Virus record (IMG/VR): IMGVR_UViG_3300031539_000009
Span: 18,157-82,156 of that record
Length of the DNA: 64,000 nucleotides
Source: a virus
Reading direction: 5' to 3' (one strand)
Shown: positions 1 to 64,000 of the stretch, piece by piece
Layout: each line of letters opens with the position of its first letter
How positions within the stretch are numbered: the first letter of the stretch is position 1
Program-made: the position numbers and the translations under genes
The notes under the pieces: generated by a model
What the model saw: only the letters and a program-made list of their open reading frames with translations
Told to the model about the DNA's origin: nothing
Databases searched by the model: none

Positions 1-243
1 CACCCTTTCCTTGAGCTTTCCGTGCGCTCTGAAAATAATCGTGCGATATGGTTTGCACTGTACTTTTTCGCCGGTCATCGGGTTGAGCGCCACTCGCTGC
101 TTGACCGACTTGATTCTGAAAGTGCCGAACCCCATCACCTTCACCTCACCGCCGTTGTCACAAATTTCGACGATGGCATCAAATACTTTATCCACATCCT
201 GCAAGCTCAACCCGCTTTTTTCTGCCACAGCCGCCCTTGACAT
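1..243 (-). CDS. HU/IHF-family DNA-binding protein, 3' part cut by window edge
   Basis: The first 81 codons of an open frame run from an ATG at 243 off the left edge. The translation has the HU/IHF layout: an N-terminal helical pair, then VKVMGFGTFRIK, then ALNPMTGEKV and PYRTIIFRAHGKLKE, matching the conserved GFGTF, NPxTGE and F.AGK.LK motifs of the family. HU proteins bend and coat DNA as dimers. A strong GGAGGT site lies about 8 bases before the ATG. It follows the polymerase gene by 53 bases and is probably the next gene of that operon, suggesting a role in compacting or replicating phage DNA. The C-terminal end is not in the window. Confidence 0.88.
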   Translation of the reverse strand, partial: MSRAAVAEKSGLSLQDVDKVFDAIVEICDNGGEVKVMGFGTFRIKSVKQRVALNPMTGEKVQCKPYRTIIFRAHGKLKERV

Positions 244-296
244 TTCTTATACCTCCATATGCTTATTTATTCCCCCTTTCGCCCCATTCCAATGAC

Positions 297-3200
297 TTAA
301 AAAGCCCGCCCGACATGGACCACGGCCTGTACGATATATGACTGTTTGTACTTGTCGCTTTTTTGTTTCTCAACTTGCATTATCACAATATCACCAGTGG
401 TCAACTTATCTTGATTTGGCTCATACAAATCGTTGAAGCAGAGCAACGAACCTACTGCGCCGCCGCCCGGACCCGTCAAGGTCAGAAAAGCCATCATGCC
501 ATTCTTGGCCTCATGCCGCTTGCAATCGGTCACCATTCCATATATCAACGCCTCAGCCCCGTGTGCTGTTTTGGCCAGCCGCTTGAACGGATTTGCCTTG
601 ACCAGTTTTTCACCTTTTTCCTTCCATTCCTCCACCAGCTGATCCCTTTCAGACGGTCCCAAATGTATGGCATCCCTGGCTTCCCTTTCCCCTTCCGACA
701 CCATCAAATCAACAGCAATGCGACTGTAACGCTCCAATGGGTCCTCAAAAAAGTACATCTCATATGGATTCAGGCCTGACCGCTCTGGCTTTCCTTCCGC
801 CGTCGCCGTCGCAATCTTGTTCTCAACATCGTCCAGATCAGCCATGAACTGTACACGCATCGTCTTGGACTTAGCAAACAACGACACCTTCATGGCCACG
901 CACGTCCCGATTCCCTTTTCAATAATGGGCCTGAACTCATCGAACTTATCAATGTCCAGCTTAATCCTCCAATGGACATGCGTCTCATCCTGGACGTTGA
1001 AATTGCTGTACCTCTTTTTCCAACCAATCCGGTCCTTTTCCGCCTGATCCGGCTCTGTGGTGTGGAAGTCACCGACCTGGTTGAAGCGGACATCGATGAT
1101 TTGCCCTCTGATGAACGCATCGCCACCATCCCAAGGCAATTGATCCAATGGGCTGAATTTGATGTGCGGACCGAACTGATCCAACAGGTCATCGTACAAC
1201 TCAACCGGATGCTTGTCCATTGGAAGCGGGCACACATCTATCGACATGCGCACCAGCATCTCTGGTGTGAAATCTTCTTCACTGGCCGACTGGGCCAGCA
1301 CCTTATCAACGCTGTCATATTCGTGTTTGTCGCAGTACTTCAGAAGTGTCTCGACATTCTCCAAAAAAAACTTGACGTTGGGAATCAAACCGGTGAACGC
1401 CCCGGCCTTGACTAACATCTCAACGGACCGCTTGTTCACATATGACTTTCCCACCCGCTTCCTGAAATTGCCGAATGAGGTGAACTCGCCATCCTTGTCC
1501 CGCTCCAACTCAATTTTTTCGATTCCCTTATTGGTCACCCACTTGATCTTATTCAAAGCAAATATGATCCGGCTCTTGCTATCTATCCTGAAGTGTTTGT
1601 TGCTGTGATTAATGTGGGGTTTGATAATCTCCACCCCCAGCCTTTCCGCTTCCTGTATAGTCCTGGCCGCTGTTTCTGAATCAGGCTCATGCTTGAGTAA
1701 AGCCCACATGAATTCCACAGGATAGTACACTTTGAGCCACATCTCCCAATAAGCAATGGCCGCATATGCGACTGCGTGCGATTTGTTAAAGCCATATGAA
1801 CCAAAGAATACAATGGAGTCAAACAGCTTCGCCGCCTTTCCCTTTTCCATCCCGATCTTGGCCGCCCCCTCCATGAATCGGTCCTTTTCCTTGGTTATGA
1901 CTTCCACGCCCGCCTTTTTGGCAATATCCTTCCTGAGTGAGTCAGCCGTTCCAGGCTCATATCCGCCGATCTGCTTAAAAATCTGAATGACCTGCTCCTG
2001 GTACACGATGACGCCATATGTCGGCCCGGTAATGGCATCATATGCTGGGTGTATTTTTTCCCACTTCGCCCCGTTTTTGCGCTCCACATACTTGGTCGCC
2101 AGACCGGACCTTGCTGTGCCCGGCCTGTTCAACGCATTCATGGCGGCCACGTCCTCAAATGAGTCAAATGTAATCGCTTCAGCCAGGTTGAACATCGATG
2201 TCGTGTCATACTGGAATATCCCAGCAAACTGTCTGTCTGTGAACGATTTGAACACCTTGTCATCGTCCATCGGCATCCCTTCCAGATCAATTTCCTTCCC
2301 GTGTCGCCGCTTAATTTCACCCAGACAGTCCCCGACCACGGACAGGTTGCGCAACCCCAAAACATCCAACTTGAGCAACCCAAAATCTGTGCACCCCCAA
2401 AAATCCACTGCTGTACAGGGTGTGACCGCCTTGTCTGTTTTCTGTACCTCCATCGGAACAATGGTGGACAGTTTCCTGGGTCCAATCACAACCCCGGCTG
2501 CGTGGACCCCTTTCTGGCGTGCCTGTCCTTCCAAAGACATCACCAGTGGCAATATTTCAGGGTGTCTGGCGTTAAACTCCTGGCACACCTTAAACTCTTT
2601 GAATGAATCCTGAACGGTCTGGCTGGCCCGCTCATCGCCGGATGACCTCTCAACAATGCTGTTGGTGACCTGCGCCACCTCATTCATGTGTATTTTATGG
2701 ACCCTGGAGACATCCCTCAGACATTGCTTCCCTTTCAATGTTCCCACGGTCCCGATCAATGAAGTGTTTTCCGCCCCATACCTATCAATCAAATAATCAA
2801 TGACTTCTTGGCGCCGAACGTCCTCAAAATCCATATCAATATCAGGCATGTCTATCCGGCCCGGACTCATGAACCTTTCAAACAACAATTCATGCTCCAC
2901 CGGGTCAACCGATGTGATGCCCAACAAGAATGACACCAAACATCCCGCCGCCGAACCACGACCAGGACCAACTACCATTTCCTGTTTCCGCACCCACTTG
3001 TAAAGATCATGGACAATCAGGAAATATCGCTCAAACTTGCTTCCCAAAATTGCCCTCATTTCCATTGACACCCGCTCTGAATATATCCTGATGGCATCCT
3101 CATAGCTGATGTGACGATTCCTGGCCAGTCGCCTGGCACGCTCTGGCACGTTGCGCCACGCCCAGCCATCCTTACACAACTGAAATATGTATTGCTTTTC

Positions 3201-4190
3201 CGTCAATCCGGCTGGCACCTCAACGTCCGGCAGAATACAGGCGAACTTGTCCAGCTTTAAGTCCACATTACAACGCTCAGATAGTTGGACGGAATTGTCC
3301 ATCATCTCGAACATGTCACCCTTTTCTATCCACGGGTGATATCTGCGGACTGCCCCCATCATTTCCTTGGGAGTGCGAAACCAAAAATCATGGGTGTCAA
3401 ATTTGAAACGATTGGGGTCATCTAAGGTCTGTTTGAATTGAAGGCACATCAGGACTTCTTGCTGCAACCAATCATCCGGCCTGAGATAATGAACATCATT
3501 GGTCAGGATGGGCTTGAACCCGAACTGCTTGGCCATTTTCAAGATATACTGATTGGACTCATCCTGGCCATCTATTTCGTTGGGCATCACCTCGCCATAC
3601 ACTCGATCAGGCCCAAAAATATCCAACAACTTTTTCAGGTGCCTGGCCGCTTTCCGGTGATCGCCCTCCAGGAATGGCTTGCTGAGTATTCCGCCAACGC
3701 ACGCCGTCCCGACCATTATGCCCTCTTGATGCTTTTCCAAAACTTCCCAATCAACTCTGGGCCTATTGCGATACAAGCCAGTGAGCCAACCTTCCGATGT
3801 CAGCTGGAATAGATTGCTCAATCCTGTTTCGTTCATGGCCCAAGCGCACAAATGCCATGTCTCGCTGATTCCCAATTCCCTTTCCCTGTCCTTCACCCAC
3901 TTGCGCCGCTGCCCTGAAGGAATGTCTTGCGCCAACGCTTTTTCCTCTTCAGGCAACGCTGTCTTGCGCCGGTCGCCGGTGACATACAGTTCACAACCAT
4001 AAACCGGCTTCACGCCCGCCCCTTTGGCTGCCTTGTGGAACCTGTAAACACCACGCATTGATCCGTGGTCGGTCATCGCCACCCTTTCGTGACCAGCTTC
4101 TTTGGCCCGCTCCATAAGATCGGTGACCCGGCCCACACCGTCTAACAGGCTGAACTCGGTGTGTAGGTGGGCATGGAAGTGATATGGCAT
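297..4190 (-). CDS. dnaE: DNA polymerase III alpha subunit (DnaE-type replicative polymerase)
   Basis: A 1297-residue C-family DNA polymerase, near the usual bacterial DnaE length. The N-terminus is a PHP domain (residues about 3-70, with HAHLHTEFS and MTDHGS). The polymerase core carries GPGRGSAAG at 408-416 and the catalytic PDIDMDF at 449-455, so D450 and D452 correspond to the metal-binding aspartates of E. coli DnaE. A KLDVLGLRNL segment supplies the expected third aspartate. Helix-hairpin-helix and OB-like C-terminal parts follow. It should extend DNA primers for the phage. The start is preceded by GAGAGG. It lies last but one in the operon with nucleotide-altering enzymes, so it may be adapted to unusual dNTPs (inference). 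Confidence 0.95.
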   Translation of the reverse strand: MPYHFHAHLHTEFSLLDGVGRVTDLMERAKEAGHERVAMTDHGSMRGVYRFHKAAKGAGVKPVYGCELYVTGDRRKTALPEEEKALAQDIPSGQRRKWVKDRERELGISETWHLCAWAMNETGLSNLFQLTSEGWLTGLYRNRPRVDWEVLEKHQEGIMVGTACVGGILSKPFLEGDHRKAARHLKKLLDIFGPDRVYGEVMPNEIDGQDESNQYILKMAKQFGFKPILTNDVHYLRPDDWLQQEVLMCLQFKQTLDDPNRFKFDTHDFWFRTPKEMMGAVRRYHPWIEKGDMFEMMDNSVQLSERCNVDLKLDKFACILPDVEVPAGLTEKQYIFQLCKDGWAWRNVPERARRLARNRHISYEDAIRIYSERVSMEMRAILGSKFERYFLIVHDLYKWVRKQEMVVGPGRGSAAGCLVSFLLGITSVDPVEHELLFERFMSPGRIDMPDIDMDFEDVRRQEVIDYLIDRYGAENTSLIGTVGTLKGKQCLRDVSRVHKIHMNEVAQVTNSIVERSSGDERASQTVQDSFKEFKVCQEFNARHPEILPLVMSLEGQARQKGVHAAGVVIGPRKLSTIVPMEVQKTDKAVTPCTAVDFWGCTDFGLLKLDVLGLRNLSVVGDCLGEIKRRHGKEIDLEGMPMDDDKVFKSFTDRQFAGIFQYDTTSMFNLAEAITFDSFEDVAAMNALNRPGTARSGLATKYVERKNGAKWEKIHPAYDAITGPTYGVIVYQEQVIQIFKQIGGYEPGTADSLRKDIAKKAGVEVITKEKDRFMEGAAKIGMEKGKAAKLFDSIVFFGSYGFNKSHAVAYAAIAYWEMWLKVYYPVEFMWALLKHEPDSETAARTIQEAERLGVEIIKPHINHSNKHFRIDSKSRIIFALNKIKWVTNKGIEKIELERDKDGEFTSFGNFRKRVGKSYVNKRSVEMLVKAGAFTGLIPNVKFFLENVETLLKYCDKHEYDSVDKVLAQSASEEDFTPEMLVRMSIDVCPLPMDKHPVELYDDLLDQFGPHIKFSPLDQLPWDGGDAFIRGQIIDVRFNQVGDFHTTEPDQAEKDRIGWKKRYSNFNVQDETHVHWRIKLDIDKFDEFRPIIEKGIGTCVAMKVSLFAKSKTMRVQFMADLDDVENKIATATAEGKPERSGLNPYEMYFFEDPLERYSRIAVDLMVSEGEREARDAIHLGPSERDQLVEEWKEKGEKLVKANPFKRLAKTAHGAEALIYGMVTDCKRHEAKNGMMAFLTLTGPGGGAVGSLLCFNDLYEPNQDKLTTGDIVIMQVEKQKSDKYKQSYIVQAVVHVGRAF

Positions 4191-4193
4191 TTT

Positions 4194-4676
4194 TTACCTC
4201 TCATCATTGGGCAATCTCGGAAAGTATTTCAAAACGTCCTTGAACGCTTTCAGACTATGGCCAAACAACTTAACTGATTGCCCCAGTTTCTGGGCTGCTT
4301 GGACGTCAAATGGGGTGAACAACGCATCCCTGATTTCAGTGTCCGTGAACCCATTTTCTGCATGTTTGTTTATATGGAATCCGATGACCTCTTTCAACTC
4401 AGCTGGATACGCACCATGAAGAATGTATATCAAATAGTTGATCCCCTCAGCCGTCCTGGCCAGGCGTGATACCAGCTTCCCCTTGTGCGGACCGAACTTC
4501 AACCTGGCATCCGGCAGACCGCCATCGTGCGGCAGAATAACTGTGTGCTGGTCGTGAAGATCAGCCTCAACCTGCGTTGCTTCCTGTTCCGCTTCCGTCT
4601 CAATCGTGGGCGCAATTCCATCCTGGGAATTCCCGCCCCTTTGAAACATTTCCCTGATTTTGTCTTTTGTGCTCAT
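4194..4676 (-). CDS. Small protein with an ExoX C-terminal/DUF3820-like motif
   Basis: 160 residues of unknown function. The middle holds LKFGPHKGKLVSRLA followed by a conserved-looking NYLIYILHG segment, similar to the short fGKYKGk...YL.Wl module found at the C-terminus of exodeoxyribonuclease X and in DUF3820 proteins; the resemblance is by eye. The N-terminal 45 residues are acidic and Q/E-rich. I chose ATG 4676 (MSTKDK), which has AGAGG about 8 bases upstream and overlaps the end of the kinase gene by 77 bases; an in-frame ATG at 4694 is less likely. A related motif occurs in the protein at 11275-11976. It stops 3 bases before the polymerase start. Confidence 0.6.
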   Translation of the reverse strand: MSTKDKIREMFQRGGNSQDGIAPTIETEAEQEATQVEADLHDQHTVILPHDGGLPDARLKFGPHKGKLVSRLARTAEGINYLIYILHGAYPAELKEVIGFHINKHAENGFTDTEIRDALFTPFDVQAAQKLGQSVKLFGHSLKAFKDVLKYFPRLPNDER

Positions 4677-5235
4677 CAATGAACCTCTTGGCAACCTCCA
4701 AAGTCACTGTTGGCCCATACCCGCTGGTGTCAATGCTCAACTTTGGAATTCGATTAACCATGCCACATGTCCGATCTAATTGGGTGGCCACATGCCACCA
4801 ATCTTTTTCATCCTCCAACGGGAATTTTTCATGCTTGCAACGCTTCTTTGAATCCTCATAGCAACAGCCCAAATACAAGTACACGACCGGACCGCCGCCC
4901 TGCAAAAGACTTTCCTGCCAAACATCCATCCACGACTTTATCCGTGGATCATTTTCATCAAATTCACCGTACAACGAACCATAAGCAATCGCTGAGGGCA
5001 AGGACCGATCCAAAATCACATTCCTTCCAACCTGCCCCAGCACCTCTGCCACGAGAACATCCTCAATGTAACTATTCACAGGAATGCCAATTTGGCGCAT
5101 CCCTTCCACAATCTCGTTGAAATTCCGTCCGGCCCGCCGGAATGATCGGAACACAGGCCAACGTGTCCGCCTTTCCAGCTGCTCGCAAAGACTTGTCTTG
5201 CCCGATCCATTGATGCCCTCAGCAATTACTATCAT
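4600..5235 (-). CDS. P-loop nucleotide kinase, thymidylate-kinase-like
   Basis: 211 residues. A Walker A motif GINGSGKTS is at residues 7-15, and NVILDRSLPSAIAYGSLYGE supplies the DR.-type lid/substrate motif of thymidylate and deoxynucleoside kinases. The fold should transfer a phosphate from ATP to a nucleotide or nucleoside. The natural substrate cannot be read from sequence. In this operon it could be dTMP, dUMP, a 5-substituted dUMP, or (as in some hypermodifying phages) a hydroxymethyl group on DNA. The C-terminal 26 residues overlap the next gene. Start ATG 5235 has GGGGGAAG upstream. Family confidence is good and substrate confidence is low. Confidence 0.82.
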   Translation of the reverse strand: MIVIAEGINGSGKTSLCEQLERRTRWPVFRSFRRAGRNFNEIVEGMRQIGIPVNSYIEDVLVAEVLGQVGRNVILDRSLPSAIAYGSLYGEFDENDPRIKSWMDVWQESLLQGGGPVVYLYLGCCYEDSKKRCKHEKFPLEDEKDWWHVATQLDRTCGMVNRIPKLSIDTSGYGPTVTLEVAKRFIDEHKRQNQGNVSKGREFPGWNCAHD

Positions 5236-5248
5236 GGCCGCTTCCCCC

Positions 5249-6436
5249 TTATTTCAGGAAGCTGTTGTGGGTGTCCAGGATTGCTTTCAGGCCATCCTGC
5301 AACTCCAACGGTGATATGTTGAGCGGTGGGGTGATCTTGATCTGTCCCTTTGGTCTGAACGTGGCGATGAGCAGACCGAACTCCCTGGCCCGCTCTGCGA
5401 ACTGATAACCATCATATCCAAAGCTGTCGAACCTTGGCAAAATTCCCCAGTGGACTCCCACGCCATCGATGGTCTCAATCCAATCCTGGGCTGTGAAAAA
5501 ATCCTCCATGATTTTGCTTGTGTCTCGAATGTGCTGCAGCCCGCCGTCCTCAAGCCAATCCAATAAAATCAAATTGGCCTCACAAACAAACGGACCGCCG
5601 CCGAATGTGGTGTAATGCGTCCTGGGCGCCAACGTCCCGGAACACTTGGGAGTGGCCAAACAAGCTGACATCGGATAACCCAACGCAATTCCTTTTCCCA
5701 AGGTCAAAACATCAGGTTGAATCCCAAAATATTCCCCGGCTGTGTACGTCCCGGTCCTGCCCATCCCCACCTGGACCTCATCGAATATGAGCAAGATGTC
5801 ATGGGTGTCGCAGAATTCACGGACCTCTTTCAACAGCCCTTCCCGATGCAGACGAACCTCATTGTTGCCCGATATGGGCGACATGAAAATGGCAGCCACG
5901 TCACCAGGCACCAGGTCGCTCAATTCCTTGAAGAATGTGAACCCGGTTGGCATCGGTCCAAATCCTTCTTTGTGATATGGTGAATCCCTGGAATCCGTCG
6001 CCGCCAAAGACCAACCGGTGCGACCTGCAAACTGCCCCTCAATCGAAGCAATTATGCACTTGTCATTCCCTTTGTCGTGCTGATATTTGCGGGCCAGCTT
6101 GATGGCTGTCTCGTTGGCTTCCGTCCCGGAATTAGCAAAAAACACCTTGTCCATTCCCGTGACTCGGCACAACCTTTCTGCGCACTCCCATCTGGTAGGG
6201 TGCGGCAGCATGTCTGCCAGCTGGTGCGGCTTTCCGGCTTCAAGGAAATTGGTCAGCCGATTTATGACCATCTGATTGCCATACCCCAACGATATTGTCC
6301 CGACATCAGCGCACATGTCAATGAATTCATGGCCATCCTCTGTGTATAGTTTGGCCCCTTCCCCGCCACCGATCACCAATGGCAACCGATTTATGGTGGG
6401 CATCAGGTGCCCGTCCATTTGCCTTTCATCCATCAT
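5249..6436 (-). CDS. Class III PLP-dependent aminotransferase (acetylornithine/ornithine aminotransferase-like)
   Basis: 395 residues, normal for the family. Visible motifs, numbered from the ATG at 6436: NSGTEANE near 102-109, FDEVQVGMGRTG near 218-229, the Schiff-base lysine in LTLGKGIALGYP near 248, and THYTTFGGGPF near 273-283. Two deviations stand out: FGGGP replaces the usual FGGNP, and SPISGNNE replaces the E-P-x-x-G motif. It should move an amino group between an amine/amino acid and a keto acid or aldehyde. The start overlaps the ThyX-like stop as ATGA, with GGGGGTG upstream. A phage gains little from ornithine metabolism alone, so a role in building an aminated base is plausible (inference). 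Confidence 0.9.
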   Translation of the reverse strand: MMDERQMDGHLMPTINRLPLVIGGGEGAKLYTEDGHEFIDMCADVGTISLGYGNQMVINRLTNFLEAGKPHQLADMLPHPTRWECAERLCRVTGMDKVFFANSGTEANETAIKLARKYQHDKGNDKCIIASIEGQFAGRTGWSLAATDSRDSPYHKEGFGPMPTGFTFFKELSDLVPGDVAAIFMSPISGNNEVRLHREGLLKEVREFCDTHDILLIFDEVQVGMGRTGTYTAGEYFGIQPDVLTLGKGIALGYPMSACLATPKCSGTLAPRTHYTTFGGGPFVCEANLILLDWLEDGGLQHIRDTSKIMEDFFTAQDWIETIDGVGVHWGILPRFDSFGYDGYQFAERAREFGLLIATFRPKGQIKITPPLNISPLELQDGLKAILDTHNSFLK

Positions 6437-7380
6437 CTCACTTTCACCCCCGTCCAAGGATCACGCCCCCAATATTCACGATATTCACCCACACGCTGCT
6501 TGCCCATGGGGTTGTAATCCCGCTCCACTTCAGCCGGATCAAGACCGGCCACCAATTTGGCGTACATCGGGCAAACTGGCAAAGCATCCTCACCCGTCAC
6601 ACGCCTTTCATTTTCGTGCTCGAATTTGCAGCCGCCGAACTCTTCATTGCAGATGCACGGTGGCGTGGCCATTTCTGAGAATATCGGGTGAACCTTGGTG
6701 GCGCACTCTTTGATCATCCCCCGGATAACCGGCCCCCACAACCCCAGCTGAAGTATCCAACACGACCTTTTGCCCACGATATGGAGCATGCTGTTGACGT
6801 TCATCGTCCAACTGATCCGGTGCTGCGCCCCCAACGGAATCAGGTCACGGGCATCTTCCATAGGCACGCCCGCTTCCACCAGCCTGTTGTACATATCCTG
6901 AATCCTCTTCATGGTGTCGCCATATTCACGATACAGGTCAGGCCTGGTCTTGCCTAACTGGCGGATGGTGTTGGCCTTGCGATACATTCCCTGGTCTGCG
7001 AACGTCCCCATGTTCTGAATCCGCATCGACTGGCTCCAATAGCTGGAACTGACCAAATCAGGAATGAGGTCAACTCCGATGCGGTCATCATGCTTGTGCC
7101 CGACTCGGTGACGGACCGCTTGCTCACGCCAACTGACGCTCACGCCCTCCATCATGAAGTTGAAATAAATGGACTCACTGACCGGAATGTTCTGGGCCAC
7201 GACCTTCCTGAACAATTCCAGCAACCCATCGTCACCCATGGGGTCATCCGGGTCACGCTTCCCGGCCTTCACTTCATCCACCGTCAACAGCGGATTTTCA
7301 GACTTGCTTGCCCACCAGATTATGTACAGTGTCTCCAGCGGGTCATTTGTGTTACTGATCAATCTCACCCTTGGTTCCAT
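6433..7380 (-). CDS. Divergent ThyX-like flavin-dependent thymidylate synthase homologue
   Basis: 315 residues. The overall ThyX plan is visible: EGVSVSWREQAVRHR ending in the diagnostic RHR at 90-92, then SSYWSQSMRI at 112-121 where canonical ThyX has SxNExSxRY, then DARDLIPLGAQHRISWTMN with VNSMLH at 195-200, matching the nucleotide-binding NARSL.HF region. The RHR and serine motifs are separated by about 20 residues instead of being adjacent, and the upstream H.S..EH motif reads VSESIYF. The C-terminus adds Cys at 226, 242, 244, 251 and 270, absent from ordinary ThyX. It may methylate dUMP, or use the flavin/folate chemistry to put another one-carbon group on C5. Start has GGAGGT upstream. 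Confidence 0.8.
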   Translation of the reverse strand: MEPRVRLISNTNDPLETLYIIWWASKSENPLLTVDEVKAGKRDPDDPMGDDGLLELFRKVVAQNIPVSESIYFNFMMEGVSVSWREQAVRHRVGHKHDDRIGVDLIPDLVSSSYWSQSMRIQNMGTFADQGMYRKANTIRQLGKTRPDLYREYGDTMKRIQDMYNRLVEAGVPMEDARDLIPLGAQHRISWTMNVNSMLHIVGKRSCWILQLGLWGPVIRGMIKECATKVHPIFSEMATPPCICNEEFGGCKFEHENERRVTGEDALPVCPMYAKLVAGLDPAEVERDYNPMGKQRVGEYREYWGRDPWTGVKVR

Positions 7381-7401
7381 TTTGATACCTCCATTTGATT
7401 A

Positions 7402-8295
7402 TTACAGGCCAAGCCTGTTCAAGACTTCGCCCCAGTTTGTGACCGGCTCCAAACAATCGTGCGGTGCTAAATTGTCTGAAATCGGACTCTTGAAATACAA
7501 CACCTTTATTCCGTCCCCGGCCAAGTCCAACGCATGCTTTGGGTCATCCTCGATGAATCCCACGACCTTAGCAGGGTGGATGTTTTCCCAGACTGCCCCG
7601 GACTTGTCCCTGGACCACAGCACCTGATCCGGCTTGATCCCATGTTTGTCCAACCAGAAGTGGGTGTCTGTGGCAATCCTGCGCACTTTCCAATATGGCC
7701 TGGCCGTTATCACCACCAACTTGTTTCCTGCCTCTTTGATGGCTCGGAGTGCTCCAACCGCCCCGTCAATCAGCCCTGTTTCTCTGAATCGCCCCTCTTG
7801 ATAAAATGCCATCACAGCCACTTCCCGATCTGCCTGGGACAACTCTTTGTATCCTTTTCCGGCCCGTCCCAAACAAAACATGTCAAATTGGGCAAAAAAA
7901 TCGGCCACCACTCCATCCAGGTCAGTGACCACAACCGGTGTCGATTCCTTCAACTCCATCAATTCAGCTTGCCAACGCTGATCGACCAGGTTTGACTTCT
8001 CAAAAAATGCCATCAAGAATTGCTTGTGGGTGATCCCTATGGCCTGGGCAATCGCCATGGTGTATTTGAACACGTCTGCGCACTGGTCCAAGGCATTCCC
8101 ATCGATGTCCGGGCACGCCTTCAATTGATGGTGTTTCGGTATCAATTCCCGCTTCAATTCAGTGACCTCTTCAAACAGGCCCAAAAGCAGGTCGGATAGC
8201 AGCCTGTGCCGCTCTGCTTCCGTCATGGAATCCGGGTTGATCCCTAACTTTTTTTGTTGCTCCGCTTGCCTTGCCCAAACTTTACCAAATTCCAT
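7402..8295 (-). CDS. Fusion of all-alpha dUTPase/MazG-like NTP pyrophosphohydrolase and HAD 5'-nucleotidase
   Basis: 297 residues from ATG 8295, which has GGAAGGTGG upstream; an earlier in-frame ATG at 8367 would lie deep inside the previous gene. The N-terminal half has the EE..E pattern at 42-46 and DQCAD at 70-74 of all-alpha NTP pyrophosphatases. The C-terminal half is a HAD domain of the deoxyribonucleotidase (NT5C) type: VVVTDLDGVVADF with the nucleophile near D125, VVITARP as motif II and GFIEDDP as the acidic motif. Together they could turn a dNTP into a dNMP and then a nucleoside, shaping the pyrimidine pool (e.g. removing dUTP or dTTP). Substrates are inferred. Overlaps the upstream gene by 14 bases. 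Confidence 0.82.
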   Translation of the reverse strand: MEFGKVWARQAEQQKKLGINPDSMTEAERHRLLSDLLLGLFEEVTELKRELIPKHHQLKACPDIDGNALDQCADVFKYTMAIAQAIGITHKQFLMAFFEKSNLVDQRWQAELMELKESTPVVVTDLDGVVADFFAQFDMFCLGRAGKGYKELSQADREVAVMAFYQEGRFRETGLIDGAVGALRAIKEAGNKLVVITARPYWKVRRIATDTHFWLDKHGIKPDQVLWSRDKSGAVWENIHPAKVVGFIEDDPKHALDLAGDGIKVLYFKSPISDNLAPHDCLEPVTNWGEVLNRLGL

Positions 8296-9238
8296 CACAC
8301 CACCTTCCGACCTTTTCTGCCACAACGTCTGTTGTTTCCCTTGAGTCCCAAGCAGCATATCTGCCAATGGGAATCACGCCTTCAGGATATTCCAGCCCCT
8401 CATCGCAACCGATGATATGACCCTTGATCCTTCCCTGTTTACTTATTCTCATTCCAATGCCAAGGACATGAATCACATCTTTGGCAACCGCTTCCGACTG
8501 GTCACTGTCGTCAACCCCATGAGGTTGTGGCACTTCAGCCCAAAACGATCTTTGTTGCAAGTTGTAGCTGATCCTGGACACCACTTTCTGCGCTGGTGTG
8601 TAAATGTAATCCGGCCCGGCCCACTTCTGATTCCCATTCCACGTCACCTCATACAAGGCAATATTCCCGTTGCGCAGATCAGGAAAGTCAAGACCGCCGA
8701 TGGCGGCAAAAACGCTGGCGTGAGCCGATGTAAATAACATGTCATAATTGAAATTGCCAGATTTTGTTTTTATGGCATGCTCTGTGTGATCGACTTCCAC
8801 AACCATGTCGGTACACAACCTGACCCCTTCAAGTGCTGCCTTGCTCAATTCTGATGGATTTATAACCATAGACTTGGAATGGTCTTTGCCAGGATCATTC
8901 ATACACTTGGCAGTCCAGCCATCTAATGTCCCCCTGGTCTTGGCATAGTGCATCCGTTGAATCTTCTCAGCACGGTCCCGGACCCGGCCCATCATTTCTG
9001 GATATGGCAATATTTTCCCGGCCCAATATATTCCGCCGTGAATTTCCTTGAAATCAACATTGACTCCGTGATGGCACAAAGTTGCCAGGAAGTGCCTGGA
9101 CCAATGAAAGTATTTCAGCCCGCCTTTGAAAAAATCGCCGGTGTCAGGACCGATGGCCGTGACCTGGTGTCCGAACCTCTTCAAAACCAATGATGCCACC
9201 TGGCCACTCACACCCGTCCCGATTATTACGCAATTCAT
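8282..9238 (-). CDS. FAD/NAD(P)-binding oxidoreductase of unknown substrate
   Basis: 318 residues. The N-terminus is a Rossmann fold: MNCVIIGTGVSGQVAS with the GxGxxG at 7-12, followed by a GGLKYFHW segment of the kind seen where FAD-dependent amine oxidases and UDP-galactopyranose mutase-like enzymes contact the flavin. A TSAHASVFAAIGG stretch follows near the middle. The C-terminal PIGRYAAWDSRETTDV resembles the final FAD-contact strand. FAD-dependent enzymes occur in known thymidine-hypermodification clusters, but the exact subfamily is not recognisable by eye. First gene of the left-hand operon, behind the regulatory region 9239-9363; AAGGAAAG precedes the ATG. Confidence 0.72.
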   Translation of the reverse strand: MNCVIIGTGVSGQVASLVLKRFGHQVTAIGPDTGDFFKGGLKYFHWSRHFLATLCHHGVNVDFKEIHGGIYWAGKILPYPEMMGRVRDRAEKIQRMHYAKTRGTLDGWTAKCMNDPGKDHSKSMVINPSELSKAALEGVRLCTDMVVEVDHTEHAIKTKSGNFNYDMLFTSAHASVFAAIGGLDFPDLRNGNIALYEVTWNGNQKWAGPDYIYTPAQKVVSRISYNLQQRSFWAEVPQPHGVDDSDQSEAVAKDVIHVLGIGMRISKQGRIKGHIIGCDEGLEYPEGVIPIGRYAAWDSRETTDVVAEKVGRWCDGIW

Positions 9239-9363
9239 GTGTGCTTTCCTTGCATTCTATTTTGCATGTATGAATTCAACCTTTTCAAACCCTTATGCAC
9301 TAACAACTGCATTCATTTTTTGCGCATTTTTGAATGCATTCCTTACTGCAAAAACGTGTGTGT
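9239..9363 (-). promoter_or_regulatory. TGCA-rich upstream regulatory region, copy A of a 67-bp repeat
   Basis: A 125-bp non-coding stretch upstream of the FAD-enzyme gene and just after a terminator, so it must hold that operon's promoter. Positions 9270-9336 match 19948-20014 without gaps at 56 of 67 positions. The segment is full of ATGCA/TGCAT words. No convincing -35/-10 pair could be assigned. I infer operator or phage-specific promoter sites. Confidence 0.6.
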
Positions 9364-9407
9364 AAAAAGGGCCAGCACCCTGGTGTTGATCCTGGATGCT
9401 GGCCCTT
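9364..9407 (-). terminator. Rho-independent terminator
   Basis: On the minus strand an 11-bp perfect stem (arms 9407-9397 and 9377-9367, AAGGGCCAGCA/TGCTGGCCCTT) with a 19-base loop is followed directly by a run of T. It lies 25 bases after the stop of the gene ending at 9432 and separates the two transcription units. Confidence 0.9.
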
Positions 9408-9431
9408 GTCATCATTCACAGGTTGTCCAGC

Positions 9432-10487
9432 TTACTTTTTGCCCTTTTTCTTGGCCGCCGGTTTGGCCGCCGGTTTGGCCGCCGGTTTGGCCGCCGGTTT
9501 GGCTTCCGCTTTGGCCGCCGGTTTGGCTTTGGCCGCCGGTTTGGCTTTGGCCGCCGGTTTGGCCGCCGCCTTTTTCACCGGTGGTGTCGGTGAATCGACC
9601 ATGCTGATGTCGATGGATTTGGCCTTGACCATAGCAGCGATGTCGTTGGCCAGCTTTTCCTCATCCTTGGCCTCCAGGTCAATGACAGCGTGGGTGAACC
9701 AGCCATCCTTCCATTCCTTCTGGTTCCATGACTTCTTGGGCTGCCCGGCAACCTGAACGTCCATCTTGTCCATCCTGGTTTTGGGCCTGAAAGCGCAAAT
9801 GGTCCGGTCCCTTCCCTTGGGCGTTTTGAAGTACAGGCTGCAATACCCGGAAGGCAGCAAACGATCATGCAAATACAGCTGCCCCGCCTCAGCCTCATCC
9901 TTGGACGGTTTGACCTCGGTGCCCATCGAATTGGCAATGATTCCGGCCATGGCATGAATCCTGGGCATCATCACTTCCATCCGCTCTTGTCGCACGTTTT
10001 TCTTGGGTGGCTCAGGTTCAGCTTCCCCGGCCTCATCGCCGTCGCCGGAATCCTCGGTGGCCTCATCGCCGTCGCCGGAATCCTCGGCATCACCTTCCCC
10101 GGCCTCATCGCCGTCGCCGGAATCCTCGGTGGCCTCATCGGTGGCACCCTCTGCTGCCTCAGTTTCCTCAGTGGTGTCCTCGGTGGCATCCGATTCCTCG
10201 GTGGCATCCGTGGCATCCTCGGTGTCTTCTTCAACGCTTTCCGGCTCATCCTCGGTGGTGCCTTCCAGAATTGCCTTGCCCTTTTTCACGACCTCAGACA
10301 AATCCTGCTCGCCTACCCAATCGGGCAGCTGCGCATCAGACACGCCATCGGACAGGGCCACCGCTTTGACGGCCATGCAGTTGTCACGGAATCCGCACGG
10401 CTTTTCATCGGTCGCCGGATTGCCATCACATTCGTCACCAACCTCATGCATCCCTGCGCAAGCTGGCACTTTTTTCTCATCACTCAT
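9432..10487 (-). CDS. Acidic repeat protein with histone H1-like Lys/Ala tail
   Basis: 351 residues, no recognised enzyme domain. Residues 1-45 contain four spaced cysteines (C10, C20, C31, C37) that could bind a metal. Residues about 75-170 are almost purely Glu/Asp/Thr/Ser/Ala with repeats of EDSGDGDEA. Residues about 175-295 look globular (GYCSLYFKTPKGRDRTICAF). The last 50 are AAKPAAK repeats, as in histone H1 tails and bacterial H1-like proteins. The tail would bind DNA non-specifically while the acidic block could act as DNA mimic or chaperone. Start has GGAGGTGACAAG before ATG. The protein may organise or protect phage DNA, but that is a guess from composition. Confidence 0.8.
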   Translation of the reverse strand: MSDEKKVPACAGMHEVGDECDGNPATDEKPCGFRDNCMAVKAVALSDGVSDAQLPDWVGEQDLSEVVKKGKAILEGTTEDEPESVEEDTEDATDATEESDATEDTTEETEAAEGATDEATEDSGDGDEAGEGDAEDSGDGDEATEDSGDGDEAGEAEPEPPKKNVRQERMEVMMPRIHAMAGIIANSMGTEVKPSKDEAEAGQLYLHDRLLPSGYCSLYFKTPKGRDRTICAFRPKTRMDKMDVQVAGQPKKSWNQKEWKDGWFTHAVIDLEAKDEEKLANDIAAMVKAKSIDISMVDSPTPPVKKAAAKPAAKAKPAAKAKPAAKAEAKPAAKPAAKPAAKPAAKKKGKK

Positions 10488-10556
10488 CTTGTCACCTCCA
10501 TAGTTTTTTTTCGGTCTGTTGTTCCTGTTACACTTGTTTTTTGTGTTCCTGTACCC

Positions 10557-11255
10557 TTATTTGTTAAGCTGGATCACATCGTTGACCACCCCCCTGATTT
10601 TTATCAAAGACCAATTCACCTGATTCACAGTTAGCCCAAGCAAATTGGCTATTTCGACATTGCTGGTAAAATCCGGGTCAGGCGGTGTCACCTTGGCCAT
10701 GAACACTTTACCTTCCCAGCCCCCAAGCCTGTAAAGCACTTGCAATCTGAGCAGGGCTGTGATTTGATCTTCTTTGCTCCACTCATATGCCTGATCCGGG
10801 TTTGGCGTGGCATTCTCAATATACTCGCACAACACAGGGTCATCCAACATAGAACAATATGAACCTCTTGACCCCCTGACGTCACTTGTGGTGTCCGCCT
10901 TTTCAAGAATCACCTGCTCATTGTATGATGGAAGCTGCGGCCACGCCTTGTATTCCCACTCGCCGCTTTCATCATTTTGAAGCCATCCGTGTAACATCCG
11001 CTTTTGGGCCATTTCCTTCCCCAGCACTCCCTGGAGATGTCTCCAAATCACATTCCACGTGTACGTGGACACCTGGGACTTTTCCGCATCATACCTGCTG
11101 AGCGACTTCCATGCCGCAATCAGTCCCTCTTGTACCAAATCTTCAAAACCCAATATGGCTCCGACTCCACGATGATTCCATGCGTGTTTCCTTGCGCCCC
11201 GTCTTATGACCCTGTAATGCTCTTCAAACAACGCATCTGCTTCCACTTTTGCCAT
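10557..11255 (-). CDS. Sigma-70-like factor
   Basis: 232 residues. Region 2 is visible as GFEDLVQEGLIAAWKSLSRY (about residues 35-54) followed by STYTWNVIWRHLQGVL, the typical core-binding and -10 recognition layout. A C-terminal helix-turn-helix, SNVEIANLLGLTVNQVNW, fits region 4. It should bind host RNA polymerase core and redirect it to phage promoters. The ATG at 11255 (MAKVEAD) has GGAGG eight bases upstream; other in-frame ATGs at 11261, 11270 and 11333 are worse placed. Candidate regulator for promoters elsewhere in the genome; its targets are not known. Confidence 0.8.
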   Translation of the reverse strand: MAKVEADALFEEHYRVIRRGARKHAWNHRGVGAILGFEDLVQEGLIAAWKSLSRYDAEKSQVSTYTWNVIWRHLQGVLGKEMAQKRMLHGWLQNDESGEWEYKAWPQLPSYNEQVILEKADTTSDVRGSRGSYCSMLDDPVLCEYIENATPNPDQAYEWSKEDQITALLRLQVLYRLGGWEGKVFMAKVTPPDPDFTSNVEIANLLGLTVNQVNWSLIKIRGVVNDVIQLNK

Positions 11256-11274
11256 ATTCATTTCCTCCATTTGA

Positions 11275-11976
11275 TTATTTGTTATTTTGGTGGCCGCTGG
11301 CGTAATTGTCGGCAGCTTCCCGTATTTTTGCAAACATGGAATCTGTTATGGTCGGCCAGTGCTTCCCGGCCGCAACTCTCAAACTTCCGATGTCAACAAA
11401 CTCGCCACGCTTCTGGGCCATTTGGCATTCCTTTACCATCTCCCCAAACACCTTAGATGGTCGGTGCGCTTGGCAAGCAAAATAGAATTCGCACAACCCA
11501 GAATCGCACCCCGGACCGCCGCCCACGTCAGATGCTTCCTGTGAGAACTCGCCAAAACACTTTGGCTTCATGTCTTGATCCTTGACGTGTTCCGCCCACC
11601 CCAAAGCAGCCTGGAACACCTTGGTGATGTCTGGTGAATCCTTGAACATATCCGCCTTGTCCACCAGCCACATTAGATAGTCAGGCCGGTGAAGGGCCAA
11701 CCACTTCACGGTCGCAAATTGATGCTTCCCAAACTTGAATTCCATGTCGTGAATCGACACCGTTTGGGCCTGGACATTCACATCAGTTTTTCCACCTTCC
11801 CGGAATTTGAATTTGCGCTTCCACCTGACCAATGTCGTCTGGGCGACAACACCGATGATTACACCGGTCAAAACTGCCATCGTGGCAGACATGGTCCCCT
11901 CAAATATTCCTTCCCGGACCTTTCCGCCCGCTTCTTGCTGTTGTAGCATTTTCCTGATGTCATCTATTGAAGGCAT
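11275..11976 (-). CDS. Membrane-anchored protein with ExoX-C/DUF3820-like motif
   Basis: 233 residues. A hydrophobic stretch at about residues 28-50 (MSATMAVLTGVIIGVVAQTT) predicts one membrane helix. Residues 76-110 contain MEFKFGKHQFATVKWLALH then YLMWLV, resembling the small fGKHkG...YL.W module also seen at 4194-4676. A cysteine cluster follows (CFGEFSQ, GPGCDSGLCEFYFAC). Function unknown. AGAGGGGG precedes the ATG. It ends 20 bases before the chosen start of the sigma-like gene, so the two are likely co-translated. Confidence 0.65.
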   Translation of the reverse strand: MPSIDDIRKMLQQQEAGGKVREGIFEGTMSATMAVLTGVIIGVVAQTTLVRWKRKFKFREGGKTDVNVQAQTVSIHDMEFKFGKHQFATVKWLALHRPDYLMWLVDKADMFKDSPDITKVFQAALGWAEHVKDQDMKPKCFGEFSQEASDVGGGPGCDSGLCEFYFACQAHRPSKVFGEMVKECQMAQKRGEFVDIGSLRVAAGKHWPTITDSMFAKIREAADNYASGHQNNK

Positions 11977-11977
11977 A

Positions 11978-12412
11978 TCAATTCCCCCTCTGGAATTTGG
12001 TCCTCACATCTTCTAAGCTGCCAGTGACCATTTTGTCCTCAACAACCTTTTCCAGTGCTCCAACACCCCAACCAACAGCCCCGTCCTTTTCCCAGGCCTG
12101 TTGAAATGAAACAACCATGTCCCGGTGCCACCCAATTCCATGCTCGCCGTTGGGCCTGATCTTCATGAATAACTCGGTGGCCCTCTGAACGTCAGACCCT
12201 TCCCCGATGGCGTGTATTTGCCACTCCCAATCCGGGTGATTCTTGAATACCCAATCCTGCCAAGCACGCACATCGTCTTTTGCCTCTTTCAGCCCGCAAC
12301 CGTACATTTGCTTGTAAATCTTGATTGCCACAATCGTTTGTTTTCTAAGTGCTTCAAACTTCCAACCTGTAGCATCCGCCAGCCTTGTTATCTTGTCTGC
12401 TTCTTGAAACAT
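11978..12412 (-). CDS. Protein of unknown function
   Basis: 144 residues, rich in Trp and charged residues, predicted mainly helical, with no motif I recognise. The segment LRKQTIVAIKIYKQMYGCGLKEAKDDV resembles a generic helical repeat with no catalytic signature. It has a good GAGGGGAC site before ATG 12412 and lies 1 base from the next gene, inside the run from the VWA protein to the sigma-like gene. Possibly a partner of the neighbouring AAA+/VWA pair, but nothing in the sequence proves it. Confidence 0.7.
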   Translation of the reverse strand: MFQEADKITRLADATGWKFEALRKQTIVAIKIYKQMYGCGLKEAKDDVRAWQDWVFKNHPDWEWQIHAIGEGSDVQRATELFMKIRPNGEHGIGWHRDMVVSFQQAWEKDGAVGWGVGALEKVVEDKMVTGSLEDVRTKFQRGN

Positions 12413-12441
12413 TTCCTTGTCCCCTCTTGTGTGTTTCTTTA

Positions 12442-14478
12442 TTAGGCCATGAGGTATTTTATGATCATCTTGAAAAGCTTGGCCGGAAGATCACCCACGC
12501 TGTTGACCACGTCCCAGTCAGGGTAAAAATTCCGCACGTGATCGGTCTGAATTCCCAGCCCATAAACCTCGATGCCCGCATCAGATATTTCCTTGACCAC
12601 GTCCCTGGTGGCCTGATACTGCTTGTAATTGTCCCCAATGCTGACGTTGGGCTTTCCGTCGCTGAGGACTATCATGATCTTGCGGTGCTGGGGTTGAGCC
12701 GCCAGCCGCTTTGCCGTGTGCATGATCGCTTCTGAATCAACGTTGCAGCCGTTGGTGTCCATCATCGCAATCCTGGTCTTCACAGTGGCATTGAACTTTT
12801 CCCCGAACGCCTTGTGGGTGTAGTGGGTGATCCCAACAAATCTGTTGTAATATTTCATTTCCTCTTTGGGCTCATCCCACGCACTATATCCGGCCCGATA
12901 AGTGTGATGTCCGCAAATCTCGAAAGGAATGTTCAGGCCATTCAACGCTTCCGCAATCGCTATCATCCCGACCTTGGCGTGTCCAATCCTGTTATCACGA
13001 CCGCTCATGGACCCGCTCTGGTCAACCAGGATGCTCACGGCCACGTCCAACTTCTGTCCTGGCATCGTCTTGGTGAACACTCTTTTGTTTCCGGTCTTGG
13101 TGCTGTAAAGTGTGGAAGGATCAATTTGACCATTTTCCTGGTCGCCCACCCGGACCGCCTGAGCCTTGACCTTGAGCAGCGTGGTGAGTCTGGCCTTGAG
13201 TGCTCCGGTGGCCTTTCCCGCTTCCGTTTTGAGTCTGCTGTAGTGGTCCAGGGCTGCGCTGTCTGATGAGGTGTGGGTGCGAACGTCCCACTTGTCCCGG
13301 TCCAAAACCTTGGGTGAGGGGATGTGATCGTTGCTGCGCTTGGCCAACTCCATCGCCTTGGTCTTCAGTTCATCTTTGATCTTCTGCTTGAGATCGGTCT
13401 CAGTGGGCTTGGGCTGCTCTTTTTCCGCTTGCTCCAAGATGTCCAGTGCTTCCTGAGTGGCCTGGGGCATCCCATTCCCGCTGGCACCGCTCTCATCGCT
13501 GTTGGGATTTGAGGTGAAATCTTCATCGGTCCCCTTCCCCTTGCCGCTTCCGTCCTGGTCGCCGCCCATATCATCGCCATCGTGCTCTGCGGACAATCCG
13601 GCATCAACACCCTGGTCGCCGTCCTGCTCCTGCTCGGTGTCCTGCTCGGTGTCCTGGTCGCCGTCCTGGTCGCCGTCCTGGTCCTGGTCGCCGTCCTGGT
13701 CCGCTTCCCCTTTGCCGTCCTGGTCCTGGTCGCCGTCCTGGTCCTGGTCGCCGTCCTGGTCCTGGTCGCCGTCCTGGCCTTGTTCGTCTTGCTCGGTGTT
13801 TCCCTGTTCCTTGTCGCCCTGCTCCTGGTCGCCGCTTCCCTGATTCTGCCCCAACTCATCCTTGGCATCACTCAGTCTGCCCAAGATGTCAGTGACCAGC
13901 TGGTCAACGTCCGCCGGTGCCTCAACGGTTTTGGCCCGCTCTATTTCCGGCTGAATTTTGTCCAAGATCAGGTTGTATGACTCAGGAAGCCAGGAAGTGG
14001 ATCTGCCGGTGGCCCGGAAGGAAAGCCCAATGGCGATGATGTAGTTGGGGTTGGCCTGTCCTGGATTGGCGCTTAATTCTTTGACCAAATCGCTGGTGAG
14101 CCTATCATTCATGGTGTCCAGGTTGGTGGCCACTCCCGGATAACGTGCGCTGAGGCTGCGCTCTATTCTGGTGTCCTCGATGGCGTTGAAAAACACTTTG
14201 TATTTGGGGGTGGCCGCTCTCATGTAGTCTAATGGGGTGCGCTGTCCCTGGGCTTTCCAAATTTCCTCTTGCTCGATGTGGCCCCACTCGTGATCCAACA
14301 GACCTTCCATGACCGCCTGATCCGCCCCTTTGAACTTGTCTGCGTTGGCAGGAAGGTAGATGGTGGCCCCGTCAGTGGCGCAATTCAGCGTCTGGGTGTT
14401 GACGTGGACCGTGGCCCGCTTGCTGAACGTCCGGGCGATTTTTTCCCACTTGCTTTCCATGGTTCTTTTTGCTTTCAT
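12442..14478 (-). CDS. CobT-like VWA-domain protein with HEWGH metal motif
   Basis: 678 residues from ATG 14478 (MKAKRT), which has AAAGGGGAC upstream; earlier in-frame ATGs lie inside or at the promoter. Near residues 63-67 is HEWGH, a zinc-type HExxH motif, with FNAIEDTRIERSL downstream, as in CobT-type peptidase-like domains. Residues about 210-330 are an acidic low-complexity block of GDQDQD repeats. The C-terminal 230 residues are a von Willebrand A domain with the MIDAS motif DQSGSMSGRDN. CobT/CobS-like pairs occur in large phages and are probably MoxR/VWA chaperone systems, not cobalamin enzymes. The partner ATPase is the gene just upstream. Confidence 0.85.
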   Translation of the reverse strand: MKAKRTMESKWEKIARTFSKRATVHVNTQTLNCATDGATIYLPANADKFKGADQAVMEGLLDHEWGHIEQEEIWKAQGQRTPLDYMRAATPKYKVFFNAIEDTRIERSLSARYPGVATNLDTMNDRLTSDLVKELSANPGQANPNYIIAIGLSFRATGRSTSWLPESYNLILDKIQPEIERAKTVEAPADVDQLVTDILGRLSDAKDELGQNQGSGDQEQGDKEQGNTEQDEQGQDGDQDQDGDQDQDGDQDQDGKGEADQDGDQDQDGDQDGDQDTEQDTEQEQDGDQGVDAGLSAEHDGDDMGGDQDGSGKGKGTDEDFTSNPNSDESGASGNGMPQATQEALDILEQAEKEQPKPTETDLKQKIKDELKTKAMELAKRSNDHIPSPKVLDRDKWDVRTHTSSDSAALDHYSRLKTEAGKATGALKARLTTLLKVKAQAVRVGDQENGQIDPSTLYSTKTGNKRVFTKTMPGQKLDVAVSILVDQSGSMSGRDNRIGHAKVGMIAIAEALNGLNIPFEICGHHTYRAGYSAWDEPKEEMKYYNRFVGITHYTHKAFGEKFNATVKTRIAMMDTNGCNVDSEAIMHTAKRLAAQPQHRKIMIVLSDGKPNVSIGDNYKQYQATRDVVKEISDAGIEVYGLGIQTDHVRNFYPDWDVVNSVGDLPAKLFKMIIKYLMA

Positions 14479-14518
14479 TTTCGTGTCCCCTTTTGTGTTT
14501 TTTCCGGCCATGTTTAAT

Positions 14519-14547
14519 ATCATAGCTGATCTTGAATGAAAAGGCAA
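14519..14547 (-). promoter_or_regulatory. Promoter P1 (sigma70-like) for the VWA gene
   Basis: Minus-strand TTGCCT (14547-14542), 17-bp spacer, TATGAT (14524-14519). A T-tract (UP-like) lies directly upstream. Same -35 and spacing as P2 and P3. Predicted start is about 30 bases before the chosen ATG at 14478. Confidence 0.75.
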
Positions 14548-14640
14548 GAAAAAAAACACCCAAGGTCCAAACTTTTTTTACAATATCCATAAATCCAACA
14601 AGTTACAAGACAACTTTTTTTTGGTGTAGCCCGGTCTTTT
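14523..14640 (-). repeat. 118-bp promoter repeat, copy 1
   Basis: Aligns without gaps to 15968-16085 at about 100 of 118 positions and includes P1. It carries two A-rich blocks (ACCAAAAAAAAGTTG and TTGTAAAAAAAGTTTGG on the minus strand). Differences between copies are spread over all codon positions, so the conservation is at DNA level, not a peptide. Likely a duplicated promoter with upstream activating tracts. Confidence 0.8.
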
Positions 14641-14728
14641 AATAGGCCAAAACGTCGAAAGGACCAAAAACCACTTAACTTGTTGATTTTACTTAACATT
14701 TTCAATTCCCCATAAAATCAAGGACTTA

Positions 14729-14744
14729 GGGTGCTTTAGCACCC
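14729..14744 (-). other. Hairpin spanning the stop codon of the AAA+ gene
   Basis: Perfect 6-bp stem GGGTGC/GCACCC with loop TAAA; the UAA stop (14738-14736) overlaps the loop. No T-run follows, so it is not a clear terminator; it may protect the mRNA end or slow readthrough. Confidence 0.55.
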
Positions 14745-15914
14745 CATGATCCTCTGGATAACTCCATCCACGAACATCGCATCATCCTTGGACATCCGGT
14801 CCAAGATGGTGATCCTGGCGGCCAGGCGGATGTTGTTCAGCTTGATAGCTTTCCCGGCCCACTCGATCAGTCTGCGGGTTGAGCAGGTGCAATAACACTG
14901 CTCTTGTTCAAATGCTCCCCGAATGGCCTGGGCAACTTCAACCATCTTCTGGGCCATGCTATGATCGGCCCCGGTCTTGGACTTGACAATTTTGATCTCA
15001 ATGGACTTTTCAACATAATCGGCCTTGAGGACCACTCCGAACCTGTCCAGATATGCTTCATTGAGGACGTTGGTGCCGGTGTACAGGCCGGTGTCGTCGC
15101 CCCTTCCGATGGTGTTTGCGGTGGCCACAACCCGGAAATTGGGGTGTGGTTCTATGACTTCACCGTTGTTCCCGGTGAGAGTGAGCTTGCCGCCACGCTC
15201 CAGGACCGCCTGAAGGACAAAAAGGATATGGGGTTGAGCAGCGTCCATCTCGTCAAGCAACAGCCAATATCCTTTGCGCATCGCTTCCGGCAGCACGCCA
15301 TCCTTCCAGACCACAACGCTGTTTCCATTCTCATCCACGTCCAACACTTTTTCGCCGGTGAAATCAGCTGCCCGGATGTCGCCGTTGAGATTGACTCTGC
15401 GGACCGGCTGGTTGAGAATGCTGGCCAACTCCAGGAAAGCAGCCGACTTGCCGCAGCCCGTGGGTCCATGAACCAGCGTGTTGTCGCCCTCTTCAATTCC
15501 AACCGCCAAGACCGTGAAAACATCCATGTCAAGCTGATAATTTTCATCGTGGTCCGGGATGTATTTTTTGTCCGCTTCTGTTACATCCTTTCTGACGTAC
15601 AGGCTGGCCGGTCCGATCTGAAGTGGTGCGTCTGGGTTGAATCCGTTGTGATCGCCGTTGGCGCCGTCCTGAACTTCTGGCTGCTGAATAAGGTCGGTGG
15701 CGACCTTGGTGCGCTTGACACCCTTTTGGGCCTGGCTGACCCGCTGGCTTGCGTATTCTGATATGGTTGGTTCACCCGGATGCCTGAGGTTGTACTCGGC
15801 AACGTCGATTCCGTGGGCTGATTTAAGATGTACGCTGAGTTGGTGGTAATAACGTCCGCACTCTTTGCACTCAATTTTCACATTACCATTCTTGTCGATT
15901 TGTTTGAAGCTCAT
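14736..15914 (-). CDS. MoxR/CobS-like AAA+ ATPase with N-terminal C2H2 zinc finger
   Basis: 392 residues from ATG 15914 (MSFKQIDK), preceded by GGGAAGCGAA. The N-terminus has CKECGRYYHQLSVHLKSAHG (Cys 16 and 19, His 29 and 34), a Ros/MucR-type zinc finger also typical of phage CobS-like proteins. The ATPase domain has Walker A HGPTGCGKSA, Walker B LLLDEMDAAQP and a sensor region RVVATANTIGRGDDTG. AAA+ ATPases of this class remodel or load metal/cofactor centres together with VWA partners; the VWA gene follows directly. Target is unknown. Transcribed from P2 and/or P3. Confidence 0.9.
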   Translation of the reverse strand: MSFKQIDKNGNVKIECKECGRYYHQLSVHLKSAHGIDVAEYNLRHPGEPTISEYASQRVSQAQKGVKRTKVATDLIQQPEVQDGANGDHNGFNPDAPLQIGPASLYVRKDVTEADKKYIPDHDENYQLDMDVFTVLAVGIEEGDNTLVHGPTGCGKSAAFLELASILNQPVRRVNLNGDIRAADFTGEKVLDVDENGNSVVVWKDGVLPEAMRKGYWLLLDEMDAAQPHILFVLQAVLERGGKLTLTGNNGEVIEPHPNFRVVATANTIGRGDDTGLYTGTNVLNEAYLDRFGVVLKADYVEKSIEIKIVKSKTGADHSMAQKMVEVAQAIRGAFEQEQCYCTCSTRRLIEWAGKAIKLNNIRLAARITILDRMSKDDAMFVDGVIQRIMGC

Positions 15915-15963
15915 TTCGCTTCCCACTTTTGATTTGTATTTGGTTTTTTCGACCATGTATACA

Positions 15964-15992
15964 AGTATAGCTGATCTTGAATGGAAAGGCAA
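15964..15992 (-). promoter_or_regulatory. Promoter P2 (sigma70-like) for the AAA+ gene
   Basis: Minus-strand TTGCCT (15992-15987), 17-bp spacer, TATACT (15969-15964), T-tract upstream. Nearly identical to P1 through the spacer. Confidence 0.78.
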
Positions 15993-16085
15993 GAAAAAAA
16001 TCGCCCAAGGACCAAACTTTTTTTACAAGATCCATAAAAACAATCATTTACTGGGCAACTTTTTTTTGGTGTAGACCGGCTTTTC
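15968..16085 (-). repeat. 118-bp promoter repeat, copy 2
   Basis: Partner of 14523-14640, ungapped, about 85% identical by eye, containing P2. Part of the 436-bp gene-free region 15915-16350, which otherwise holds P3, the terminator 16304-16330 and an AT-rich stretch 16086-16270 in which I see no gene. Confidence 0.8.
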
Positions 16086-16272
16086 AAAAAGGCAAAAGGT
16101 AAAAAGGGCCAAAATTGGCTTCCGGTGTGGATAGGTAGTGGGGTTTGTTTTTTGTGTCTAAACAGAATATTGCCGAATGGCTTGAAATTAAATACTTTTT
16201 TGTGAAAATTTGGTGTCATTATCACCGATTCCTTTTGATTATTGTCGGCCCGATTATGCGGACCAATTTTAC

Positions 16273-16301
16273 ATTATAACCTAAAATCAGCGACAAGGCA
16301 A
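16273..16301 (-). promoter_or_regulatory. Promoter P3 (sigma70-like), perfect -10
   Basis: Minus-strand TTGCCT (16301-16296), 17-bp spacer, TATAAT (16278-16273). It starts directly after the terminator 16304-16330, and its upstream T-tract is that terminator's tail. It would give a transcript with a leader of about 350 bases before the AAA+ gene. Confidence 0.82.
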
Positions 16302-16303
16302 GG

Positions 16304-16330
16304 AAAAAATTACACCTCACAATGAAGTGT
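16304..16330 (-). terminator. Rho-independent terminator after the primase gene
   Basis: Minus-strand stem ACACTTCA/TGAGGTGT (8 bp, one G-T wobble, 3-base loop) followed by AATTTTTT. It lies 20 bases after the primase stop and ends the replication unit. Confidence 0.75.
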
Positions 16331-16350
16331 GGAAGGAATGTGGCCTGATG

Positions 16351-17343
16351 CTACAAATTTTTTAAGGTGTCGGTGATATAATCCAACTCAGCCGTCGCCG
16401 CCGGACGTGATTTCAACATGCATGCCTGTGCCTCTTTGCGACTCAAATCAGCCGGGTCACGGCCAGCCGGAAGCTCAATCAACTCAATCTCGAATAACGC
16501 CCCCAATGCTTTCGACACCTCCAACGATTTTTTATATGCGTCATCGTCCAACATGATCCTGACCTTTTCAATCCTGCTATCCAGAAGCAATGCCAATTGC
16601 CCGTCGCCCAAGGACTTCCCAAACAGCGCAATGGCATCAATTCCTGCCTGCCACAACTTCATAACGTCAAATGCGCCCTCGACCAAGGTGATCATATCAC
16701 TCTCACGACAATGGTCATAATTGAATAGCAAGTGGCTGAAGGACGCATCCGGTGGATTGAGATATTTTTTGTTAGATGTCCCGGTGACATCTCTGGCAAT
16801 AAAAGATCGGACCCCAGCGCAATGTACAGGTACAATCACACGCCCACCATAGCGTCCACCCTGGCACAACCCTAGTTTGAACCTCATCGCCGTCTTGACT
16901 TCAATTCCCCGGTCTTTGAGATAGATTGGCATGGCCGCCTTCATGGTCCGCTTATTGAATATGGGCTTGTATTGTTTCGGAAGGTCATGGCTGATAATCT
17001 CAGGATCAGGAATCACTCGGACCGCTGCGGTGTCAATCGCCCGTTTCAGGGCATCCAGGTCAGTGTCGGTCCCAAAAATCCTGACCCGCTCCCTGACAAT
17101 GCGCATCGCCGTCGCCCGGTCGCACGCCTCCACAGCCATAATGAATTGTAGCCCGTTGCACCCCCAATCGCACTTCCAGCACTTCCCCCTCTGCTTGGCC
17201 ACGCTGAAATCAAAGTGCTCCTGGTCCCCGCAATTGGGGCAATCCACGTTGAATTCCTTGTCGCTGGACATGTGCTTTCGATTGTTGACCGGGATGTTCC
17301 GCTCAATGTAATCTTCAAAGTCAAATCGAATTCTCAACGCCAT
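16351..17343 (-). CDS. DnaG-like primase
   Basis: 330 residues from ATG 17343. A zinc-binding domain is at the N-terminus (CPNC at 35-38, CWKC at 55-58), followed by a linker and a Toprim domain with LVEGAFDVMKL (catalytic Glu) and MLDDDAYKK (DxD). It makes RNA primers for the phage replisome with the helicase just upstream. It is shorter than E. coli DnaG because it lacks the helicase-interaction C-terminus. A GTG at 17367 is an alternative start; neither has a strong ribosome site (AGGA sits only 2 bases from the ATG), so the start is uncertain. Confidence 0.9.
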   Translation of the reverse strand: MALRIRFDFEDYIERNIPVNNRKHMSSDKEFNVDCPNCGDQEHFDFSVAKQRGKCWKCDWGCNGLQFIMAVEACDRATAMRIVRERVRIFGTDTDLDALKRAIDTAAVRVIPDPEIISHDLPKQYKPIFNKRTMKAAMPIYLKDRGIEVKTAMRFKLGLCQGGRYGGRVIVPVHCAGVRSFIARDVTGTSNKKYLNPPDASFSHLLFNYDHCRESDMITLVEGAFDVMKLWQAGIDAIALFGKSLGDGQLALLLDSRIEKVRIMLDDDAYKKSLEVSKALGALFEIELIELPAGRDPADLSRKEAQACMLKSRPAATAELDYITDTLKNL

Positions 17344-17494
17344 GTCCTCGCATGTATTTCGCCGCACATGTTGGCACGTTGTAAAATCCCATTACCTAAC
17401 ACACGCTGCATACGTCGATGCATGCAAATTTCCGCTGTTTCTGTCTGCAAAAACGTATGCATGTTTTGAGCATTTACCCGTGCATGTTGGCATG
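17344..17494 (-). promoter_or_regulatory. Intergenic region with repeated TGCCAACATG and ATGCATACG-type words
   Basis: Between the helicase stop and the primase start. The 10-mer catgttggca occurs exactly at 17367-17376 and 17483-17492. Between them are several TGCAT/ATGCA words, including gctgcatacg and acgtatgcatg. Similar words occur at 9239-9363 and 19923-20031. Could be an operator set or an iteron-like origin; no clear promoter was assigned. Confidence 0.5.
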
Positions 17495-18859
17495 TCATAT
17501 TTTCTTTTCCTCTTGCTTTTGGAATTTGGATTTTTCCAACTCGTCAATCTCGATGAAAGTGCAAGTGGAATATCTGGCCTGCATCTTGAGCCACGTCCTG
17601 GGCACTTCGCCGTCCCTGTTCTTGGCCAGGACCATCGCCAACTCTGGGTATGGGGTGATGTCCCGCATTTGAAGTGTACAACCCATGGTCACGGCTACAT
17701 CTGATATCCTGGCCTTGTCATATGATTCCGCCACAGATTCCGCATACCAAATGATTTTGTTCTTGTATTCCTTGGGTGCGTGCGTGCTCGACCAAACACC
17801 ACAATCGCACTCTTCAGCCAGCCCCTTCATATCCCAATAGGCCATCGTGTGCGTGACCCTGTAATTTTCCGCCCGCCGGGTTGGGACAAGATGGTCACCA
17901 CTATCAACCACCACCAGGTCAGTCGGAATTCCGACCGCCAACCGATCTTTTATCATCCCCCGGATAATGTTCACATCACACTTTTGGACAGGGACACTGG
18001 CCACGTGTAGCTTGTCCTTGAGAATCCTCTTTGGCATCCTCTGTATCCGGTCCTTTGACCGCTCTATTCTGATCAACTCACCACGGTCAAAATCGTGTGT
18101 TTTGAACTTGCGTGAATCTATCTGCGTGAGCTTGGCATCCAGCTTTGATTCGATCTGATCACGCCTCATCTCCAATGCCACATACAACACGTGGCTTCCC
18201 CGGACCGCCGCCCCATATGCAAATTGCACCAACATCGATGATTTACCAATGCTGGTCACTCCAATCAAAATTCCAAGTTCACCCGGTGCCAATCCGCCGT
18301 CCAGGTGGTTGTCCAGGTATCTGACTGATGATGGAACACGACTGGTGACCCCGGCCTTGGCTTGTGCCCGCCTGATTGCCTGCCTTTCGTCCAACCGGCT
18401 GAACCAATCCTCACGATTGGCCTCAGCTGCGGCCTGGAGTGCCGCCCCTTCCCTGTACGTGTTCCAAGCATCTTCAACCTTCCCCTGCTTCAACAATTCT
18501 GCGGCATCGCTCATCGCCGTCTTCATGTGTTGGTGCTTAATGAATCTGTTCAACTCCTCCATCGATGTGTTAGCCATATTCTGCGTTGAGTCGAACAGCT
18601 CAATATTTGTATCCATATACGGTTGTGACTTGGACCGCTCTGGGAATTCCGCCTTGATTAGCCTGATTGCTTTTTTCCTGGGCATCAACTCATGGTGCGT
18701 CACATACTGCGACACGATTTGCTTCCAAATCCAATCCAACTGCTTGTTGCTGAATTGGTATTCCTTCAGGGCTGCGACCGCCCTTTGCAAATATCGGATG
18801 TCCTTCAAACTTGTGGCAATAATCTGCTTCTCATATTCAACATCTATCTGCTGGGCCAT
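17495..18859 (-). CDS. DnaB-like replicative helicase
   Basis: 454 residues from ATG 18859 (MAQQIDVEYEK). The N-terminal 150 residues are helical, like the DnaB N-domain. The RecA-fold domain begins near 175: DNHLDGGLAPGELGILIG, then Walker A GVTSIGKSS at 200-208, and VVVDSGDHLVP as Walker B. It should unwind DNA 5'-3' ahead of the polymerase. The start shares one base with the loader's stop (TAATG), so loader and helicase are translationally coupled, as expected for interacting proteins. The C-terminus is a charged tail. Confidence 0.9.
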   Translation of the reverse strand: MAQQIDVEYEKQIIATSLKDIRYLQRAVAALKEYQFSNKQLDWIWKQIVSQYVTHHELMPRKKAIRLIKAEFPERSKSQPYMDTNIELFDSTQNMANTSMEELNRFIKHQHMKTAMSDAAELLKQGKVEDAWNTYREGAALQAAAEANREDWFSRLDERQAIRRAQAKAGVTSRVPSSVRYLDNHLDGGLAPGELGILIGVTSIGKSSMLVQFAYGAAVRGSHVLYVALEMRRDQIESKLDAKLTQIDSRKFKTHDFDRGELIRIERSKDRIQRMPKRILKDKLHVASVPVQKCDVNIIRGMIKDRLAVGIPTDLVVVDSGDHLVPTRRAENYRVTHTMAYWDMKGLAEECDCGVWSSTHAPKEYKNKIIWYAESVAESYDKARISDVAVTMGCTLQMRDITPYPELAMVLAKNRDGEVPRTWLKMQARYSTCTFIEIDELEKSKFQKQEEKKI

Positions 18860-19626
18860 TATTCCCCCTCCAACATTGTCGCCCAGGTGGATTGCGTCTT
18901 GGGCCTGAAACCTTCCGACATGAACGTCAAATGCTTCACCCTCTGCGTCAGGAGTGAGGCCAATGGCTTTCCATACTTTTCTTGAACTCCGGCAATGTCC
19001 ATCTGGCTTATACACACAAAAGGCAGCCCGTTGGCTATTCTGGCCCGGAGCAATGTGTCCAGCTGGCTCCTAACATGGCCGCCGTCCTTGCCGGATTCCT
19101 TGCCCATCTCGTCAATTATCAGCACATCAATTTGCTCGATGTATTCCAACTCCAAGATGGCATCTTTTTTAGCTTCCCCGCCGGACGTGACGACCTCCAG
19201 CCACCACCCGGATAGATTTTCAAGCACAACATAAAATGAACTCATGCCTTGCTCGATGGCCGACACAGCCACGTAACACCCCGCCGTTGTTTTACCTGCG
19301 TCAACATTTCCAGACAGGAACATGTTCAAGCCGTTGTCTCTGGCACGATCCAGGTGATTCACATACCTCTGGACAGCGTTGACGCTCATCTTGTTTCTCG
19401 TGCCAGAAAAATCAAATTTCAACACATCCCAATATTCATAAGGAATCCCGGCCCGGATCATCTGGTGAATCCTGTTCCATTTCTTCACGCAGTCACATTC
19501 GCTTCCCTTGGGCGTGGCCTCTTTGAGATCACCAACGATCACCCCGGACCCGCCACAAATATGGCACCCTCCAACCATCTTGGCTCGGATGGCATATGAC
19601 TTCGCATCTAATTTGTCAAAAATCAT
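18859..19626 (-). CDS. DnaC/IstB-like helicase loader
   Basis: 255 residues. N-terminal zinc site C21, C24, C44, C46, then an AAA+ core with Walker A GNVDAGKTT at 106-114, Walker B VLIIDEMG near 168-175, and a sensor-like FVCISQMD. This matches DnaC/DnaI loaders that place the replicative helicase on DNA. It overlaps the small membrane protein gene upstream by 4 bases and the helicase by 1. Confidence 0.88.
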   Translation of the reverse strand: MIFDKLDAKSYAIRAKMVGGCHICGGSGVIVGDLKEATPKGSECDCVKKWNRIHQMIRAGIPYEYWDVLKFDFSGTRNKMSVNAVQRYVNHLDRARDNGLNMFLSGNVDAGKTTAGCYVAVSAIEQGMSSFYVVLENLSGWWLEVVTSGGEAKKDAILELEYIEQIDVLIIDEMGKESGKDGGHVRSQLDTLLRARIANGLPFVCISQMDIAGVQEKYGKPLASLLTQRVKHLTFMSEGFRPKTQSTWATMLEGE

Positions 19627-19922
19627 TCCTGATCCCGCCGTCCAAAATGGATAACTTCATGCCCGCCCTTCCCGTCAGGCACAACCAACCCGGCTGGGGT
19701 GGACGGATAACGCTTGGCCAGCTTTTCCGCTTCCCGCTCTTTCATCCGGTCATACACAATTGATATCGGCCAAATGAGGACCACGATCACGATCACGATC
19801 ACTTTTGATGCCATGCTGGTCCGGTCCCAACCGTCACTTTTGCGCATGTAATTAACACCCACGATTCCGAACCTAACACCCACAAGAAAATATCCCAAAA
19901 TCAACCAAGCATACCATGCCAT
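19623..19922 (-). CDS. Small two-helix membrane protein
   Basis: 99 residues from ATG 19922 with a strong GGAGGTGTG upstream; a frame extension to 19970 has no such site. Hydrophobic helices at about 2-24 and 41-60 (KVIVIVIVVLIWPISIVYD), then a charged soluble tail. No family recognised. Its placement directly before the loader (4-base overlap) could mean membrane anchoring of replication, or may only be co-transcription. Confidence 0.72.
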   Translation of the reverse strand: MAWYAWLILGYFLVGVRFGIVGVNYMRKSDGWDRTSMASKVIVIVIVVLIWPISIVYDRMKEREAEKLAKRYPSTPAGLVVPDGKGGHEVIHFGRRDQE

Positions 19923-20031
19923 TTTTACACACCTCCAAATTGCATCGATGAATTCAAACTTTTCAGTCACTTATGCATACGCAACTGCACTCATTTTTTG
20001 TCCATTTTTGAATGTGATAACGTATGCACAA
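19923..20031 (-). promoter_or_regulatory. TGCA-rich regulatory region, copy B of a 67-bp repeat
   Basis: 109 bp upstream of the membrane-protein/loader/helicase unit. Positions 19948-20014 match 9270-9336 at 56 of 67 positions without gaps. It contains tatgcatacg and cgtatgcac. No standard -35/-10 seen; probably a shared promoter/operator for two early units. Confidence 0.6.
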
Positions 20032-21213
20032 TCACATGTCCGGGCAACCATGTGCCATGGCATGTTTGACCGCAGCTTCAAGGTCAGGCTCGCAATCCGC
20101 CTCAATCCCGATCTTGCGCTGTCTTGCTATTGACTCCACAAACTTGATCTGGTCCCCGTCCAGGTCAAATCCGCCCTTTTTCAAAATGTCAGGCAATGCC
20201 GGATTTTTCAGGCCGGTCCTGAAGGCATCGCCAACTTTCGATGACCCATCGCCCTTCCCTCTTTTCCTGAGTTGAAATTTCTGAATGTTCCCTTCCCGCA
20301 ACAACCAATCCACTGGCGGAAATTCAACAGGCGACTTGTCCCAATCCTGCAAATTGTTATAGGTCCAGGTGATGTACTCAACGAACTTGATATCATACTC
20401 ATTACAGATCACGTACAACTGGGCAAATTGCTTGTAGGATTTTTCCCCCACAAAGAATTTTTTGCCACCCAACAACATTTCCCTGGCCTTTTTGTAAATG
20501 TTGGCATACATGCTTCCGACTTGTTTTTCAGCACTGGTCCTGATTCCTTTGTCCGTTGACTTCAGCCGGACCAACCATGGTGTTTTCAAATCCAGCTTCT
20601 TTGGCTTTCCCGCCGTCTTGGGTTTTTCAGGCACGACCTCCAGCGGATCATGAAGCACTTTTGATCTTGTTGGAATGCGCTGCCCTTCCCCTGCTTTAGC
20701 TGGGGAAGGTATTATGTCTTCAGAAGATTTTGTTTTAATATTAATACTTACGGCACCACTTTTTTGTGTCGTAACTGGTTGTTTTTTATGAGGTTTGGGT
20801 GGGTCCATTGGCATTTTTTGTGGTTCTTTCACTCTTTTAACTGGTTGTTTTTCAATAGGTTTTTTGTCACCACTCCCGCTCTTTATGTGGTCGCCTTTGG
20901 AATCTTTAATTTTTGCGTATGCCAATGTGGTGGTCGGCTGGAATCCTGATTGGGATAGATCGGCCCCGCTTTTGGTGTCCTTGAACACCCCTTTTTCAGT
21001 CATGGATTTGACTATCTTGAGCGCATCGGCTTTTGTGGCACCTGTAAGATATTTTGACGCCTCCATGAGTGTAGCTTCCCCGTTGGACTTAATCTTACAC
21101 AACACCATTAATAACTGGAACTCATGTGGGTCCAGAACCTCCAGCAACCTTGGCGTGTCTTTGGCCAACACATCCATGTTGAAATTGGATAGATCAAATT
21201 GTATTCCGGCCAT
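20032..21213 (-). CDS. Putative replication initiator/DNA-binding protein
   Basis: 393 residues, unrecognised at family level. The N-terminal 85 residues look like a winged helix (LDPHEFQLLMVLCKIKSNGEATLMEASKYLTG...). A Lys/Pro-rich, probably disordered linker covers about 95-200. The C-terminal half is globular and basic, with AQLYVICNEYDIKFVEYITWTY and an FPPVDWLLREGNI segment reminiscent of phage replication O-like proteins. Located between two helicases and the loader, so a replication role is likely. An RNA- or DNA-binding regulator is the alternative. Confidence 0.65.
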   Translation of the reverse strand: MAGIQFDLSNFNMDVLAKDTPRLLEVLDPHEFQLLMVLCKIKSNGEATLMEASKYLTGATKADALKIVKSMTEKGVFKDTKSGADLSQSGFQPTTTLAYAKIKDSKGDHIKSGSGDKKPIEKQPVKRVKEPQKMPMDPPKPHKKQPVTTQKSGAVSINIKTKSSEDIIPSPAKAGEGQRIPTRSKVLHDPLEVVPEKPKTAGKPKKLDLKTPWLVRLKSTDKGIRTSAEKQVGSMYANIYKKAREMLLGGKKFFVGEKSYKQFAQLYVICNEYDIKFVEYITWTYNNLQDWDKSPVEFPPVDWLLREGNIQKFQLRKRGKGDGSSKVGDAFRTGLKNPALPDILKKGGFDLDGDQIKFVESIARQRKIGIEADCEPDLEAAVKHAMAHGCPDM

Positions 21214-21215
21214 CC

Positions 21216-22655
21216 TTATAATCCCCCCTTGATGGCCGTCGCCGGATCAAACTTGGTGTAATCCTTAACCACACCCACCCTGAACGCCTTTTCTGCTCTG
21301 TAGGTCTTCAGGCGGGCAGCAGCTTGCTTGGCCATGTATCGGTTGTGGAAGTCAGCAAATTCAATCACAAGTGCTCCGGCTTTCCCCGGACACGGCGTCA
21401 GATTCCTCAAACGCTGTAGAGTGGATATGTCATCCGTGCCCCCTTCAGCGTTGATGACCACTTCGCACTCCGGTATGTCAACCGCTTCCCCGAACACAGT
21501 GCCAACCATTATCATGGTCTCACCGGCCCGGAATCGTGAAATGATCTGTTGTCTATTCTTTGAGCTGACACTTCCATATATCATCTCGCACTTCATGTGC
21601 TTCGCCAACGTCTTCATGTGTTTGACTTGCGTCGTTTGTACCAACGTCCTCAGCCCGGACTCAGCGCACTTTTGCGCTATTCTGATCACAGCTGAATTCC
21701 TGGCCTTATTCTCAACCACGGCTTTTTTGTACACGCCCGTCGCCCACTTCCCTTTGATTTGCTCCGCTCCAGCGTCCACAAAGAATATATGTGGACGGAC
21801 CAAGTGACCGGCCAACATCAGGTCATCCATGAAAATCTCATATCCAATTGGACCCGTCGCCGCCCTGAGCCATATGGCCCCTTTGCTGTTTTCTTTTTCT
21901 GGGTTTACATCCACAGTCGCTGACAGGCCAATTTTGTAGTATGATTCAAATCCACTAACTATCTGGCGCCAACGGTCCGCAGATTTCATATGGTGCACCT
22001 CATCGATGAAGGTGATGCCCATCTCGTTGGTGATTTCGCTCAACTGTTTCGGACTCATCCGCATCAACGATTGAAGTGTGGCAACGGTCACATCTCCAGG
22101 GTCACACAACCCGTCGCCAATCGCCCCTATTTTCACGCCCAACAAGACGTTTTGGAACAAGGCAACAGTTTGCTTGAATAAAAGATCGGAATTCACCAGG
22201 AATATGGATTTGGTTTTCAACTTGTGGATAGCATAGGCAGCAGTCATTGTTTTCCCGGACCGAACAGGCATTTTGATCATAGCCTTTCCAGTTTGTAAGC
22301 CACGATCACAGAACATCGCCCGGACCGCCCCCAACTGATAATCTCGCAGCTCAGGACCGCCCCATTCAATATTCAGATTCCGGCTTGGATATTGTCGCCG
22401 GTCCAGGTATTCAGGCGTGAGATTGTGCTCTTGTATCACACCTTCAAGAATGGAAAAGACACCGGCGGGCAAGGTATAACCCAGCCGCCGGTTGTGCTTG
22501 AGCAATCTAATTTTGCCATCCCACTTCCCCTCTTTGAATGCGGGCGCAAAATAATATCCGCTCACATAATAGCTCATCACGTCATCCAACTCACGTATGA
22601 AGTTGGCATCAAATCCGGTGAGAACTATATTATTGTTATTGATGAATATTTTCAC
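21216..22655 (-). CDS. UvsW-like SF2 DNA/RNA helicase
   Basis: 479 residues. The N-terminal 95 residues include KEGKWDGKIRLL, the UvsW-type N-domain motif. Helicase motifs: Q-like LRDYQLGAV, Walker A PVRSGKT at 130-136, DEVHH as motif II, GLSATVD as motif III, and QRLRN where motif VI normally reads QRxGR. UvsW helicases rescue stalled forks and branch-migrate recombination intermediates. GGGAG lies upstream of the ATG. It is the first gene of the early unit after the lysis cassette. Confidence 0.88.
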   Translation of the reverse strand: MKIFINNNNIVLTGFDANFIRELDDVMSYYVSGYYFAPAFKEGKWDGKIRLLKHNRRLGYTLPAGVFSILEGVIQEHNLTPEYLDRRQYPSRNLNIEWGGPELRDYQLGAVRAMFCDRGLQTGKAMIKMPVRSGKTMTAAYAIHKLKTKSIFLVNSDLLFKQTVALFQNVLLGVKIGAIGDGLCDPGDVTVATLQSLMRMSPKQLSEITNEMGITFIDEVHHMKSADRWRQIVSGFESYYKIGLSATVDVNPEKENSKGAIWLRAATGPIGYEIFMDDLMLAGHLVRPHIFFVDAGAEQIKGKWATGVYKKAVVENKARNSAVIRIAQKCAESGLRTLVQTTQVKHMKTLAKHMKCEMIYGSVSSKNRQQIISRFRAGETMIMVGTVFGEAVDIPECEVVINAEGGTDDISTLQRLRNLTPCPGKAGALVIEFADFHNRYMAKQAAARLKTYRAEKAFRVGVVKDYTKFDPATAIKGGL

Positions 22656-22680
22656 ATAACACTCCCTGTAGTCTTATTTG

Positions 22681-22710
22681 GCGGCCACCGATTAAACGGT
22701 GACTGGCCGC
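22681..22710 (-). other. Imperfect RNA hairpin after the stop at 22710
   Basis: Minus-strand GCGGC, CAGT bulge, CACCG, 6-base loop, CGGTG, GCCGC. It begins at the TAG stop of the gene ending at 22710. No T-run follows, so it is a processing or partial-stop structure at best. Confidence 0.45.
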
Positions 22711-22922
22711 TATTCTTTGACAGACTTAGCAGGGAGTGATATGTCACCGTCCATGGCCATCTGGCGCATCACTTTGATTTTAGAGTGCAACTCAATTACA
22801 GAATTTGTCAACACTTCTTTGCAACTGGCGTTGTCCTTCCCTTCCGTTTCGCACTCTATTTTTTCCAGCTTATCGCCCTTGTCGTGCCCATTCCCTTTTT
22901 CCCTTTTCTTGAACAATTTCAT
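22710..22922 (-). CDS. Small charged protein of unknown function
   Basis: 70 residues from ATG 22922 (MKLFKKREKG), with GGAAGG about 10 bases upstream. Lys/Glu-rich with two cysteines and a helical C-terminal half. No family recognised. Sits at the end of the lysis cassette. Confidence 0.55.
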   Translation of the reverse strand: MKLFKKREKGNGHDKGDKLEKIECETEGKDNASCKEVLTNSVIELHSKIKVMRQMAMDGDISLPAKSVKE

Positions 22923-22950
22923 TTGTACAATTCCTTCCACCCTTGATTTA

Positions 22951-23154
22951 TCATTTGCTCAATTGGATGATCAGGTCAATAGTCTTTTTCAATTCATCAA
23001 CAGCAGGGATGACTTGTTGGTATGCTTTCGTGCAGTCATCTTTCGCTTTTGTGTACTGGCGGAACATGTAAACAAGCCCGATTGTTTCCATGATTATCAC
23101 ACCAACCGCCAAGTTATTAATCAACAAATCTGATATGAATTTCCACGTGTCCAA
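22951..23154 (-). CDS. Small membrane protein, holin-like
   Basis: 67 residues starting with TTG at 23154, which has GCGGGGGTGATAAG upstream. One hydrophobic helix (about residues 11-30, LINNLAVGVIIMETIGLVYM) is followed by a charged amphipathic tail. Size and place beside endolysin and spanin-like genes suggest a holin or antiholin; the sequence alone does not prove it. Confidence 0.6.
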   Translation of the reverse strand: MDTWKFISDLLINNLAVGVIIMETIGLVYMFRQYTKAKDDCTKAYQQVIPAVDELKKTIDLIIQLSK

Positions 23155-23188
23155 CTTATCACCCCCGCTATTCTTGGCTGATCTTTTG

Positions 23189-23626
23189 TCAGTCTAACTC
23201 CCCTGCCAACTTTACTGCTCCTGCCGTGACGATTATTCCCATGCCCAATCCGATCCACCTGTTGGTTTCAGGTCGGTCAATCCATCTCGGATTTGCCAGG
23301 GTGGCGGCCAACTCGTCACGCTCACGTTGGCATTCCCTGAGTTGCAAGAGCAAGGCTGTTTGGGTCTGTTCTAATTCCTGGGTGAGCATCTCATTCCTCA
23401 GCCTTTCCCGCTCCAACTCAACTTCCAATTGTAAATACTCGGTGAAGACATCTTCAGACACCAGGATTCCGCTGAAAGGTGCTGGTGTTCCTTCCATGAT
23501 GGCCAGGATGCGTCCGGTGGTGATTTTGGTGCCATCGCCCTCATCCGCATGAATCCCCATGGGCATGGACGACAAAAGCAGCAGGGCTGCCACTAGAATT
23601 GCGATTTGGCTGGTAAACCGTCTCAT
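23189..23626 (-). CDS. Secreted coiled-coil protein with C-terminal membrane helix, spanin-like
   Basis: 145 residues. Signal peptide at 1-27 (IAILVAALLLLSSMPMGIHA, no lipobox cysteine), a long coiled coil at about 60-110 rich in Leu/Glu/Arg, then a hydrophobic segment WIGLGMGIIVTAGAVKLAG at the end. This layout fits a lysis accessory (spanin-type) spanning the periplasm, implying a Gram-negative host. Start overlaps the upstream stop as ATGA. Confidence 0.62.
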   Translation of the reverse strand: MRRFTSQIAILVAALLLLSSMPMGIHADEGDGTKITTGRILAIMEGTPAPFSGILVSEDVFTEYLQLEVELERERLRNEMLTQELEQTQTALLLQLRECQRERDELAATLANPRWIDRPETNRWIGLGMGIIVTAGAVKLAGELD

Positions 23627-24018
23627 GTTCCGTCCCCTTCCCTGTTTTTCCGCCGGTCCCGGAAAGCTTGGCCCAACTCCGCAAGTGAGTTCAGGCGTGT
23701 TTCTTCATCGTGGATTTTTTCGGCCTGGTCGATCTTTTCTTCATCCTGGTCCAGCTTATCCATCTCAGGCTTGTGTTCCGCTTCCACCTTGTCGTGGATG
23801 TCTTTCACGGCCTTTTTGGCCTTTTTCACATGATTGGTCCGTTTGGGCGGAACATTTTGTGCCGGTCCGTCAGGCTCATCGGTGGCTTCATGGTACAGGA
23901 TTGCCCCGATTATGGCCGATATCACAGCCACAGGAACATATTTGTTTTTCCAACACCACGCCCCGGCCACCTGAATGCCTTCCCATATCTTCTTGAGAAC
24001 CAACATCACGGTAACCAT
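23623..24018 (-). CDS. Membrane-anchored coiled-coil lysis protein (holin or inner spanin candidate)
   Basis: 131 residues. A single helix at about 27-44 (KYVPVAVISAIIGAILYH) precedes a long, highly charged, Lys/Glu/Asp-rich coiled coil. N-in single-pass proteins with periplasmic coiled coils are typical of inner-membrane spanins. Directly after the endolysin (3 bases) and overlapping the next gene by 4. Confidence 0.62.
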   Translation of the reverse strand: MVTVMLVLKKIWEGIQVAGAWCWKNKYVPVAVISAIIGAILYHEATDEPDGPAQNVPPKRTNHVKKAKKAVKDIHDKVEAEHKPEMDKLDQDEEKIDQAEKIHDEETRLNSLAELGQAFRDRRKNREGDGT

Positions 24019-24021
24019 GAT

Positions 24022-24852
24022 TCACCTCGTGCCCATTCCGGCAACCGCCGCCGCCGAAACAATCCGCCGCTCCACCTTTTCAGGTTGCTCGTCAGCCGGA
24101 TAAAAGTTGATGAATCCCTTGAGTGAATGTTGGCTCATTTTACGCTTTCCCAGTTTGACCCGGTTGCCGCAGTTGCCCTCATCTGTGTTGAACTCGGTGC
24201 CATCTTCTGACACGCTGACCACAAATCCGGTGTGTCCCTTTCCGTTGGGCTTTCCGTCCTTGCCTTCATACAACATGATGAAGATGTCGCCGGGCAGTGG
24301 CGTGTAATCCTCTTTGTCCCTCCACCAGCCATTTTCTTTGGCTATTTTGTGAAGATTCCGGCAAGCCGCTTCCCTTTCCTTTTTGAATGGCTTCATCCCT
24401 GTAGCCTTGTAGATGACCCAACACACGAACATGGCGCACCAGGCAGCTTTCCAACCGCCCGTGATTTCGTCCACGCCGTCGCCGCCATTGGACCCGTCTG
24501 GAATTTCACGGGTGTTGTTGGCATGATACTCCAGGGCCAAATCCAGGATGGTGGACCGGACCACGGTGGTGCCCATCGGTATAACTGCGCTGATTCCAGA
24601 TTTTTGTGGTGCTCCGTGTGGATTCATCAAGGCCCACCACGTCTTTTCACCCACTTCGCCGTCCGGCTTCAACGGCTCTTTGTTCTTGTCGATGTGGCCG
24701 CCCTGAAATTCTTGAACGGCTGCTTCAGTCAGCCCACCAAAATCGCCGTCAACCTTACAGTCAGGGCAATCATAGTACCCATTTTGCTTGAGCAAATTCT
24801 GAAGGTGTGAAACCTCTGGGCCTTGGTCGCCCAGCTTCAATGTTTGCGCCAT
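24022..24852 (-). CDS. Endolysin: PG_binding_1 plus CHAP amidase/peptidase
   Basis: 276 residues from ATG 24852 (MAQTLKLG). Residues about 3-75 form a peptidoglycan-binding repeat (LKLGDQGPEVSHLQNLL...VDGDFGGLTEAAVQEFQ...VGEKTWWAL). The CHAP domain has WCAMFVCWV with the nucleophile near Cys139, GHTGFVVSV with His207, and NCGN near 226-229. It cuts peptidoglycan for lysis. No signal peptide, so release needs a holin, for which small membrane proteins lie next to it. Confidence 0.92.
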   Translation of the reverse strand: MAQTLKLGDQGPEVSHLQNLLKQNGYYDCPDCKVDGDFGGLTEAAVQEFQGGHIDKNKEPLKPDGEVGEKTWWALMNPHGAPQKSGISAVIPMGTTVVRSTILDLALEYHANNTREIPDGSNGGDGVDEITGGWKAAWCAMFVCWVIYKATGMKPFKKEREAACRNLHKIAKENGWWRDKEDYTPLPGDIFIMLYEGKDGKPNGKGHTGFVVSVSEDGTEFNTDEGNCGNRVKLGKRKMSQHSLKGFINFYPADEQPEKVERRIVSAAAVAGMGTR

Positions 24853-24856
24853 TGCT

Positions 24857-25210
24857 TTATTCCCCCTTTTCACCGGGCATTTCGCTTGGGTTTGCCACCG
24901 TTTTCAATTCCACGGGTTGGGCCGGACCGCCTTCAGATGCGTGCTTTGATCCGAACAAGTTGACCAACTCGGATAACTCCTGGGCACGACCAATCAATGA
25001 TTGGGCATCAGCTTTCATCTTCTTCAGCTCATTTTCGGCACGTTGGATGTTTCCGCCCGCTTCCTGGACTTGCCTCATTACAACTTCATGCTTCTCCAGG
25101 AGCAACTTGACCGTCGGGTCATCTACCTTCCCGGCCTTGATGTTGTTGACATACTCGTTGATGTCCAACACTTTCCCTGTTTCCTTCACTGTTTCTTTTC
25201 TGTCGCTCAT
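24857..25210 (-). CDS. Coiled-coil protein of unknown function
   Basis: 117 residues with GGAGGTGAAAAG before the ATG. A central coiled coil (about 40-90, EKHEVVMRQVQEAGGNIQRAENELKKM) and a Pro/Glu tail. No signal or membrane segment. Lies between tail fibre and endolysin; could be a fibre chaperone or lysis accessory. Unproven. Confidence 0.65.
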   Translation of the reverse strand: MSDRKETVKETGKVLDINEYVNNIKAGKVDDPTVKLLLEKHEVVMRQVQEAGGNIQRAENELKKMKADAQSLIGRAQELSELVNLFGSKHASEGGPAQPVELKTVANPSEMPGEKGE

Positions 25211-25261
25211 CTTTTCACCTCCAAATTATTTTGCGATTGTTTATTTATTTGGGATTCAACC

Positions 25262-28200
25262 TTAAACCGTTGGCGCATAATTTGTATATTGTATCAAGTG
25301 CGCCACACCTCTCAAGACAAAGTTGGAAGCAACTTCAAAAGCTGCCGCCCCATAAATTTCAAGGCGATACAACTGGCCAATGTTGGAATGGGAAGGTATG
25401 CTGCCCCAAGATCCAAAAATCCAGGTGTTACTCGTGTAAGGGCAGTACACATTCCCGCTATCATACAGCACTGTCGAACCAGCTGACGTCCCATTTTTCA
25501 GAATCCACCTCAAATATTTGGAGCCACCAGCTGACCAATATCCATACGCATACGGCCTGAAATTTGCAAAGAATGAGGAATCAGCCTGAAGCATGATAAC
25601 CGCAACATGATATGCGTTTGTAGGACTTCCGTTGGGGACTGTGACCCTGTATTGGAATGGATACCTTCCATTGGGGTCAATCACAACAGCATCATTCCCT
25701 AATTCTGAATTGACAATTTCACCATGCTTTGTGTACACGGTTGGCGGAAGTACAGATTGGTTGTCCACATAATTTTTTGTAGCCAAGTCTTGCGAATAAA
25801 CCGGGTCAAGGAATCCTTGGCACTTGGTCACGCCGCCTCCATTGAGGTGCATGTTGGTGAAGTTGTAATATAGGGCCAACTGTGGCGTGTCATCGTACAA
25901 CTCAAACTGATTCCCTGTGAATACAACACGTGCCCAGTTGCCACTTGGGGTGTCGTGGAATGTCATCATGGGTTGATCGCCATAAAAATCCCATTCCAAC
26001 CCCGGTGCCCCGGCAACCAACGGATCAGTGAATTGTGAAGCATCAATTCCAAATCTGGCCGAACCTGATTGGAATATTCTCCACCCATTGATCCCGTTTG
26101 TAGGACTGTCCAAATATGATTCCAAGGACAGTGCACCGCCTTTGGTTCCATAAATGGCCGTGTCATACCACGTGGCGCTGATTCCTGATTCCGCCCCGCC
26201 TGGGAATCCGGTTGCGATTTGCATTGTTGAATTTCCGCTCGGTGTGCTTGTGTACCACCCATTATTCCCCAAAGTTGATCCAGTGATATGGATGAGAATT
26301 TGTCTTGAAGGGCTGTTTGGGAATGAGTCATAATAATCACTCCAATCATCCCCTGATACGATGTTGATGTTGTTGAAGACTCCTGTGGTCAAATTCACAG
26401 TCACAGGGTGAGCTTCACGATTGAAAGCAACTGCCCCAGCATCCACGATGATTTCACGCCCCAAACCGGCCCCGCCAGCATCATAGTTGAAGTCAAGCGA
26501 ACCTGATGAAAGTGTTTCGTTGAGCATTCCGATCAAGGTGGTGGCCGAACCATTGTATGTATTGTCCACTGCCGCCGGTCCTGAAAGTGGAAGCGGACTT
26601 GGACCAACCAAATTGAAATCGTCAAACGATAATGCGCCACTAAGGGCACTTAATGTCCCCCCGCCTGCACCATCCATGTAGATGTTGTCACTTGTCGTGA
26701 TACGGTCGCTGGCCGTGATGCGCCTGGACACCTGCAAATCCGCTTCGCCCGCCCCTGCGTTGCCAAACCTCCAAGTCACATTCCCTGCGTTATCGCCCTG
26801 AAAATCGAATATTGTGGCTGATGTTCTCGACATGGTGAATATGTCAGGCGAAAATGTACCAAATTGTAATCCTTCGCCGCCATCAGCAATCTCCAGCCCA
26901 CCGGTCATTCTCAAAATGTCGCCTGTGATGATCAAACGACCTATTCCTGGATTCTTTTGGAATTGATAATACACATCGTTGGCACCGTTCGTTGTGTGGC
27001 TGAAAACCGCATTGGTTACCCCAGCTGACATTTCAAGCTTTTCCCCGCTTCCAAACAAATCATGTATCCTGAACAAACCGTTGTACAGAGACAAGCCACC
27101 GTCGATTCCGCCGGTGACCGTGACCCGGTCCGCTGCGTCATCCCCCAGATATGAATTGCCGGCCACATATAAGTCTTGTCCAACGTGAACATCCTTGTCA
27201 AAATCAGCCCGGAGCACGTGGCCATAGAATCGGTCCACGGTGTTGTCATCGCCCGCCGTCAAGTCACCTTCAACGGTCAAATCACCCTCGATGATCGTGG
27301 ACTCCATGATGTACTCGGTGCCCTGGACATACAGGTCTTGAAATTGCGCATTTCCATCGCCGTCGATCCAAGCCCGGACCGCCGCCAAGTCATCCTTGAT
27401 CTCAACCTTGTGATTGGCTTTATCCGCCGCATCAAATGCCTGGATGTTTAACTGTAGACCGGATTGAATATTGAAGTCCACGGTGTCCGGGTGGATGTCG
27501 GAGTGGCGGCCATAATCTGTGGAATCATGAGGATAATGTTCCACGTCCATTATTGTTTGCAATGCGTGATCCAGATTAGGCAGCCCGTCGCCATCGAAGT
27601 GTGGCGTTGTGTACATGTCTTGGTAGATAGTCCACAGGTCATTTATTCCGACACCAGGGGTGGACAAATAGATGTTTTGCCCGGTGATGTCAAACACCGT
27701 GGGAGTGGTCCCGGCCCCGGACCCGGTGACGGTCCCCAGAAAGGTGTAGTCAGGGTCAGTTGAAAGATCGGTGTTGCGTTTGACCGTTGGACCCTCGGTG
27801 TAACCAATGTAATCAGTCTCGTCAACCGATGGCGTTATTTGCCCCATGTACGTTGAGACCACATAGTTGTTGGAACCATCCCACTGAACAACCAGGTCTT
27901 CATAAGCTGCCGCCAAGCTGACAGGCTCTTTCAACTTGATCCTGCAAATGCGCCCGCTATGATTCACGCCCGCTTCCAGAATGGTATCAAGCACGATCTT
28001 GAGTTGGTCTGATCCCAGGTCAGCAACGCTATCAGGGTCACCGGATTCCCCCACAGATTGGCGCCAAGTGTCAGCCTCCACCCTTCCGTTGCGGACGTTC
28101 AACTGCATTTGATCTGGAATTTCCAAGAATTTCAACCCAATGTAATATGGGATTGCGGACTCATTCTCAAATGGCACCTGCTCGAACACCCCAACGTCGC

Positions 28201-28453
28201 CGGAATCCGCTGCCAGCTTCCTGGTGCCACCGTCCATCACCATTACCACGTTGAAAGGCAGGGTGATATCGAATGAATCATTGCCGGATGCCCCCAACGG
28301 AATAGCAGCCCCCAAGCAACCCTGTCCAGGGAATATGCTGGCGTACAGGCTGTCCATCCCCGCCGTGAGGAATCCCAGGAAGTTCACTCTCATCTGCGTG
28401 TCTGGTATGAACTTCTTGTTGTAAATCCCAATTTTTTCGCTTCCGTAATCCAT
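25262..28453 (-). CDS. Large tail fibre / receptor-binding protein
   Basis: 1063 residues from ATG 28453 with CTGGAGGGTGATAAC upstream. The N-terminal 150 residues look like a baseplate-attachment domain. The middle has repeated GDLTVEGDLTAGDD, DVHVGQDLYVAGNSYLGD and similar beta-strand repeats typical of trimeric fibre shafts. The C-terminal end is Gly/Tyr/Asn-rich (YAYGYWSAGGSKYLRWIL) and may bind the receptor. No chaperone or peptidase domain is evident. It follows the gpI-like baseplate gene, the usual position for a fibre. Confidence 0.82.
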   Translation of the reverse strand: MDYGSEKIGIYNKKFIPDTQMRVNFLGFLTAGMDSLYASIFPGQGCLGAAIPLGASGNDSFDITLPFNVVMVMDGGTRKLAADSGDVGVFEQVPFENESAIPYYIGLKFLEIPDQMQLNVRNGRVEADTWRQSVGESGDPDSVADLGSDQLKIVLDTILEAGVNHSGRICRIKLKEPVSLAAAYEDLVVQWDGSNNYVVSTYMGQITPSVDETDYIGYTEGPTVKRNTDLSTDPDYTFLGTVTGSGAGTTPTVFDITGQNIYLSTPGVGINDLWTIYQDMYTTPHFDGDGLPNLDHALQTIMDVEHYPHDSTDYGRHSDIHPDTVDFNIQSGLQLNIQAFDAADKANHKVEIKDDLAAVRAWIDGDGNAQFQDLYVQGTEYIMESTIIEGDLTVEGDLTAGDDNTVDRFYGHVLRADFDKDVHVGQDLYVAGNSYLGDDAADRVTVTGGIDGGLSLYNGLFRIHDLFGSGEKLEMSAGVTNAVFSHTTNGANDVYYQFQKNPGIGRLIITGDILRMTGGLEIADGGEGLQFGTFSPDIFTMSRTSATIFDFQGDNAGNVTWRFGNAGAGEADLQVSRRITASDRITTSDNIYMDGAGGGTLSALSGALSFDDFNLVGPSPLPLSGPAAVDNTYNGSATTLIGMLNETLSSGSLDFNYDAGGAGLGREIIVDAGAVAFNREAHPVTVNLTTGVFNNINIVSGDDWSDYYDSFPNSPSRQILIHITGSTLGNNGWYTSTPSGNSTMQIATGFPGGAESGISATWYDTAIYGTKGGALSLESYLDSPTNGINGWRIFQSGSARFGIDASQFTDPLVAGAPGLEWDFYGDQPMMTFHDTPSGNWARVVFTGNQFELYDDTPQLALYYNFTNMHLNGGGVTKCQGFLDPVYSQDLATKNYVDNQSVLPPTVYTKHGEIVNSELGNDAVVIDPNGRYPFQYRVTVPNGSPTNAYHVAVIMLQADSSFFANFRPYAYGYWSAGGSKYLRWILKNGTSAGSTVLYDSGNVYCPYTSNTWIFGSWGSIPSHSNIGQLYRLEIYGAAAFEVASNFVLRGVAHLIQYTNYAPTV

Positions 28454-28457
28454 GTTA

Positions 28458-29600
28458 TCACCCTCCAGGTTCAACAGTTTTTATATCCAACGGCAGTTGA
28501 AATAAATCAACAATATCAAACTCAGCCGTGGCCCCCGGAAATGACAAGGTGGCCATTCCTACACTGCCCACTATTTCGGCTGGTGGGGTGTAAGTGAACA
28601 CCAGATTCCCGTCCATGTAGAATTTGACCACACCGCTTGACCCTTCCCAACAATTCTCAACCTTCCAACCATACCACGTCCCGACCGTCATGTCAATCGG
28701 ACCGCTGGCCAACACTGGCCCAATAGTCGGTGCTGTGTATTTTTTAAGATTGGCAACTTGGTTGATCACGTCCAGTTCAATCAGGTATGATTCATCCACC
28801 CCGTCATACCCAAATGCCAACATCATTCCGCCCCCGGCTGTTAACCTTCCGACCCAGCTGGCAACATAGTTGGTCCAATCGTATGAGTTGGGCGTTTCAG
28901 CGGCCACTCCGGCATCTTCTGACAAGACCATCATCCCATCAACAATCTCGGAAGTGCCCCCCAAAATGTCCCATTGATAAATGTTGCTGAATCCTGTTGT
29001 GAAATCATCGATGAAATCTTCATATATGATGCGGAATCGCTCTGAAGATGGCCTGTTCAAAACAATCAGGCTTTCCACCAAAAATCTGTTGAGCTGCCCT
29101 TCATCCATTATTCTAATTTCTGTGGCGAACTCATCCAATTCAGCGTCATCCAAAGCAGACATGAGATATGGCGTGAACCTTCCCGGCTCTATTGTGAAGC
29201 CATCTTCACCTAATACCCACCTGAGATCAAACCATGTGTTGATGATCACGGTCCGCCCTGTAAGGAATCGGACCATGTTCTCAATTCCGGCCTCCAAATA
29301 TCGCTGCTTCCACATCCGTACAGCAGAGCCAATGAGCTTGCGTTGATCTTCTGTGCTTAACTCATTGGTGATGTATGCCAATTCCTTGGTGAATCCGACC
29401 TGCCACAGCAGGTGCTCCACGACCTGATCAGGTGTGAGCCTGTAATCTGTGATGAGCCGGAATCCGCTGATGTCATCCAATATCCGATTGAATACAAGTT
29501 GCGGACCTTGAAGGAATCGCTCAAGGAAATTGGTGTTGACGTCTTGTCGCCTGAGCGACTCAATCAACATAAGGAACATTTTATATGGATTTTCTGCCAT
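28458..29600 (-). CDS. Baseplate protein gpI-like with lectin-like C-terminus
   Basis: 380 residues. The first 150 (LTPDQVVEHLLWQVGF, DQRKLIGSAVRMWKQRYLEAGIENMVRFLTG) resemble P2 gpI/XkdU-type tail proteins that follow gene J. The C-terminal half (VGTWYGWKVENCWEGSSGVVKFYMDGNLVF) looks like a LamG/concanavalin-type beta sandwich and may bind sugars. Located between the J protein and the fibre, so it probably links fibre to baseplate. Confidence 0.75.
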   Translation of the reverse strand: MAENPYKMFLMLIESLRRQDVNTNFLERFLQGPQLVFNRILDDISGFRLITDYRLTPDQVVEHLLWQVGFTKELAYITNELSTEDQRKLIGSAVRMWKQRYLEAGIENMVRFLTGRTVIINTWFDLRWVLGEDGFTIEPGRFTPYLMSALDDAELDEFATEIRIMDEGQLNRFLVESLIVLNRPSSERFRIIYEDFIDDFTTGFSNIYQWDILGGTSEIVDGMMVLSEDAGVAAETPNSYDWTNYVASWVGRLTAGGGMMLAFGYDGVDESYLIELDVINQVANLKKYTAPTIGPVLASGPIDMTVGTWYGWKVENCWEGSSGVVKFYMDGNLVFTYTPPAEIVGSVGMATLSFPGATAEFDIVDLFQLPLDIKTVEPGG

Positions 29601-29601
29601 T

Positions 29602-31743
29602 TTACGGCTCCACCACCAACGTGATTAACCCACCATTTGTCAGCGGCAACTCCCTGGTGGCCAAGGTGATATCGGTTGCCGGTGTATTCAACACCACCTT
29701 CCGAACTCCATCCACCTTGAATATTTCCGATATGATGCGTGACCTTGGGACTTCGCCGCCAAAATCCCACTCCCATGTCACACCGTCGTTTTTCAACGCT
29801 TCCGGGTGAAGCAGACCAATGAGCAGATTTTCAATCTGTGTGGCATTCCCGCCATAAACAACAGCATCCACACTGATGTATCTGGGTTGATAATCTGTAA
29901 CAACCAACTCGTGGTTTATCACCAACACCCCCTTGATCCCAGACACCTCATTTCCGTTGAAGTAATCACTCAACTCATTCTTTGAACTCTCAGGGATGGA
30001 CGCACCGCCGGTCCCAACGCAAACCAGCTCAAACGTCTTGGGCCCCATTGACTCTTCAATCCCCAAAGCCCTGGTGACGACCTTGGACCCAAATGTGTCA
30101 ATGAATTCTGTCGCCAGCACCTCGCAATCATCAGGGCTGACAGCCCGATTCCTGGTGCGCAGGGATGCTGGGCCAACAATTTTGAGCCTTTCCCGGTCCT
30201 GCTCGGTGTTCCCCTCTTTTGCGTTCCAACCGGTGGCCGGTCTGGGGTTGTAAACTTGCCCCAAAAATGCAACGCCCGATGAGTTGATGACGATGGTCCT
30301 GGCGCCAACATTGCCATCTTTATCGGCCCCAATCCTGTATGTTGTGCTGATGTCTTCGCCAAGTGGCGGAATCCGACCATTCACACCGTTGCCAAATATC
30401 AGAATTGGGTTTTCACCTTCCGGCCTGATTAATGAAAAATCCTTGCTGGCAGGAGTGCTGCTCAAAAAGTTGTCCACATATCCCCAAACCTGTGTCCCGA
30501 CTGTGACTGTGGCAGAACCTTCAATGATGTCCTTGTTCCCAAGCTGGTACTGTTGGTTGGGTTGGCCATCGGAAGTGGCCAATGGGCTGATTGATATGGT
30601 TTCGCCTTGTACCGATTCCAAGCTGGCAAAGTGCCTTGCGTCCGTGATGCTACACAAGGACAATTGCGGCCCGGTCGGTGCCCCACCTACTGCCACCACC
30701 CTGTATCTGATAAAGTGCCCGTTGAACTCGTTGACGCTTCCCTTGACCCATTTTTGAGTCAGCGTTTGCGGAAGTGAAAATGCCACAATCCCGGTCTGCG
30801 TAAAATCGTTGACGGAATCAGTGTTGACTTCCAGCGGATTCCATTCTGATCCCACGGCATATTCATTTGGATCGGTATCAGGAGTGGACTGCCCTAGCAA
30901 CCCGGTGACGCAATAGTTTTTGGACCCGTCCCACTGGCTGTACACTTCTTCATATGCGGTGCTTTGAAGGTGCGTGACCCTGACTAAACTTCCGGCCCGG
31001 TTGACTTCCCCCAGCAATGTGGTCAAATCAAATTCCAGATTGGATCCAAGGTTGGTCACCTCGTTTGGCGCAGCATCTTTGAGGTCGCCATCATAATATT
31101 CCCATGTACCGACAATGTCTGCTGCCGGTGTCACAACTGTTAGCGCAACTTGATCGAACATGACGCTGGAGTGGCCAAAATACACCATATCATTTTGAAC
31201 TGGCGTCCCGGCCCATGGTTGCCAATTTGTTCCGGCATTGGCTTGGGTTGTGAAATCTGCATACACTCCGACTTCATCCCCAAATGCCGCCCCCAAAACA
31301 TTGTTTGGTTCTATGGTGTAGGTGGATTTGGTTTCAAAAAAGATCGTGCCCAAGCCCGGCAATAATTGGGTTGAAAATAGCGTCCCCGCCGGAATTAAGT
31401 CAATGGCTGTGGTGAATATCTTGGTGATTTCGACCAGGATGTCAGCCGCCGATGGCGTGGAATCCCTGATTGTGTAGTCAATCAGGGCCAACAGATTCCG
31501 CAACCCTTCCCTGGTCCGGCTTGTGGGCAACATCGACTCCAGTGCGGCCGCATCCAAATTGACGTTACACAAGTGCCCCGTCAAAGCAAACGCCCGCTCC
31601 AGCTGCATGTACGGCTCTTCAGGGTCTTCATTGGTTATTTCAGGGACATTCACCCGCCCGTACTGGCGCAACGCCTGCAATATTTGCGGATAGTAAAACC
31701 CACTGAAATCAAAATCCGGCAGCTGTATTGATTCTTGCGTCAT
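29602..31743 (-). CDS. Baseplate J-like wedge protein
   Basis: 713 residues, longer than P2 gpJ because of inserted beta domains. The N-terminal region (PSAADILVEITKIFTTAIDLIPAGTLF) is followed by central segments on input spacing, then GVNGRIPPLGEDISTTYRIGADKDGNVGA and an RAVSPDDCEVLA motif, which are the hallmark of baseplate_J proteins. These form the wedges that open the baseplate. It overlaps the W gene upstream by 4 bases. Confidence 0.88.
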   Translation of the reverse strand: MTQESIQLPDFDFSGFYYPQILQALRQYGRVNVPEITNEDPEEPYMQLERAFALTGHLCNVNLDAAALESMLPTSRTREGLRNLLALIDYTIRDSTPSAADILVEITKIFTTAIDLIPAGTLFSTQLLPGLGTIFFETKSTYTIEPNNVLGAAFGDEVGVYADFTTQANAGTNWQPWAGTPVQNDMVYFGHSSVMFDQVALTVVTPAADIVGTWEYYDGDLKDAAPNEVTNLGSNLEFDLTTLLGEVNRAGSLVRVTHLQSTAYEEVYSQWDGSKNYCVTGLLGQSTPDTDPNEYAVGSEWNPLEVNTDSVNDFTQTGIVAFSLPQTLTQKWVKGSVNEFNGHFIRYRVVAVGGAPTGPQLSLCSITDARHFASLESVQGETISISPLATSDGQPNQQYQLGNKDIIEGSATVTVGTQVWGYVDNFLSSTPASKDFSLIRPEGENPILIFGNGVNGRIPPLGEDISTTYRIGADKDGNVGARTIVINSSGVAFLGQVYNPRPATGWNAKEGNTEQDRERLKIVGPASLRTRNRAVSPDDCEVLATEFIDTFGSKVVTRALGIEESMGPKTFELVCVGTGGASIPESSKNELSDYFNGNEVSGIKGVLVINHELVVTDYQPRYISVDAVVYGGNATQIENLLIGLLHPEALKNDGVTWEWDFGGEVPRSRIISEIFKVDGVRKVVLNTPATDITLATRELPLTNGGLITLVVEP

Positions 31744-32144
31744 TTTATTTCACCCCTCACAATTCCTACATTTCCAGCACTGAATTTCAGCCCGAACTCC
31801 CCCGGAATCATTGTTTCAAGATTGATGTATGAAACCGTGGCCTGCATCTCCATGGTCCCTTCATCCATCTTCATATTCAGCCCATTATCATCCAAGGCAG
31901 CCCGGTTGTCCGCTTCCAACCTTTTGAATACATTTTCAACGGCCAATTGTATGGTTGCCATGGTCTTGGCATTGCCGTCGCCAAAGATCATTTCTTCATT
32001 GATCCCTAATTTTTGAAAAGGATTCCGGCTGCTTCCTGGAGACAATGCCATCATAACTATTTTGGCCAGGTCATCGTCACCGCTTACCAAAGCAGCACCG
32101 CCCGCTTCATCCACGCCCACAGGCACTTTTAATCCGGTTGCCAT
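31740..32144 (-). CDS. Baseplate W / gp25-like lysozyme-fold protein
   Basis: 134 residues from ATG 32144 with GGAGGA nine bases upstream. The sequence contains IQLAVENVFKRLEADNR and a GNAKTMATIQ segment; length and position directly before J fit the GPW/gp25 family that joins wedge and sheath. Similarity is modest by eye, so the assignment rests partly on order. Confidence 0.65.
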   Translation of the reverse strand: MATGLKVPVGVDEAGGAALVSGDDDLAKIVMMALSPGSSRNPFQKLGINEEMIFGDGNAKTMATIQLAVENVFKRLEADNRAALDDNGLNMKMDEGTMEMQATVSYINLETMIPGEFGLKFSAGNVGIVRGEIK

Positions 32145-33262
32145 TATGACCATTCCTCCAAATCGGCCTGTTGTCCTTCCAGGTATTCAATGTTGGTATC
32201 AAAGAATGAGATGCTGGCCGTTGCACCGTCAAGCATCGTGTAGCTTCCCTGGCTCCTGTTCACTAGATTCCCCAGCCACCTGTATCGCCTGTCATATATT
32301 CCATCATCTGCCGTATCAACTGCCATCGCAATCTGGGACATCCTTGAAGACAAAAATGTCTCCCTGGTCTCCATTGCCGTCACCAACTGTGCGTATGTGG
32401 AATATGACGTGTACACGCCGGTTGTGGTTACGATCTGCGCACTTGCCGTCGCAATATCGGAATCCACGCCAGCATATGAGATGTCGTCTTTGTTGGAATC
32501 CAACGCAGCTTTCTGATTATTCAACGCTGTGGTAAGCAACCCCAACGTGGCAGCCAAATTGGCAGTTTGCCCCGCCACCGTGTCTATGATCCCGGCCCCG
32601 GCCCCGATCTGATCATTGGCGGCACAGAAAGCAACCATTGCGCCGTTGAGAGTGTATGGACCGGTGCCGCCCACGCTGTCTATTCTAAACACAGCATATT
32701 TCCCGGTGATGGTAGTGATCACTGCCCTGGCTCCTGGCGCAAACCCGGACCCCGCAACGGTGATTGAAGTTGTTCCTGGCCCCACAACATTCCCTGTAAC
32801 ACTTGATCCGCTTCCGCTTTGCCCGTCCCTCAGTGCCTTGGCTATTTCATAACAGACAGGATGTAAGCAACCCTCCACGTGCTTCAAGGTGTCGCCTGGG
32901 TCCTCATCCGTGATTCCTTTCAATTGATCAATGTACTTGGGATTCAACTTGGTATATCCAGCTGGATACAACCTGGAATCCGGCTTGAAATCCCTGGCAT
33001 CTACCAAATCGGCATCTGTAACCGGCTCCACAATGAAATGCCCATCTATCCACTTCAACTCTGTTTCATATTTAGATGCAACATCATCATGGTACCAACC
33101 CCAAAATGCCTCATGAAGACTGACCAACTCTGTGAGATTCAGGATTTGGTCTTGGACAGCCACTTTCCCGTCCTCATAGGTTTGGATGGCACCTGGGATA
33201 TCGGTATCAACCTGCTGATTCAGCGTGGTTACTTGCGCCGGTGTTAAATCTGGCCCTGGCAT
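32144..33262 (-). CDS. Baseplate-region structural protein, unknown family
   Basis: 372 residues. A helical N-terminus, a Gly/Ser/Thr-rich middle (GSGSSVTGNVVGPGTTSITV) that looks like a small beta domain, and a helical C-terminal half rich in Ala/Thr. It stands between spike protein V and gp25-like W, where XkdR-like or accessory baseplate proteins occur. Not recognised. Confidence 0.6.
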   Translation of the reverse strand: MPGPDLTPAQVTTLNQQVDTDIPGAIQTYEDGKVAVQDQILNLTELVSLHEAFWGWYHDDVASKYETELKWIDGHFIVEPVTDADLVDARDFKPDSRLYPAGYTKLNPKYIDQLKGITDEDPGDTLKHVEGCLHPVCYEIAKALRDGQSGSGSSVTGNVVGPGTTSITVAGSGFAPGARAVITTITGKYAVFRIDSVGGTGPYTLNGAMVAFCAANDQIGAGAGIIDTVAGQTANLAATLGLLTTALNNQKAALDSNKDDISYAGVDSDIATASAQIVTTTGVYTSYSTYAQLVTAMETRETFLSSRMSQIAMAVDTADDGIYDRRYRWLGNLVNRSQGSYTMLDGATASISFFDTNIEYLEGQQADLEEWS

Positions 33263-33263
33263 A

Positions 33264-33917
33264 TTATTTCACCTTCACCGTTGGGCTTGACCAATCCCCG
33301 GCCCCGGCAAACCCCGGTGGTTGTGGTACTGGCGGCCCGGTCGGTGCCCCTTCGCTGGACACCATGTGGTAGTGTTGTCCCAGCATCGAAAATTGTACAT
33401 TCAATTGAGAGTACAGCGTTTGTGCGTATGGAACATTGTACGCTGCCCCTTCCCCGATGTTTATGTTTGCCCCTTCCACGGTCAAATCGCCCGTGGTCGT
33501 GATGTTGACTTTTCCATTTTCCATCGTGATCACATTCTTGCTCGCATCCTGAATTGTGATTTTCTTTTCTCCATCGTCCAGGATCACCAGGTGGCCGGAT
33601 GGTGTTTTGATTCCCCGCTTTTTTGGGTATCCGGCTTTGAGTTCATCGGGCACACCCGACTCGTCATTGTAGACACCGCCCTTGTAGCGTGGAATTGCCT
33701 CATCATCCTCATCGTCCAATTCCACATCCACGGTGGTCCCAACATCGGGAATGGCCAAGACTCCGAACCCACCAGTGCTGGTCCAGTTGCTCGGCTCTGC
33801 CCATATCGGGAATTCCACCTCAGAATCTAACAGGGTGTCACTCTTCACTTTGATCCTTCCTCTTTGTTCTGGATCATTATTATTTGTGACAACTCCTGTA
33901 TGTATTTTCAGCGCCAT
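33264..33917 (-). CDS. Baseplate assembly protein V / gp5-like spike
   Basis: 217 residues. The OB-fold N-terminus reads HTGVVTNNNDPEQRGRIKVKSD...FPIWAEPSNW...GVLAIPDVGTTVDVELDDED, the usual gpV/gp5 signature. It continues with GHLVILDDGEKKITIQDASKN and VNITTTGDLTVEGANINIG, a triple-stranded beta-helix spike. It forms the puncturing tip with the hub protein. Its ATG lies 2 bases after the stop of a 24-codon ORF. Confidence 0.88.
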   Translation of the reverse strand: MALKIHTGVVTNNNDPEQRGRIKVKSDTLLDSEVEFPIWAEPSNWTSTGGFGVLAIPDVGTTVDVELDDEDDEAIPRYKGGVYNDESGVPDELKAGYPKKRGIKTPSGHLVILDDGEKKITIQDASKNVITMENGKVNITTTGDLTVEGANINIGEGAAYNVPYAQTLYSQLNVQFSMLGQHYHMVSSEGAPTGPPVPQPPGFAGAGDWSSPTVKVK

Positions 33918-33919
33918 GG

Positions 33920-33994
33920 TTAGTCCCCCAGCCCTGGCCTGTTGCGTTGATCTCGTGCCACCTGCGGCACCCTCGTGGTGTTTTTATTCGTCAT
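33920..33994 (-). CDS. Possible 24-residue peptide between hub and spike genes
   Basis: MTNKNTTRVPQ..., 24 residues, basic. Its ATG overlaps the hub gene's TGA as ATGA and its TAA ends two bases before the spike gene's ATG. This exact fit between two genes suggests translational coupling. AAGGTG lies about 8 bases upstream. Could be a real micro-protein or only a coupling element. Confidence 0.4.
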   Translation of the reverse strand: MTNKNTTRVPQVARDQRNRPGLGD

Positions 33995-35211
33995 GATGAC
34001 AACACCTTCCTGCAATCGAATTCAGTTGTGTATCCGTCGCCGCCTATCGTGTGCCTGACAATGTCAAACAGATATTCCCCCGACAACCTGGTGCCAATCC
34101 CTTTTATGATGTGACTTTCCTTTGCCTTGATAACCTCTGACCCAAGGATTTTTCCCTTGCCAGTGACCATGTTGTTCCCGGCATTCTCGAATTCCGCCTC
34201 AGCAAACTTTTTCACAGCATCCAAGGTAGTCAGCTGGGTTGACACCGTCCGCTTCAATGGACCAAATGACGTGTACCTGATCACGGAAGCACTCGACATC
34301 TCATCTTGAATCAAAAGATCGTCAGCGGACAACCCCGGAAGCACCTTCACATCCAACCCCTTGTCGGTCTTTTCTACTGAATGCCTGATCACTTTGTTTG
34401 TTTTGCGGTCCCAAGACACAACCTCCAACGATGTGAGAGCATCGCCGGAAGCGAACTGAGGCGCAAAACTCAACAGGGTTGAGTCATCACCCTGGTTGTA
34501 CTCGAAAATGAATTGGTCACCTGCGTTTGGCCGCCTGGGGTGAAAATGCGCCACAAATGATTGAAGGTCTTGGTCATATATGATGTAAAAATCATATCCA
34601 GTCAGATTGCTAATCCGCCTGATGAAGTCCATCGGTGTTTTTCCCTTGGCCATGGCAGCACTCTGATTCCCGGAAGTGGGGTCAATGTCTGTCTGAATAG
34701 GCACGCCGATCTTGGCAGACAGCCACTGAACGATGCGCTCAACCATGGTCGAATAAGGAACACCGCTGAACGTCCTGTATTGCTTGTCCTTTTCCTCCAT
34801 CTCAGCTGACAACTCTGTTTCCAACCCAAACGCCTTGATTTTGAGAGTGGGTTTGCCATTTTCCGGGAAGCTGGGAAGCCATTTTTGAATCCTACACCGT
34901 TGCATAAACAACAGGTCATTTCCATATCCCATGAACAGGTCCAAATAATTCCCTTCAGCAAATAGCTTGCTATCAAGAACAGGGCCATATTCACGACCGC
35001 CCGCCGCCCCCGGATCAGCCTCAAGATCAGGGGACATAATCACATCGAATTCGATCATGTCTGCGATGTATGAATTGTCCTCATAGACCACTCTTTCAAC
35101 CAGGCTGGTGATATCTTCTTGCAAGTCTGCGCCATTGGTCGTGATCTTATATGCTGGCGTCAATTCCGCATATTCCGGCTTTTCTTGAAATCTTGTTATT
35201 TTTTTGGCCAT
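33991..35211 (-). CDS. Tail hub protein, gpD/XkdQ-like
   Basis: 406 residues. The C-terminal half (GKTPMDFIRRISNLTGYDFYI, YFHPRRP-type loop, and LKRTVSTQLTTLDAVKKFAEAEFENAG) resembles late-control gene D and gp27/gp44-like hub proteins, which form the ring joining tube and spike. The order LysM protein, hub, V matches PBSX XkdP-XkdQ. No ribosome site stronger than AATG. Confidence 0.82.
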   Translation of the reverse strand: MAKKITRFQEKPEYAELTPAYKITTNGADLQEDITSLVERVVYEDNSYIADMIEFDVIMSPDLEADPGAAGGREYGPVLDSKLFAEGNYLDLFMGYGNDLLFMQRCRIQKWLPSFPENGKPTLKIKAFGLETELSAEMEEKDKQYRTFSGVPYSTMVERIVQWLSAKIGVPIQTDIDPTSGNQSAAMAKGKTPMDFIRRISNLTGYDFYIIYDQDLQSFVAHFHPRRPNAGDQFIFEYNQGDDSTLLSFAPQFASGDALTSLEVVSWDRKTNKVIRHSVEKTDKGLDVKVLPGLSADDLLIQDEMSSASVIRYTSFGPLKRTVSTQLTTLDAVKKFAEAEFENAGNNMVTGKGKILGSEVIKAKESHIIKGIGTRLSGEYLFDIVRHTIGGDGYTTEFDCRKVLSS

Positions 35212-35215
35212 TTAA

Positions 35216-36034
35216 TCACTTCTTGTATATGTAAGTATTGATTTGACCGGCTCTCAATTCGTGGATTTGTGCCATCGCCGCTTTGGCAATAGAATCATCC
35301 TGGAACATGTAATAATCCGGCTCAATCTTTTTCCGCATCTTGCTGTGGGTGATCGGCAGAACTTTCACAGACACCCCCACACTTAATTCAGGGACATCCG
35401 GCTGAATTTTCCTGAGATTCACGCCCTTGATAGCGTTGCCATACATCTGGGCAGCCACAGACTCATATATGTCCCCCTCTTTTGCCAACTTGTAGATGGT
35501 GCTTGGCTCCGGTGTCGATGTATCCGTCACCTTCAGGCCATATGGTTCATACCTGATCAGCGTGATCTTAAACATACAACCACGCACTGTCCCGTCGTGC
35601 CGGAAGGAATCGAACACAATGCTGCCTATCTCGGACACAAAGCAGCGAATGACCATGAATCCCTGGCCCATGCTGAACTCGCATATCGGTGGCCGCTTCA
35701 AGTTGCGATCCCGCTTGGTCAGCTTGATTAGTGTCTTCAACTTTGGTGCCACTTGGTCCAGGAAATTTCTGGCATACAGCCGTCCCGTGAAGGACACCAC
35801 ATCAGATTCCCCGGACAGCCACTGGGCAATGGGATATTGCCGGCCCAAGGTCTGCGTCATAGCATAATTTCCACCGGCACTCATCTTCAGGCCAATTGGC
35901 TCAAATTGCGCTTCAAATTCGATGTCCAACTCAGGAGCACGGATTGACCACAAGACGTTGGGGCCAAACAACAGGCCCATCAATGTGGTCGGAAGATTCC
36001 CAATCGCACTGCCTATTCCTGCCAGGTCAACCAT
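35216..36034 (-). CDS. LysM-domain tail protein (XkdP-like)
   Basis: 272 residues. The C-terminal part includes YKLAKEGDIYESVAAQMYGN...LRKIQPDVPELSVGVSVKVLP, a LysM fold usually binding peptidoglycan or acting in tail assembly. Position between tape measure and hub is as in PBSX. The start shares one base with the tape measure stop (TAATG). Confidence 0.82.
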   Translation of the reverse strand: MVDLAGIGSAIGNLPTTLMGLLFGPNVLWSIRAPELDIEFEAQFEPIGLKMSAGGNYAMTQTLGRQYPIAQWLSGESDVVSFTGRLYARNFLDQVAPKLKTLIKLTKRDRNLKRPPICEFSMGQGFMVIRCFVSEIGSIVFDSFRHDGTVRGCMFKITLIRYEPYGLKVTDTSTPEPSTIYKLAKEGDIYESVAAQMYGNAIKGVNLRKIQPDVPELSVGVSVKVLPITHSKMRKKIEPDYYMFQDDSIAKAAMAQIHELRAGQINTYIYKK

Positions 36035-38784
36035 TACACTGCTCCCATTTGATTCATCGAACGCTTATGAACAGGTGTCATGGACCTTCCTGCCCTTTCA
36101 TTGTGCTCCACCTGGGCCTGGCCCACCGCAATTAGCAACTCACGCCCGTCCACATACAATTTTGAGTTGACAGTAATCGGACCGCCGCCCCCGGCTGATG
36201 GCGCTTGTTCTGCCATCCTGGCCCCGGCCCCGGACCCGTGAGCCGCAGACTGCCTTTCAATGCTTAGACCGCCAGCCCTGGCTGTGGCCGCCGTCATGTC
36301 AGGGAATTCACCTGATGGCGATGAGCTTGGGCTGCCAACCGTGGCTGATCCGGTGCCTGGACCTGCGCCCGGCCCGATTCCCACTTTGCCAAGTATGCTC
36401 AGCGCACCTTGGACAATTGAACTATCGGCCAACCTCTTGAACGCATTGATGGCACCGTCTATGGCTCTGTTGATCGGTCCTGTTATCTTGGCGACAATTC
36501 CGTTGAATACTGCCCCGACTGCGCTCACCGCAGAAGTGGCCGCCGATCTCAACTTGGACACAAGCCAATTGGCTGCTGATGTCACCGCCGCCACAATGAC
36601 ATCCTTGATCGCCGTGAAAGCTGTCGTGAACGCTGATATCAACCAAGACATCAATGCCATATTGGAAGATATCACAAATGAAGCCATCTTTTTGAATGTA
36701 TCAATTGGACTTAAAATTGCGCCGGCAACAGCCTTCATCACCGTCCACCACATCTCCAAATACCAGATGATGGCCTTCACCGCCGGTTCAAGCATGGTAA
36801 CCATGAATGCAGTCAAGAAAACAGCCGCATCTAGCACTGAAATCAAGGCCATTGCTGCAATTCCGACATACTCACCAAACGTCTGCCAGAATGATTGCTG
36901 CCCTGCCGTTTCAGCTGCCATCAGCCCGAACTCCTGAAGCACGCCCTTGACCGATTCCCAAAGCAGCTGTAACGACATCTTGAGGCTGTCAATGGCCGGG
37001 CTGATTCCGCCCCACATGGACATGAACCCCTGGGCAAACGCTTCCGCAGATTGCTTAATCCAGCCCCAGGCCCGGACCGCAAATTCAGCAAATGACTCAT
37101 TTTCCTTTTTGAAGGCAATCACCGCCGCTGCCGCCAAGCCAATCACGATGATGACCGGCCAAAAAGCTGCCGATGCGATGGTTGCTATGCCCGATATGAT
37201 GGCCCCCAATCCGCCCAGGCCCATCCCAAGCATAACTATTCCGCCCAACAGAGGCAACAAAGCTGCTGACGCTACTGCTACATATGTGGCCCACTTTGCG
37301 AACGTCTGGATGAAATTTCCTTCCATCCCGCCTAACCACTTTATGATTGGCGCAATGAACTCGTTTTTGATCCTGGATGCCACGGCAATTACATTGTCGA
37401 TTCCCTCTTTGATTCCGGTTGCCACGGCTTTGATTGGCCCCGGTATTTTTTCCCAGGCTTTCAACATGTCCTTGCTGACGTTCTTGCTATCCATATTCAG
37501 GAATTGAAGCGCCACAGCGATGTCGCCCACGAACGCTGTGATGCTCGTTGTCATAGATGTCATTCCCGGAACAAACCGGCCCGCTGTCTCCAGCGCAAAT
37601 CCTTCCATGGCTGAACCCAGCAACGTGAATGCGCCTTTCAGGGTGGACAATCTTCTTTGTGCCATTATCGCCGCCGCCCCGATCATTTCACCGTTTTCAT
37701 CCATCATCGCAGATGACTTCTGAAGTGATGACATCAACTCGTTGGTGGACCGCTTCCCGGCTGCATCCAGAGCAGTGTATGCTCCCTGGCCTCTGATTCC
37801 AAAAATTTCCTGAACCAAGGCTGCTTTTTCGGTGACTGATGTTAGGCTATTTAATTTCCCAGCAACTGAGTTGATAATATCAGGCAATGGTTTCAACTTT
37901 CCGTCCGCTGTTTCCATCACCTGGCTGAATCCCTTTTTTCCGCCAAACATCTTCAGGACCGCTTTTGACGGCTTGGACAATTTCAACATCATGTTTCGCA
38001 GCGATGTTCCGCCCATGCTGGCCTTCAAACCTGCGTTGGCAAGCATGCCCAGTGCTGCGGATGTTTCCTCAATGGATATTCCCATCTGCCTGGCAGTTGG
38101 CGCAACATATTTGAACGCTTCGCCTAACATTGACACATTGGTGTTAGATCGTGCCGATGTCAAGGCCAAGACATCCACTACATGGCCAGATGCCGCCATT
38201 GCCACCCCAGCAGCTTCCCAACTTTTGGCCAAATCAGACCCGGCTGGCGCCAACTCGCCTGTCAGACGGTTGGCAACATCGCTGGCCTTGATTCCCATCG
38301 ACTTCATGATGTTGGCAGTGATATCCGCCGCCTCAGCCAATCCCATGGAATCTGCTGCCGCCATATTCAAAACGGCTGGCAACGTGGAGATGATCTGCTC
38401 TGTGCTAAAACCGGCCCGCCCCAGGAACTCCATCGCCTCACCCGCTTGGGTGGCTGAGAACGCTGTGGTGGCACCTAGTCTTTTGGCAGTCATCTCCATC
38501 GCTGCCATATCATCCGCCGTCGCCAAAGTGACGGACCCCACATTTGCCATGGCTTGCTCAAAGTTCATCGCCTTGGACATCCCCCAAGCAAACCCGGCAG
38601 ACAGTGGGGCTGTGGCCATTGTCAACCTTCCGATTCCGTTGGTGATGGAAGACATGCCAGTGCGCATCTTGTTCATAGTTTGCCCCATGCTCTGGAACGC
38701 ACGATTCACCCGCCCGATTCCAGTGACAGCACGTGAGCCATCGAACATTAATTTGACGCCCAGCCCAACTTGATCCATCGCCAT
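36034..38784 (-). CDS. Tail tape measure protein
   Basis: 916 residues. TP901-type tape measure: VTGIGRVNRAFQSMGQTMNKM near the N-terminus, AATTAFSATQAGEAMEFLGRAG, then long helical and hydrophobic stretches (LLPLLGGIVMLGMGLGGLGAI) characteristic of tape measures. Its length sets tail length. Preceded by the tail chaperone pair, as expected. Confidence 0.92.
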   Translation of the reverse strand: MAMDQVGLGVKLMFDGSRAVTGIGRVNRAFQSMGQTMNKMRTGMSSITNGIGRLTMATAPLSAGFAWGMSKAMNFEQAMANVGSVTLATADDMAAMEMTAKRLGATTAFSATQAGEAMEFLGRAGFSTEQIISTLPAVLNMAAADSMGLAEAADITANIMKSMGIKASDVANRLTGELAPAGSDLAKSWEAAGVAMAASGHVVDVLALTSARSNTNVSMLGEAFKYVAPTARQMGISIEETSAALGMLANAGLKASMGGTSLRNMMLKLSKPSKAVLKMFGGKKGFSQVMETADGKLKPLPDIINSVAGKLNSLTSVTEKAALVQEIFGIRGQGAYTALDAAGKRSTNELMSSLQKSSAMMDENGEMIGAAAIMAQRRLSTLKGAFTLLGSAMEGFALETAGRFVPGMTSMTTSITAFVGDIAVALQFLNMDSKNVSKDMLKAWEKIPGPIKAVATGIKEGIDNVIAVASRIKNEFIAPIIKWLGGMEGNFIQTFAKWATYVAVASAALLPLLGGIVMLGMGLGGLGAIISGIATIASAAFWPVIIVIGLAAAAVIAFKKENESFAEFAVRAWGWIKQSAEAFAQGFMSMWGGISPAIDSLKMSLQLLWESVKGVLQEFGLMAAETAGQQSFWQTFGEYVGIAAMALISVLDAAVFLTAFMVTMLEPAVKAIIWYLEMWWTVMKAVAGAILSPIDTFKKMASFVISSNMALMSWLISAFTTAFTAIKDVIVAAVTSAANWLVSKLRSAATSAVSAVGAVFNGIVAKITGPINRAIDGAINAFKRLADSSIVQGALSILGKVGIGPGAGPGTGSATVGSPSSSPSGEFPDMTAATARAGGLSIERQSAAHGSGAGARMAEQAPSAGGGGPITVNSKLYVDGRELLIAVGQAQVEHNERAGRSMTPVHKRSMNQMGAV

Positions 38785-38790
38785 TTCAAC

Positions 38791-38994
38791 TTACCTCTTG
38801 CCCGTTTTTCCTGTCTTATCCTTTATGGCCTTCACTTCTCTATCCAGCTGCGTGTTGGTCCGTTCCAACATCCACAGCCGGTCCTTGACCGGAAGCACCA
38901 AAAGTGACTCCCAAGTCAGCCCCGGAACATGATACATTAGCAGAAAGCATTGTTCCAGAACCTGATGCCAGGGCTGAATTTCCATCAGGTTCAT
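38791..38994 (-). CDS. Second tail assembly chaperone segment (T-like), reached by -1 frameshift
   Basis: 67 codons, helical, no family. It lies just before the tape measure gene, the place of the T segment in G/GT chaperones. Its ATG overlaps the stop of the upstream gene (ATGA), but no ribosome site precedes it. The slippery site directly upstream puts ribosomes into this frame, giving a C-terminal extension of the 260-residue protein. Confidence 0.72.
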   Translation of the reverse strand: MNLMEIQPWHQVLEQCFLLMYHVPGLTWESLLVLPVKDRLWMLERTNTQLDREVKAIKDKTGKTGKR

Positions 38995-39003
38995 GAGAAA
39001 AAA
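38958..39003 (-). promoter_or_regulatory. Programmed -1 ribosomal frameshift signal
   Basis: Minus-strand heptamer T TTT TTC (39003-38997) in the frame of the upstream gene, two codons before its TGA. After a 4-base spacer comes a perfect 10-bp stem (GAACCTGATG at 38992-38983, CATCAGGTTC at 38967-38958) with a 15-base loop. -1 slippage enters the 67-codon frame. Confidence 0.82.
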
Positions 39004-39773
39004 CTATCATATTCCCACCTTAATATGGCCTGGAAGTTGACACCGCACCGCTCACACTTTCCCTCCACCGCCATAAGCGGACCAGCATTGTGCTCTTCAA
39101 CCTCTGCCATCAAAAAGTTGATGTCACGCTTGGTCATTCCTGCCAAGGAATCTTCTGTGAGCGCCAAAGGATTCTGGTCCAGCCCCTTAATGGCCATGAT
39201 GGCACTGATGAAATACTGCTCGGCCAGGTCGCCAGCATTCTTTGCGTCCTCAGCCTTGAGTGACTCGATGGCGGCCCACTTGGTCGGCTGGATGACCAGA
39301 TTTTTCCGAACCTTCCCGCTCAACTCAAATCCGTCCTGAAGCTTCACGTTGCGGGTCAATTCATCTTTTGACTCTTTGACCCGGACAGACAGCGTTTCAA
39401 GATCAGCCTTGAACTTGATGTTGTTCCGGCAACTGCCGCACACGATGGGCATTGACAGGTCTTTTCCCAACGCCACATATCGCAGGTAAATGTACATGTA
39501 CAGCACGTCGGACATCGCCATCTGGTTGATGGCGAGCAATCGGTGAGGCTCAGGTTTTTCCCCGAACTTTTCCCCGGCCAACACAGAAATCATGTTTGCC
39601 AAGATGATGGAAGTGAATTGGCCCTGGTTCAAGTCATCGGTCCGCTTTCCGCCAATGATTTTTTCCTGGGCCATCGTCCATGACTTGCAATCGAAGTCAC
39701 GGACAAGCTCATCGCCCTTGAGAATGCCGATGGGTAGCACCGGCCCTTGTTCTTTCAATGTAACCGTCTTCAT
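38991..39773 (-). CDS. Tail assembly chaperone (XkdN-like position) with split zinc motif
   Basis: 260 residues with GGAGGTGCTC before the ATG. Two cysteine pairs, CGSC at 112-115 and CERC at 240-243, could form one zinc site. The rest is helical with no enzyme motif. Position between tail tube and tape measure identifies it as the chaperone that folds the tape measure. Frameshifting would give a 327-residue product. Confidence 0.78.
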   Translation of the reverse strand: MKTVTLKEQGPVLPIGILKGDELVRDFDCKSWTMAQEKIIGGKRTDDLNQGQFTSIILANMISVLAGEKFGEKPEPHRLLAINQMAMSDVLYMYIYLRYVALGKDLSMPIVCGSCRNNIKFKADLETLSVRVKESKDELTRNVKLQDGFELSGKVRKNLVIQPTKWAAIESLKAEDAKNAGDLAEQYFISAIMAIKGLDQNPLALTEDSLAGMTKRDINFLMAEVEEHNAGPLMAVEGKCERCGVNFQAILRWEYDSFFS

Positions 39774-39836
39774 TTTTGAGCACCTCCAAATAGCTCTGCT
39801 TTGTGAGGTTGATCCTCATCTCAACTGTCGATCAAA

Positions 39837-40274
39837 TTAGATCGGCAGCACGTCATCCGCTGAGAACGTCCACTCAACCTGAGCAGCCTCACCCTCATTC
39901 TCCATCGCCAAGTCAGGCAAAGCCCGCTTGGTTGGGAATACACCCGTCAAGGTGTATGATCTGAGAGTGCGACCGGTCAAGGACTTGTGGAGCAAAGTGC
40001 CGATTTTTTTGTACAATGGGCTGACAGGGTCTTGCGACTCCTGAAACCATATCTCCAAACCGGCTTGTTCGACCAGGTGGTGCATCATCGTTTTTGCGGT
40101 GAATTCCACAGGCTTGGTGTGCCCGCCTGGTGCTTTGGTGCGGTCAGGAAGGTCAACCACCTCCAACTCTTCTTCAATCCCGCTGATCTCAGTGAATCGG
40201 ATGGTTGGCATTCCAAGTATGATCAGCTCATACTTATTGACCGGCATGTGGTCTTGCTGGATTGTCCCTTTCAT
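39837..40274 (-). CDS. Tail tube protein
   Basis: 145 residues. KYELIILGMPTIRFTEISGIEEELEVVDLPDR...GHTKPVEFTAK, with SYTLTGVFPTKRALPDLAMENEGEAAQVEWTFSADD, matches the XkdM/P2 FII/T4 gp19-like tail tube fold. AAGGGGGG lies upstream. Follows the sheath gene by 14 bases. It forms the rigid inner tube. Confidence 0.88.
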   Translation of the reverse strand: MKGTIQQDHMPVNKYELIILGMPTIRFTEISGIEEELEVVDLPDRTKAPGGHTKPVEFTAKTMMHHLVEQAGLEIWFQESQDPVSPLYKKIGTLLHKSLTGRTLRSYTLTGVFPTKRALPDLAMENEGEAAQVEWTFSADDVLPI

Positions 40275-40288
40275 TTCTCATGCCCCCC

Positions 40289-42610
40289 TTATACCACAGC
40301 TTCAAAGATTCCGGCCTTGCTGACGGTAATGATGAACCGCTCAACAGTGTCGGCAAGCCTGAGTGTGATTTCGGCCAGAAGATCGCCCGCCGCTGCGGTG
40401 GCATCGGTGTTGATCTCGTCATCCAGCTTGATGTCGCATGCGTCCTGAAAGTTGTCCCCTCTGAGCGCACCCTTGGTCCACTCCGGCAGGTAAAATCCCC
40501 GCATGGCGGAAAGGGCTGTCTGCTGAATGTCTGAATTGTTGATGGCGTACACCACCCAATCGAATTCTTCACGCATGACATTCTCATAGTAGGACATCTG
40601 TTCACGCTGATGTTTCCACCGCCACGCCGGGTCAGCGGCAATGGTGCGGTCACCCCAGATGATACAGTTGCCCTCTTTGAACTTGATGATCTGGATTCCA
40701 TGCGGGTTGAGGAATTCCTCATCCAGTATCTTTTCCCCAGTGGGCAACTTCAAGACTTTGGGCAGATTGACATCCGTGCCCGCAGCCGCTTTGTGATAGC
40801 CATTCCAGTTTTTGGCCGTGAGTGCTTCCCTTCCGTGAATCGCCCCCGTCAACGGTATCAACTTGAGGCCAGCCGCTTCCGGGTTGTCAATGTAGCCATA
40901 GCTGGGGAATGCCGTCACGCCCATGTCGTTGCGTCCAATGGTGTCGTTGATGAATTCTTCAGCCGCAGACTCATCGATGATGGTTGGGTCAATTTCGACT
41001 CTGAACTGATAGTTTTTGGCGCTGGCATATTCCAGCCCCGCCTTTTGAACCGCTGCGGCATACACGCCAGGCACGGCCAACTTGACCAGCCCCTGGTTTT
41101 TGCCGAACAGGCTGTTGATCGGAGATGACTCAACATCGAACACATCGGTGTAATCCGTGTTGTCCACATTTGCCAGCCCGTCATAGCCTCCAGCCAATCC
41201 TTGGGGTTGTTCCACAATGAAAGGATCACCCGCCGTCGCATCCAGGGTCATGTCGTTGCCCGGTCCCACCGTGATGGTGTCGTGGGTGTTGGAGATGACC
41301 TTGAAAACGATTCTGCGCTTGGCAGTATTTGGGGTGAGGAATCCACCCGCCAATTCATCTGACTTGAACGGCTGGCAGTACACAGAGATGACATCAGCCA
41401 ACGCAAAGTTGTCGGTGCCGGCCGCAACCGTGAGGCTGGGCAACCAATCATATCCGGGCACATACGCAACGCCAGTAGTGGCATCGGGCAACGTCACGTT
41501 CAGCTGTCCCGGTCCGATTGGTGTTGCGACCACAGACCAGACTTCAGCCCCCGGAGTGGTGGCATCAGTGCAAGTCAATGTCAAGATGCACGGCTGGACA
41601 TCGGCTCCATACAGGAATGTTCCCGCATTGCCTTTGTCCGGTGTGGTCCCGTCAGACGGTCCCTTGGCGTGGATGATTTCAGACTTGAGCGTGGTCGCTG
41701 TAAGGCCCAAGGCAACGCTGACATTGTAAAAATTGGCCGGTCTGATCTCAGGCGACACAGCACCCGTCCAAAGATCGGTCACCACGATGTCGGAATTGCC
41801 TTGGTCATCGTTGATCACGTTCACAAAATAGTTGGATGCGGCCGGATCAGAGGACATATTGTCATAGGTCAGCCGCAATTCCCCGTCCACGTACACGTAC
41901 ATGCCCCACTCGGTGGTCGGATTGGAAATGCCATCCTTGATCAAAACCACGGTTTGCGTGGTGGCCAGATTGCTCAAGACCACTCTGATCTCAGTTGACG
42001 CCCCCGCTGCGGCCACATAGTCGGCCAGCATCGTGCTGTCATTGGACACGGTCAACGTGACCGACCCGGCCACCGTGGCCGTGTTGCCCACGATTTTGTA
42101 GGACTTCCCCGGAACATCGGCAATCTGAAGCACGCCGTCTTTGAGTTCATTCTCTTTGACGTCATCAGCTGCAATGTCCACGGTTGTTTCTGCCAGGTTG
42201 GAAAGGTCGCTCAACACCACCTGTTTCCTTCCGGCCCACCTTCCACCGTTGGCGGCCTCCACCTTCACCACTGGGGTGTAGGGATGCCGTCTGGCGGCCA
42301 AGATCAACTCGCCAGGCACTTCAGACCCGTCCGTGACCCTGACCATAAATAATGCCCCGGCCCCTTGCCCTGCGTCAAAAAAATCCTGAGCGCAATCGGG
42401 CAACAGGGATTCCGGTATCAAGCCCCCGGTCTTTTTTACCAGCGACTTTTTAGTTGGGCAGTATATCAACTCCCCAACGGCCCCTTTCTGCATGATTCCG
42501 GTGTAGCATGTCACGCCCAGAGCAGCCGGTTCAATCGGCTTTTCTGATGGACGCTCAATGACTGTGACACCGGCCCCAAGAGTAGGGCCAAACCGTCTCT
42601 GTTCAGCCAT
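40289..42610 (-). CDS. Tail sheath protein with large inserted domains
   Basis: 773 residues, much larger than P2/PBSX sheaths (about 400-470). The N-terminus AEQRRFGPTLGAGVTVIERP and the C-terminal ...GNCIIWGDRTIAADPAWRWKHQREQMSYYENVMREEFDWVVYAINN are sheath hallmarks. The excess lies in the middle, rich in Val/Thr/Asp, likely surface-exposed beta domains. Contracts around the tube in infection. AAGGGGGTTG precedes the ATG. Confidence 0.9.
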   Translation of the reverse strand: MAEQRRFGPTLGAGVTVIERPSEKPIEPAALGVTCYTGIMQKGAVGELIYCPTKKSLVKKTGGLIPESLLPDCAQDFFDAGQGAGALFMVRVTDGSEVPGELILAARRHPYTPVVKVEAANGGRWAGRKQVVLSDLSNLAETTVDIAADDVKENELKDGVLQIADVPGKSYKIVGNTATVAGSVTLTVSNDSTMLADYVAAAGASTEIRVVLSNLATTQTVVLIKDGISNPTTEWGMYVYVDGELRLTYDNMSSDPAASNYFVNVINDDQGNSDIVVTDLWTGAVSPEIRPANFYNVSVALGLTATTLKSEIIHAKGPSDGTTPDKGNAGTFLYGADVQPCILTLTCTDATTPGAEVWSVVATPIGPGQLNVTLPDATTGVAYVPGYDWLPSLTVAAGTDNFALADVISVYCQPFKSDELAGGFLTPNTAKRRIVFKVISNTHDTITVGPGNDMTLDATAGDPFIVEQPQGLAGGYDGLANVDNTDYTDVFDVESSPINSLFGKNQGLVKLAVPGVYAAAVQKAGLEYASAKNYQFRVEIDPTIIDESAAEEFINDTIGRNDMGVTAFPSYGYIDNPEAAGLKLIPLTGAIHGREALTAKNWNGYHKAAAGTDVNLPKVLKLPTGEKILDEEFLNPHGIQIIKFKEGNCIIWGDRTIAADPAWRWKHQREQMSYYENVMREEFDWVVYAINNSDIQQTALSAMRGFYLPEWTKGALRGDNFQDACDIKLDDEINTDATAAAGDLLAEITLRLADTVERFIITVSKAGIFEAVV

Positions 42611-42640
42611 GGTTTTTCAACCCCCTTTTTAGATTTTCCA

Positions 42641-43837
42641 TCACTCCGCAACCTTTGCCGTCACCCTGAAGTCATTGATTATGAACTTGTCTTCAGCAGG
42701 TGTTGTCAATATCGGCACATATCTTACCTCAATTGGTATGATCACTTGCTTGTAATCACCCAAATTTGGCCTGTTATTCGTTTCCACAGCAGGCATTACT
42801 ACCAGGGTGTATTCTTCATCCAGCCCAACAGACCGGAACACGCCCAGGCCTTGTAAAAAATCTTCCATTGCCTGCCTCATCCTCTGCTGGTCAACTCCCA
42901 ACTCGGATATTCCTAACAAATTGAATGTGAACGTCTCAACCATGCTGTCGCTGAATTCAATGGCCGTGGTCCCGTCCCCACTCGTCACGCTTTCCTTTCC
43001 TTGCGGTGTCATCCTGCTGCCTGTGTCATATCCTACCAGAACCAATGCTGGCAATTTTTCCAACTGCAAAAAATCCTGATGGTATGTATAGATGACTTCC
43101 AGCTTGTATTTCAGCTTCACCCGGACTTTCGTGCCAGACACGACCGCTTCTGTCAAGTTGATATTGATTCCGTCAAAGGAATCGAACAGGCTGCCAAATA
43201 CGCCATCGACCAGGACTGCCTCAACCCCGACTACATCCAGGCCCACTCCCAGCGCAGATATGGCAATCTCGTTGGCAGTAGCCTCCATTTCATAGATAAC
43301 ATCTGCCGTCGGATTGATCCCGGACTCCAGGACTGGAATGAGACTCCTGAAAATCAGGTCTTCATATACCGCAATGTCGCACAACATCGCAAATCTCAAC
43401 TCCAACAGTTGCGGTGTAACAGCCCGGTCCTCAGTGTACAGGTTGCTCACGACTTGCAAACGCTGATTGAGCCAAGCTGATATGTGTTCCCTGACTTCAG
43501 CTTCCGTGTTCCAATCCAGATCATCATCCAGCACCTCAACCCAAGCAAACCCATCCCACCAGTAATCAGTCGCCCCGTCCGATATTCTGTGTCTGATGTA
43601 CGTCCCTTCCGGTTTGATAGACACTTCTTGGAACGCACCCAACCACTGAATAAGTGACGTTGGGTTGGTCACCCAAGACCTGACAGTCATTGTGAGATCA
43701 AGAGGATACCAGCCATCAGACTGTGCCTTGAGTTGAATCCACCCTTTGGGATTGAGCCTGATCTGGCTGGGATCACTCAAGATTATATTTGGTCTGGCTT
43801 GCTCGTTGTATGAGAAGCATTTCAGCACCCTCTTCAT
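42641..43837 (-). CDS. Virion structural protein of unknown family
   Basis: 398 residues from ATG 43837 (MKRVLKCF), overlapping the upstream stop as ATGA with GAGGGAAAT upstream. The N-terminal half has ISLNPKGWIQLKAQSDGW-like strand patterns; the C-terminal half, with NLTEAVVSGTKVRVKLKYK, appears beta-rich. Between head-tail completion proteins and sheath; might be a tail-terminator or sheath-initiator protein. Unrecognised. Confidence 0.65.
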   Translation of the reverse strand: MKRVLKCFSYNEQARPNIILSDPSQIRLNPKGWIQLKAQSDGWYPLDLTMTVRSWVTNPTSLIQWLGAFQEVSIKPEGTYIRHRISDGATDYWWDGFAWVEVLDDDLDWNTEAEVREHISAWLNQRLQVVSNLYTEDRAVTPQLLELRFAMLCDIAVYEDLIFRSLIPVLESGINPTADVIYEMEATANEIAISALGVGLDVVGVEAVLVDGVFGSLFDSFDGININLTEAVVSGTKVRVKLKYKLEVIYTYHQDFLQLEKLPALVLVGYDTGSRMTPQGKESVTSGDGTTAIEFSDSMVETFTFNLLGISELGVDQQRMRQAMEDFLQGLGVFRSVGLDEEYTLVVMPAVETNNRPNLGDYKQVIIPIEVRYVPILTTPAEDKFIINDFRVTAKVAE

Positions 43838-44403
43838 CTCGCAATTTCCCTCATGGTCATCTGCATCGCCATCTTCCAACGGTTTTGCAGGTCTTTGGAT
43901 ACACTTCCTGTGTATGCCAATTTAATAAATGGCCTTGGCGGAATTACAATCACCGTGGTAGAATCCAACAATGGTTTTATCACGCCGCCCGTTTCATGAG
44001 CCAAATATCTGAAATATGCCCTCATCCGATCTGTCACCTGGATGCTGGCACCTTCATGTAGTGTGACGCCAATGTCGTACTGCTCCGAACCTTTTATGAT
44101 TCCTGCGAACGCTTCCCGCCAACTAACAACCCTGGTGTTGACGTTCATCCACAAGCTGCCTTCATCCACCAACGGCTTATCACTTGACTTCCCTGAACCC
44201 TTGTGGTGCATTTGTGACAACCCTGTTATTCCAGGATTCACACCGCCCTTAATGGTGGCTTGAATTTCCTTTTGAACCACCAACGCATTTTGGCGTGTAG
44301 CCCGACCAACATTGCGCTCCATGTTGGCCTTGAACTTGGCCGGATTCAACCCGGCCTGCAATGCTTTCCATGGTCCTGTCAGTCTGATGAATTCCGCCAT
44401 CAT
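43834..44403 (-). CDS. Tail completion protein, HK97 gp10-like candidate
   Basis: 189 residues. GPWKALQAGLNPAKFKANMERNVGRATRQNALVVQKEIQATIKGGV and SRYLAHETGG-like YFRYLAHETGG, VTLHEGASIQV fit the HK97 gp10/XkdI-type minor tail proteins that join neck and tail. Two ATGs (44403, 44400) overlap the previous stop. Confidence 0.7.
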   Translation of the reverse strand: MMAEFIRLTGPWKALQAGLNPAKFKANMERNVGRATRQNALVVQKEIQATIKGGVNPGITGLSQMHHKGSGKSSDKPLVDEGSLWMNVNTRVVSWREAFAGIIKGSEQYDIGVTLHEGASIQVTDRMRAYFRYLAHETGGVIKPLLDSTTVIVIPPRPFIKLAYTGSVSKDLQNRWKMAMQMTMREIAR

Positions 44404-44795
44404 GCCGCCTCTGGCTTGTCGCCAAAATACGCTTTCAACAACCCGGCCCCGTTTTGATCAGGATAGTGCCCCATTGGCGCAAATCCTCTGATGTAAGTGT
44501 CTTGAACACTCATGAACCCGATCTTCACCACCCGGTCCTGCCGGTTGATACTGATCCCTGCCTCCAACAACTCCGACACGCTGAAAAGCAAATAGCCACG
44601 TGCGTAATAACCAACGCCCGCTTCCCTGGCCTTGGGATCATCCATATTGAACCATTTGACCTGCGCATCAACCGTGATTCGTTTCGTCTTGGTTTGACGA
44701 ACAGGCTCACGTGCCTCTTCATCCCAGGCAGTGGCCTCTGGATCAACCTGGTCTATCACCACGGATATCGGGTGTATAAGATTTGGTCTGGCCAT
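44400..44795 (-). CDS. Head-tail connector-type protein
   Basis: 131 residues. KRITVDAQVKWFNMDDP...GYLLFSVSELLEAGISINRQDRVVKIG fits a head closure/joining protein (SPP1 gp16-like): a small beta barrel. The family is suggested by size and order and is not proved. Overlaps both neighbours. Confidence 0.6.
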   Translation of the reverse strand: MARPNLIHPISVVIDQVDPEATAWDEEAREPVRQTKTKRITVDAQVKWFNMDDPKAREAGVGYYARGYLLFSVSELLEAGISINRQDRVVKIGFMSVQDTYIRGFAPMGHYPDQNGAGLLKAYFGDKPEAA

Positions 44796-45478
44796 TTGTT
44801 CCTCGGTGCCCCTATGAGCAATGGACTCCTGTAGCGTCCAAGAATCCTGTCCACATCCTGATCCCCGGTGGAATCAGGCCTGTTGAATGACGACCCTGCC
44901 GCTGTGGCATATGTTATTGAGTGGCCGTCTGTTATTTCCTGCTTGATTGGCCCGGCTGCATTGCTTCCCCCGGTCCCGCCAAATCCATCGGCAGCTGTGT
45001 TGGCCACCAGTCTGTACATCGCCTTGATGATTGGAACTGGTGTGGATCCATCCGGCTCTATGTATCCGAACCTGCCAATGAATTTTTGCTGGTATCCTTT
45101 CAAAAATAAACCAGCACTGGTACCAACAAAAATATTCCGCCGTTGCCGCTTGAGTTCAACTCTGGGGTTGCGTCGATCATCCGGCCAAGAAATGGAATTG
45201 TGAACAATGTAATTCTCAACCGGCTGTGGAATCTCATCCTCATTCAAATACATTTCGTTGATCTCGATTATGGGCACGCCAAAAAACATCACTGCGCTGT
45301 CAGCCCCGTCGATCACAATCTCAAGCATCCTGGCGTTGAACCATTGCCTGGTGACCAACTCCACAGTTGCCTGCGCATCCAATATCACCAACCAAGCCGC
45401 ATCTTCATCGACTTTGTCCCGATTCAAAACCCCAGCATCATACAACTCTTCTGGGGTCACATACGCATATTCCCTCAT
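44756..45478 (-). CDS. Head-tail adaptor-like protein
   Basis: 240 residues. The N-terminal 60 (YVTPEELYDAGVLNRDKVDEDAAWLVILDAQATVELVTRQWF) look like gp6/gp15-like adaptor helices that bind the portal. The rest is a beta-rich extension. Start overlaps the upstream stop as ATGA. Confidence 0.65.
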   Translation of the reverse strand: MREYAYVTPEELYDAGVLNRDKVDEDAAWLVILDAQATVELVTRQWFNARMLEIVIDGADSAVMFFGVPIIEINEMYLNEDEIPQPVENYIVHNSISWPDDRRNPRVELKRQRRNIFVGTSAGLFLKGYQQKFIGRFGYIEPDGSTPVPIIKAMYRLVANTAADGFGGTGGSNAAGPIKQEITDGHSITYATAAGSSFNRPDSTGDQDVDRILGRYRSPLLIGAPRNKWPDQILYTRYPW

Positions 45479-45924
45479 GATCCCACCGCCTTTTTCGCTT
45501 CCCCAAATCCCGGAATATCACCGATGCTGGACAACGACTGTGGCTTGGCATCAGGGCTGTACCTTGGTTTCCCAACCTTAGCCACATCAACCCTGGCCAT
45601 GTTATTGGTATAGTACACCAACAAGGTTATGCGAATATCATCTGCTTGGCAGGATATGTATTCACCAATCCGCTTCCCTTTGTATTTCCCGGAATCCCCC
45701 ACGACCATCTTGGCCCCAAAACGGATTGCCTTGAACTTCTTGGGAATTGGAAAAGTGTGCATGACCTTTCGATGGTGTATGGCCATCCCTGATATATGGG
45801 CTGCCTGCTCTTTCAAATACGCTTCACACGCTTGAATTCCGCCGGCAACCTCCATATCAAAGGATTGGGTCACCCCATCTTTGGTGTGCACCTTAATCAA
45901 TCGCTGTCCCTTGATTCCTTCCAC
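45475..45924 (-). CDS. Head-region protein of unknown function
   Basis: 149 residues if GTG at 45924 is used; a TTG start near 45901 that overlaps the upstream TGA is possible and has AAGGGAC before it. KRIGEYISCQADDIRITLLVYYTNNMARVDVAKVG is beta-rich. No family recognised. Confidence 0.5.
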   Translation of the reverse strand: MEGIKGQRLIKVHTKDGVTQSFDMEVAGGIQACEAYLKEQAAHISGMAIHHRKVMHTFPIPKKFKAIRFGAKMVVGDSGKYKGKRIGEYISCQADDIRITLLVYYTNNMARVDVAKVGKPRYSPDAKPQSLSSIGDIPGFGEAKKAVGS

Positions 45925-46286
45925 CCCTCATAGTCATCGGGGTGTTTGGCCCGGATATGTGACGCAAGCCCCTGGGGTGTGTCGAACTGTCTGGGCTTAT
46001 CTTCTGGGCAGTATGGACAATCGTGAACACCGTCATCCACTACCACAGGGTTGTCCGCTTCCGTGTCACTGCTGCCATCCTCGGTGGCCTCTGGCTTGGA
46101 AGTGAGTGTGGACTTGATCCGCTTTTGGACTTTGATATCCATTTCCTGGACCTTCAAGCCGGAAGCAACCACAACCGCCGCCTCATCATCATCCAAATAA
46201 ACCGGCAGACCCGGAAGGATGTGAAGGTGTCTCTTGCCGGTGTTAACCGACCTTGGCCCTGTTTCCTTGGAAATCAACTGTTTCAT
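45897..46286 (-). CDS. Small protein with C2H2-type zinc finger
   Basis: 129 residues. N-terminal beta segment HLHILPGLPVYLDDDEAAVVVASG, acidic linker, then CPYC at 90-93 and H110/H115 in PQGLASHIRAKH, a C-x2-C-x16-H-x4-H finger like eukaryotic C2H2 but with a longer loop. AGAGGTAATGAG precedes the ATG. Placed in the head module; could bind DNA or head proteins. Confidence 0.75.
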   Translation of the reverse strand: MKQLISKETGPRSVNTGKRHLHILPGLPVYLDDDEAAVVVASGLKVQEMDIKVQKRIKSTLTSKPEATEDGSSDTEADNPVVVDDGVHDCPYCPEDKPRQFDTPQGLASHIRAKHPDDYEGWKESRDSD

Positions 46287-46349
46287 CTCATTACCTCTTT
46301 TGATTTGAAAGACCTTTCACCAAATACCTTTCGGCTTGTGTGTCTGGCC

Positions 46350-46655
46350 TTATACTTTCTGGCGCTTCAGCCCGTACAGGGGTGTGCAGTTCACTTTGGA
46401 TTCCGTGAGGAAAGCCAACTGATCCTGCGGATTGGTCACGTTGATCGGTTTGCCGGCCACGAACACATACTTGCGCCCGCTGGCACCATTGATCGTGTAT
46501 GACTTCACACCCTCTACAAGCCTGACTGAATAGCCAATCAGCTGCTTTGGCGCCGCCTTGGGCGCATCCGCCTTGGGCTCATCCGCAACTTTGGCCTTTT
46601 CCACCGCCTTTTTCTTGACGGTTGTCTTTTTCACCGCTGCCTTTTTCTTGGTCAT
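46350..46655 (-). CDS. Small head-module protein with Lys/Ala-rich N-terminus
   Basis: 101 residues from ATG 46655 (MTKKKA). The first 40 residues are Lys/Ala/Val repeats, then a globular part KQLIGYSVRLVEGVKSYTINGASGRKYVFVAGKPINV. GAAAAGGGGA lies upstream. Likely binds packaged DNA or fixes to the capsid; unrecognised family. Confidence 0.65.
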   Translation of the reverse strand: MTKKKAAVKKTTVKKKAVEKAKVADEPKADAPKAAPKQLIGYSVRLVEGVKSYTINGASGRKYVFVAGKPINVTNPQDQLAFLTESKVNCTPLYGLKRQKV

Positions 46656-46702
46656 TTGAATCCCCTTTTCCCGGCTGATGATTCGTGAGAACCACCCCGT
46701 GG

Positions 46703-47017
46703 TTAGTTGATGTTTGCGATCCACTGGAACACGCTGTCGGCAACCGCAATGGCCGCAGCGATGGTGATCCTGGTCCCGTTGGTTTCCTCAACCAGCGTGA
46801 TTCCGTCCCCGTCAGCTGCGATCAGGGTCACGGCCCCGGTCTCATCGATGGCCCAGCATTCTGCTCCATCCTGCAGCTTCAGTTTTTTGTACTCCAGCAG
46901 ATCGGTGTTGTTCCTGAGAACGATCTGGTCAACGCCAGCCCCTTCCAGGAAAATTTCCACGTCAGCGTCAGCGCCAACGAACTGGTCCTGTTTGGTTGAT
47001 AACACATTCGATCCCAT
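46703..47017 (-). CDS. Capsid decoration/stabilising protein candidate
   Basis: 104 residues, beta-rich (VEIFLEGAGVDQIVLRNNTDLLEYKKLKL...GDGITLVEETNGTRITIAAAI). It follows the capsid gene by 48 bases with ATAAGGGGGAC before the ATG. Size and position fit a head decoration protein. Not confirmed. Confidence 0.6.
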   Translation of the reverse strand: MGSNVLSTKQDQFVGADADVEIFLEGAGVDQIVLRNNTDLLEYKKLKLQDGAECWAIDETGAVTLIAADGDGITLVEETNGTRITIAAAIAVADSVFQWIANIN

Positions 47018-47056
47018 GTTATTGTCCCCCTTATGGTTTCATTTCAACGTGGTTGC

Positions 47057-47076
47057 CCACCCTTTTTACAGGGTGG
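47057..47076 (-). other. Hairpin spanning the stop codon of the capsid gene
   Basis: Perfect 7-bp stem CCACCCT/AGGGTGG, loop GTAAAA containing the UAA stop. No T-run follows. May stabilise the capsid mRNA. Confidence 0.55.
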
Positions 47077-48265
47077 ACTCCACATCGATGGCCTTGACGA
47101 TGGCGTCAACCTCTTCAAAGTTCACGGACACCTTGGCGGTGATGGCGAACTCGTTGACCCGTCTGTAGATGTTGCGGTCCCGCTCAATGCGGATGTCCCG
47201 CCCGATTCCCACGATGAAGTTGTTGTAGTGGGTCAGAATCAGCTGGGACTGGACCTCATAGGTGACCTTGACGATCTGGCCGTCACCGATGGCTCCCAAC
47301 GCCACTCTGACGATGGTGCCGTTGACTTCATCCAGAGTGTAATCGGTCCCGCCGCCCACATAAGGGGTGGTGGGGGTGCGATTCAGGTCACTGGGCGTCA
47401 CGACTTCGCTGCCTGCGATGATGTTCTTGTAGCGCAGCGACACGGCAGTGGTCCCGGAAAGCTGGACGTGCTCCACGATGGTGGGATTGCCCGGCATGAG
47501 CGGAACAGGCACGACCTCGATGCCGAACGCCATGAGCTTGCCGCTGCTGGTGAGAGCCACGTCACCGCCCGCCGTCTCACGCTTGGCAATGGTGTCTCTG
47601 TAGATCTGCTCCAGGTCGCTGGGCATCAGGAAGCGCAGCTGCGCACGGTTGCGCCGGAATTTCCTGGGCATGGCGATGAACATCTTGGAGAACAGGGTGT
47701 GGTCGATGGCCGCACCGGCATTGTCCACGATGTGGCCGCCGTCAGCGATGCGAAGCCAGCCATTGAACAGGGCCAACAGACGGTCCTTGATGTACTTGTC
47801 GGTTTCCTCGCCTTCATCCAGGTCTGCCGGAGTGGCCGCCTGTCCCAACAGGTCACCGTTGATGTACATCTCTTCCATGTCGTTGGCCATCTGGGTCGCC
47901 ATCATCTTGATGACGTGGTCCTCAACCTGCTCGCCCTCGATGTTGATCTCACGGAATGTGTCGCCCAGCTCAAAGGGCACCATGATTTCCTTGGGAGTGA
48001 GCGAGATTTTGGACGTGTTAACGCCCCTGCGCACCCCAGGGTCAATCCCCTCGGCAGCGGGCACCGCCGCACGCTTGCCAACGCCGATCTTGTCGATGTC
48101 CAGTGTTTCAGGAGTGAACCTGACGGTGCGTGCGGCCTGTTTGAGCATCGACTCGTCAACCACATAGTCGATGAACTTGTCAGCTTGCTGCGGGTTCAGC
48201 TTCCCGGCCGCAGCCAGCTGGTGAGTGGTGATGGTCGCTTTTTCGACCAATTCCTGGTTAGTCAT
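47066..48265 (-). CDS. Major capsid protein
   Basis: 399 residues. TNQELVEKATITTHQLAAAGKLNPQQADKFIDYVVDESML at the N-terminus and KISLTPKEIMVPFELGDTFREINIEGEQVEDHVIKMMATQMANDMEEMYINGD fit an HK97-fold capsid of the XkdG/N4-like long-myovirus type. RRNRAQLRFLMPSDLEQIYRDTI-type helix and an I.V.P.PLMPGNPTI segment also match. AAAGGGGGTTTT lies before the ATG. It forms the head shell. Confidence 0.88.
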   Translation of the reverse strand: MTNQELVEKATITTHQLAAAGKLNPQQADKFIDYVVDESMLKQAARTVRFTPETLDIDKIGVGKRAAVPAAEGIDPGVRRGVNTSKISLTPKEIMVPFELGDTFREINIEGEQVEDHVIKMMATQMANDMEEMYINGDLLGQAATPADLDEGEETDKYIKDRLLALFNGWLRIADGGHIVDNAGAAIDHTLFSKMFIAMPRKFRRNRAQLRFLMPSDLEQIYRDTIAKRETAGGDVALTSSGKLMAFGIEVVPVPLMPGNPTIVEHVQLSGTTAVSLRYKNIIAGSEVVTPSDLNRTPTTPYVGGGTDYTLDEVNGTIVRVALGAIGDGQIVKVTYEVQSQLILTHYNNFIVGIGRDIRIERDRNIYRRVNEFAITAKVSVNFEEVDAIVKAIDVESTL

Positions 48266-48296
48266 TGTTAAAACCCCCTTTTTCCTTTCTGTTGGG

Positions 48297-49289
48297 TTAC
48301 TGGTTCACAGCGGCTTTGGGACCGCTGGACATGTCCACAGCGGACCCGGCCCAGATGTTATTGTCACCTTTGGACTTTTCAACGTCCTCAGTGCCTTCCC
48401 CGGCCTGGCTCTGTCCCGCATTCTTTTCCACGTTGTCCAGCCTGGCTCCGATGCCTTTCAGCTGCTCGGCAATGCTGCCAACGCCCTCAAGCTGCTTGGT
48501 GACCGGCTCCAGTGCCTTGGTGATCTGGGCAGCCACCTCTGATCCGTCGATTTTGATGACAGTGTCCCCGTCAGCGTTTTTTTCCGTCTTGGACTCTTTG
48601 GGGCTGACATCGGCCAGCAGACCTTTGAGAGTGTCCATGGCCTTTTCCACGTCGCCAACGCCCTTTTCAAGCTGGGCCAATCTGGTCTTGCTCAGCTTCG
48701 CCCCGGCCTTTTCCACGTCCTCATCGGTGCCAGTGTCGTCACTGACAGCGTCATCGGACTTTTTGGCTGCCACCGGCCCCATGGCACTCATGGCTTCCTG
48801 CATCATCGCAAGCGCACCCTTGGTGTCACCGGCTTTGAGCTTGGCCATTGCTCCCATGAGCTTCCCTTTGGCAGCCCCGGCCCCGGCCTTTTCCGTGGTT
48901 TCCTCGGTGCCGTCACCGGCATCGTCGCCACCTTTCTGATCCTGGGCTTTTTCGGTTTCGGTGAGCTTCTCAAGCGCACCGGTCATTTTCTCAACGGTTT
49001 CAACCAGCTGGTTTAACACCATCTGATCGCCGTTGGGCTCAGTGGTATCGTTGTCTGCGGTCCCGTCCGCCTTGGTGACATCGTCCACTTCCGCAGCGTC
49101 AACTTTTTGACGCTTCACTTTGGTTTCGTCAGCCATGTTTGGCCCCCCTTTTCTTTTTATGATTGCGTAATCACGCTCATTAGCCCCTGAATCAACCAGG
49201 CTAACCTCTTTGACAGACAGGCCAATGAAACGTCTTTTTGGTTTGGCGGATACATCCACCATGTTCTTTTCTGTGTCTAACTCAGCCAT
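48297..49289 (-). CDS. Scaffold-like protein carrying an XkdF C-terminal motif
   Basis: 330 residues. Residues 18-48 (KRRFIGLSVKEVSLVDSGANER) match the SLVD.pAN motif normally at the end of XkdF-type prohead proteases. After it come Ala/Asp/Lys-rich coiled coils (KAGAKLSKTRLAQLEKGVGDVEKAMDTLKG) typical of internal scaffolds. An in-frame ATG at 49136 has AAAGGGGGGGCC upstream and could make a shorter scaffold. Appears to be the second half of a split protease-scaffold gene. Confidence 0.72.
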   Translation of the reverse strand: MAELDTEKNMVDVSAKPKRRFIGLSVKEVSLVDSGANERDYAIIKRKGGPNMADETKVKRQKVDAAEVDDVTKADGTADNDTTEPNGDQMVLNQLVETVEKMTGALEKLTETEKAQDQKGGDDAGDGTEETTEKAGAGAAKGKLMGAMAKLKAGDTKGALAMMQEAMSAMGPVAAKKSDDAVSDDTGTDEDVEKAGAKLSKTRLAQLEKGVGDVEKAMDTLKGLLADVSPKESKTEKNADGDTVIKIDGSEVAAQITKALEPVTKQLEGVGSIAEQLKGIGARLDNVEKNAGQSQAGEGTEDVEKSKGDNNIWAGSAVDMSSGPKAAVNQ

Positions 49290-49307
49290 TCATTGCTTCC
49301 CCCCTTT

Positions 49308-50462
49308 TTACGCAGGTATGGTCCTGGCTATTCCGCCGATTGAGAAAGCACGCAGCTTTCCTGCCTTGACATCATCCCAGGTGTTGTCGTCTAGCACTTT
49401 CACGGTCATTATCCAGGAGCCAGCCTTGACATGCTGGTTACCCAGCGCCATCGGTTGCGGAGCGATGTAGCTTTCAACGATCCTGATTTTGCTAGACTTC
49501 CTGAAGTCACGGTGCATGATGCCCATCTTTTGATACTCTATCATGAAGGCGTGTGCTGCATCGGAGATGACTTTGGCACTGTAAATATCGCCGTGGCTGT
49601 CGGTCACTTCCGGCTCCAGCACAACGCCCGTCACTGTCCTTTCCTCTTCACTGGACTTTGCAATTGGCATCGTCCACGCAAGCTCATCGCCTAATTCCTG
49701 TACTTGTTCACCAGATTCCTTGATCACCTTTTTCGGCTTGTCCATTTCCTGATTCCCCGGCCTGTAAATCATCCACCGCCTTTCCCCGTTGCCAAGAGGC
49801 ACGTTGGTGAATATCCACCTGCCGTTCATAACCTTCCCGCCCTTGAACATGAACTCTTTGTAATTCTCATCCTGGACACCGGCTGTCCAAGTGAATTTGT
49901 CCACTATCTTGAACCGGCTCCAGGAATCATTGGTGGACCCGACTGCGCCTGGCGGATATATTTTGGGTGTTCCATCCCCGACTTTCATCCACGACATTGG
50001 ACCCTTGGCCGTGTCATAGTCGCTGGACAACTTAAATGTCCCGGCCATCCTGGCATATTCCACTTCCCTGAATTTGTTTTCCTTGAACTGATTCCCCGGA
50101 GTGAACACCGTGAATCCTTCCCAATAACCCTTGCCTGCCGGTGCCATGCGAATATCGGTGTGGATGCTAACCGGGTTGACCAGACCAACCAACCGCTTAT
50201 CCGCCGCTGACAAGCCCGACAAATCCACCTTGTCGATCTTGGGGAATGCCTCTGTGTTTCCCGCCGCCGCCCGGCCCAAAGCTGCTTCCCAATTCCCAGG
50301 AGCCAATTGCTTGAGGCGTGTCACCTGGCTGGGTTCCAATTCCACTGGGTCCCACCCAAAAGCAAAACCGGCCCCCATTCGCTTCGCCTGATTTTCTGTC
50401 AGACCACGCTCATGAATCTGGGTGATTCCTTTTCCCTTGTCCCCTGGTTTGAAATCAAACAT
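49308..50462 (-). CDS. XkdF-like prohead protease domain protein
   Basis: 384 residues. The last 120 have TVTGVVLEPEVTDSHGDIYSAKVISDAAHAFMIEYQ, then IMHRDF, IVESYIAP and, at the very end, KLRAFSIGGIARTIPA: the substrate groove, catalytic His and catalytic Ser of U35/XkdF-type maturation proteases. The first 260 residues are a Gly/Lys-rich unrelated domain (a possible N-terminal extension). It stops right after the Ser motif. Confidence 0.72.
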   Translation of the reverse strand: MFDFKPGDKGKGITQIHERGLTENQAKRMGAGFAFGWDPVELEPSQVTRLKQLAPGNWEAALGRAAAGNTEAFPKIDKVDLSGLSAADKRLVGLVNPVSIHTDIRMAPAGKGYWEGFTVFTPGNQFKENKFREVEYARMAGTFKLSSDYDTAKGPMSWMKVGDGTPKIYPPGAVGSTNDSWSRFKIVDKFTWTAGVQDENYKEFMFKGGKVMNGRWIFTNVPLGNGERRWMIYRPGNQEMDKPKKVIKESGEQVQELGDELAWTMPIAKSSEEERTVTGVVLEPEVTDSHGDIYSAKVISDAAHAFMIEYQKMGIMHRDFRKSSKIRIVESYIAPQPMALGNQHVKAGSWIMTVKVLDDNTWDDVKAGKLRAFSIGGIARTIPA

Positions 50463-50471
50463 CAGCTGCTC

Positions 50472-50699
50472 CTATGCCGCCGCCGCCCAGAAATATGCGC
50501 TGCGAACATACATTGTTATTTCCTCAAGATATTTGCTTGGGCTGGTCTTGGGGTCATTTTCCGTTTCCAAGCTGCCCACAATTTCCTTGGCCTCACCGGT
50601 TGCGTCCTTGGACCAAGCAAGTTCACCTTTTACGATTCTGAGTGACCCCTGGTGCTTGGCCTTTCCGTTCACCGATTTGTAAAAATTTATTTTGTCCAT
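50472..50699 (-). CDS. Small protein of unknown function
   Basis: 75 residues with GAAGGGGTATTAA before the ATG. Hydrophilic, GELAWSKDATGEAKEIVG, no motif. Lies between MuF and protease genes. Confidence 0.55.
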   Translation of the reverse strand: MDKINFYKSVNGKAKHQGSLRIVKGELAWSKDATGEAKEIVGSLETENDPKTSPSKYLEEITMYVRSAYFWAAAA

Positions 50700-50701
50700 C
50701 T

Positions 50702-52615
50702 TTAATACCCCTTCATCAATCCTTTTTCGCCCATCCCGGTCACCACTTTTTCAAACGCTGTTGCAAAATCATAATCCCTGAAAACGCCCACATTTTCCTG
50801 CATATATTCAAACCTTGCAACCACAGCATTAACTGATGTGTCGTCCAACCCTGAATTGACCAACACATCCTTGAGATCATCAGCTTTTGTTTCCTTGAAG
50901 AACTTGAATATGCTCTGATCGGTCTTCATGGGATCAAGCCCGCCCAACTTAGAATCGCCACGTTGAAGCGCATATCCATTTCCGCCCCTGGGCAATCCTT
51001 GTGGTGCTGCCAGCCCGTTGTCGATGGCATACACCTTGTTTCCTGAAAACATATAGTTGCCCATGTGCCGGTCGCCATTGGCGAACATGGCATCCATGAC
51101 ATCCATCTGTTGGACACGCTTACTCCTGAGTGATTTCAGGAATCGCTCACGGTTGCTCCTGTTAATGTCACCAGCCGTCTTGGCGCCTGGGACTTTTTGC
51201 TGTATGGATACAAACCCGTGACCCTCAACTTCACGTGTAACCGTCCTGGGAACAATACCCCAACCAGATATGTTGTGATCAAACTCAGACAAGGCAGCTT
51301 CCCTGCGAGCCATTGAACCTGGTTTTATCTTCTTGGCTGCTGTTTTCCTTGCCGATGACCCTGGAGGTGCTCTCAAATACTCAAGCAAATTCTTGTGTTC
51401 CCCCGCCGCCGGTTTCATTATCCCGGTGATGCCATCTTCCATCGTCACCCAAAATACTTCATTGGATGCCTGTTGTGCCCCCAATGGCGTTGTGTTCATG
51501 ATCTGACTATTCCGCAAGCTGTTTCCGACCGGGTCAGGCGGAATGAAGACCGGATTGCTTGGTGAGCTTCCCGGCTTCAACGCATCCATCGCAGGCACCT
51601 GTATTGAACCTGATTGGAAGCTGTGAACCACAACGACCGTCCTACACCTGAAGTGATATGGTGGCAGAGCCATTCCGGCCTTGGCCAGCTGCGACTCATC
51701 CATGCCTTTGATATCGGTCGGTGACTTCCACTGAACAGTCTTGAGCGCATCTGCTTTGTTGTTTGCACCCAAGTAATCATCCATGTAGGTCTGGGCAACC
51801 TGAATATCAAATGTTTGCCCGTCCATCAACCTACATATTTCAGATGTCCGCTGGTCCATGACAGCTTCGATCTTGTAGGTGGCAACCCCGGCCTGGGTGA
51901 ATGTTGATATCCTTCCAAAGTTGGCCGCCCTGTTTTGGATGGTCCCGGCCAACCCCTTGAAATAACTCCGAACGCTTCCTGGGAAAGTTGATGGAACCAG
52001 GTCTGCTAAGGTGCTTGCCCCGGCTGCCAACCCCAATTCCTTTGCCAGCTGTTTTTCCAATTCCCCGGCCGCAACTGTCCGGCTGTATCCGCTCTCAAGC
52101 ATCACCCTCGTGGTAATATCCCGGACCCGCTTTGAAAGCGCATCATTGTAAAAATCGCCTATCCACCACACCTGTTCCCTGGCCAACGCCTGGACTGCGT
52201 TTTGATCAATCTGATTCAACGCATATTTGATTCCGAACGTCTTGGCCATCGTGCCCTTTTCCGCCATGTACAGGGCTGATGTGGCAGCGATGAGTTGCTG
52301 GACTTCACTCTTGGACAAGGTGCTGAATTGTCCTGCCGCCCAAGTCATCGCCCGATCTATTCTGGCCTGGCTTAATTCTCCACCCTTCAACTGCCCAATG
52401 ATTCCTGCCATGGCCTTTTTAGCCTTGCCCTGGAACTGCTCCAACATCACAGTGCTGAGCCTGGCCTCTGCTAACCGGCCTGTATTTGCCTTCTCAACAT
52501 GGCCTATATCTGCCAGCATTTCATCGAGAATGGCAGCCCCTGCCACGATGTCACCTGTATCCATGGTATGAACCACACCACTGAATCCAAGCATATTTCG
52601 TGCCAGGTTATTCAT
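50702..52615 (-). CDS. MuF-type head morphogenesis protein fused to a PI3K/HipA-like kinase domain
   Basis: 637 residues from ATG 52615 (MNNLARN), just inside the portal's end. The first 330 are helical and end in the MuF minor head motif: VMDQRTSEICRLMDG near 253 and LPPYHFRCRT near 317. The rest is a second domain: GIMKPAAGE near 398-405 (a lysine like the ATP-binding Lys), REAALSEFDHNISGWG-type helix, then NGDRHMGNYMF at 513-523 and AIDNG at 530-534, the catalytic DRHxxN and metal-binding DxG-like motifs of PI3/4-kinase and HipA-like folds. C-terminal toxins or enzymes are known on MuF proteins; this one may be injected with DNA. Confidence 0.72.
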   Translation of the reverse strand: MNNLARNMLGFSGVVHTMDTGDIVAGAAILDEMLADIGHVEKANTGRLAEARLSTVMLEQFQGKAKKAMAGIIGQLKGGELSQARIDRAMTWAAGQFSTLSKSEVQQLIAATSALYMAEKGTMAKTFGIKYALNQIDQNAVQALAREQVWWIGDFYNDALSKRVRDITTRVMLESGYSRTVAAGELEKQLAKELGLAAGASTLADLVPSTFPGSVRSYFKGLAGTIQNRAANFGRISTFTQAGVATYKIEAVMDQRTSEICRLMDGQTFDIQVAQTYMDDYLGANNKADALKTVQWKSPTDIKGMDESQLAKAGMALPPYHFRCRTVVVVHSFQSGSIQVPAMDALKPGSSPSNPVFIPPDPVGNSLRNSQIMNTTPLGAQQASNEVFWVTMEDGITGIMKPAAGEHKNLLEYLRAPPGSSARKTAAKKIKPGSMARREAALSEFDHNISGWGIVPRTVTREVEGHGFVSIQQKVPGAKTAGDINRSNRERFLKSLRSKRVQQMDVMDAMFANGDRHMGNYMFSGNKVYAIDNGLAAPQGLPRGGNGYALQRGDSKLGGLDPMKTDQSIFKFFKETKADDLKDVLVNSGLDDTSVNAVVARFEYMQENVGVFRDYDFATAFEKVVTGMGEKGLMKGY

Positions 52616-54419
52616 TGTCAGCTTCATCCTCATCTTCATCCGGCTCATCCACGTCGGCTTCATAGTCGGATAGCAACCCCTGCCATCCCAGCTGCCCGGT
52701 CCTCAACAGCAATTCAGCGTCCAGGGCATTCCTCATGAAGAGCAATGACTCAACCAGCTTCCCGTCTGCGCCCTTCCGCACCGGCTGTCCGGCCACCTGG
52801 GCACCTACACCAACCGTGGTCCCCATGTTAACAGGTGCGACATTCTTGGCCGCCTCTGCCACAAGTATCGTGAATGGCGTGTCCGCCTTGTCGCCCAATT
52901 CCTCATCGATGTTCCCCAGCTGCATCCCCATAATATCCTCAGTCATGATCCGGGCAATCCTTGGGGTCATCCCGCCGGACCTTTCTGCCGCCGACATAAC
53001 CTTGGTCACGCTGGCGTCATCGGTCACGTCAGGTGTGTTCGTCTTGAACTTGTAATATTTGGCCTGTAGCCGGGCCATCAACGTGGCGTTGATCACCCAG
53101 TCATCCTCATTCCTTTCTGGAGCAAACACTTGCTCTTCAGTATCCCGCCTGGACTGTTGCATTGTGGCCCGGTTGTAGTCCTTGATTTCGCCCAGGAATA
53201 ATGGGGACAGCCGGAATGATCGCCTGACCTTGTCATTGTTCCCCTTGTCATACTCCTGGAACATAGCGTCTGACATCTGCTGGTCCTTCAACGGCTTGAT
53301 GTCCATTTTCATGGTGCCGCTTCCGGTCAACTCTGGCATCTCACTCGCTGGTTCAGCTTCCAATATCAGGAATCGGCTGTAATTCGATTCACCTTGAATC
53401 TGTTCCTCAACGAACTGCTGGACCCGGTTGATTGAGGATTCCGTCAGCTGTCCGTTGGCAACCATGACGACCATGGACGGAATGTTGTTGTTTTTCAGGG
53501 TCACATAGTTGATTTCCTCAGCCGCCCGACTCCCGAAAATGCTGAACAGATTCCCGATGTATCTGGGCAACCCATAAGGTGACCTGGAACTGTACAACTT
53601 GAAATGGATCATCTCGTTGGCCCTCTGAGCAGCTGGCCAACTCTCATCCTTCATATCGCCGGTTTTGACATCATAGACCCTGGGGTCACCGAACTCTTTG
53701 AACCAGGCCTTGTTTCCTTCCCTGATCTGGCAATACATTCTGAACCGCTTCCAAACCGTCCGTTCAACATAGTCCCAAGTGCCATCCTCTTTTTGCTCCA
53801 ACACCTGCTCTTTGACCTGGACCTGCTCTTTGTCCAGCGTTGACAAGCGGACTGTGTGTGACGGAATCTGGTTGACCATCGCCGGGTCACCCTTCAAGTT
53901 GTTGATGATTTCCCAGTAGGCATTCCCGGTGTCTTCAAGATCGTGTCTGGTGTCCCGTTTCACCTTGGTAAATGATTTGCGCCCATATCCGCAATTGCGG
54001 AAAAAATTTTCAACCCTGATCATTTCCTTCCGCATTGCTTCTTTGACAGCTTTGTCTGTGCTCTTGGTCACTGGCACAATCGGTTTCAACTTCCACCCGA
54101 ACCCAGCAATGTTGGTTTCCATCGCCTGAACGCACGGCCCCAACTCTGAACTGTGCTCTTCCAGCTGGGCCAGGGTGAGCAAGTCATATGGCGGATAGAT
54201 CAGCTGGTGGCTGGTGTTGGCTCCATACATCCCCGCAAATGGGTCCTTTCCCAGATCATTGCTGCGTCCAGCGACTTCGCCGCCCTGCTTGGTCACACCT
54301 ACCACGATGGCACGAACTGTTTTCTGGTTCTGACTTTCCGTCACAACCTTTTTCCGCTCCACCGGCTGAGCACGCCTGGATTTTTTCACCGGCAACTGTC
54401 TGATGTTATCATCGCCCAT
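52608..54419 (-). CDS. Portal protein
   Basis: 603 residues. SPP1/XkdE-type portal: ELGPCVQAMETNIAGFGWKL, DTRHDLEDTGNAYWEIINN, IHFKLYSSRSPYGLPRYIGN and FRLSPLFLGEIKDYNRATMQQS, all typical of portal proteins. It forms the dodecamer ring through which DNA passes. GAGGTAAG precedes the ATG. The acidic tail overlaps the MuF start. Confidence 0.9.
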   Translation of the reverse strand: MGDDNIRQLPVKKSRRAQPVERKKVVTESQNQKTVRAIVVGVTKQGGEVAGRSNDLGKDPFAGMYGANTSHQLIYPPYDLLTLAQLEEHSSELGPCVQAMETNIAGFGWKLKPIVPVTKSTDKAVKEAMRKEMIRVENFFRNCGYGRKSFTKVKRDTRHDLEDTGNAYWEIINNLKGDPAMVNQIPSHTVRLSTLDKEQVQVKEQVLEQKEDGTWDYVERTVWKRFRMYCQIREGNKAWFKEFGDPRVYDVKTGDMKDESWPAAQRANEMIHFKLYSSRSPYGLPRYIGNLFSIFGSRAAEEINYVTLKNNNIPSMVVMVANGQLTESSINRVQQFVEEQIQGESNYSRFLILEAEPASEMPELTGSGTMKMDIKPLKDQQMSDAMFQEYDKGNNDKVRRSFRLSPLFLGEIKDYNRATMQQSRRDTEEQVFAPERNEDDWVINATLMARLQAKYYKFKTNTPDVTDDASVTKVMSAAERSGGMTPRIARIMTEDIMGMQLGNIDEELGDKADTPFTILVAEAAKNVAPVNMGTTVGVGAQVAGQPVRKGADGKLVESLLFMRNALDAELLLRTGQLGWQGLLSDYEADVDEPDEDEDEADNE

Positions 54420-54427
54420 AGCTTACC

Positions 54428-55921
54428 TCAAATCACCCCTGGTTCTGATTTTCTTTTCTTGCGTGTCCGAACCTTCCCCAACGCCATCCTGGTCGCAATC
54501 TCGATGGCGTCAAACATATCATCATGCTCACCATCGGGAAGCTGAACCAATTCAGACAAAAGATCGGTCTGTCCCGATCTGAAGAACATGCGCCCGTCCT
54601 GAAGGTGAGAACTCAACAACCACGCTCTTGTCGTCTTGTCCGTTTGGGTAAAGATCGGAACAACAGGAACATCTTGATATTGAGGATTGGCCTTGATCTG
54701 TTGTGGCACGACCGCCTGGAAGGCATTGGCCTCAATCCCGACTCTGGCTGGCTTGTGACGCCTGGCCATTGCTATGATCTTTTCAATCTGCTGGTTCATT
54801 GTGTATCGCCCACGGATGACTTCATCAACATAAAATTCCCGCTTGTCCCTGTGATGAGCAATAACTGCGGCCGCAAAAAAATCGCCGCCCGCTTTCCCTA
54901 CAGACAAATCAACTCCCATCCACTTGACTGTCCCGCCCGGAACATTCTCAAATCTTTTCTGAAGCCAATCCCACAGAACAATCTTGCCCTGCATCCCCTC
55001 GACATTCTGTTGATACTGGCCATCGAAAAACACTGGCCCCATTTTCTGTCGGTGCTTCACCAACCACTCCAACGGGAATTTTTCAGGCCACTGTGAACGC
55101 CCCTCTTCAATGGAACAACCGTCAGGAATCTCAACCGCCGGAAGTGTTAGAGTGCTGTTCACCATATCGTTGTGGAGCATGTGGTTGTAAAAATCCTCTG
55201 GGTGGTATCTGGTCCCAAGAATATGCAACTCACCTTCCGGCTCCAGCGTGGGCAACAGAACTTTGTAGAACCACGTCTTGAGCTTCTCACGTTGGCCCTT
55301 GGTCCGGCTGTTGTCTTCATCAACCAGGTCATCGCCAATAATTATGTCAAAATGCCGCCCCGGAAGTGCGCCCCCAATCCCTATACAGGTGAAGGTGCTT
55401 TCCTTGGCATACGTGGTGCGAGGCAACACATTTGCCTCTTTTTCATGCCACTTGTCGGGGTGCCTTTGTTCCCCGAAAATGTCCACCAGCTTCTGATTGT
55501 GCTCCAGGTGCCCTTTGATTTCCTTCAGAAAGGTCTCAGCCTGGTTCTGCGTCTTGGAAGCAATCAGAATTCTGATGTTGGGATTTTTCAATGCCTGTTC
55601 GATTCCGAACGTGACATCACCCATCGTGGACTTTCCCGAACCACGCCATCCCAGGATCATGGAGTGCTTGTGGATCCGCTGGTGGTCAAGTATCGCAGCG
55701 TGAAAATCCAGCACTTGATACCCCAAGACCTTCCTGGCAAGAATATCAGACCGGCCCTGTTGGAACACCGCCCGTCTGATCATTTCATTCTTGATCTCCA
55801 TGTGCGACTTCAGCCTGGTGAGCATCCCGTCCCGCACGGACTGCTCTTTCACCTGCGGCTGAACCACCTGGAACTTGCCCCGGAGTGCATTCACGTCTGC
55901 TATGTTAACAGTGTCTGTCAT
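54428..55921 (-). CDS. Terminase large subunit
   Basis: 497 residues. ATPase: Walker A GWRGSGKST at 91-99, Walker B IIIGDDLVDED, LGTRYHPEDFYNH. Nuclease: GVDLSVGKAGGDFF, VGIEANAF and HDDMFDAIEIATRMALG supplying the acidic metal ligands. Powers DNA packaging and cuts the concatemer. Its ATG has no clear ribosome site, so translation may rely on the overlap with the gene ending 1 base earlier. Confidence 0.93.
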   Translation of the reverse strand: MTDTVNIADVNALRGKFQVVQPQVKEQSVRDGMLTRLKSHMEIKNEMIRRAVFQQGRSDILARKVLGYQVLDFHAAILDHQRIHKHSMILGWRGSGKSTMGDVTFGIEQALKNPNIRILIASKTQNQAETFLKEIKGHLEHNQKLVDIFGEQRHPDKWHEKEANVLPRTTYAKESTFTCIGIGGALPGRHFDIIIGDDLVDEDNSRTKGQREKLKTWFYKVLLPTLEPEGELHILGTRYHPEDFYNHMLHNDMVNSTLTLPAVEIPDGCSIEEGRSQWPEKFPLEWLVKHRQKMGPVFFDGQYQQNVEGMQGKIVLWDWLQKRFENVPGGTVKWMGVDLSVGKAGGDFFAAAVIAHHRDKREFYVDEVIRGRYTMNQQIEKIIAMARRHKPARVGIEANAFQAVVPQQIKANPQYQDVPVVPIFTQTDKTTRAWLLSSHLQDGRMFFRSGQTDLLSELVQLPDGEHDDMFDAIEIATRMALGKVRTRKKRKSEPGVI

Positions 55922-55922
55922 C

Positions 55923-57617
55923 TTATATTGTGATCAAGTCAGTCAGCTTTGCTGTGGGTTGGTCCGGGACAGTGAATGTTTCATCCAGCCCCGCTTCTAT
56001 GCACACCACCCGAACTTTGGCCCCTCTGGCCAATGCCACTGTGAATTCGCCGGTGAGGTGATCAGGTTTGGCAACCACTTCCGGCCTTGTTATGATGCTT
56101 GGGTCCGGCCCCGCCGCCTCTGGCAACACCGCTTCAAACACCACCTCAACCCGGTTGGCATTCTCGGTGGTCAACCCCAAGTCATTTACCTTCCCCCACA
56201 CATTACACAAATTGAGATCACTCGGATATGGGACAATCTTGTAACCGAACTGTCCATCACCGATGGTGTCCATGTCATATCCGCCCCGATCCAAAATGTC
56301 ATTGGGATAGATTGGATCATCTGTGGGCCTGTACTCGGAAAATGGATTGAAAGGAATCACTGGCGGATACGCAATCATCCCAAAATCACTCTGTCTGGCA
56401 GCCATCATCGCCTTGTATTCATCATCCGCCCCATACCAGGTGTATTCATCGATGGTCCCCGGATTCTCAATGTGTTCCACCAGGTAGTCAGCCACATCAG
56501 GTTTGACCTCAACACCCCGTCTGCGGCTGTTAAGATATCCTGAACGCTGTTCGTTGGGTGTGAGTGCTCCCCAATACGATGTCATAATTGAACTGAACTC
56601 TGGGCTGCCTTGTTCCGACAAGTATGAATAGACCTCATACAACTCAGCCAGCGACAATTGCGCAAGGCTGTATCCGATCATCTCAGGACTTTCGATGGCA
56701 ATCCCATATTCCGTGTAAATGAACTCAACGGTATTTTGCCACGCTTCCGTGTCCCAATATTTGGTCCCCCAGGCCTCCAAAGTCAAACTGAACAACGCGA
56801 CCGTGTACAGATTCCGCTTGGCCATGTTGCCGATCACCAAGTTGTTGTCCCATATTTCATTGATGCTATTCAGGAAAGTATTGTCCAAGAACCGATTGGG
56901 GACTGCTCCTGCAATCAACGCCTCAAACGATGCGCCGCCGCTTTCAGCAGATGCTTTGATCAAGTCTTCATCCTCGCAATAGATTCCGACCGATCCGCCC
57001 AGGAATATGTTGCGTCCAAAAATGCTTTGCCCAACACTCCTAAGCACCACGCCATAATCGCTGAATCCCATCGATGATTCAACCAACTTGATCGGACCGC
57101 CGCCCCGCCAATAAAGACCAACTTGAGGTGGTTTGAAAATCCCGCCCAAAACGCACCTGTACAGCGTCAACCCGTTGGCATCATAAGGAACAGGGTTGTC
57201 ATTCCATACAGGATACGGTCCAGAATTGTCCAACATATTCCCGGTCGCATCCGAAAAATCAGCCGATGTGTCCAAGTTGGTGATTGTTTCAACCGTGATT
57301 CCCGCCAACATCACACCCGGTTGACGGATGTGTATGGCCTGAAATGCCTGTAATCCCCTTGCGCCGCCCTCATCATTGTCACCGTTGTAAATGAGGATAT
57401 CCGGCACATTGACGTCAACCACTTCGCCCGCAGACCTCTTTGACTTGATGCAGATGGCATCCTTGCGGTCAACATTGTCCACAGCGTGTTGGAGTGTCCT
57501 CCAAGGGGCTGCGCTTCCGCCCGGATTGCTATCATCACCAAACAAGCTGCTCACATAGAACGTCCTGTATGGATTGAAGCTGTTGACCACATCCCAGTAT
57601 CTGCTAAACTGCGACAT
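55923..57617 (-). CDS. Beta-helix structural protein (spike/fibre-like)
   Basis: 564 residues from ATG 57617 (MSQFSRYWDVV) with AAGGGGGTTG upstream. N-terminal GDDSNPGGSAAPWRTLQHAVDNV is typical of pectate-lyase-like beta-helix proteins (many phage spikes). The middle shows repeated strand patterns; the C-terminus seems a separate beta domain. Enzymatic residues not identified. Confidence 0.7.
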   Translation of the reverse strand: MSQFSRYWDVVNSFNPYRTFYVSSLFGDDSNPGGSAAPWRTLQHAVDNVDRKDAICIKSKRSAGEVVDVNVPDILIYNGDNDEGGARGLQAFQAIHIRQPGVMLAGITVETITNLDTSADFSDATGNMLDNSGPYPVWNDNPVPYDANGLTLYRCVLGGIFKPPQVGLYWRGGGPIKLVESSMGFSDYGVVLRSVGQSIFGRNIFLGGSVGIYCEDEDLIKASAESGGASFEALIAGAVPNRFLDNTFLNSINEIWDNNLVIGNMAKRNLYTVALFSLTLEAWGTKYWDTEAWQNTVEFIYTEYGIAIESPEMIGYSLAQLSLAELYEVYSYLSEQGSPEFSSIMTSYWGALTPNEQRSGYLNSRRRGVEVKPDVADYLVEHIENPGTIDEYTWYGADDEYKAMMAARQSDFGMIAYPPVIPFNPFSEYRPTDDPIYPNDILDRGGYDMDTIGDGQFGYKIVPYPSDLNLCNVWGKVNDLGLTTENANRVEVVFEAVLPEAAGPDPSIITRPEVVAKPDHLTGEFTVALARGAKVRVVCIEAGLDETFTVPDQPTAKLTDLITI

Positions 57618-58221
57618 TGTTCGCAACCCCCTTGGTGGCCTTAAATCTGAAACTGCGAACCACAGACATGAACGCAATACGCTTCCGGCCAGCCTGATTT
57701 GCTGCCTGGGACACAACCGGATTGGGGTGCTCCCGATATTCCTTGAAGTTGTGCGGCAATTGGACCGTCAACAGGACTTCAGCCCCGACTCTGGCTTGAT
57801 CCGGGTCATTGAAATCCAGCTTACTCAACATGGCCTTTCGGAAGCGGTCATCAACCCTTGTGTTCTGGCTGAAGTGTGTCCAACCGCCAATGTGCTTCAA
57901 ATCGTTGATTGCCGCCGTTGTGACTCGATTCACATTGGACAAAGGCAGATTTGAAAATTCAATCGCCCTGGCCGCCGCCTTGGTCAAAAAATACTCGTCA
58001 GCCGGTCCCTCAGCCGCAAGCATCTCGATGAGTGCCTGCTCCATGTCCGCCGGTTCAAGCCCCTCAACCCTCATCGTGTTGAATCCAATTGCCTCAGCGC
58101 ATGCTTTAGCCTCTTTGTATTCAACCCCGACTCTGGCCCCAAGAGCAGCCACCTGCGGATTAGATGATGCGCTGAGGATGGCCGCCGCCCGGTCCAGCTT
58201 CTCATCCTGTGTTAGACTCAT
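57604..58221 (-). CDS. Protein of unknown function
   Basis: 205 residues from ATG 58221 (MSLTQDEK), helical, with no motif recognised. The start shares one base with the upstream stop (TGATG). Ends inside the beginning of the next gene. Confidence 0.62.
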   Translation of the reverse strand: MSLTQDEKLDRAAAILSASSNPQVAALGARVGVEYKEAKACAEAIGFNTMRVEGLEPADMEQALIEMLAAEGPADEYFLTKAAARAIEFSNLPLSNVNRVTTAAINDLKHIGGWTHFSQNTRVDDRFRKAMLSKLDFNDPDQARVGAEVLLTVQLPHNFKEYREHPNPVVSQAANQAGRKRIAFMSVVRSFRFKATKGVANNVAV

Positions 58222-58376
58222 CACGCCACCTCACGCTCATCTTCAATTACAAAATCCCTGATGGTGTGCGCCTCACAGCCGGTGGGCACCCAATTCTCAT
58301 CCAGGGTTGATTGCGTGGTCCGCTTGAACTCTTGTTCATCTTCGCAGTACACACGCACGTCATATTCTTTGGCCAT
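58221..58376 (-). CDS. Small 51-residue protein
   Basis: MAKEYDVRVYCEDEQEF..., acidic, beta-looking, 51 residues. Both ends fit exactly: its ATG overlaps the upstream TGA and its TGA overlaps the next ATG (TGATG twice). GGAGGTGTAC lies 3 bases before the ATG. The double coupling supports a real gene. Confidence 0.7.
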   Translation of the reverse strand: MAKEYDVRVYCEDEQEFKRTTQSTLDENWVPTGCEAHTIRDFVIEDEREVA

Positions 58377-59062
58377 CAGTACACCTCCAACTTGACGTTG
58401 TACAGGTCAAAATCCCCGGTCCCGTCTGTGTAGAACTGTGCTTCAATCACGCAAAGCCCTTCCGTGGGAAAACTGCTGAGTGTTATCTTCTTGGGAGTGG
58501 CCACCGCTTCTGTGAAATCAATCACTCCCAATACATGGTCATTGGTCACATCATACAACTTAACAGTCCCGGTCCCGCCATTGCGTTGCTTCCCCAAGGC
58601 CATCGCCCGAACTGCCACCCCTTCAGGGTACAAGTCAGCGTCAACCGGAATCGGGTCAGCAACCTGCGGTGTGGAATCACTTTTGGTTTGCTTTCGGCTC
58701 ACGATTGATATGGTGTCAACGACCAGCGATGTGCTCTGCTTGCCAACGATCTTTCCGCTATCGCAACTGGGGCAATTGCTCGGTGGTGTGTCATCCAAGT
58801 CCAAGGTGTAACCATCCTCACCGCAATTAAGACACTTGTAGTCATGGCGCACCATAGGCTCACCGGAGTGAGCAGCCACCATTCCGGCCAAGGCATCGGA
58901 ATCCTCTTGCGATAAACTTTCATCAAAGACCACAGCCAATTGATCCGGCTCTGTGAACTCTATCCTGACCAGACCAGTCTCAATCCCAACGGTAGCAAGC
59001 TCATATTTGAACCTGCTAGGATTGTATTGCGCCTTGGTATATTCGTATGCTTGCTCACCCAT
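58376..59062 (-). CDS. Structural protein with zinc ribbon
   Basis: 228 residues. CLNC and CPSC pairs at about 78-81 and 98-101 form a zinc ribbon inside a beta-rich protein; the C-terminal half (GVAVRAMALGKQRNGGTGTVKLYD) looks like a carbohydrate-binding sandwich. No family assigned. GGGGAAAATC precedes ATG. In the spike gene group. Confidence 0.65.
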   Translation of the reverse strand: MGEQAYEYTKAQYNPSRFKYELATVGIETGLVRIEFTEPDQLAVVFDESLSQEDSDALAGMVAAHSGEPMVRHDYKCLNCGEDGYTLDLDDTPPSNCPSCDSGKIVGKQSTSLVVDTISIVSRKQTKSDSTPQVADPIPVDADLYPEGVAVRAMALGKQRNGGTGTVKLYDVTNDHVLGVIDFTEAVATPKKITLSSFPTEGLCVIEAQFYTDGTGDFDLYNVKLEVY

Positions 59063-59075
59063 GATTTTCCCCTAA

Positions 59076-59756
59076 TTAGTGACCATACACCCAACCGGCC
59101 AATCCGACCTTCACCAGCATCTGGGTGTCCACGTCCACCTTGAACTGGATGGTCTTGCCGTCATCTCCGAACTTGACCTCAACCGTCCTGGTGAACCAAC
59201 GCCCGGACACTTGTGGCGCAACCAACTTCGCCTGGCTGAGTGCTGTTTCCCCCGGTCGCCGGAACATAGCAAACACCTGGTCAGCAGCAGGCACCGTCCC
59301 CATTTCCTTGACGTGCACCTCCATCCTGATCCCGGTCGCCCCGGCTGGAATGTCCACGGACCCTGAAATGTCAAAGTTGGACCAGTCCACATCACCGTTG
59401 AACGTCTGCTCCTGAAGCCACGTGGGCGATGTTACACAGGCAGAGTGAGCGGACAGGCGAACCACAGCCCGCTTGTCAATGGCTTCCACCACTTCGCTGC
59501 CGTCTGTGGTGATCTCCCACAACGGCTTGCCATGGTCTGGACATCCGGTTGTATTGGCCTCAATCGTGGCACCTCCCACCACTACATAAATGTAATTGGT
59601 GGCACTGGCAACCAGGGTCAAGACCGCCGGTGGAATGACAACCGGATTGTTCTGAACGTCCAGGATGGCCCCTTGAATTTTCACATCCAGCCCATCCTGC
59701 TTCAGCAAGGCAAAGGCTGTTTGTTGTGTGACGTCTTTCCTTCCGAACTTACCCAT
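59076..59756 (-). CDS. Structural protein of unknown family
   Basis: 226 residues, beta-rich throughout, with AAGGGGGTTTGAC before the ATG. The N-terminal half (VIPPAVLTLVASATNYIYVVVGGATIEANT) matches a segment often seen in phage fibre/baseplate tip proteins. Not recognised. Confidence 0.6.
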   Translation of the reverse strand: MGKFGRKDVTQQTAFALLKQDGLDVKIQGAILDVQNNPVVIPPAVLTLVASATNYIYVVVGGATIEANTTGCPDHGKPLWEITTDGSEVVEAIDKRAVVRLSAHSACVTSPTWLQEQTFNGDVDWSNFDISGSVDIPAGATGIRMEVHVKEMGTVPAADQVFAMFRRPGETALSQAKLVAPQVSGRWFTRTVEVKFGDDGKTIQFKVDVDTQMLVKVGLAGWVYGH

Positions 59757-59767
59757 GTCAAACCCCC

Positions 59768-62491
59768 TTAATCATTCCACATCAGCGCACTGTTGGTAAT
59801 CCTCAACCGGCCTTTGGCGCAAATCCTCATTCGCATGTACGGATAGTCAGTGGCTGTGATGACGCTGTCCAACCATTCGCCCAACATCCCATCCCCTGGA
59901 TTCTGGTGTCCGGCCTGTCCCGACTGATGTTCATAAGGCCACAAGCCCAGGAAGCACCTGGCAGTTGTCAACGGTGTTGCGAACCTTTGCCATTGGAACA
60001 AAAGGCCGCTGGTGGTGGCAACACTCCAATCCTGCCTGAAGATGCTTTTCAGATTGTATCCGCTGTGGGAAAGCATCTGTCCAACGACATCTGTGGTTTG
60101 CCGGAAAGCATCGGTGACAATGACTCCAGGCATTCCTTTTTCAAGATTATTGAACAGAACCGTCCCCTGCGTATATCTGAAATTGGCATATATTCTGATC
60201 TGTTGCACATTGGCAAAATTGAAATCATCAGGATTCCCGTGTGTCCCGCCCGGCAACGATGTTCCCCAGGTGATCCCATCCGACACAAACCAAACCAGTG
60301 ACTTCCACTTTCCGCCGTCTGCGTTGAATATTCCATTTTCGGAATCGCCCACGCCGCCAACAACAGGTGATCTTGGGCCATCCATCCAGATCCAGCGGGT
60401 GCCATCATACATCATCAAGATGCAGTTGATGCCATTGCCCGGAGTGAACCCAGTTTCCAACTTCACCTTGACGTGGAAGGCAATTGGATCAACTCCAAAA
60501 TTCCACGACCCGGTTTTGTAGATTCCTGTGCTGTTAGCAAAATCAACCCGGACCGCATCACCACCGTTCAGGCCCAAACCGGAAGCCAGCGTGGGAGCAG
60601 TGCCTGCGACCGCTGTCCACCCTGTCAGCGTGTCCATCTGATCGATGACAGTTTGCGCCGTCCAAACTTCATCCTTGTGAACGTGAATGTCATCAATCTG
60701 GTATTGTCCGCTATTCACCAAAGTGACGGACAACCGGAAGCGGATTGCGGTGATGTTATTCCAATTGAAGCCAGCCACAGGCAAGGTGAAATTGCCGATG
60801 ACATATGTTTTCTCATCCCAACCCCCAGACGGTGTATCAGAGAATGTCGGACCGTTTGCAACCTTCCCCGTCCCGTCAATCAACTGAATGTACAGATCAG
60901 TTGCGATTGACCCAACAAACTTGGTGCTGAAAGAAAAGTAGTTCATGTCTCTGAGCCGGAGTGGAGTGGAAAAAGATCGTGTGCAATATCCGTCGTCTGA
61001 ATTGGCGCCAAAGCCAAACGTCATATATTTGCCGCCGTCGCTGCCGCCACTCGGACCCAAATTCAAAACCATTCCCGCCCCGACCAAAGACCAAACAGCC
61101 GTCAACGCTGCGACATCAGCGTATTGATCGAAGTTGTCTGCCACCTGGTCATCATGCAAATCAACGTAACCTGCGTCATAATCAGGCTGGATTCCGTTGC
61201 AGTTGGCCACGTCAATCCCAACTGCGTCATCATACCCTTCAACATAGAATCCTCTGTAATCCTGATAGCTGAGTTGCAACTCCAGCTTGACCTGCGATGC
61301 GATGAGCATGGAATTGTATTCTGTCTGCTTCAACCCGGCATTGAGAACTCCCATGCCCCAATCAACAGTGGCCGGTGATCCTTGGTCTGTGACCGCCGAC
61401 TGAAGGATGCTGTCACCGTCGTTGTTTGCGCCATTCTCATTCGACAATATGTATGAATCACTGTAGTCAACGAACGTCCCGTTGAGCCAGTAATTGATGT
61501 TGCTGTCAAGGTGGATGATCCTGGGCCCAGGGCCAAAAGCACAATTGGTGAAGTAGTGACAGTTGACCGCTGATGGAATTGTTCCGTTCACATGATGGAT
61601 GTTACCGTATGAACTTGACTTCCCATAAGCCCAGAAAGAACTGTTTTGCCAATCACACTCCCAATGGCCGCTCAGGTTGACAACGCCATAAGTGGCCAGA
61701 CACTTGGTGTAGATGTTCCGGCCCCAGATGCGGCTGCTCTGCCCCCACACGCCGTCATCCCCCTCGATGAACGCCCTGCGTGAATAATAGTTTCCAATGC
61801 GCATCTCCCAGGTGATCCCGTCGAACATGACCTGCGATCCGCTTGTCAACTTGAACACGCTATATGCGATGGTGTTGCCTGCCGGCCTGAAGTTGAATCC
61901 CTTGATCCACAGCGGGTTGGTAGCCTGTCCCGCACTGTTGATCTTGAAGATGTGGTCTGCCGGAGTGGCCGCCCCGGTAAAAATCGCCCCCGGCTCAAAT
62001 TCCAGCGTCAACGGATAGTTGCTGCCGGGAATGACAACGCCCTCTTCAGTGTATATTCCCTTTTTGAACCGGACCGTCACCGGACCCACCGCCGCCAAAG
62101 CAATCGCCTTGGTGATTCCATTCGCCACGGTGTTGTACTGATTGAACGTGTCACTGTCAGCCGGATAGCTTTGGTCAATCACGACTTCAGCGGACACAAC
62201 CTGCGGCCAAGCCAAAGCAGCTATTCCGCCGGTGACATCGATGTCAACGCCATTTCCCAGATAGTCCAGGATGCTGGCGTCATCGACTCGCACCCCGTCC
62301 TTGTCTATCTCCAAGACCCCGGAAGCACCGCCCACATTGAGCTTCGCCTCCAGCCCGTCCATGACGACCTGCGCACCAGCCCCGACCACATTCAAGGTTG
62401 TGCTTGAGCCTACAACAGCCCCTTCATCCTTGAAGTTGAGGCCACTGGCTCCACCGCCACCACCATCACCCGCTCCACCATGGCTTGACAT
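59768..62491 (-). CDS. Large tail spike/fibre, beta-helix and carbohydrate-binding-like
   Basis: 907 residues from ATG 62491 (MSSHGG), whose TAATG overlaps the previous stop; GGAGGTCGTC upstream. Gly-rich N-terminal tip, beta-helix region around 80-430 (GITKAIALAAVGPVTVRFKKGIYTEEGVVIPG), then repeated jelly-roll domains ending with a Trp-rich segment. Candidate receptor-binding or capsule-binding protein. Confidence 0.78.
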   Translation of the reverse strand: MSSHGGAGDGGGGGASGLNFKDEGAVVGSSTTLNVVGAGAQVVMDGLEAKLNVGGASGVLEIDKDGVRVDDASILDYLGNGVDIDVTGGIAALAWPQVVSAEVVIDQSYPADSDTFNQYNTVANGITKAIALAAVGPVTVRFKKGIYTEEGVVIPGSNYPLTLEFEPGAIFTGAATPADHIFKINSAGQATNPLWIKGFNFRPAGNTIAYSVFKLTSGSQVMFDGITWEMRIGNYYSRRAFIEGDDGVWGQSSRIWGRNIYTKCLATYGVVNLSGHWECDWQNSSFWAYGKSSSYGNIHHVNGTIPSAVNCHYFTNCAFGPGPRIIHLDSNINYWLNGTFVDYSDSYILSNENGANNDGDSILQSAVTDQGSPATVDWGMGVLNAGLKQTEYNSMLIASQVKLELQLSYQDYRGFYVEGYDDAVGIDVANCNGIQPDYDAGYVDLHDDQVADNFDQYADVAALTAVWSLVGAGMVLNLGPSGGSDGGKYMTFGFGANSDDGYCTRSFSTPLRLRDMNYFSFSTKFVGSIATDLYIQLIDGTGKVANGPTFSDTPSGGWDEKTYVIGNFTLPVAGFNWNNITAIRFRLSVTLVNSGQYQIDDIHVHKDEVWTAQTVIDQMDTLTGWTAVAGTAPTLASGLGLNGGDAVRVDFANSTGIYKTGSWNFGVDPIAFHVKVKLETGFTPGNGINCILMMYDGTRWIWMDGPRSPVVGGVGDSENGIFNADGGKWKSLVWFVSDGITWGTSLPGGTHGNPDDFNFANVQQIRIYANFRYTQGTVLFNNLEKGMPGVIVTDAFRQTTDVVGQMLSHSGYNLKSIFRQDWSVATTSGLLFQWQRFATPLTTARCFLGLWPYEHQSGQAGHQNPGDGMLGEWLDSVITATDYPYMRMRICAKGRLRITNSALMWND

Positions 62492-62781
62492 TATGACGAC
62501 CTCCAAGCCTCAATCTGGACGATTCCCCCGGCCCCGGCTGCCTGAATTGAAATGTGCTTGTGCGAAATGTCATCCCGCACTTCACCGCCATCCAGGACCG
62601 TAATGGACCCGTGGATGTTCTGCCCTTTGTCAAAGCTGAACACCAGGTCGGATGACCCCCTGTTGAGGATCATGATATGGGACATTGTCCCGCCCATGTC
62701 CAGGTGAAGCCAATCTGGCGCAGCTGGCACCGCCTCATTCTTGTAATAATCTTTTGTCGGTGCGTTTTGGCTTGATCCCAT
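62491..62781 (-). CDS. Small structural protein
   Basis: 96 residues from ATG 62781 (MGSSQN) with AAGGGGGTTGATT upstream. Beta-rich (MGGTMSHIMILNRGSSDLVFSFD...), resembling a short trimeric fibre-head or attachment protein. Function unknown. Confidence 0.6.
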   Translation of the reverse strand: MGSSQNAPTKDYYKNEAVPAAPDWLHLDMGGTMSHIMILNRGSSDLVFSFDKGQNIHGSITVLDGGEVRDDISHKHISIQAAGAGGIVQIEAWRSS

Positions 62782-62792
62782 AATCAACCCCC

Positions 62793-63599
62793 TTATGATC
62801 CTGTCAATTGTTTCGGTTCAACGACTTCAGCGTCAATGATTCCCTCATCGACCAGCTCATTGATTTCCTGCATCTCAAGCATAATGCTCCGGGCAATGTC
62901 CAGATCAGTCATATTCCGAACGTCCAGCGAACCAATGAACTCAATCCGCTTCGCCCGCTTCTCAATCACTCCCATATCCTGTCCCTTGGAAATGATCTTG
63001 TCCAATATCTCAGACTTGGCTTTCACAGCCCCGACAAGCGCATTGTGTTGCTTCGATGTCTTGAAGCCATCGATCATTTTCTGCAACTCCAGCACGCATG
63101 ATTTCTGCTCTAACACATAATGGGCATACACCTGAAATGTCGTCTGCTTCTGAAGCTGTTCAATCAGCCGGTCCATCACGCCGGTCTGCAGCTTCCGATA
63201 TTCCGGCAACCCAATTCCCAATTCCTTGGTTGCCTGTTCATCCGTCAGACCTCGCATGATCGTGTCTTGAACCAGGTCCAACATGACTCTGTGATTGGCC
63301 GCCGTCCTCATCTTTGAATCCGGCTCAACCTGAGGCACCTTGGCTGGCAGACCTCGTGCCTGACGCAACTCATGCGGCCTCACCGTATTGTCCACAACGA
63401 CCTTTTTGCGCTTGGGTGTGGCCTTCGGTGCATCTTTTTTATCTGCGTTGGCAGGTGGTGTGCTCTGCTTTGCCGGTGCCCTGGTTATGGACGCAACCGC
63501 TGTGGCAATATCTTCTGACGGCGCAACCAATTGATTCTTGATCACTTGACCGCCGCCCCGCTGAATGGCTCGCACATCGTCTTTGACCTTTGACGTCAT
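62793..63599 (-). CDS. Small terminase-like protein
   Basis: 268 residues from ATG 63599 (MTSKVKDD) with AGAGGGGTG upstream. Basic N-terminal 90 residues, a helix-turn-helix-like GLTDEQATKELGIGLPEYRKL near 130, and long helices after it, the layout of TerS oligomers. It is the first gene of the packaging region. Assigned by layout; similarity not checked. Confidence 0.5.
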   Translation of the reverse strand: MTSKVKDDVRAIQRGGGQVIKNQLVAPSEDIATAVASITRAPAKQSTPPANADKKDAPKATPKRKKVVVDNTVRPHELRQARGLPAKVPQVEPDSKMRTAANHRVMLDLVQDTIMRGLTDEQATKELGIGLPEYRKLQTGVMDRLIEQLQKQTTFQVYAHYVLEQKSCVLELQKMIDGFKTSKQHNALVGAVKAKSEILDKIISKGQDMGVIEKRAKRIEFIGSLDVRNMTDLDIARSIMLEMQEINELVDEGIIDAEVVEPKQLTGS

Positions 63600-63962
63600 G
63601 CCGTGCACCCCTCTGTCCCGAACCTCAAACCATCCAACCACAAATTGAGAACGCTTCCCCCGGTCCTCAAACCAGGTGGACATGCTCCATTCTGCTTTTT
63701 GTGTGTTGTGCGGGAGATGTTTTGGCCCCACCGCCAGGGAGTGCCGATGACAAAATGGTATGCCTTGGCCGCCTTCACCGACACACGGTGGGACCATGGA
63801 GGTGGCGGCCAAACTTTCCCGGTGCTTTCAAGGCTCAAGCCCAGGCAAGTAGCAAACCCGGACTTGAGCCTGTAGCAAAGAATCCCAGACCTCAGCCTGA
63901 GCCTTGAAATCACCGTGCTTACCTTTCCATTCAACTTGGAACCTATTTGTTCAAGATGGTAT
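63600..63962 (-). promoter_or_regulatory. Structured leader with competing hairpins
   Basis: No gene in these 363 bases. Arms 63820-63837 and 63898-63915 pair over 18 positions with one mismatch. Inside, 63831-63839 (aggctcaag) also pairs perfectly with 63863-63871 (cttgagcct), so two exclusive folds exist. Could be an attenuator or antitermination leader for the packaging genes. Confidence 0.5.
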
Positions 63963-63991
63963 ATTGTAGAATTTTTTGGCCGCACATACAA
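63963..63991 (-). promoter_or_regulatory. Putative promoter P4
   Basis: Minus-strand TTGTAT (63991-63986), 17-bp spacer, TACAAT (63968-63963). The -10 matches 5 of 6 bases, the -35 only 3 of 6. It would drive the structural operon through the leader. Confidence 0.5.
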
Positions 63992-64000
63992 GTGCCCAGC

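Follow-up and report, generated by a model that had tools for sequence, protein, structure and literature searches.

Why does an uncultured tailed virus keep a compact set of five enzyme genes beside the gene for its replicative DNA polymerase? The original prediction for this locus was an operon for pyrimidine hypermodification, akin to those of phages ViI, M6, SP10 and phiW-14. We analysed the locus in a 64,000-nucleotide stretch of the IMG/VR record IMGVR_UViG_3300031539_000009 (hereafter the window), together with related viral records. The five predicted enzymes are indeed encoded by real open reading frames within one minus-strand unit, with intergenic gaps of -86, 21, -25 and 13 nt from the FAD enzyme to the kinase (i.e., overlaps or spacings of 13-21 nt), and DnaE and an HU-like protein follow as predicted:

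9350..9425, minus strand: Rho-independent-type terminator belonging to the preceding gene (U-tract; -35.7 kcal/mol, z = -6.84)
8282..9238, minus strand: FAD-dependent oxidoreductase with an amine-oxidase fold, first in the unit (motifs, AF2 model, homologs)
7402..8367, minus strand: fusion of a MazG-like pyrophosphohydrolase domain and an NT5C-type HAD 5'(3')-deoxyribonucleotidase (Pfam, structure profiles, catalytic Asp pair)
6433..7380, minus strand: divergent ThyX of the flavin-dependent thymidylate synthase family (Thy1, TIGR02170, conserved residues)
5249..6457, minus strand: class-III PLP aminotransferase of the acetylornithine-aminotransferase type (Aminotran_3, AcOAT structures, K255/D226)
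4600..5235, minus strand: thymidylate/deoxynucleoside-kinase-like P-loop protein (phrog_761, TMK/dNK structures, conserved residues)
4194..4694, minus strand: small protein in the interval between kinase and DnaE (weak homologs, same place in several relatives; no family match above cutoff)
297..4190, minus strand: DnaE-type DNA polymerase III alpha, the downstream partner (Pfam/PHROG; adjoins the cassette in nearly all relatives)
1..246, minus strand: HU/IHF-like DNA-binding protein (translation; stop codon just beyond the window edge)

The unit had been thought to open with a promoter region and a terminator. The terminator is a strong hairpin that divides the cassette from the preceding gene. 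The promoter finds no support here, since the promoter-like sequence at 9288-9259 (minus strand) scores 9 of 12 against the consensus, too weak a match to be evidence of a promoter. Two of the reading frames probably start downstream of their first codon, the fusion at an internal ATG near 8295 and the aminotransferase at an ATG near 6436.

The synthase is of the ThyX type, with a Thy1 domain (PF02511) scoring 69.4 bits against a cutoff of 24.8, and ThyA (PF00303) is absent from the record. Against the equivalog model TIGR02170 it reaches 56 bits, well below the cutoff of 87.9; six window-type ThyX proteins tested score 45-60 bits, compared to 96-181 for four ordinary ones. The window protein shares with ordinary ThyX the fold family, the FAD-binding RHR and the dUMP-binding serine and arginine (roles taken from PMC6514825), but differs in having QxG for QxE and an insert of approximately 18 residues between RHR and the dUMP-binding serine. 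It reads RHRX25S, in place of the RHRX7S signature of ordinary ThyX. All 35 members of the subfamily have the insert and keep RHR, S118, R120 and R205, and none has RHRX7S; in the bacterial genomes searched, no member was confirmed. Two other features were discarded as distinguishing marks: C-terminal cysteines similar to those of the window ThyX are also seen in ThyX proteins of other phages and of archaea, and loss of the lid tyrosine is not diagnostic of new chemistry because other phage ThyX (Vibrio VA-RY-3 and Pbunavirus) have lost it too.

For the remaining enzymes, the predicted families held up with one refinement. The FAD enzyme carries GxGxxG and GR[YF]AxW motifs. Its Pfam matches are Rossmann-type and all below cutoff, but a structure-based Foldseek search with its AlphaFold (AF2) model (pLDDT 89.7) places it in the FAD amine-oxidase superfamily, with matches to L-amino-acid oxidase (LAAO), MAO, renalase and protoporphyrinogen oxidase (PPO). 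Approximately 20 cassette viruses have homologs, and 120 records of cultured actinophages contain a kindred family. The second protein had been read as a dUTPase-HAD fusion. The HAD part stands: the C-terminus is NT5C (Pfam 1.4e-7, 32.1 bits against a cutoff of 24.8), matches the cytosolic 5'(3')-deoxyribonucleotidase (cdN) in a solved-structure profile (8.7e-8), and its catalytic Asp pair D149/D151 (DxD) is kept in 18 of 18 sequences. The N-terminal part is better described as MazG-like, given its solved-structure profile match to the MazG-type protein 2q73 (1.1e-4). The nucleotidase domain could use a different dNMP as substrate.

The aminotransferase (Aminotran_3, 226 bits) is nearest to acetylornithine aminotransferase, matching AcOAT structures by profile at 352 bits, and keeps the PLP lysine K255 together with D226 in 19 of 19 sequences; it scores 267 bits against the ArgD model TIGR00707, whose cutoff is 410. 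Matches to it in the phage collection were mostly host-like genes and were not taken as relatives. The P-loop protein, judged by its family and residues, is a probable nucleotide kinase: it matches phrog_761 (3e-19) and solved TMK/dNK structures and keeps G12, K13, D76, R77 and S81 in 19 of 19 sequences, with 30.9 bits against a cutoff of 83.25 for the dTMP kinase model TIGR00041.

Do these genes belong together? A search for the same set in other viruses found it linked in approximately 20 distinct viral contigs, nearly all with adjoining DnaE; every known carrier is a metagenomic contig. ThyX identity to the window is mostly 43-52% across these contigs and lower in the outermost, and gene order varies while membership is constant. 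The fusion, ThyX, aminotransferase and kinase have been lost jointly at least twice, in two separate clades of the DnaE tree. Aminotransferase and fusion are absent record-wide from seven records of such viruses, in which the leftover FAD homolog lacks GGLKY and mostly also GxGxxG. Because of this joint loss and motif decay, the cassette is not a chance neighbourhood; its recurrence far exceeds chance. Related clusters have a short-chain dehydrogenase (SDR) or a radical SAM enzyme in place of, or alongside, the aminotransferase, as expected if a single C5 handle receives variable tailoring. Pairs of FAD enzyme and ThyX without the aminotransferase also occur, making the order of pathway steps uncertain. 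A dCMP deaminase is encoded elsewhere in this record, and in 7 of 12 cassette records overall; defence-system families were looked for and none was found.

One account of such a set is that dCMP deaminase, MazG/dUTPase activity, ThyX and TMK just raise dTTP, with the aminotransferase and FAD enzyme serving folate, flavin or nitrogen metabolism. There is a candidate for each step, the record has no ThyA, and a single ThyX is present in 11 of 12 cassette records. However, the twelfth, G011, encodes two Thy1-family synthases, one of the cassette kind and an ordinary one that adjoins its dCMP deaminase. A point against the modification reading is L099, in which the remaining cassette genes accompany a ThyX with ordinary motifs that scores above the TIGR02170 cutoff (96.4 versus 87.9). 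The sub-cutoff score and missing RHRX7S of the window ThyX, together with the second, ordinary enzyme in G011, make plain dTMP supply unlikely as far as sequence can tell. In addition, the ThyX, TMK and ArgD relatives all fall under curated cutoffs, a deoxyribonucleotidase would squander dTMP, and the block loss of aminotransferase and ThyX with decay of the FAD gene is difficult to account for. We therefore consider an ordinary dTTP supply unlikely.

Could the modification instead be made on the DNA, as in the phages named in the original prediction? In ViI, M6, SP10 and phiW-14, a ThyA-type enzyme makes 5-hmdU and the base is finished on the polymer. The products of Pseudomonas M6/PaMx11 and Salmonella ViI are 5-NedU, 5-NmdU/N-glycyl-T and 5-NeOmdU, the class of aminated thymine that we propose for the cassette. 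The enzyme classes also agree in outline, as M6/PaMx11/ViI have a thymidylate-synthase-family enzyme, a dNMP nucleotidase, a dCMP deaminase and an FAD oxidoreductase; on this reading the P-loop protein would phosphorylate 5-hmdU in DNA and the PLP and FAD enzymes would act on the polymer. By contrast, the two enzymes that work on DNA in those phages, the 5-hmdU DNA kinase (PF18723) and the amino acid:DNA transferase (PF18724), were found in 0 of 12 records (this one and 11 relatives), while the PaMx11 positive control was found. The cassette kinase is TMK/dNK-like, and the PaMx11 FAD enzyme belongs to the DAO family, unlike the amine-oxidase fold seen here. The cassette FAD enzyme was rejected as a homolog of PaMx11 gp47, the alignment being confined to the Rossmann motif. 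Hypermodification at the DNA level is thus very unlikely, and close kinship with the ViI/M6/SP10/phiW-14 systems is unsupported.

A third possibility is that the product is a free modified nucleoside or nucleotide, e.g., a host-metabolism inhibitor, an anti-defence decoy or a chain terminator, and no building block of DNA. Nucleoside natural-product pathways also contain class-III aminotransferases and ThyX homologs, and that the viral DNA is modified at all, through incorporation of the product, we infer. Against this stand the tight linkage to DnaE in approximately 20 viruses, the kindred actinophage set and the nucleotide kinase within the cassette, and we regard a free product as quite improbable. 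Least probable is a set of unrelated auxiliary metabolic genes (e.g., an arginine-type aminotransferase beside dTMP genes), for although the aminotransferase is recognisably AcOAT-like, accidental neighbours would not show repeated co-inheritance and co-loss with constant membership and shifting order.

The reading that we favour is a pathway acting on nucleotides, and we hold it moderately probable that the cassette makes a C5-modified pyrimidine at this level for DNA. Modification at the nucleotide stage is favoured because the two DNA-level marker families are absent from the 12 records, and the relationship of the P-loop protein to mononucleotide kinases suggests modification before replication, as reportedly in Bacillus phage SP-15. 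The prediction of a hypermodification operon was right in kind, in that non-standard ThyX, dNTP/dNMP-removing, PLP and FAD enzymes and a kinase form a co-inherited pyrimidine-nucleotide pathway beside DnaE; its relatives and mechanism are corrected here.

We infer the chemical steps, and DNA as their destination, from the observed gene content, families, co-inheritance, block loss and marker absence. The overall course would probably be from dUMP via a C5-carbonyl to a C5-amine (such as 5-aminomethyl-dUMP) and on to the triphosphate. dUMP would come from the dCMP deaminase encoded outside the cassette. The ThyX-like enzyme, with its conserved dUMP pocket, would add a one-carbon unit at C5 and may stop short of the methyl, at an exocyclic-methylene or hydroxymethyl state; acid is known to trap ThyX intermediates as hydroxymethyl-dUMP (PMC4913046). 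The FAD enzyme could then oxidise C5-CH2X to the aldehyde, or have some other partnership with ThyX, and the aminotransferase would convert the aldehyde to the amine, forming 5-aminomethyl-dUMP or a closely analogous compound. The TMK-like kinase would yield the diphosphate and a host kinase the triphosphate for incorporation by the linked DnaE, while the MazG-nucleotidase fusion would degrade competing dTTP/dUTP and dTMP. The amine at C5 is a more tentative proposal. Equally tentative is the full new route, in which a ThyX-family enzyme would begin an aminated analogue of thymine and a class-III aminotransferase would finish it while it is still a mononucleotide, served by a kinase of its own and by a fused enzyme that clears the natural nucleotide. 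This route would belong, as one branch, to a wider group of viral pyrimidine modifications centred on ThyX, whose tailoring enzymes (aminotransferase, short-chain dehydrogenase or radical SAM) interchange.

Two cultured systems resemble parts of this scheme. SP-15 (Thornevirus), whose DNA contains dihydroxypentyluracil, has two Thy1 proteins (PMC5977210) and was reported to synthesise its modified base in the form of a nucleoside triphosphate (Walker and Mandel 1978, as cited in PMC5977210). Like the cassette virus, it has Thy1/ThyX in place of ThyA and a dCMP deaminase; it differs in its sugar/teichoic-type tailoring genes and SDR, with no class-III aminotransferase in the regions examined. 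Among cultured phages, Listeria phage LIS04 has the ThyX most closely related to that of the window; this phage is placed in the genus of SP-15, and its ThyX occupies the position of SP-15 gene 130. The window ThyX itself was dismissed as a direct homolog of SP-15 gp130 (5.6 bits, no detectable similarity). In actinophages of the Dclasvirinae and their relatives (Butterscotch, Hawkeye, P3.1, NorManre and Gibson), a single cluster unites a kindred FAD oxidoreductase with an NT5C nucleotidase, DnaE and a long ThyX; it is reduced in Tedro, where the nucleotidase is not annotated. Their ThyX does not have the 18-residue insert, and the cluster has a FabG-like SDR and neither an aminotransferase nor a TMK annotated. 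The literature searched held no report on the DNA chemistry of these phages, but since they grow on laboratory hosts, the idea is directly testable.

Thymine is most likely altered chemically before it enters the viral DNA, along a route that differs from those known in phages. If this holds, phages can begin to modify thymine with ThyX instead of ThyA and finish before replication, and some annotations of a "ThyX-like thymidylate synthase" in cultured actinophages would be wrong. An aminated thymine in DNA would help to resist restriction enzymes and offer a biotechnological handle. Such a pathway would extend known thymine chemistry and give a handle on the DHPU pathway of SP-15, open since the 1970s.

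The virus record is 82,156 bases long (the window being its bases 18157-82156) and has the gene content of a contractile-tailed phage: terminase, portal, tape measure, baseplate wedge, RecA, UvsW-like helicase and DnaE. The open reading frames named in the original prediction are present and lie in a single minus-strand unit, where neighbours either overlap by 25-86 nt or are separated by 13-21 nt. The proposed terminator is a strong hairpin (z = -6.8) dividing the cassette from the preceding gene, and the proposed promoter region gives a weak match, which does not count as evidence for a promoter. A dCMP deaminase is encoded approximately 15 kb past DnaE, and no ThyA was found in the record. 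Upstream of the cassette lie genes for a CobT-like VWA protein (12442-14559) and a MoxR/CbbQ-like AAA ATPase (14736-15992); most type I relatives keep them there, and several relatives that lack the cassette also have them. The structural region (approximately 23000-63812) has one match to the DNA methyltransferase family phrog_1530.

The FAD protein has no Pfam family above cutoff, and its good-confidence AlphaFold model matches the amine-oxidase superfamily. The fusion protein consists of MazG-like helices and an NT5C deoxyribonucleotidase, with catalytic aspartates invariant among the compared homologs. The ThyX-like protein, which lacks RHRX7S, has a Thy1 score of 69 bits and scores under the thymidylate-synthase equivalog cutoff (TIGR02170, 87.9 bits). 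All 35 members of its subfamily retain RHR together with the Ser and Arg residues that bind dUMP (PMC6514825), and have an insert of approximately 18 residues ahead of that Ser. The aminotransferase is class III and AcOAT-like, with an intact PLP site and scores under the ArgD cutoffs, and the TMK/dNK-like kinase is under the dTMP-kinase cutoff.

Our ThyX search yielded 43 loci in viruses, and no bacterial locus with this ThyX was confirmed. When the same gene set was sought in other phages, as originally proposed, all five genes were found in most DnaE-linked loci, where gene order differs mainly in the positions of ThyX and the aminotransferase. A second search, anchored on DnaE and independent of the cassette genes, revealed extra full cassettes in four loci (L080, L093, L094 and L099) and eight same-lineage contigs without fusion, ThyX, aminotransferase and kinase near DnaE. 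The DnaE of these eight is 54-58% identical to that of a cassette virus, and AAA and VWA genes are in common with the cassette lineage where in range. Aminotransferase and fusion are absent record-wide from seven of the eight records, which may be incomplete; the same search detected both in two cassette-bearing control records. On a FastTree DnaE tree, the block-lacking viruses form two separate clades, each adjoining a cassette-bearing virus, which indicates two or more losses of the block (or repeated gains). The remaining FAD homolog no longer has the GGLKY motif in any of the eight contigs, and the GxGxxG nucleotide-binding motif is also gone in six. Block loss together with FAD motif decay is the best evidence that the cassette genes work jointly. 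Intein-like inserts of approximately 280-330 residues occupy an identical DnaE site (before SYGFNKSHA) in five loci (L003, with DnaE at 13092-17804; L006; L008; L013; L027), starting with Cys in four and ending in His-Asn in all; the window DnaE has an empty site at residue 797.

In M6, ViI and phiW-14, 5-hmdU is incorporated into DNA, where a DNA kinase phosphorylates it before further modification (PMC6449724). Marker families of this DNA-level pathway, taken from PaMx11, are absent from 12 cassette records in a search that detects them in PaMx11, and the cassette kinase instead resembles thymidylate and deoxynucleoside kinases. From gene content, modification at the nucleotide level, as reported for SP-15, therefore appears the better reading; the originally predicted kind of pathway stands, and its comparison set (ViI, M6, SP10, phiW-14) does not. 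Plain dTMP supply is also an unlikely role for the cassette. One cassette-bearing virus (G011; L008/L083) has, approximately 20 kb from its cassette ThyX and adjoining a dCMP deaminase, an ordinary ThyX that scores 109 bits, over the equivalog cutoff. Of the eight block-lacking viruses, two encode a ThyX elsewhere, and the curated model rates one of these as ordinary. SP-15, too, has two Thy1 proteins (PMC5977210).

ThyX turnover includes states that acid turns into hydroxymethyl-dUMP (PMC4913046), making it chemically plausible that the ThyX-like enzyme releases such a state. The FAD oxidase-fold enzyme could then yield an aldehyde. Class III aminotransferases convert aldehydes to amines, and the cassette enzyme would aminate this one; we infer all of these chemical steps. 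Wen et al. 2024 reportedly describe 5-aminomethyl-dU (5-NmdU) as a phage base, produced by another route. Cultured actinophages carry a kindred FAD oxidoreductase (profile E approximately 1e-8; global profile alignment 98%) with NT5C, SDR, DnaE and ThyX; Tedro has FAD-ThyX-DnaE, with neither NT5C nor SDR annotated. In the actinophage set, the SDR would instead interconvert aldehyde and alcohol. L099 bridges both sets, holding FAD, fusion, SDR, aminotransferase, kinase, DnaE and an ordinary-motif ThyX in a single run. SAM methyltransferase genes recur in aminotransferase-less FAD-ThyX clusters (L103, 3488-4084; L060, NorManre 77; L061, Butterscotch 62), suggesting further tailoring.

The same ThyX subfamily occurs in sixteen further loci, most adjoining PolA, many of which carry a radical SAM/SPASM enzyme (10 loci), a YfbR-like deoxynucleotidase and a nucleoside deoxyribosyltransferase. 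In one locus (L045), an SDR lies directly upstream of ThyX, as in SP-15 genes 129-130. Five loci (L030, L033, L042, L046, L047) have a second, also unusual ThyX. This separate family (motif VHRHxSFFSESHQ) lies within a few kb of the window-type ThyX, and the one member tested is under the thymidylate-synthase cutoff; a NADAR-domain protein adjoins the radical SAM and ThyX genes in L042, L046 and L047. A tree groups window-type ThyX, second paralogs and LIS04 with support of 100/96, subject to possible long-branch effects.

Base replacement by phages is already known. Among 50,697 phage records, the FAD protein and kinase have no match and ThyX a best identity of 26%; the nucleotide-level combination of ThyX and aminotransferase was found neither there nor in the literature searched. 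Among known systems SP-15 is the nearest in logic; among cultured phages, actinophages have the nearest gene sets.

Follow-up and report, generated by a model that had tools for sequence, protein, structure and literature searches.

A conserved slippery heptamer and a very probable -1 ribosomal frameshift at the tail-assembly chaperone gene of an uncultivated myophage lineage

The slip site of the lambda G/GT genes is GGGAAAG, and a downstream stimulatory structure is common, but not universal, in frameshifted tail-assembly chaperones (TACs) of the G/GT type. In this class, the two products are expected to appear at a fixed ratio during infection and to be absent from the virion. Such chaperones are textbook knowledge (Xu et al. 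2004, as cited in PMC5009743), the G-T frameshift arrangement being conserved except in T4 according to a 2016 review (PMC5009743). Short and long chaperone genes of T4-like phages are the subject of Vladimirov, Gautam & Davidson (Virology 2022;566:9-15, as cited in PMC10885494 and PMC12846349), a work to which PMC12846349 also attributes poly-T shift signals in the TAC genes of that phage group. As conveyed by the citation in PMC10885494, the parallel with the two T4 genes coding for gp26 and gp51 is already published, and no novelty is claimed for it. In addition, a -1 shift has been predicted from conservation for the TAC of the Adele type (PMC12846349).

The record analyzed here, from an uncultivated virus, measures 82 kb and carries the junction on its minus strand, within the window (the whole 64-kb stretch of DNA under analysis). 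The tail gene cluster is read from right to left in the order sheath, tube, 260-aa ORF, 67-aa ORF and tape measure, followed by further tail and baseplate genes. The phage has a contractile tail and represents an uncultivated myophage lineage. The cluster comprises:

40289..42610, minus strand: tail sheath protein, 773 aa (phrog_23 tail sheath, E=7.9e-16)
39837..40274, minus strand: tail tube protein, 145 aa (T4 gp19 matched weakly, with E=5e-4 and below the cut-off; position; an ORF of ~145 aa conserved in relatives)
38991..39773, minus strand: predicted short tail-assembly chaperone TAC-N ('G-like'), 260 aa, two CxxC zinc motifs (ORF; PF12322; phrog_150)
38791..38997, minus strand: predicted C-terminal part of the long chaperone form, TAC-C ('T-like'), read in the -1 frame, with 68 codons from the shift onward and a TAA stop (alignment to 29 relatives; phrog_20255, phrog_634)
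36034..38784, minus strand: tape measure protein, 916 aa (PF10145, E=1.5e-45; phrog_1533 tape measure, E=1.7e-78)

The chaperone gene sits directly between the tail tube and tape measure genes, in the same order as in relatives, and the tape measure ATG at 38784 is placed 6 nt past the TAA stop of the -1 extension. The locus resembles lambda G/GT in the succession of major tail protein, TAC, -1 extension and tape measure, and in a -1 shift expected at low level, but differs in protein family, slip site and extension. It shares with the TAC of phage Adele (Vandenendeviridae/Andersonviridae) a poly-T slip site and a TAC-N/TAC-NC pair preceding the tape measure, whereas the Adele motif is GTTTTT instead of TTTTTTC and the phage families are others (PMC12846349). 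Judged by the observed sequence elements, their conservation, the codon selection at the heptamer, the conserved extension and the gene context, the locus very probably makes two chaperone forms by -1 programmed ribosomal frameshifting. The gene position, the in-frame heptamer, the conserved open -1 frame, the conserved signal and the downstream structure are those of G/GT-type genes, and the window is a newly found but ordinary case of this known class.

The 260-aa ORF (39773..38991) ends in GAT AGT TTT TTC TCA TGA, and the junction displays the following elements:

39004..39006, minus strand: -1-frame TAG immediately 5' of the heptamer; 5' of the shift point, the -1 frame has no more than 2 open codons
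38997..39003, minus strand: slippery heptamer T_TTT_TTC, zero frame AGT TTT TTC, kept in 30/30 loci of the comparative set
38991..38993, minus strand: zero-frame stop TGA, 3 nt past the heptamer and overlapped (ATGA) by the ATG with which the next ORF begins
38983..38992, minus strand: 5' arm of the stem, GAACCTGATG, beginning 4 nt past the heptamer (RNAfold -16.1 kcal/mol, z=-2.0)
38958..38967, minus strand: 3' arm of the stem, CATCAGGTTC, pairing with the 5' arm

As originally predicted, T TTT TTC stands in frame just before the stop of the 260-residue protein, at 39003..38997 and on the minus strand, the strand having been left unstated. The 4-base spacer and the perfect 10-bp stem proposed within 38958..39003 are likewise present, as TCAT followed by GAACCTGATG/CATCAGGTTC enclosing a loop of 15 nt (38968-38982). 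The ATGA overlap and the -1-frame TAG directly upstream of the heptamer had gone unmentioned. After this TAG (39006-39004), the next stop in the -1 frame is the TAA at 38793-38791, and the two open frames overlap only at 39003-38994, which confines a shift to -1 to the heptamer. Such a shift enters, as had been proposed, the 67-codon frame directly 5' of the tape measure gene, which counts 67 codons from its own ATG (38994..38791) and 68 from the shift; the expected fusion length of 327 residues also holds (259+68). The 260-aa ORF of the window contains one in-frame T6 heptamer only, and other in-frame T_TTT_TT sequences occur just twice in the 8,429 codon positions of the 30 related genes.

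In the proposed mechanism, most ribosomes would read AGT-TTT-TTC-TCA-TGA through to the stop and release the 260-residue short form. In a minority, stalled by the hairpin while U_UUU_UUC occupies the P site and the A site, the tRNA-Phe pair would re-pair one base back as UUU_UUU. The slipped ribosomes would then continue over CTC ATG AAC ... as far as the TAA at 38791, and their product would be a less abundant long form, the 327-residue fusion with an additional C-terminal domain of 68 residues. If lambda gpG/gpGT is taken as the model (PMC5009743), the short forms, being many, would coat the tape measure protein, and the long forms, being few, would recruit tail tube subunits. Slippage itself, its frequency and the roles of both products are what we infer.

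The search for related loci in IMG/VR, with the tail sheath protein (40289..42610) as the query, retrieved 40 loci, one identical to the window but ending before the junction and the others diverged, with no close relative of the window spanning the junction among them. After dropping near-duplicates, the comparative set comprised 30 non-redundant loci including the window, with TAC pairwise identities of 19-63% (median 30%). The relatives preserve the order of sheath, tube, an ORF of 259..335 aa, a short ORF and tape measure, many with additional small ORFs after the sheath. The in-frame T6 heptamer is present in 30/30 loci, as TTTTTTC in 28 and TTTTTTT in 2, always at the identical position in the protein, YDxFF. 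In each of the 30 loci the -1 frame also stays open past the heptamer, for 56-81 codons, and the end of this extension falls between -11 and +13 nt relative to the start of the tape measure gene. A second sampling relied on a pattern search with a subset of nine TACs, since the full 30-sequence alignment was too diverse; it disclosed 47 viral loci, partly contigs already in the set, with the heptamer in every copy that could be read properly (44). Two apparent heptamer losses, L063 and L064, were rejected, as the match begins at the wrong place on contigs already represented by L007 and L029, both of which have the heptamer. No relative was found by the nine-TAC pattern search of bacterial genomes, by direct queries of viral contigs with the window TAC or tape measure, or by a plasmid search. 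Loss of signal conservation in related phages had been named in advance as evidence against the shift; instead, heptamer, -1 phase and extension are kept in 30/30 loci, and the signal recurs in the second sampling and in the T4 superfamily. This conservation of signal, phase and extension in relatives supports the G/GT-like frameshift reading of the original prediction.

The choice of codons at the heptamer is equally constrained. The codon preceding TTT TTY ends in T in 30/30 loci, and the first Phe is always TTT; the T-ending codon is kept even though, in most of the genes, the residue is more often encoded by other codons. Calculated from each gene's own usage, the joint probability of this codon choice is ~10^-43, a figure inflated by ignoring the relatedness of the sequences, the divergence of which is high. 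Across the 30 loci, these patterns indicate selection on the codons of the heptamer beyond the requirement of the protein.

The downstream stem is also unlikely to be a chance feature. Perfect stems of at least 10 bp with a loop of 3-25 nt begin at three positions on the minus strand of the 64-kb window, two after merging, and the chance of such a stem beginning in a given 10-nt interval is ~3e-4. The minimum free energy of 57 nt, taken from 3 nt past the heptamer, was compared with that of dinucleotide shuffles in the 30 loci; the folding is stronger than that of the shuffles, with a mean z of -1.96 +/- 0.26, and peaks at the post-heptamer position, with mean z values of +0.04 to -0.72 in 12 neighbouring windows placed at 60-nt steps on either side. 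Many relatives share a CTTCCCG...CGGGAAG stem, whereas L009, L026, L033, L034, L036 and the window display stems of other sequence, that of the window being non-homologous to the common one. The hairpin is thus kept while its sequence varies between loci, supporting a stimulatory role. Spacers of about 3-9 nt are predicted for the relatives, and that of the window, at 4 nt, is close to the lower limit.

The alignment of the extensions begins at the slip-site Phe-Phe and continues through the core F.L.Y...G......M...ER.W.L.RL..Q.K.E. In three close relatives the changes fall mostly at third positions of the -1 frame (5/8, 7/12 and 8/12), the wrongly parsed pair L087/L088 being left out of this comparison. 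In 27/30 loci, none of codons 1-4 of the extension is ATG, GTG or TTG, the first possible start in many loci being placed 11-34 codons into the extension, within the conserved block. In those 27 loci, the lack of a start at the beginning of the extension leaves fusion as the sole route to its conserved N-terminal part. Concerning family relationships, the extension matches phrog_20255 (unknown function) in 20/30 members and phrog_634, 'baseplate hub assembly catalyst' (gp51), in 3/30 (best 1.2e-5); the hhalign comparison of the extension with the gp51 C-terminus is modest (probability 79%, E=1.6e-5 as a single comparison).

The first product had been described as a large zinc-motif protein, and the extension as short. 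Both properties are present, but neither is an oddity, since the protein is of the PF12322/gp26-like type and extensions of 56-81 residues are the rule. The 260-aa protein matches (i) PF12322 (T4_baseplate, gp26/gp51) marginally, with E=2.2e-5 and 24.7 bits against a cut-off of 24.5, and (ii) phrog_150, baseplate hub, with E=8.5e-6. The TACs of 26/30 aligned relatives match PF12322, with a best E of 6.5e-15, and that of one relative weakly matches Phage_TAC_7, a chaperone family of the gpE/gp41 type. Judged by these profile matches, the 'zinc protein' is a tail-assembly chaperone of the PF12322 (T4 gp26/gp51-like) family.

T4 and the window thus have in common the family PF12322 and phrog_150, represented in T4 by the short gp26 and the long gp51. 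T4 encodes them in two paralogous, divergently placed genes, whereas the window comprises one gene and a -1 shift. T4 gp26 ends at the slip position, and gp51 carries the extension. Accordingly placed alignments are seen with the fusion profile of the window family, which aligns full-length with T4-type gp51, including the last 50 residues, and ends at the slip-site Phe-Phe when compared with gp26, with modest probabilities of 91% and 83%, respectively. In cyanophages and other members of the T4 superfamily, a virus lineage other than that of the window, g26 displays the same in-frame heptamer at its end, the -1 frame being the gp51-type extension. In S-PM2, g26 and g51 are adjacent, with TTTTTTC 3 nt before the g26 stop and g51 in the -1 frame, and the same signal joins cyanophage g26-g51 in 80/80 IMG/VR contigs. 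T_TTT_TTC also stands at the end of g26 in S-CAM1, P-HM1, Acidovorax ACP17, Vibrio CZ01, Aeromonas P19 and Agrobacterium OLIVR6, with the variants TTTTTTT in pf16 and TTTTTTG in Rhizobium I1_9. A tblastn search with the window protein does not reach these g26-g51 pairs, the identity being too low.

Several junctions between gp26-like and gp51-like frames deviate in annotation or sequence. The 'gp51' of S-PM2 is annotated from an internal ATG within the shifted frame, and such cyanophage starts may be an annotation artefact; in S-CAM1 (L187 1714-1899), g51 is unannotated between g26 and the next gene, yet the -1 frame encodes it. In the Streptomyces phages GiJojo (L043 4762), LuckySocke (L044 3373), BRock (L045 3361) and pSt2308 (L046 3379), GAA CTC TGA/TAA is conserved at the end of the gp26-like ORF, which is continued directly in the +1 frame by the gp51-like extension, with residues conserved 5' of the annotated start. 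This junction is a candidate site for +1 (or -2) recoding within the gp26/gp51 pair. Stenotrophomonas phage IME-SM1 (L191 1715-1735) has five T against six in relatives, leaving the zero frame out of step; either a miscounted homopolymer or a genuine loss of one base seems likely. The gp51-like extension is in the -1 phase without a canonical heptamer in Vibrio phage K474 (L194; CTT TTT GCG TAA, with a stop/start overlap) and in Serratia phage Kevin (L196; GTT TTC ATC TAA). Finally, genes 51 and 26 of phage RB43 (L052 1501-2794) are collinear and overlapping, whereas they are divergent in T4.

The overlap of the -1 ORF's ATG with the TGA stop makes translational coupling a rival in the window phage. 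Among the rival readings, the least improbable combines both routes: the 327-aa fusion would arise by the -1 shift, re-initiation at the ATGA overlap would add a T-like protein of 67 aa in free form, and a single hairpin would tune the proportions of the three products. We consider such a dual-route junction possible but rather unlikely: all elements for each route are present at one junction, but the need for a free T-like protein is evident in no relative, inspection of the sequence reveals no Shine-Dalgarno-like sequence at normal distance before ATG 38994 that could serve the 67-aa ORF as a ribosome-binding site of its own, and the cyanophage 'gp51' starting within the shifted frame may reflect annotation. 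A far less probable reading assumes two separate proteins, with the 67-aa ORF re-initiated at the ATGA overlap and the T6 run incidental. The window alone would also fit it, and the relatives L022 and L031 likewise have a start at extension codons 1-2. On the other hand, the 27/30 loci without such a start have retained both the heptamer and the -1 phase, together with residues conserved 5' of the first possible start, the strong codon bias at the heptamer would not be expected, and the missing Shine-Dalgarno-like sequence argues against it in the window as well. Coupled re-initiation is therefore possible in the window phage but cannot explain the family of 30 loci.

Programmed ribosomal slippage is also to be distinguished from slippage of the transcribing polymerase on the T6 run, which would equally yield the second frame and to which the homopolymeric conserved core might point. 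This is very improbable, given exactly six T followed by C in 28/30 loci, the fixed codon phase and the downstream hairpin; transcriptional slippage normally requires longer runs. A sequencing or assembly error splitting a single true gene, conceivable for a window known from a single metagenomic record, can be practically dismissed, as 30 diverged assemblies, as well as isolates with complete genomes, show the same broken phase.

A -1 ribosomal frameshift at this junction would add an uncultivated myophage lineage to the phages making two tail-assembly chaperone forms by slippage. For genome annotation, the practical consequence is that gp51 may be annotated from an internal start, as in S-PM2, or missed, as in S-CAM1, in some genomes. 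The U_UUU_UUC sequence at one fixed protein position, Phe-Phe, is common to the window lineage and the cyanophages, a pattern that fits the view in which the separate gp26 and gp51 of T4 would have replaced an older slippage arrangement.
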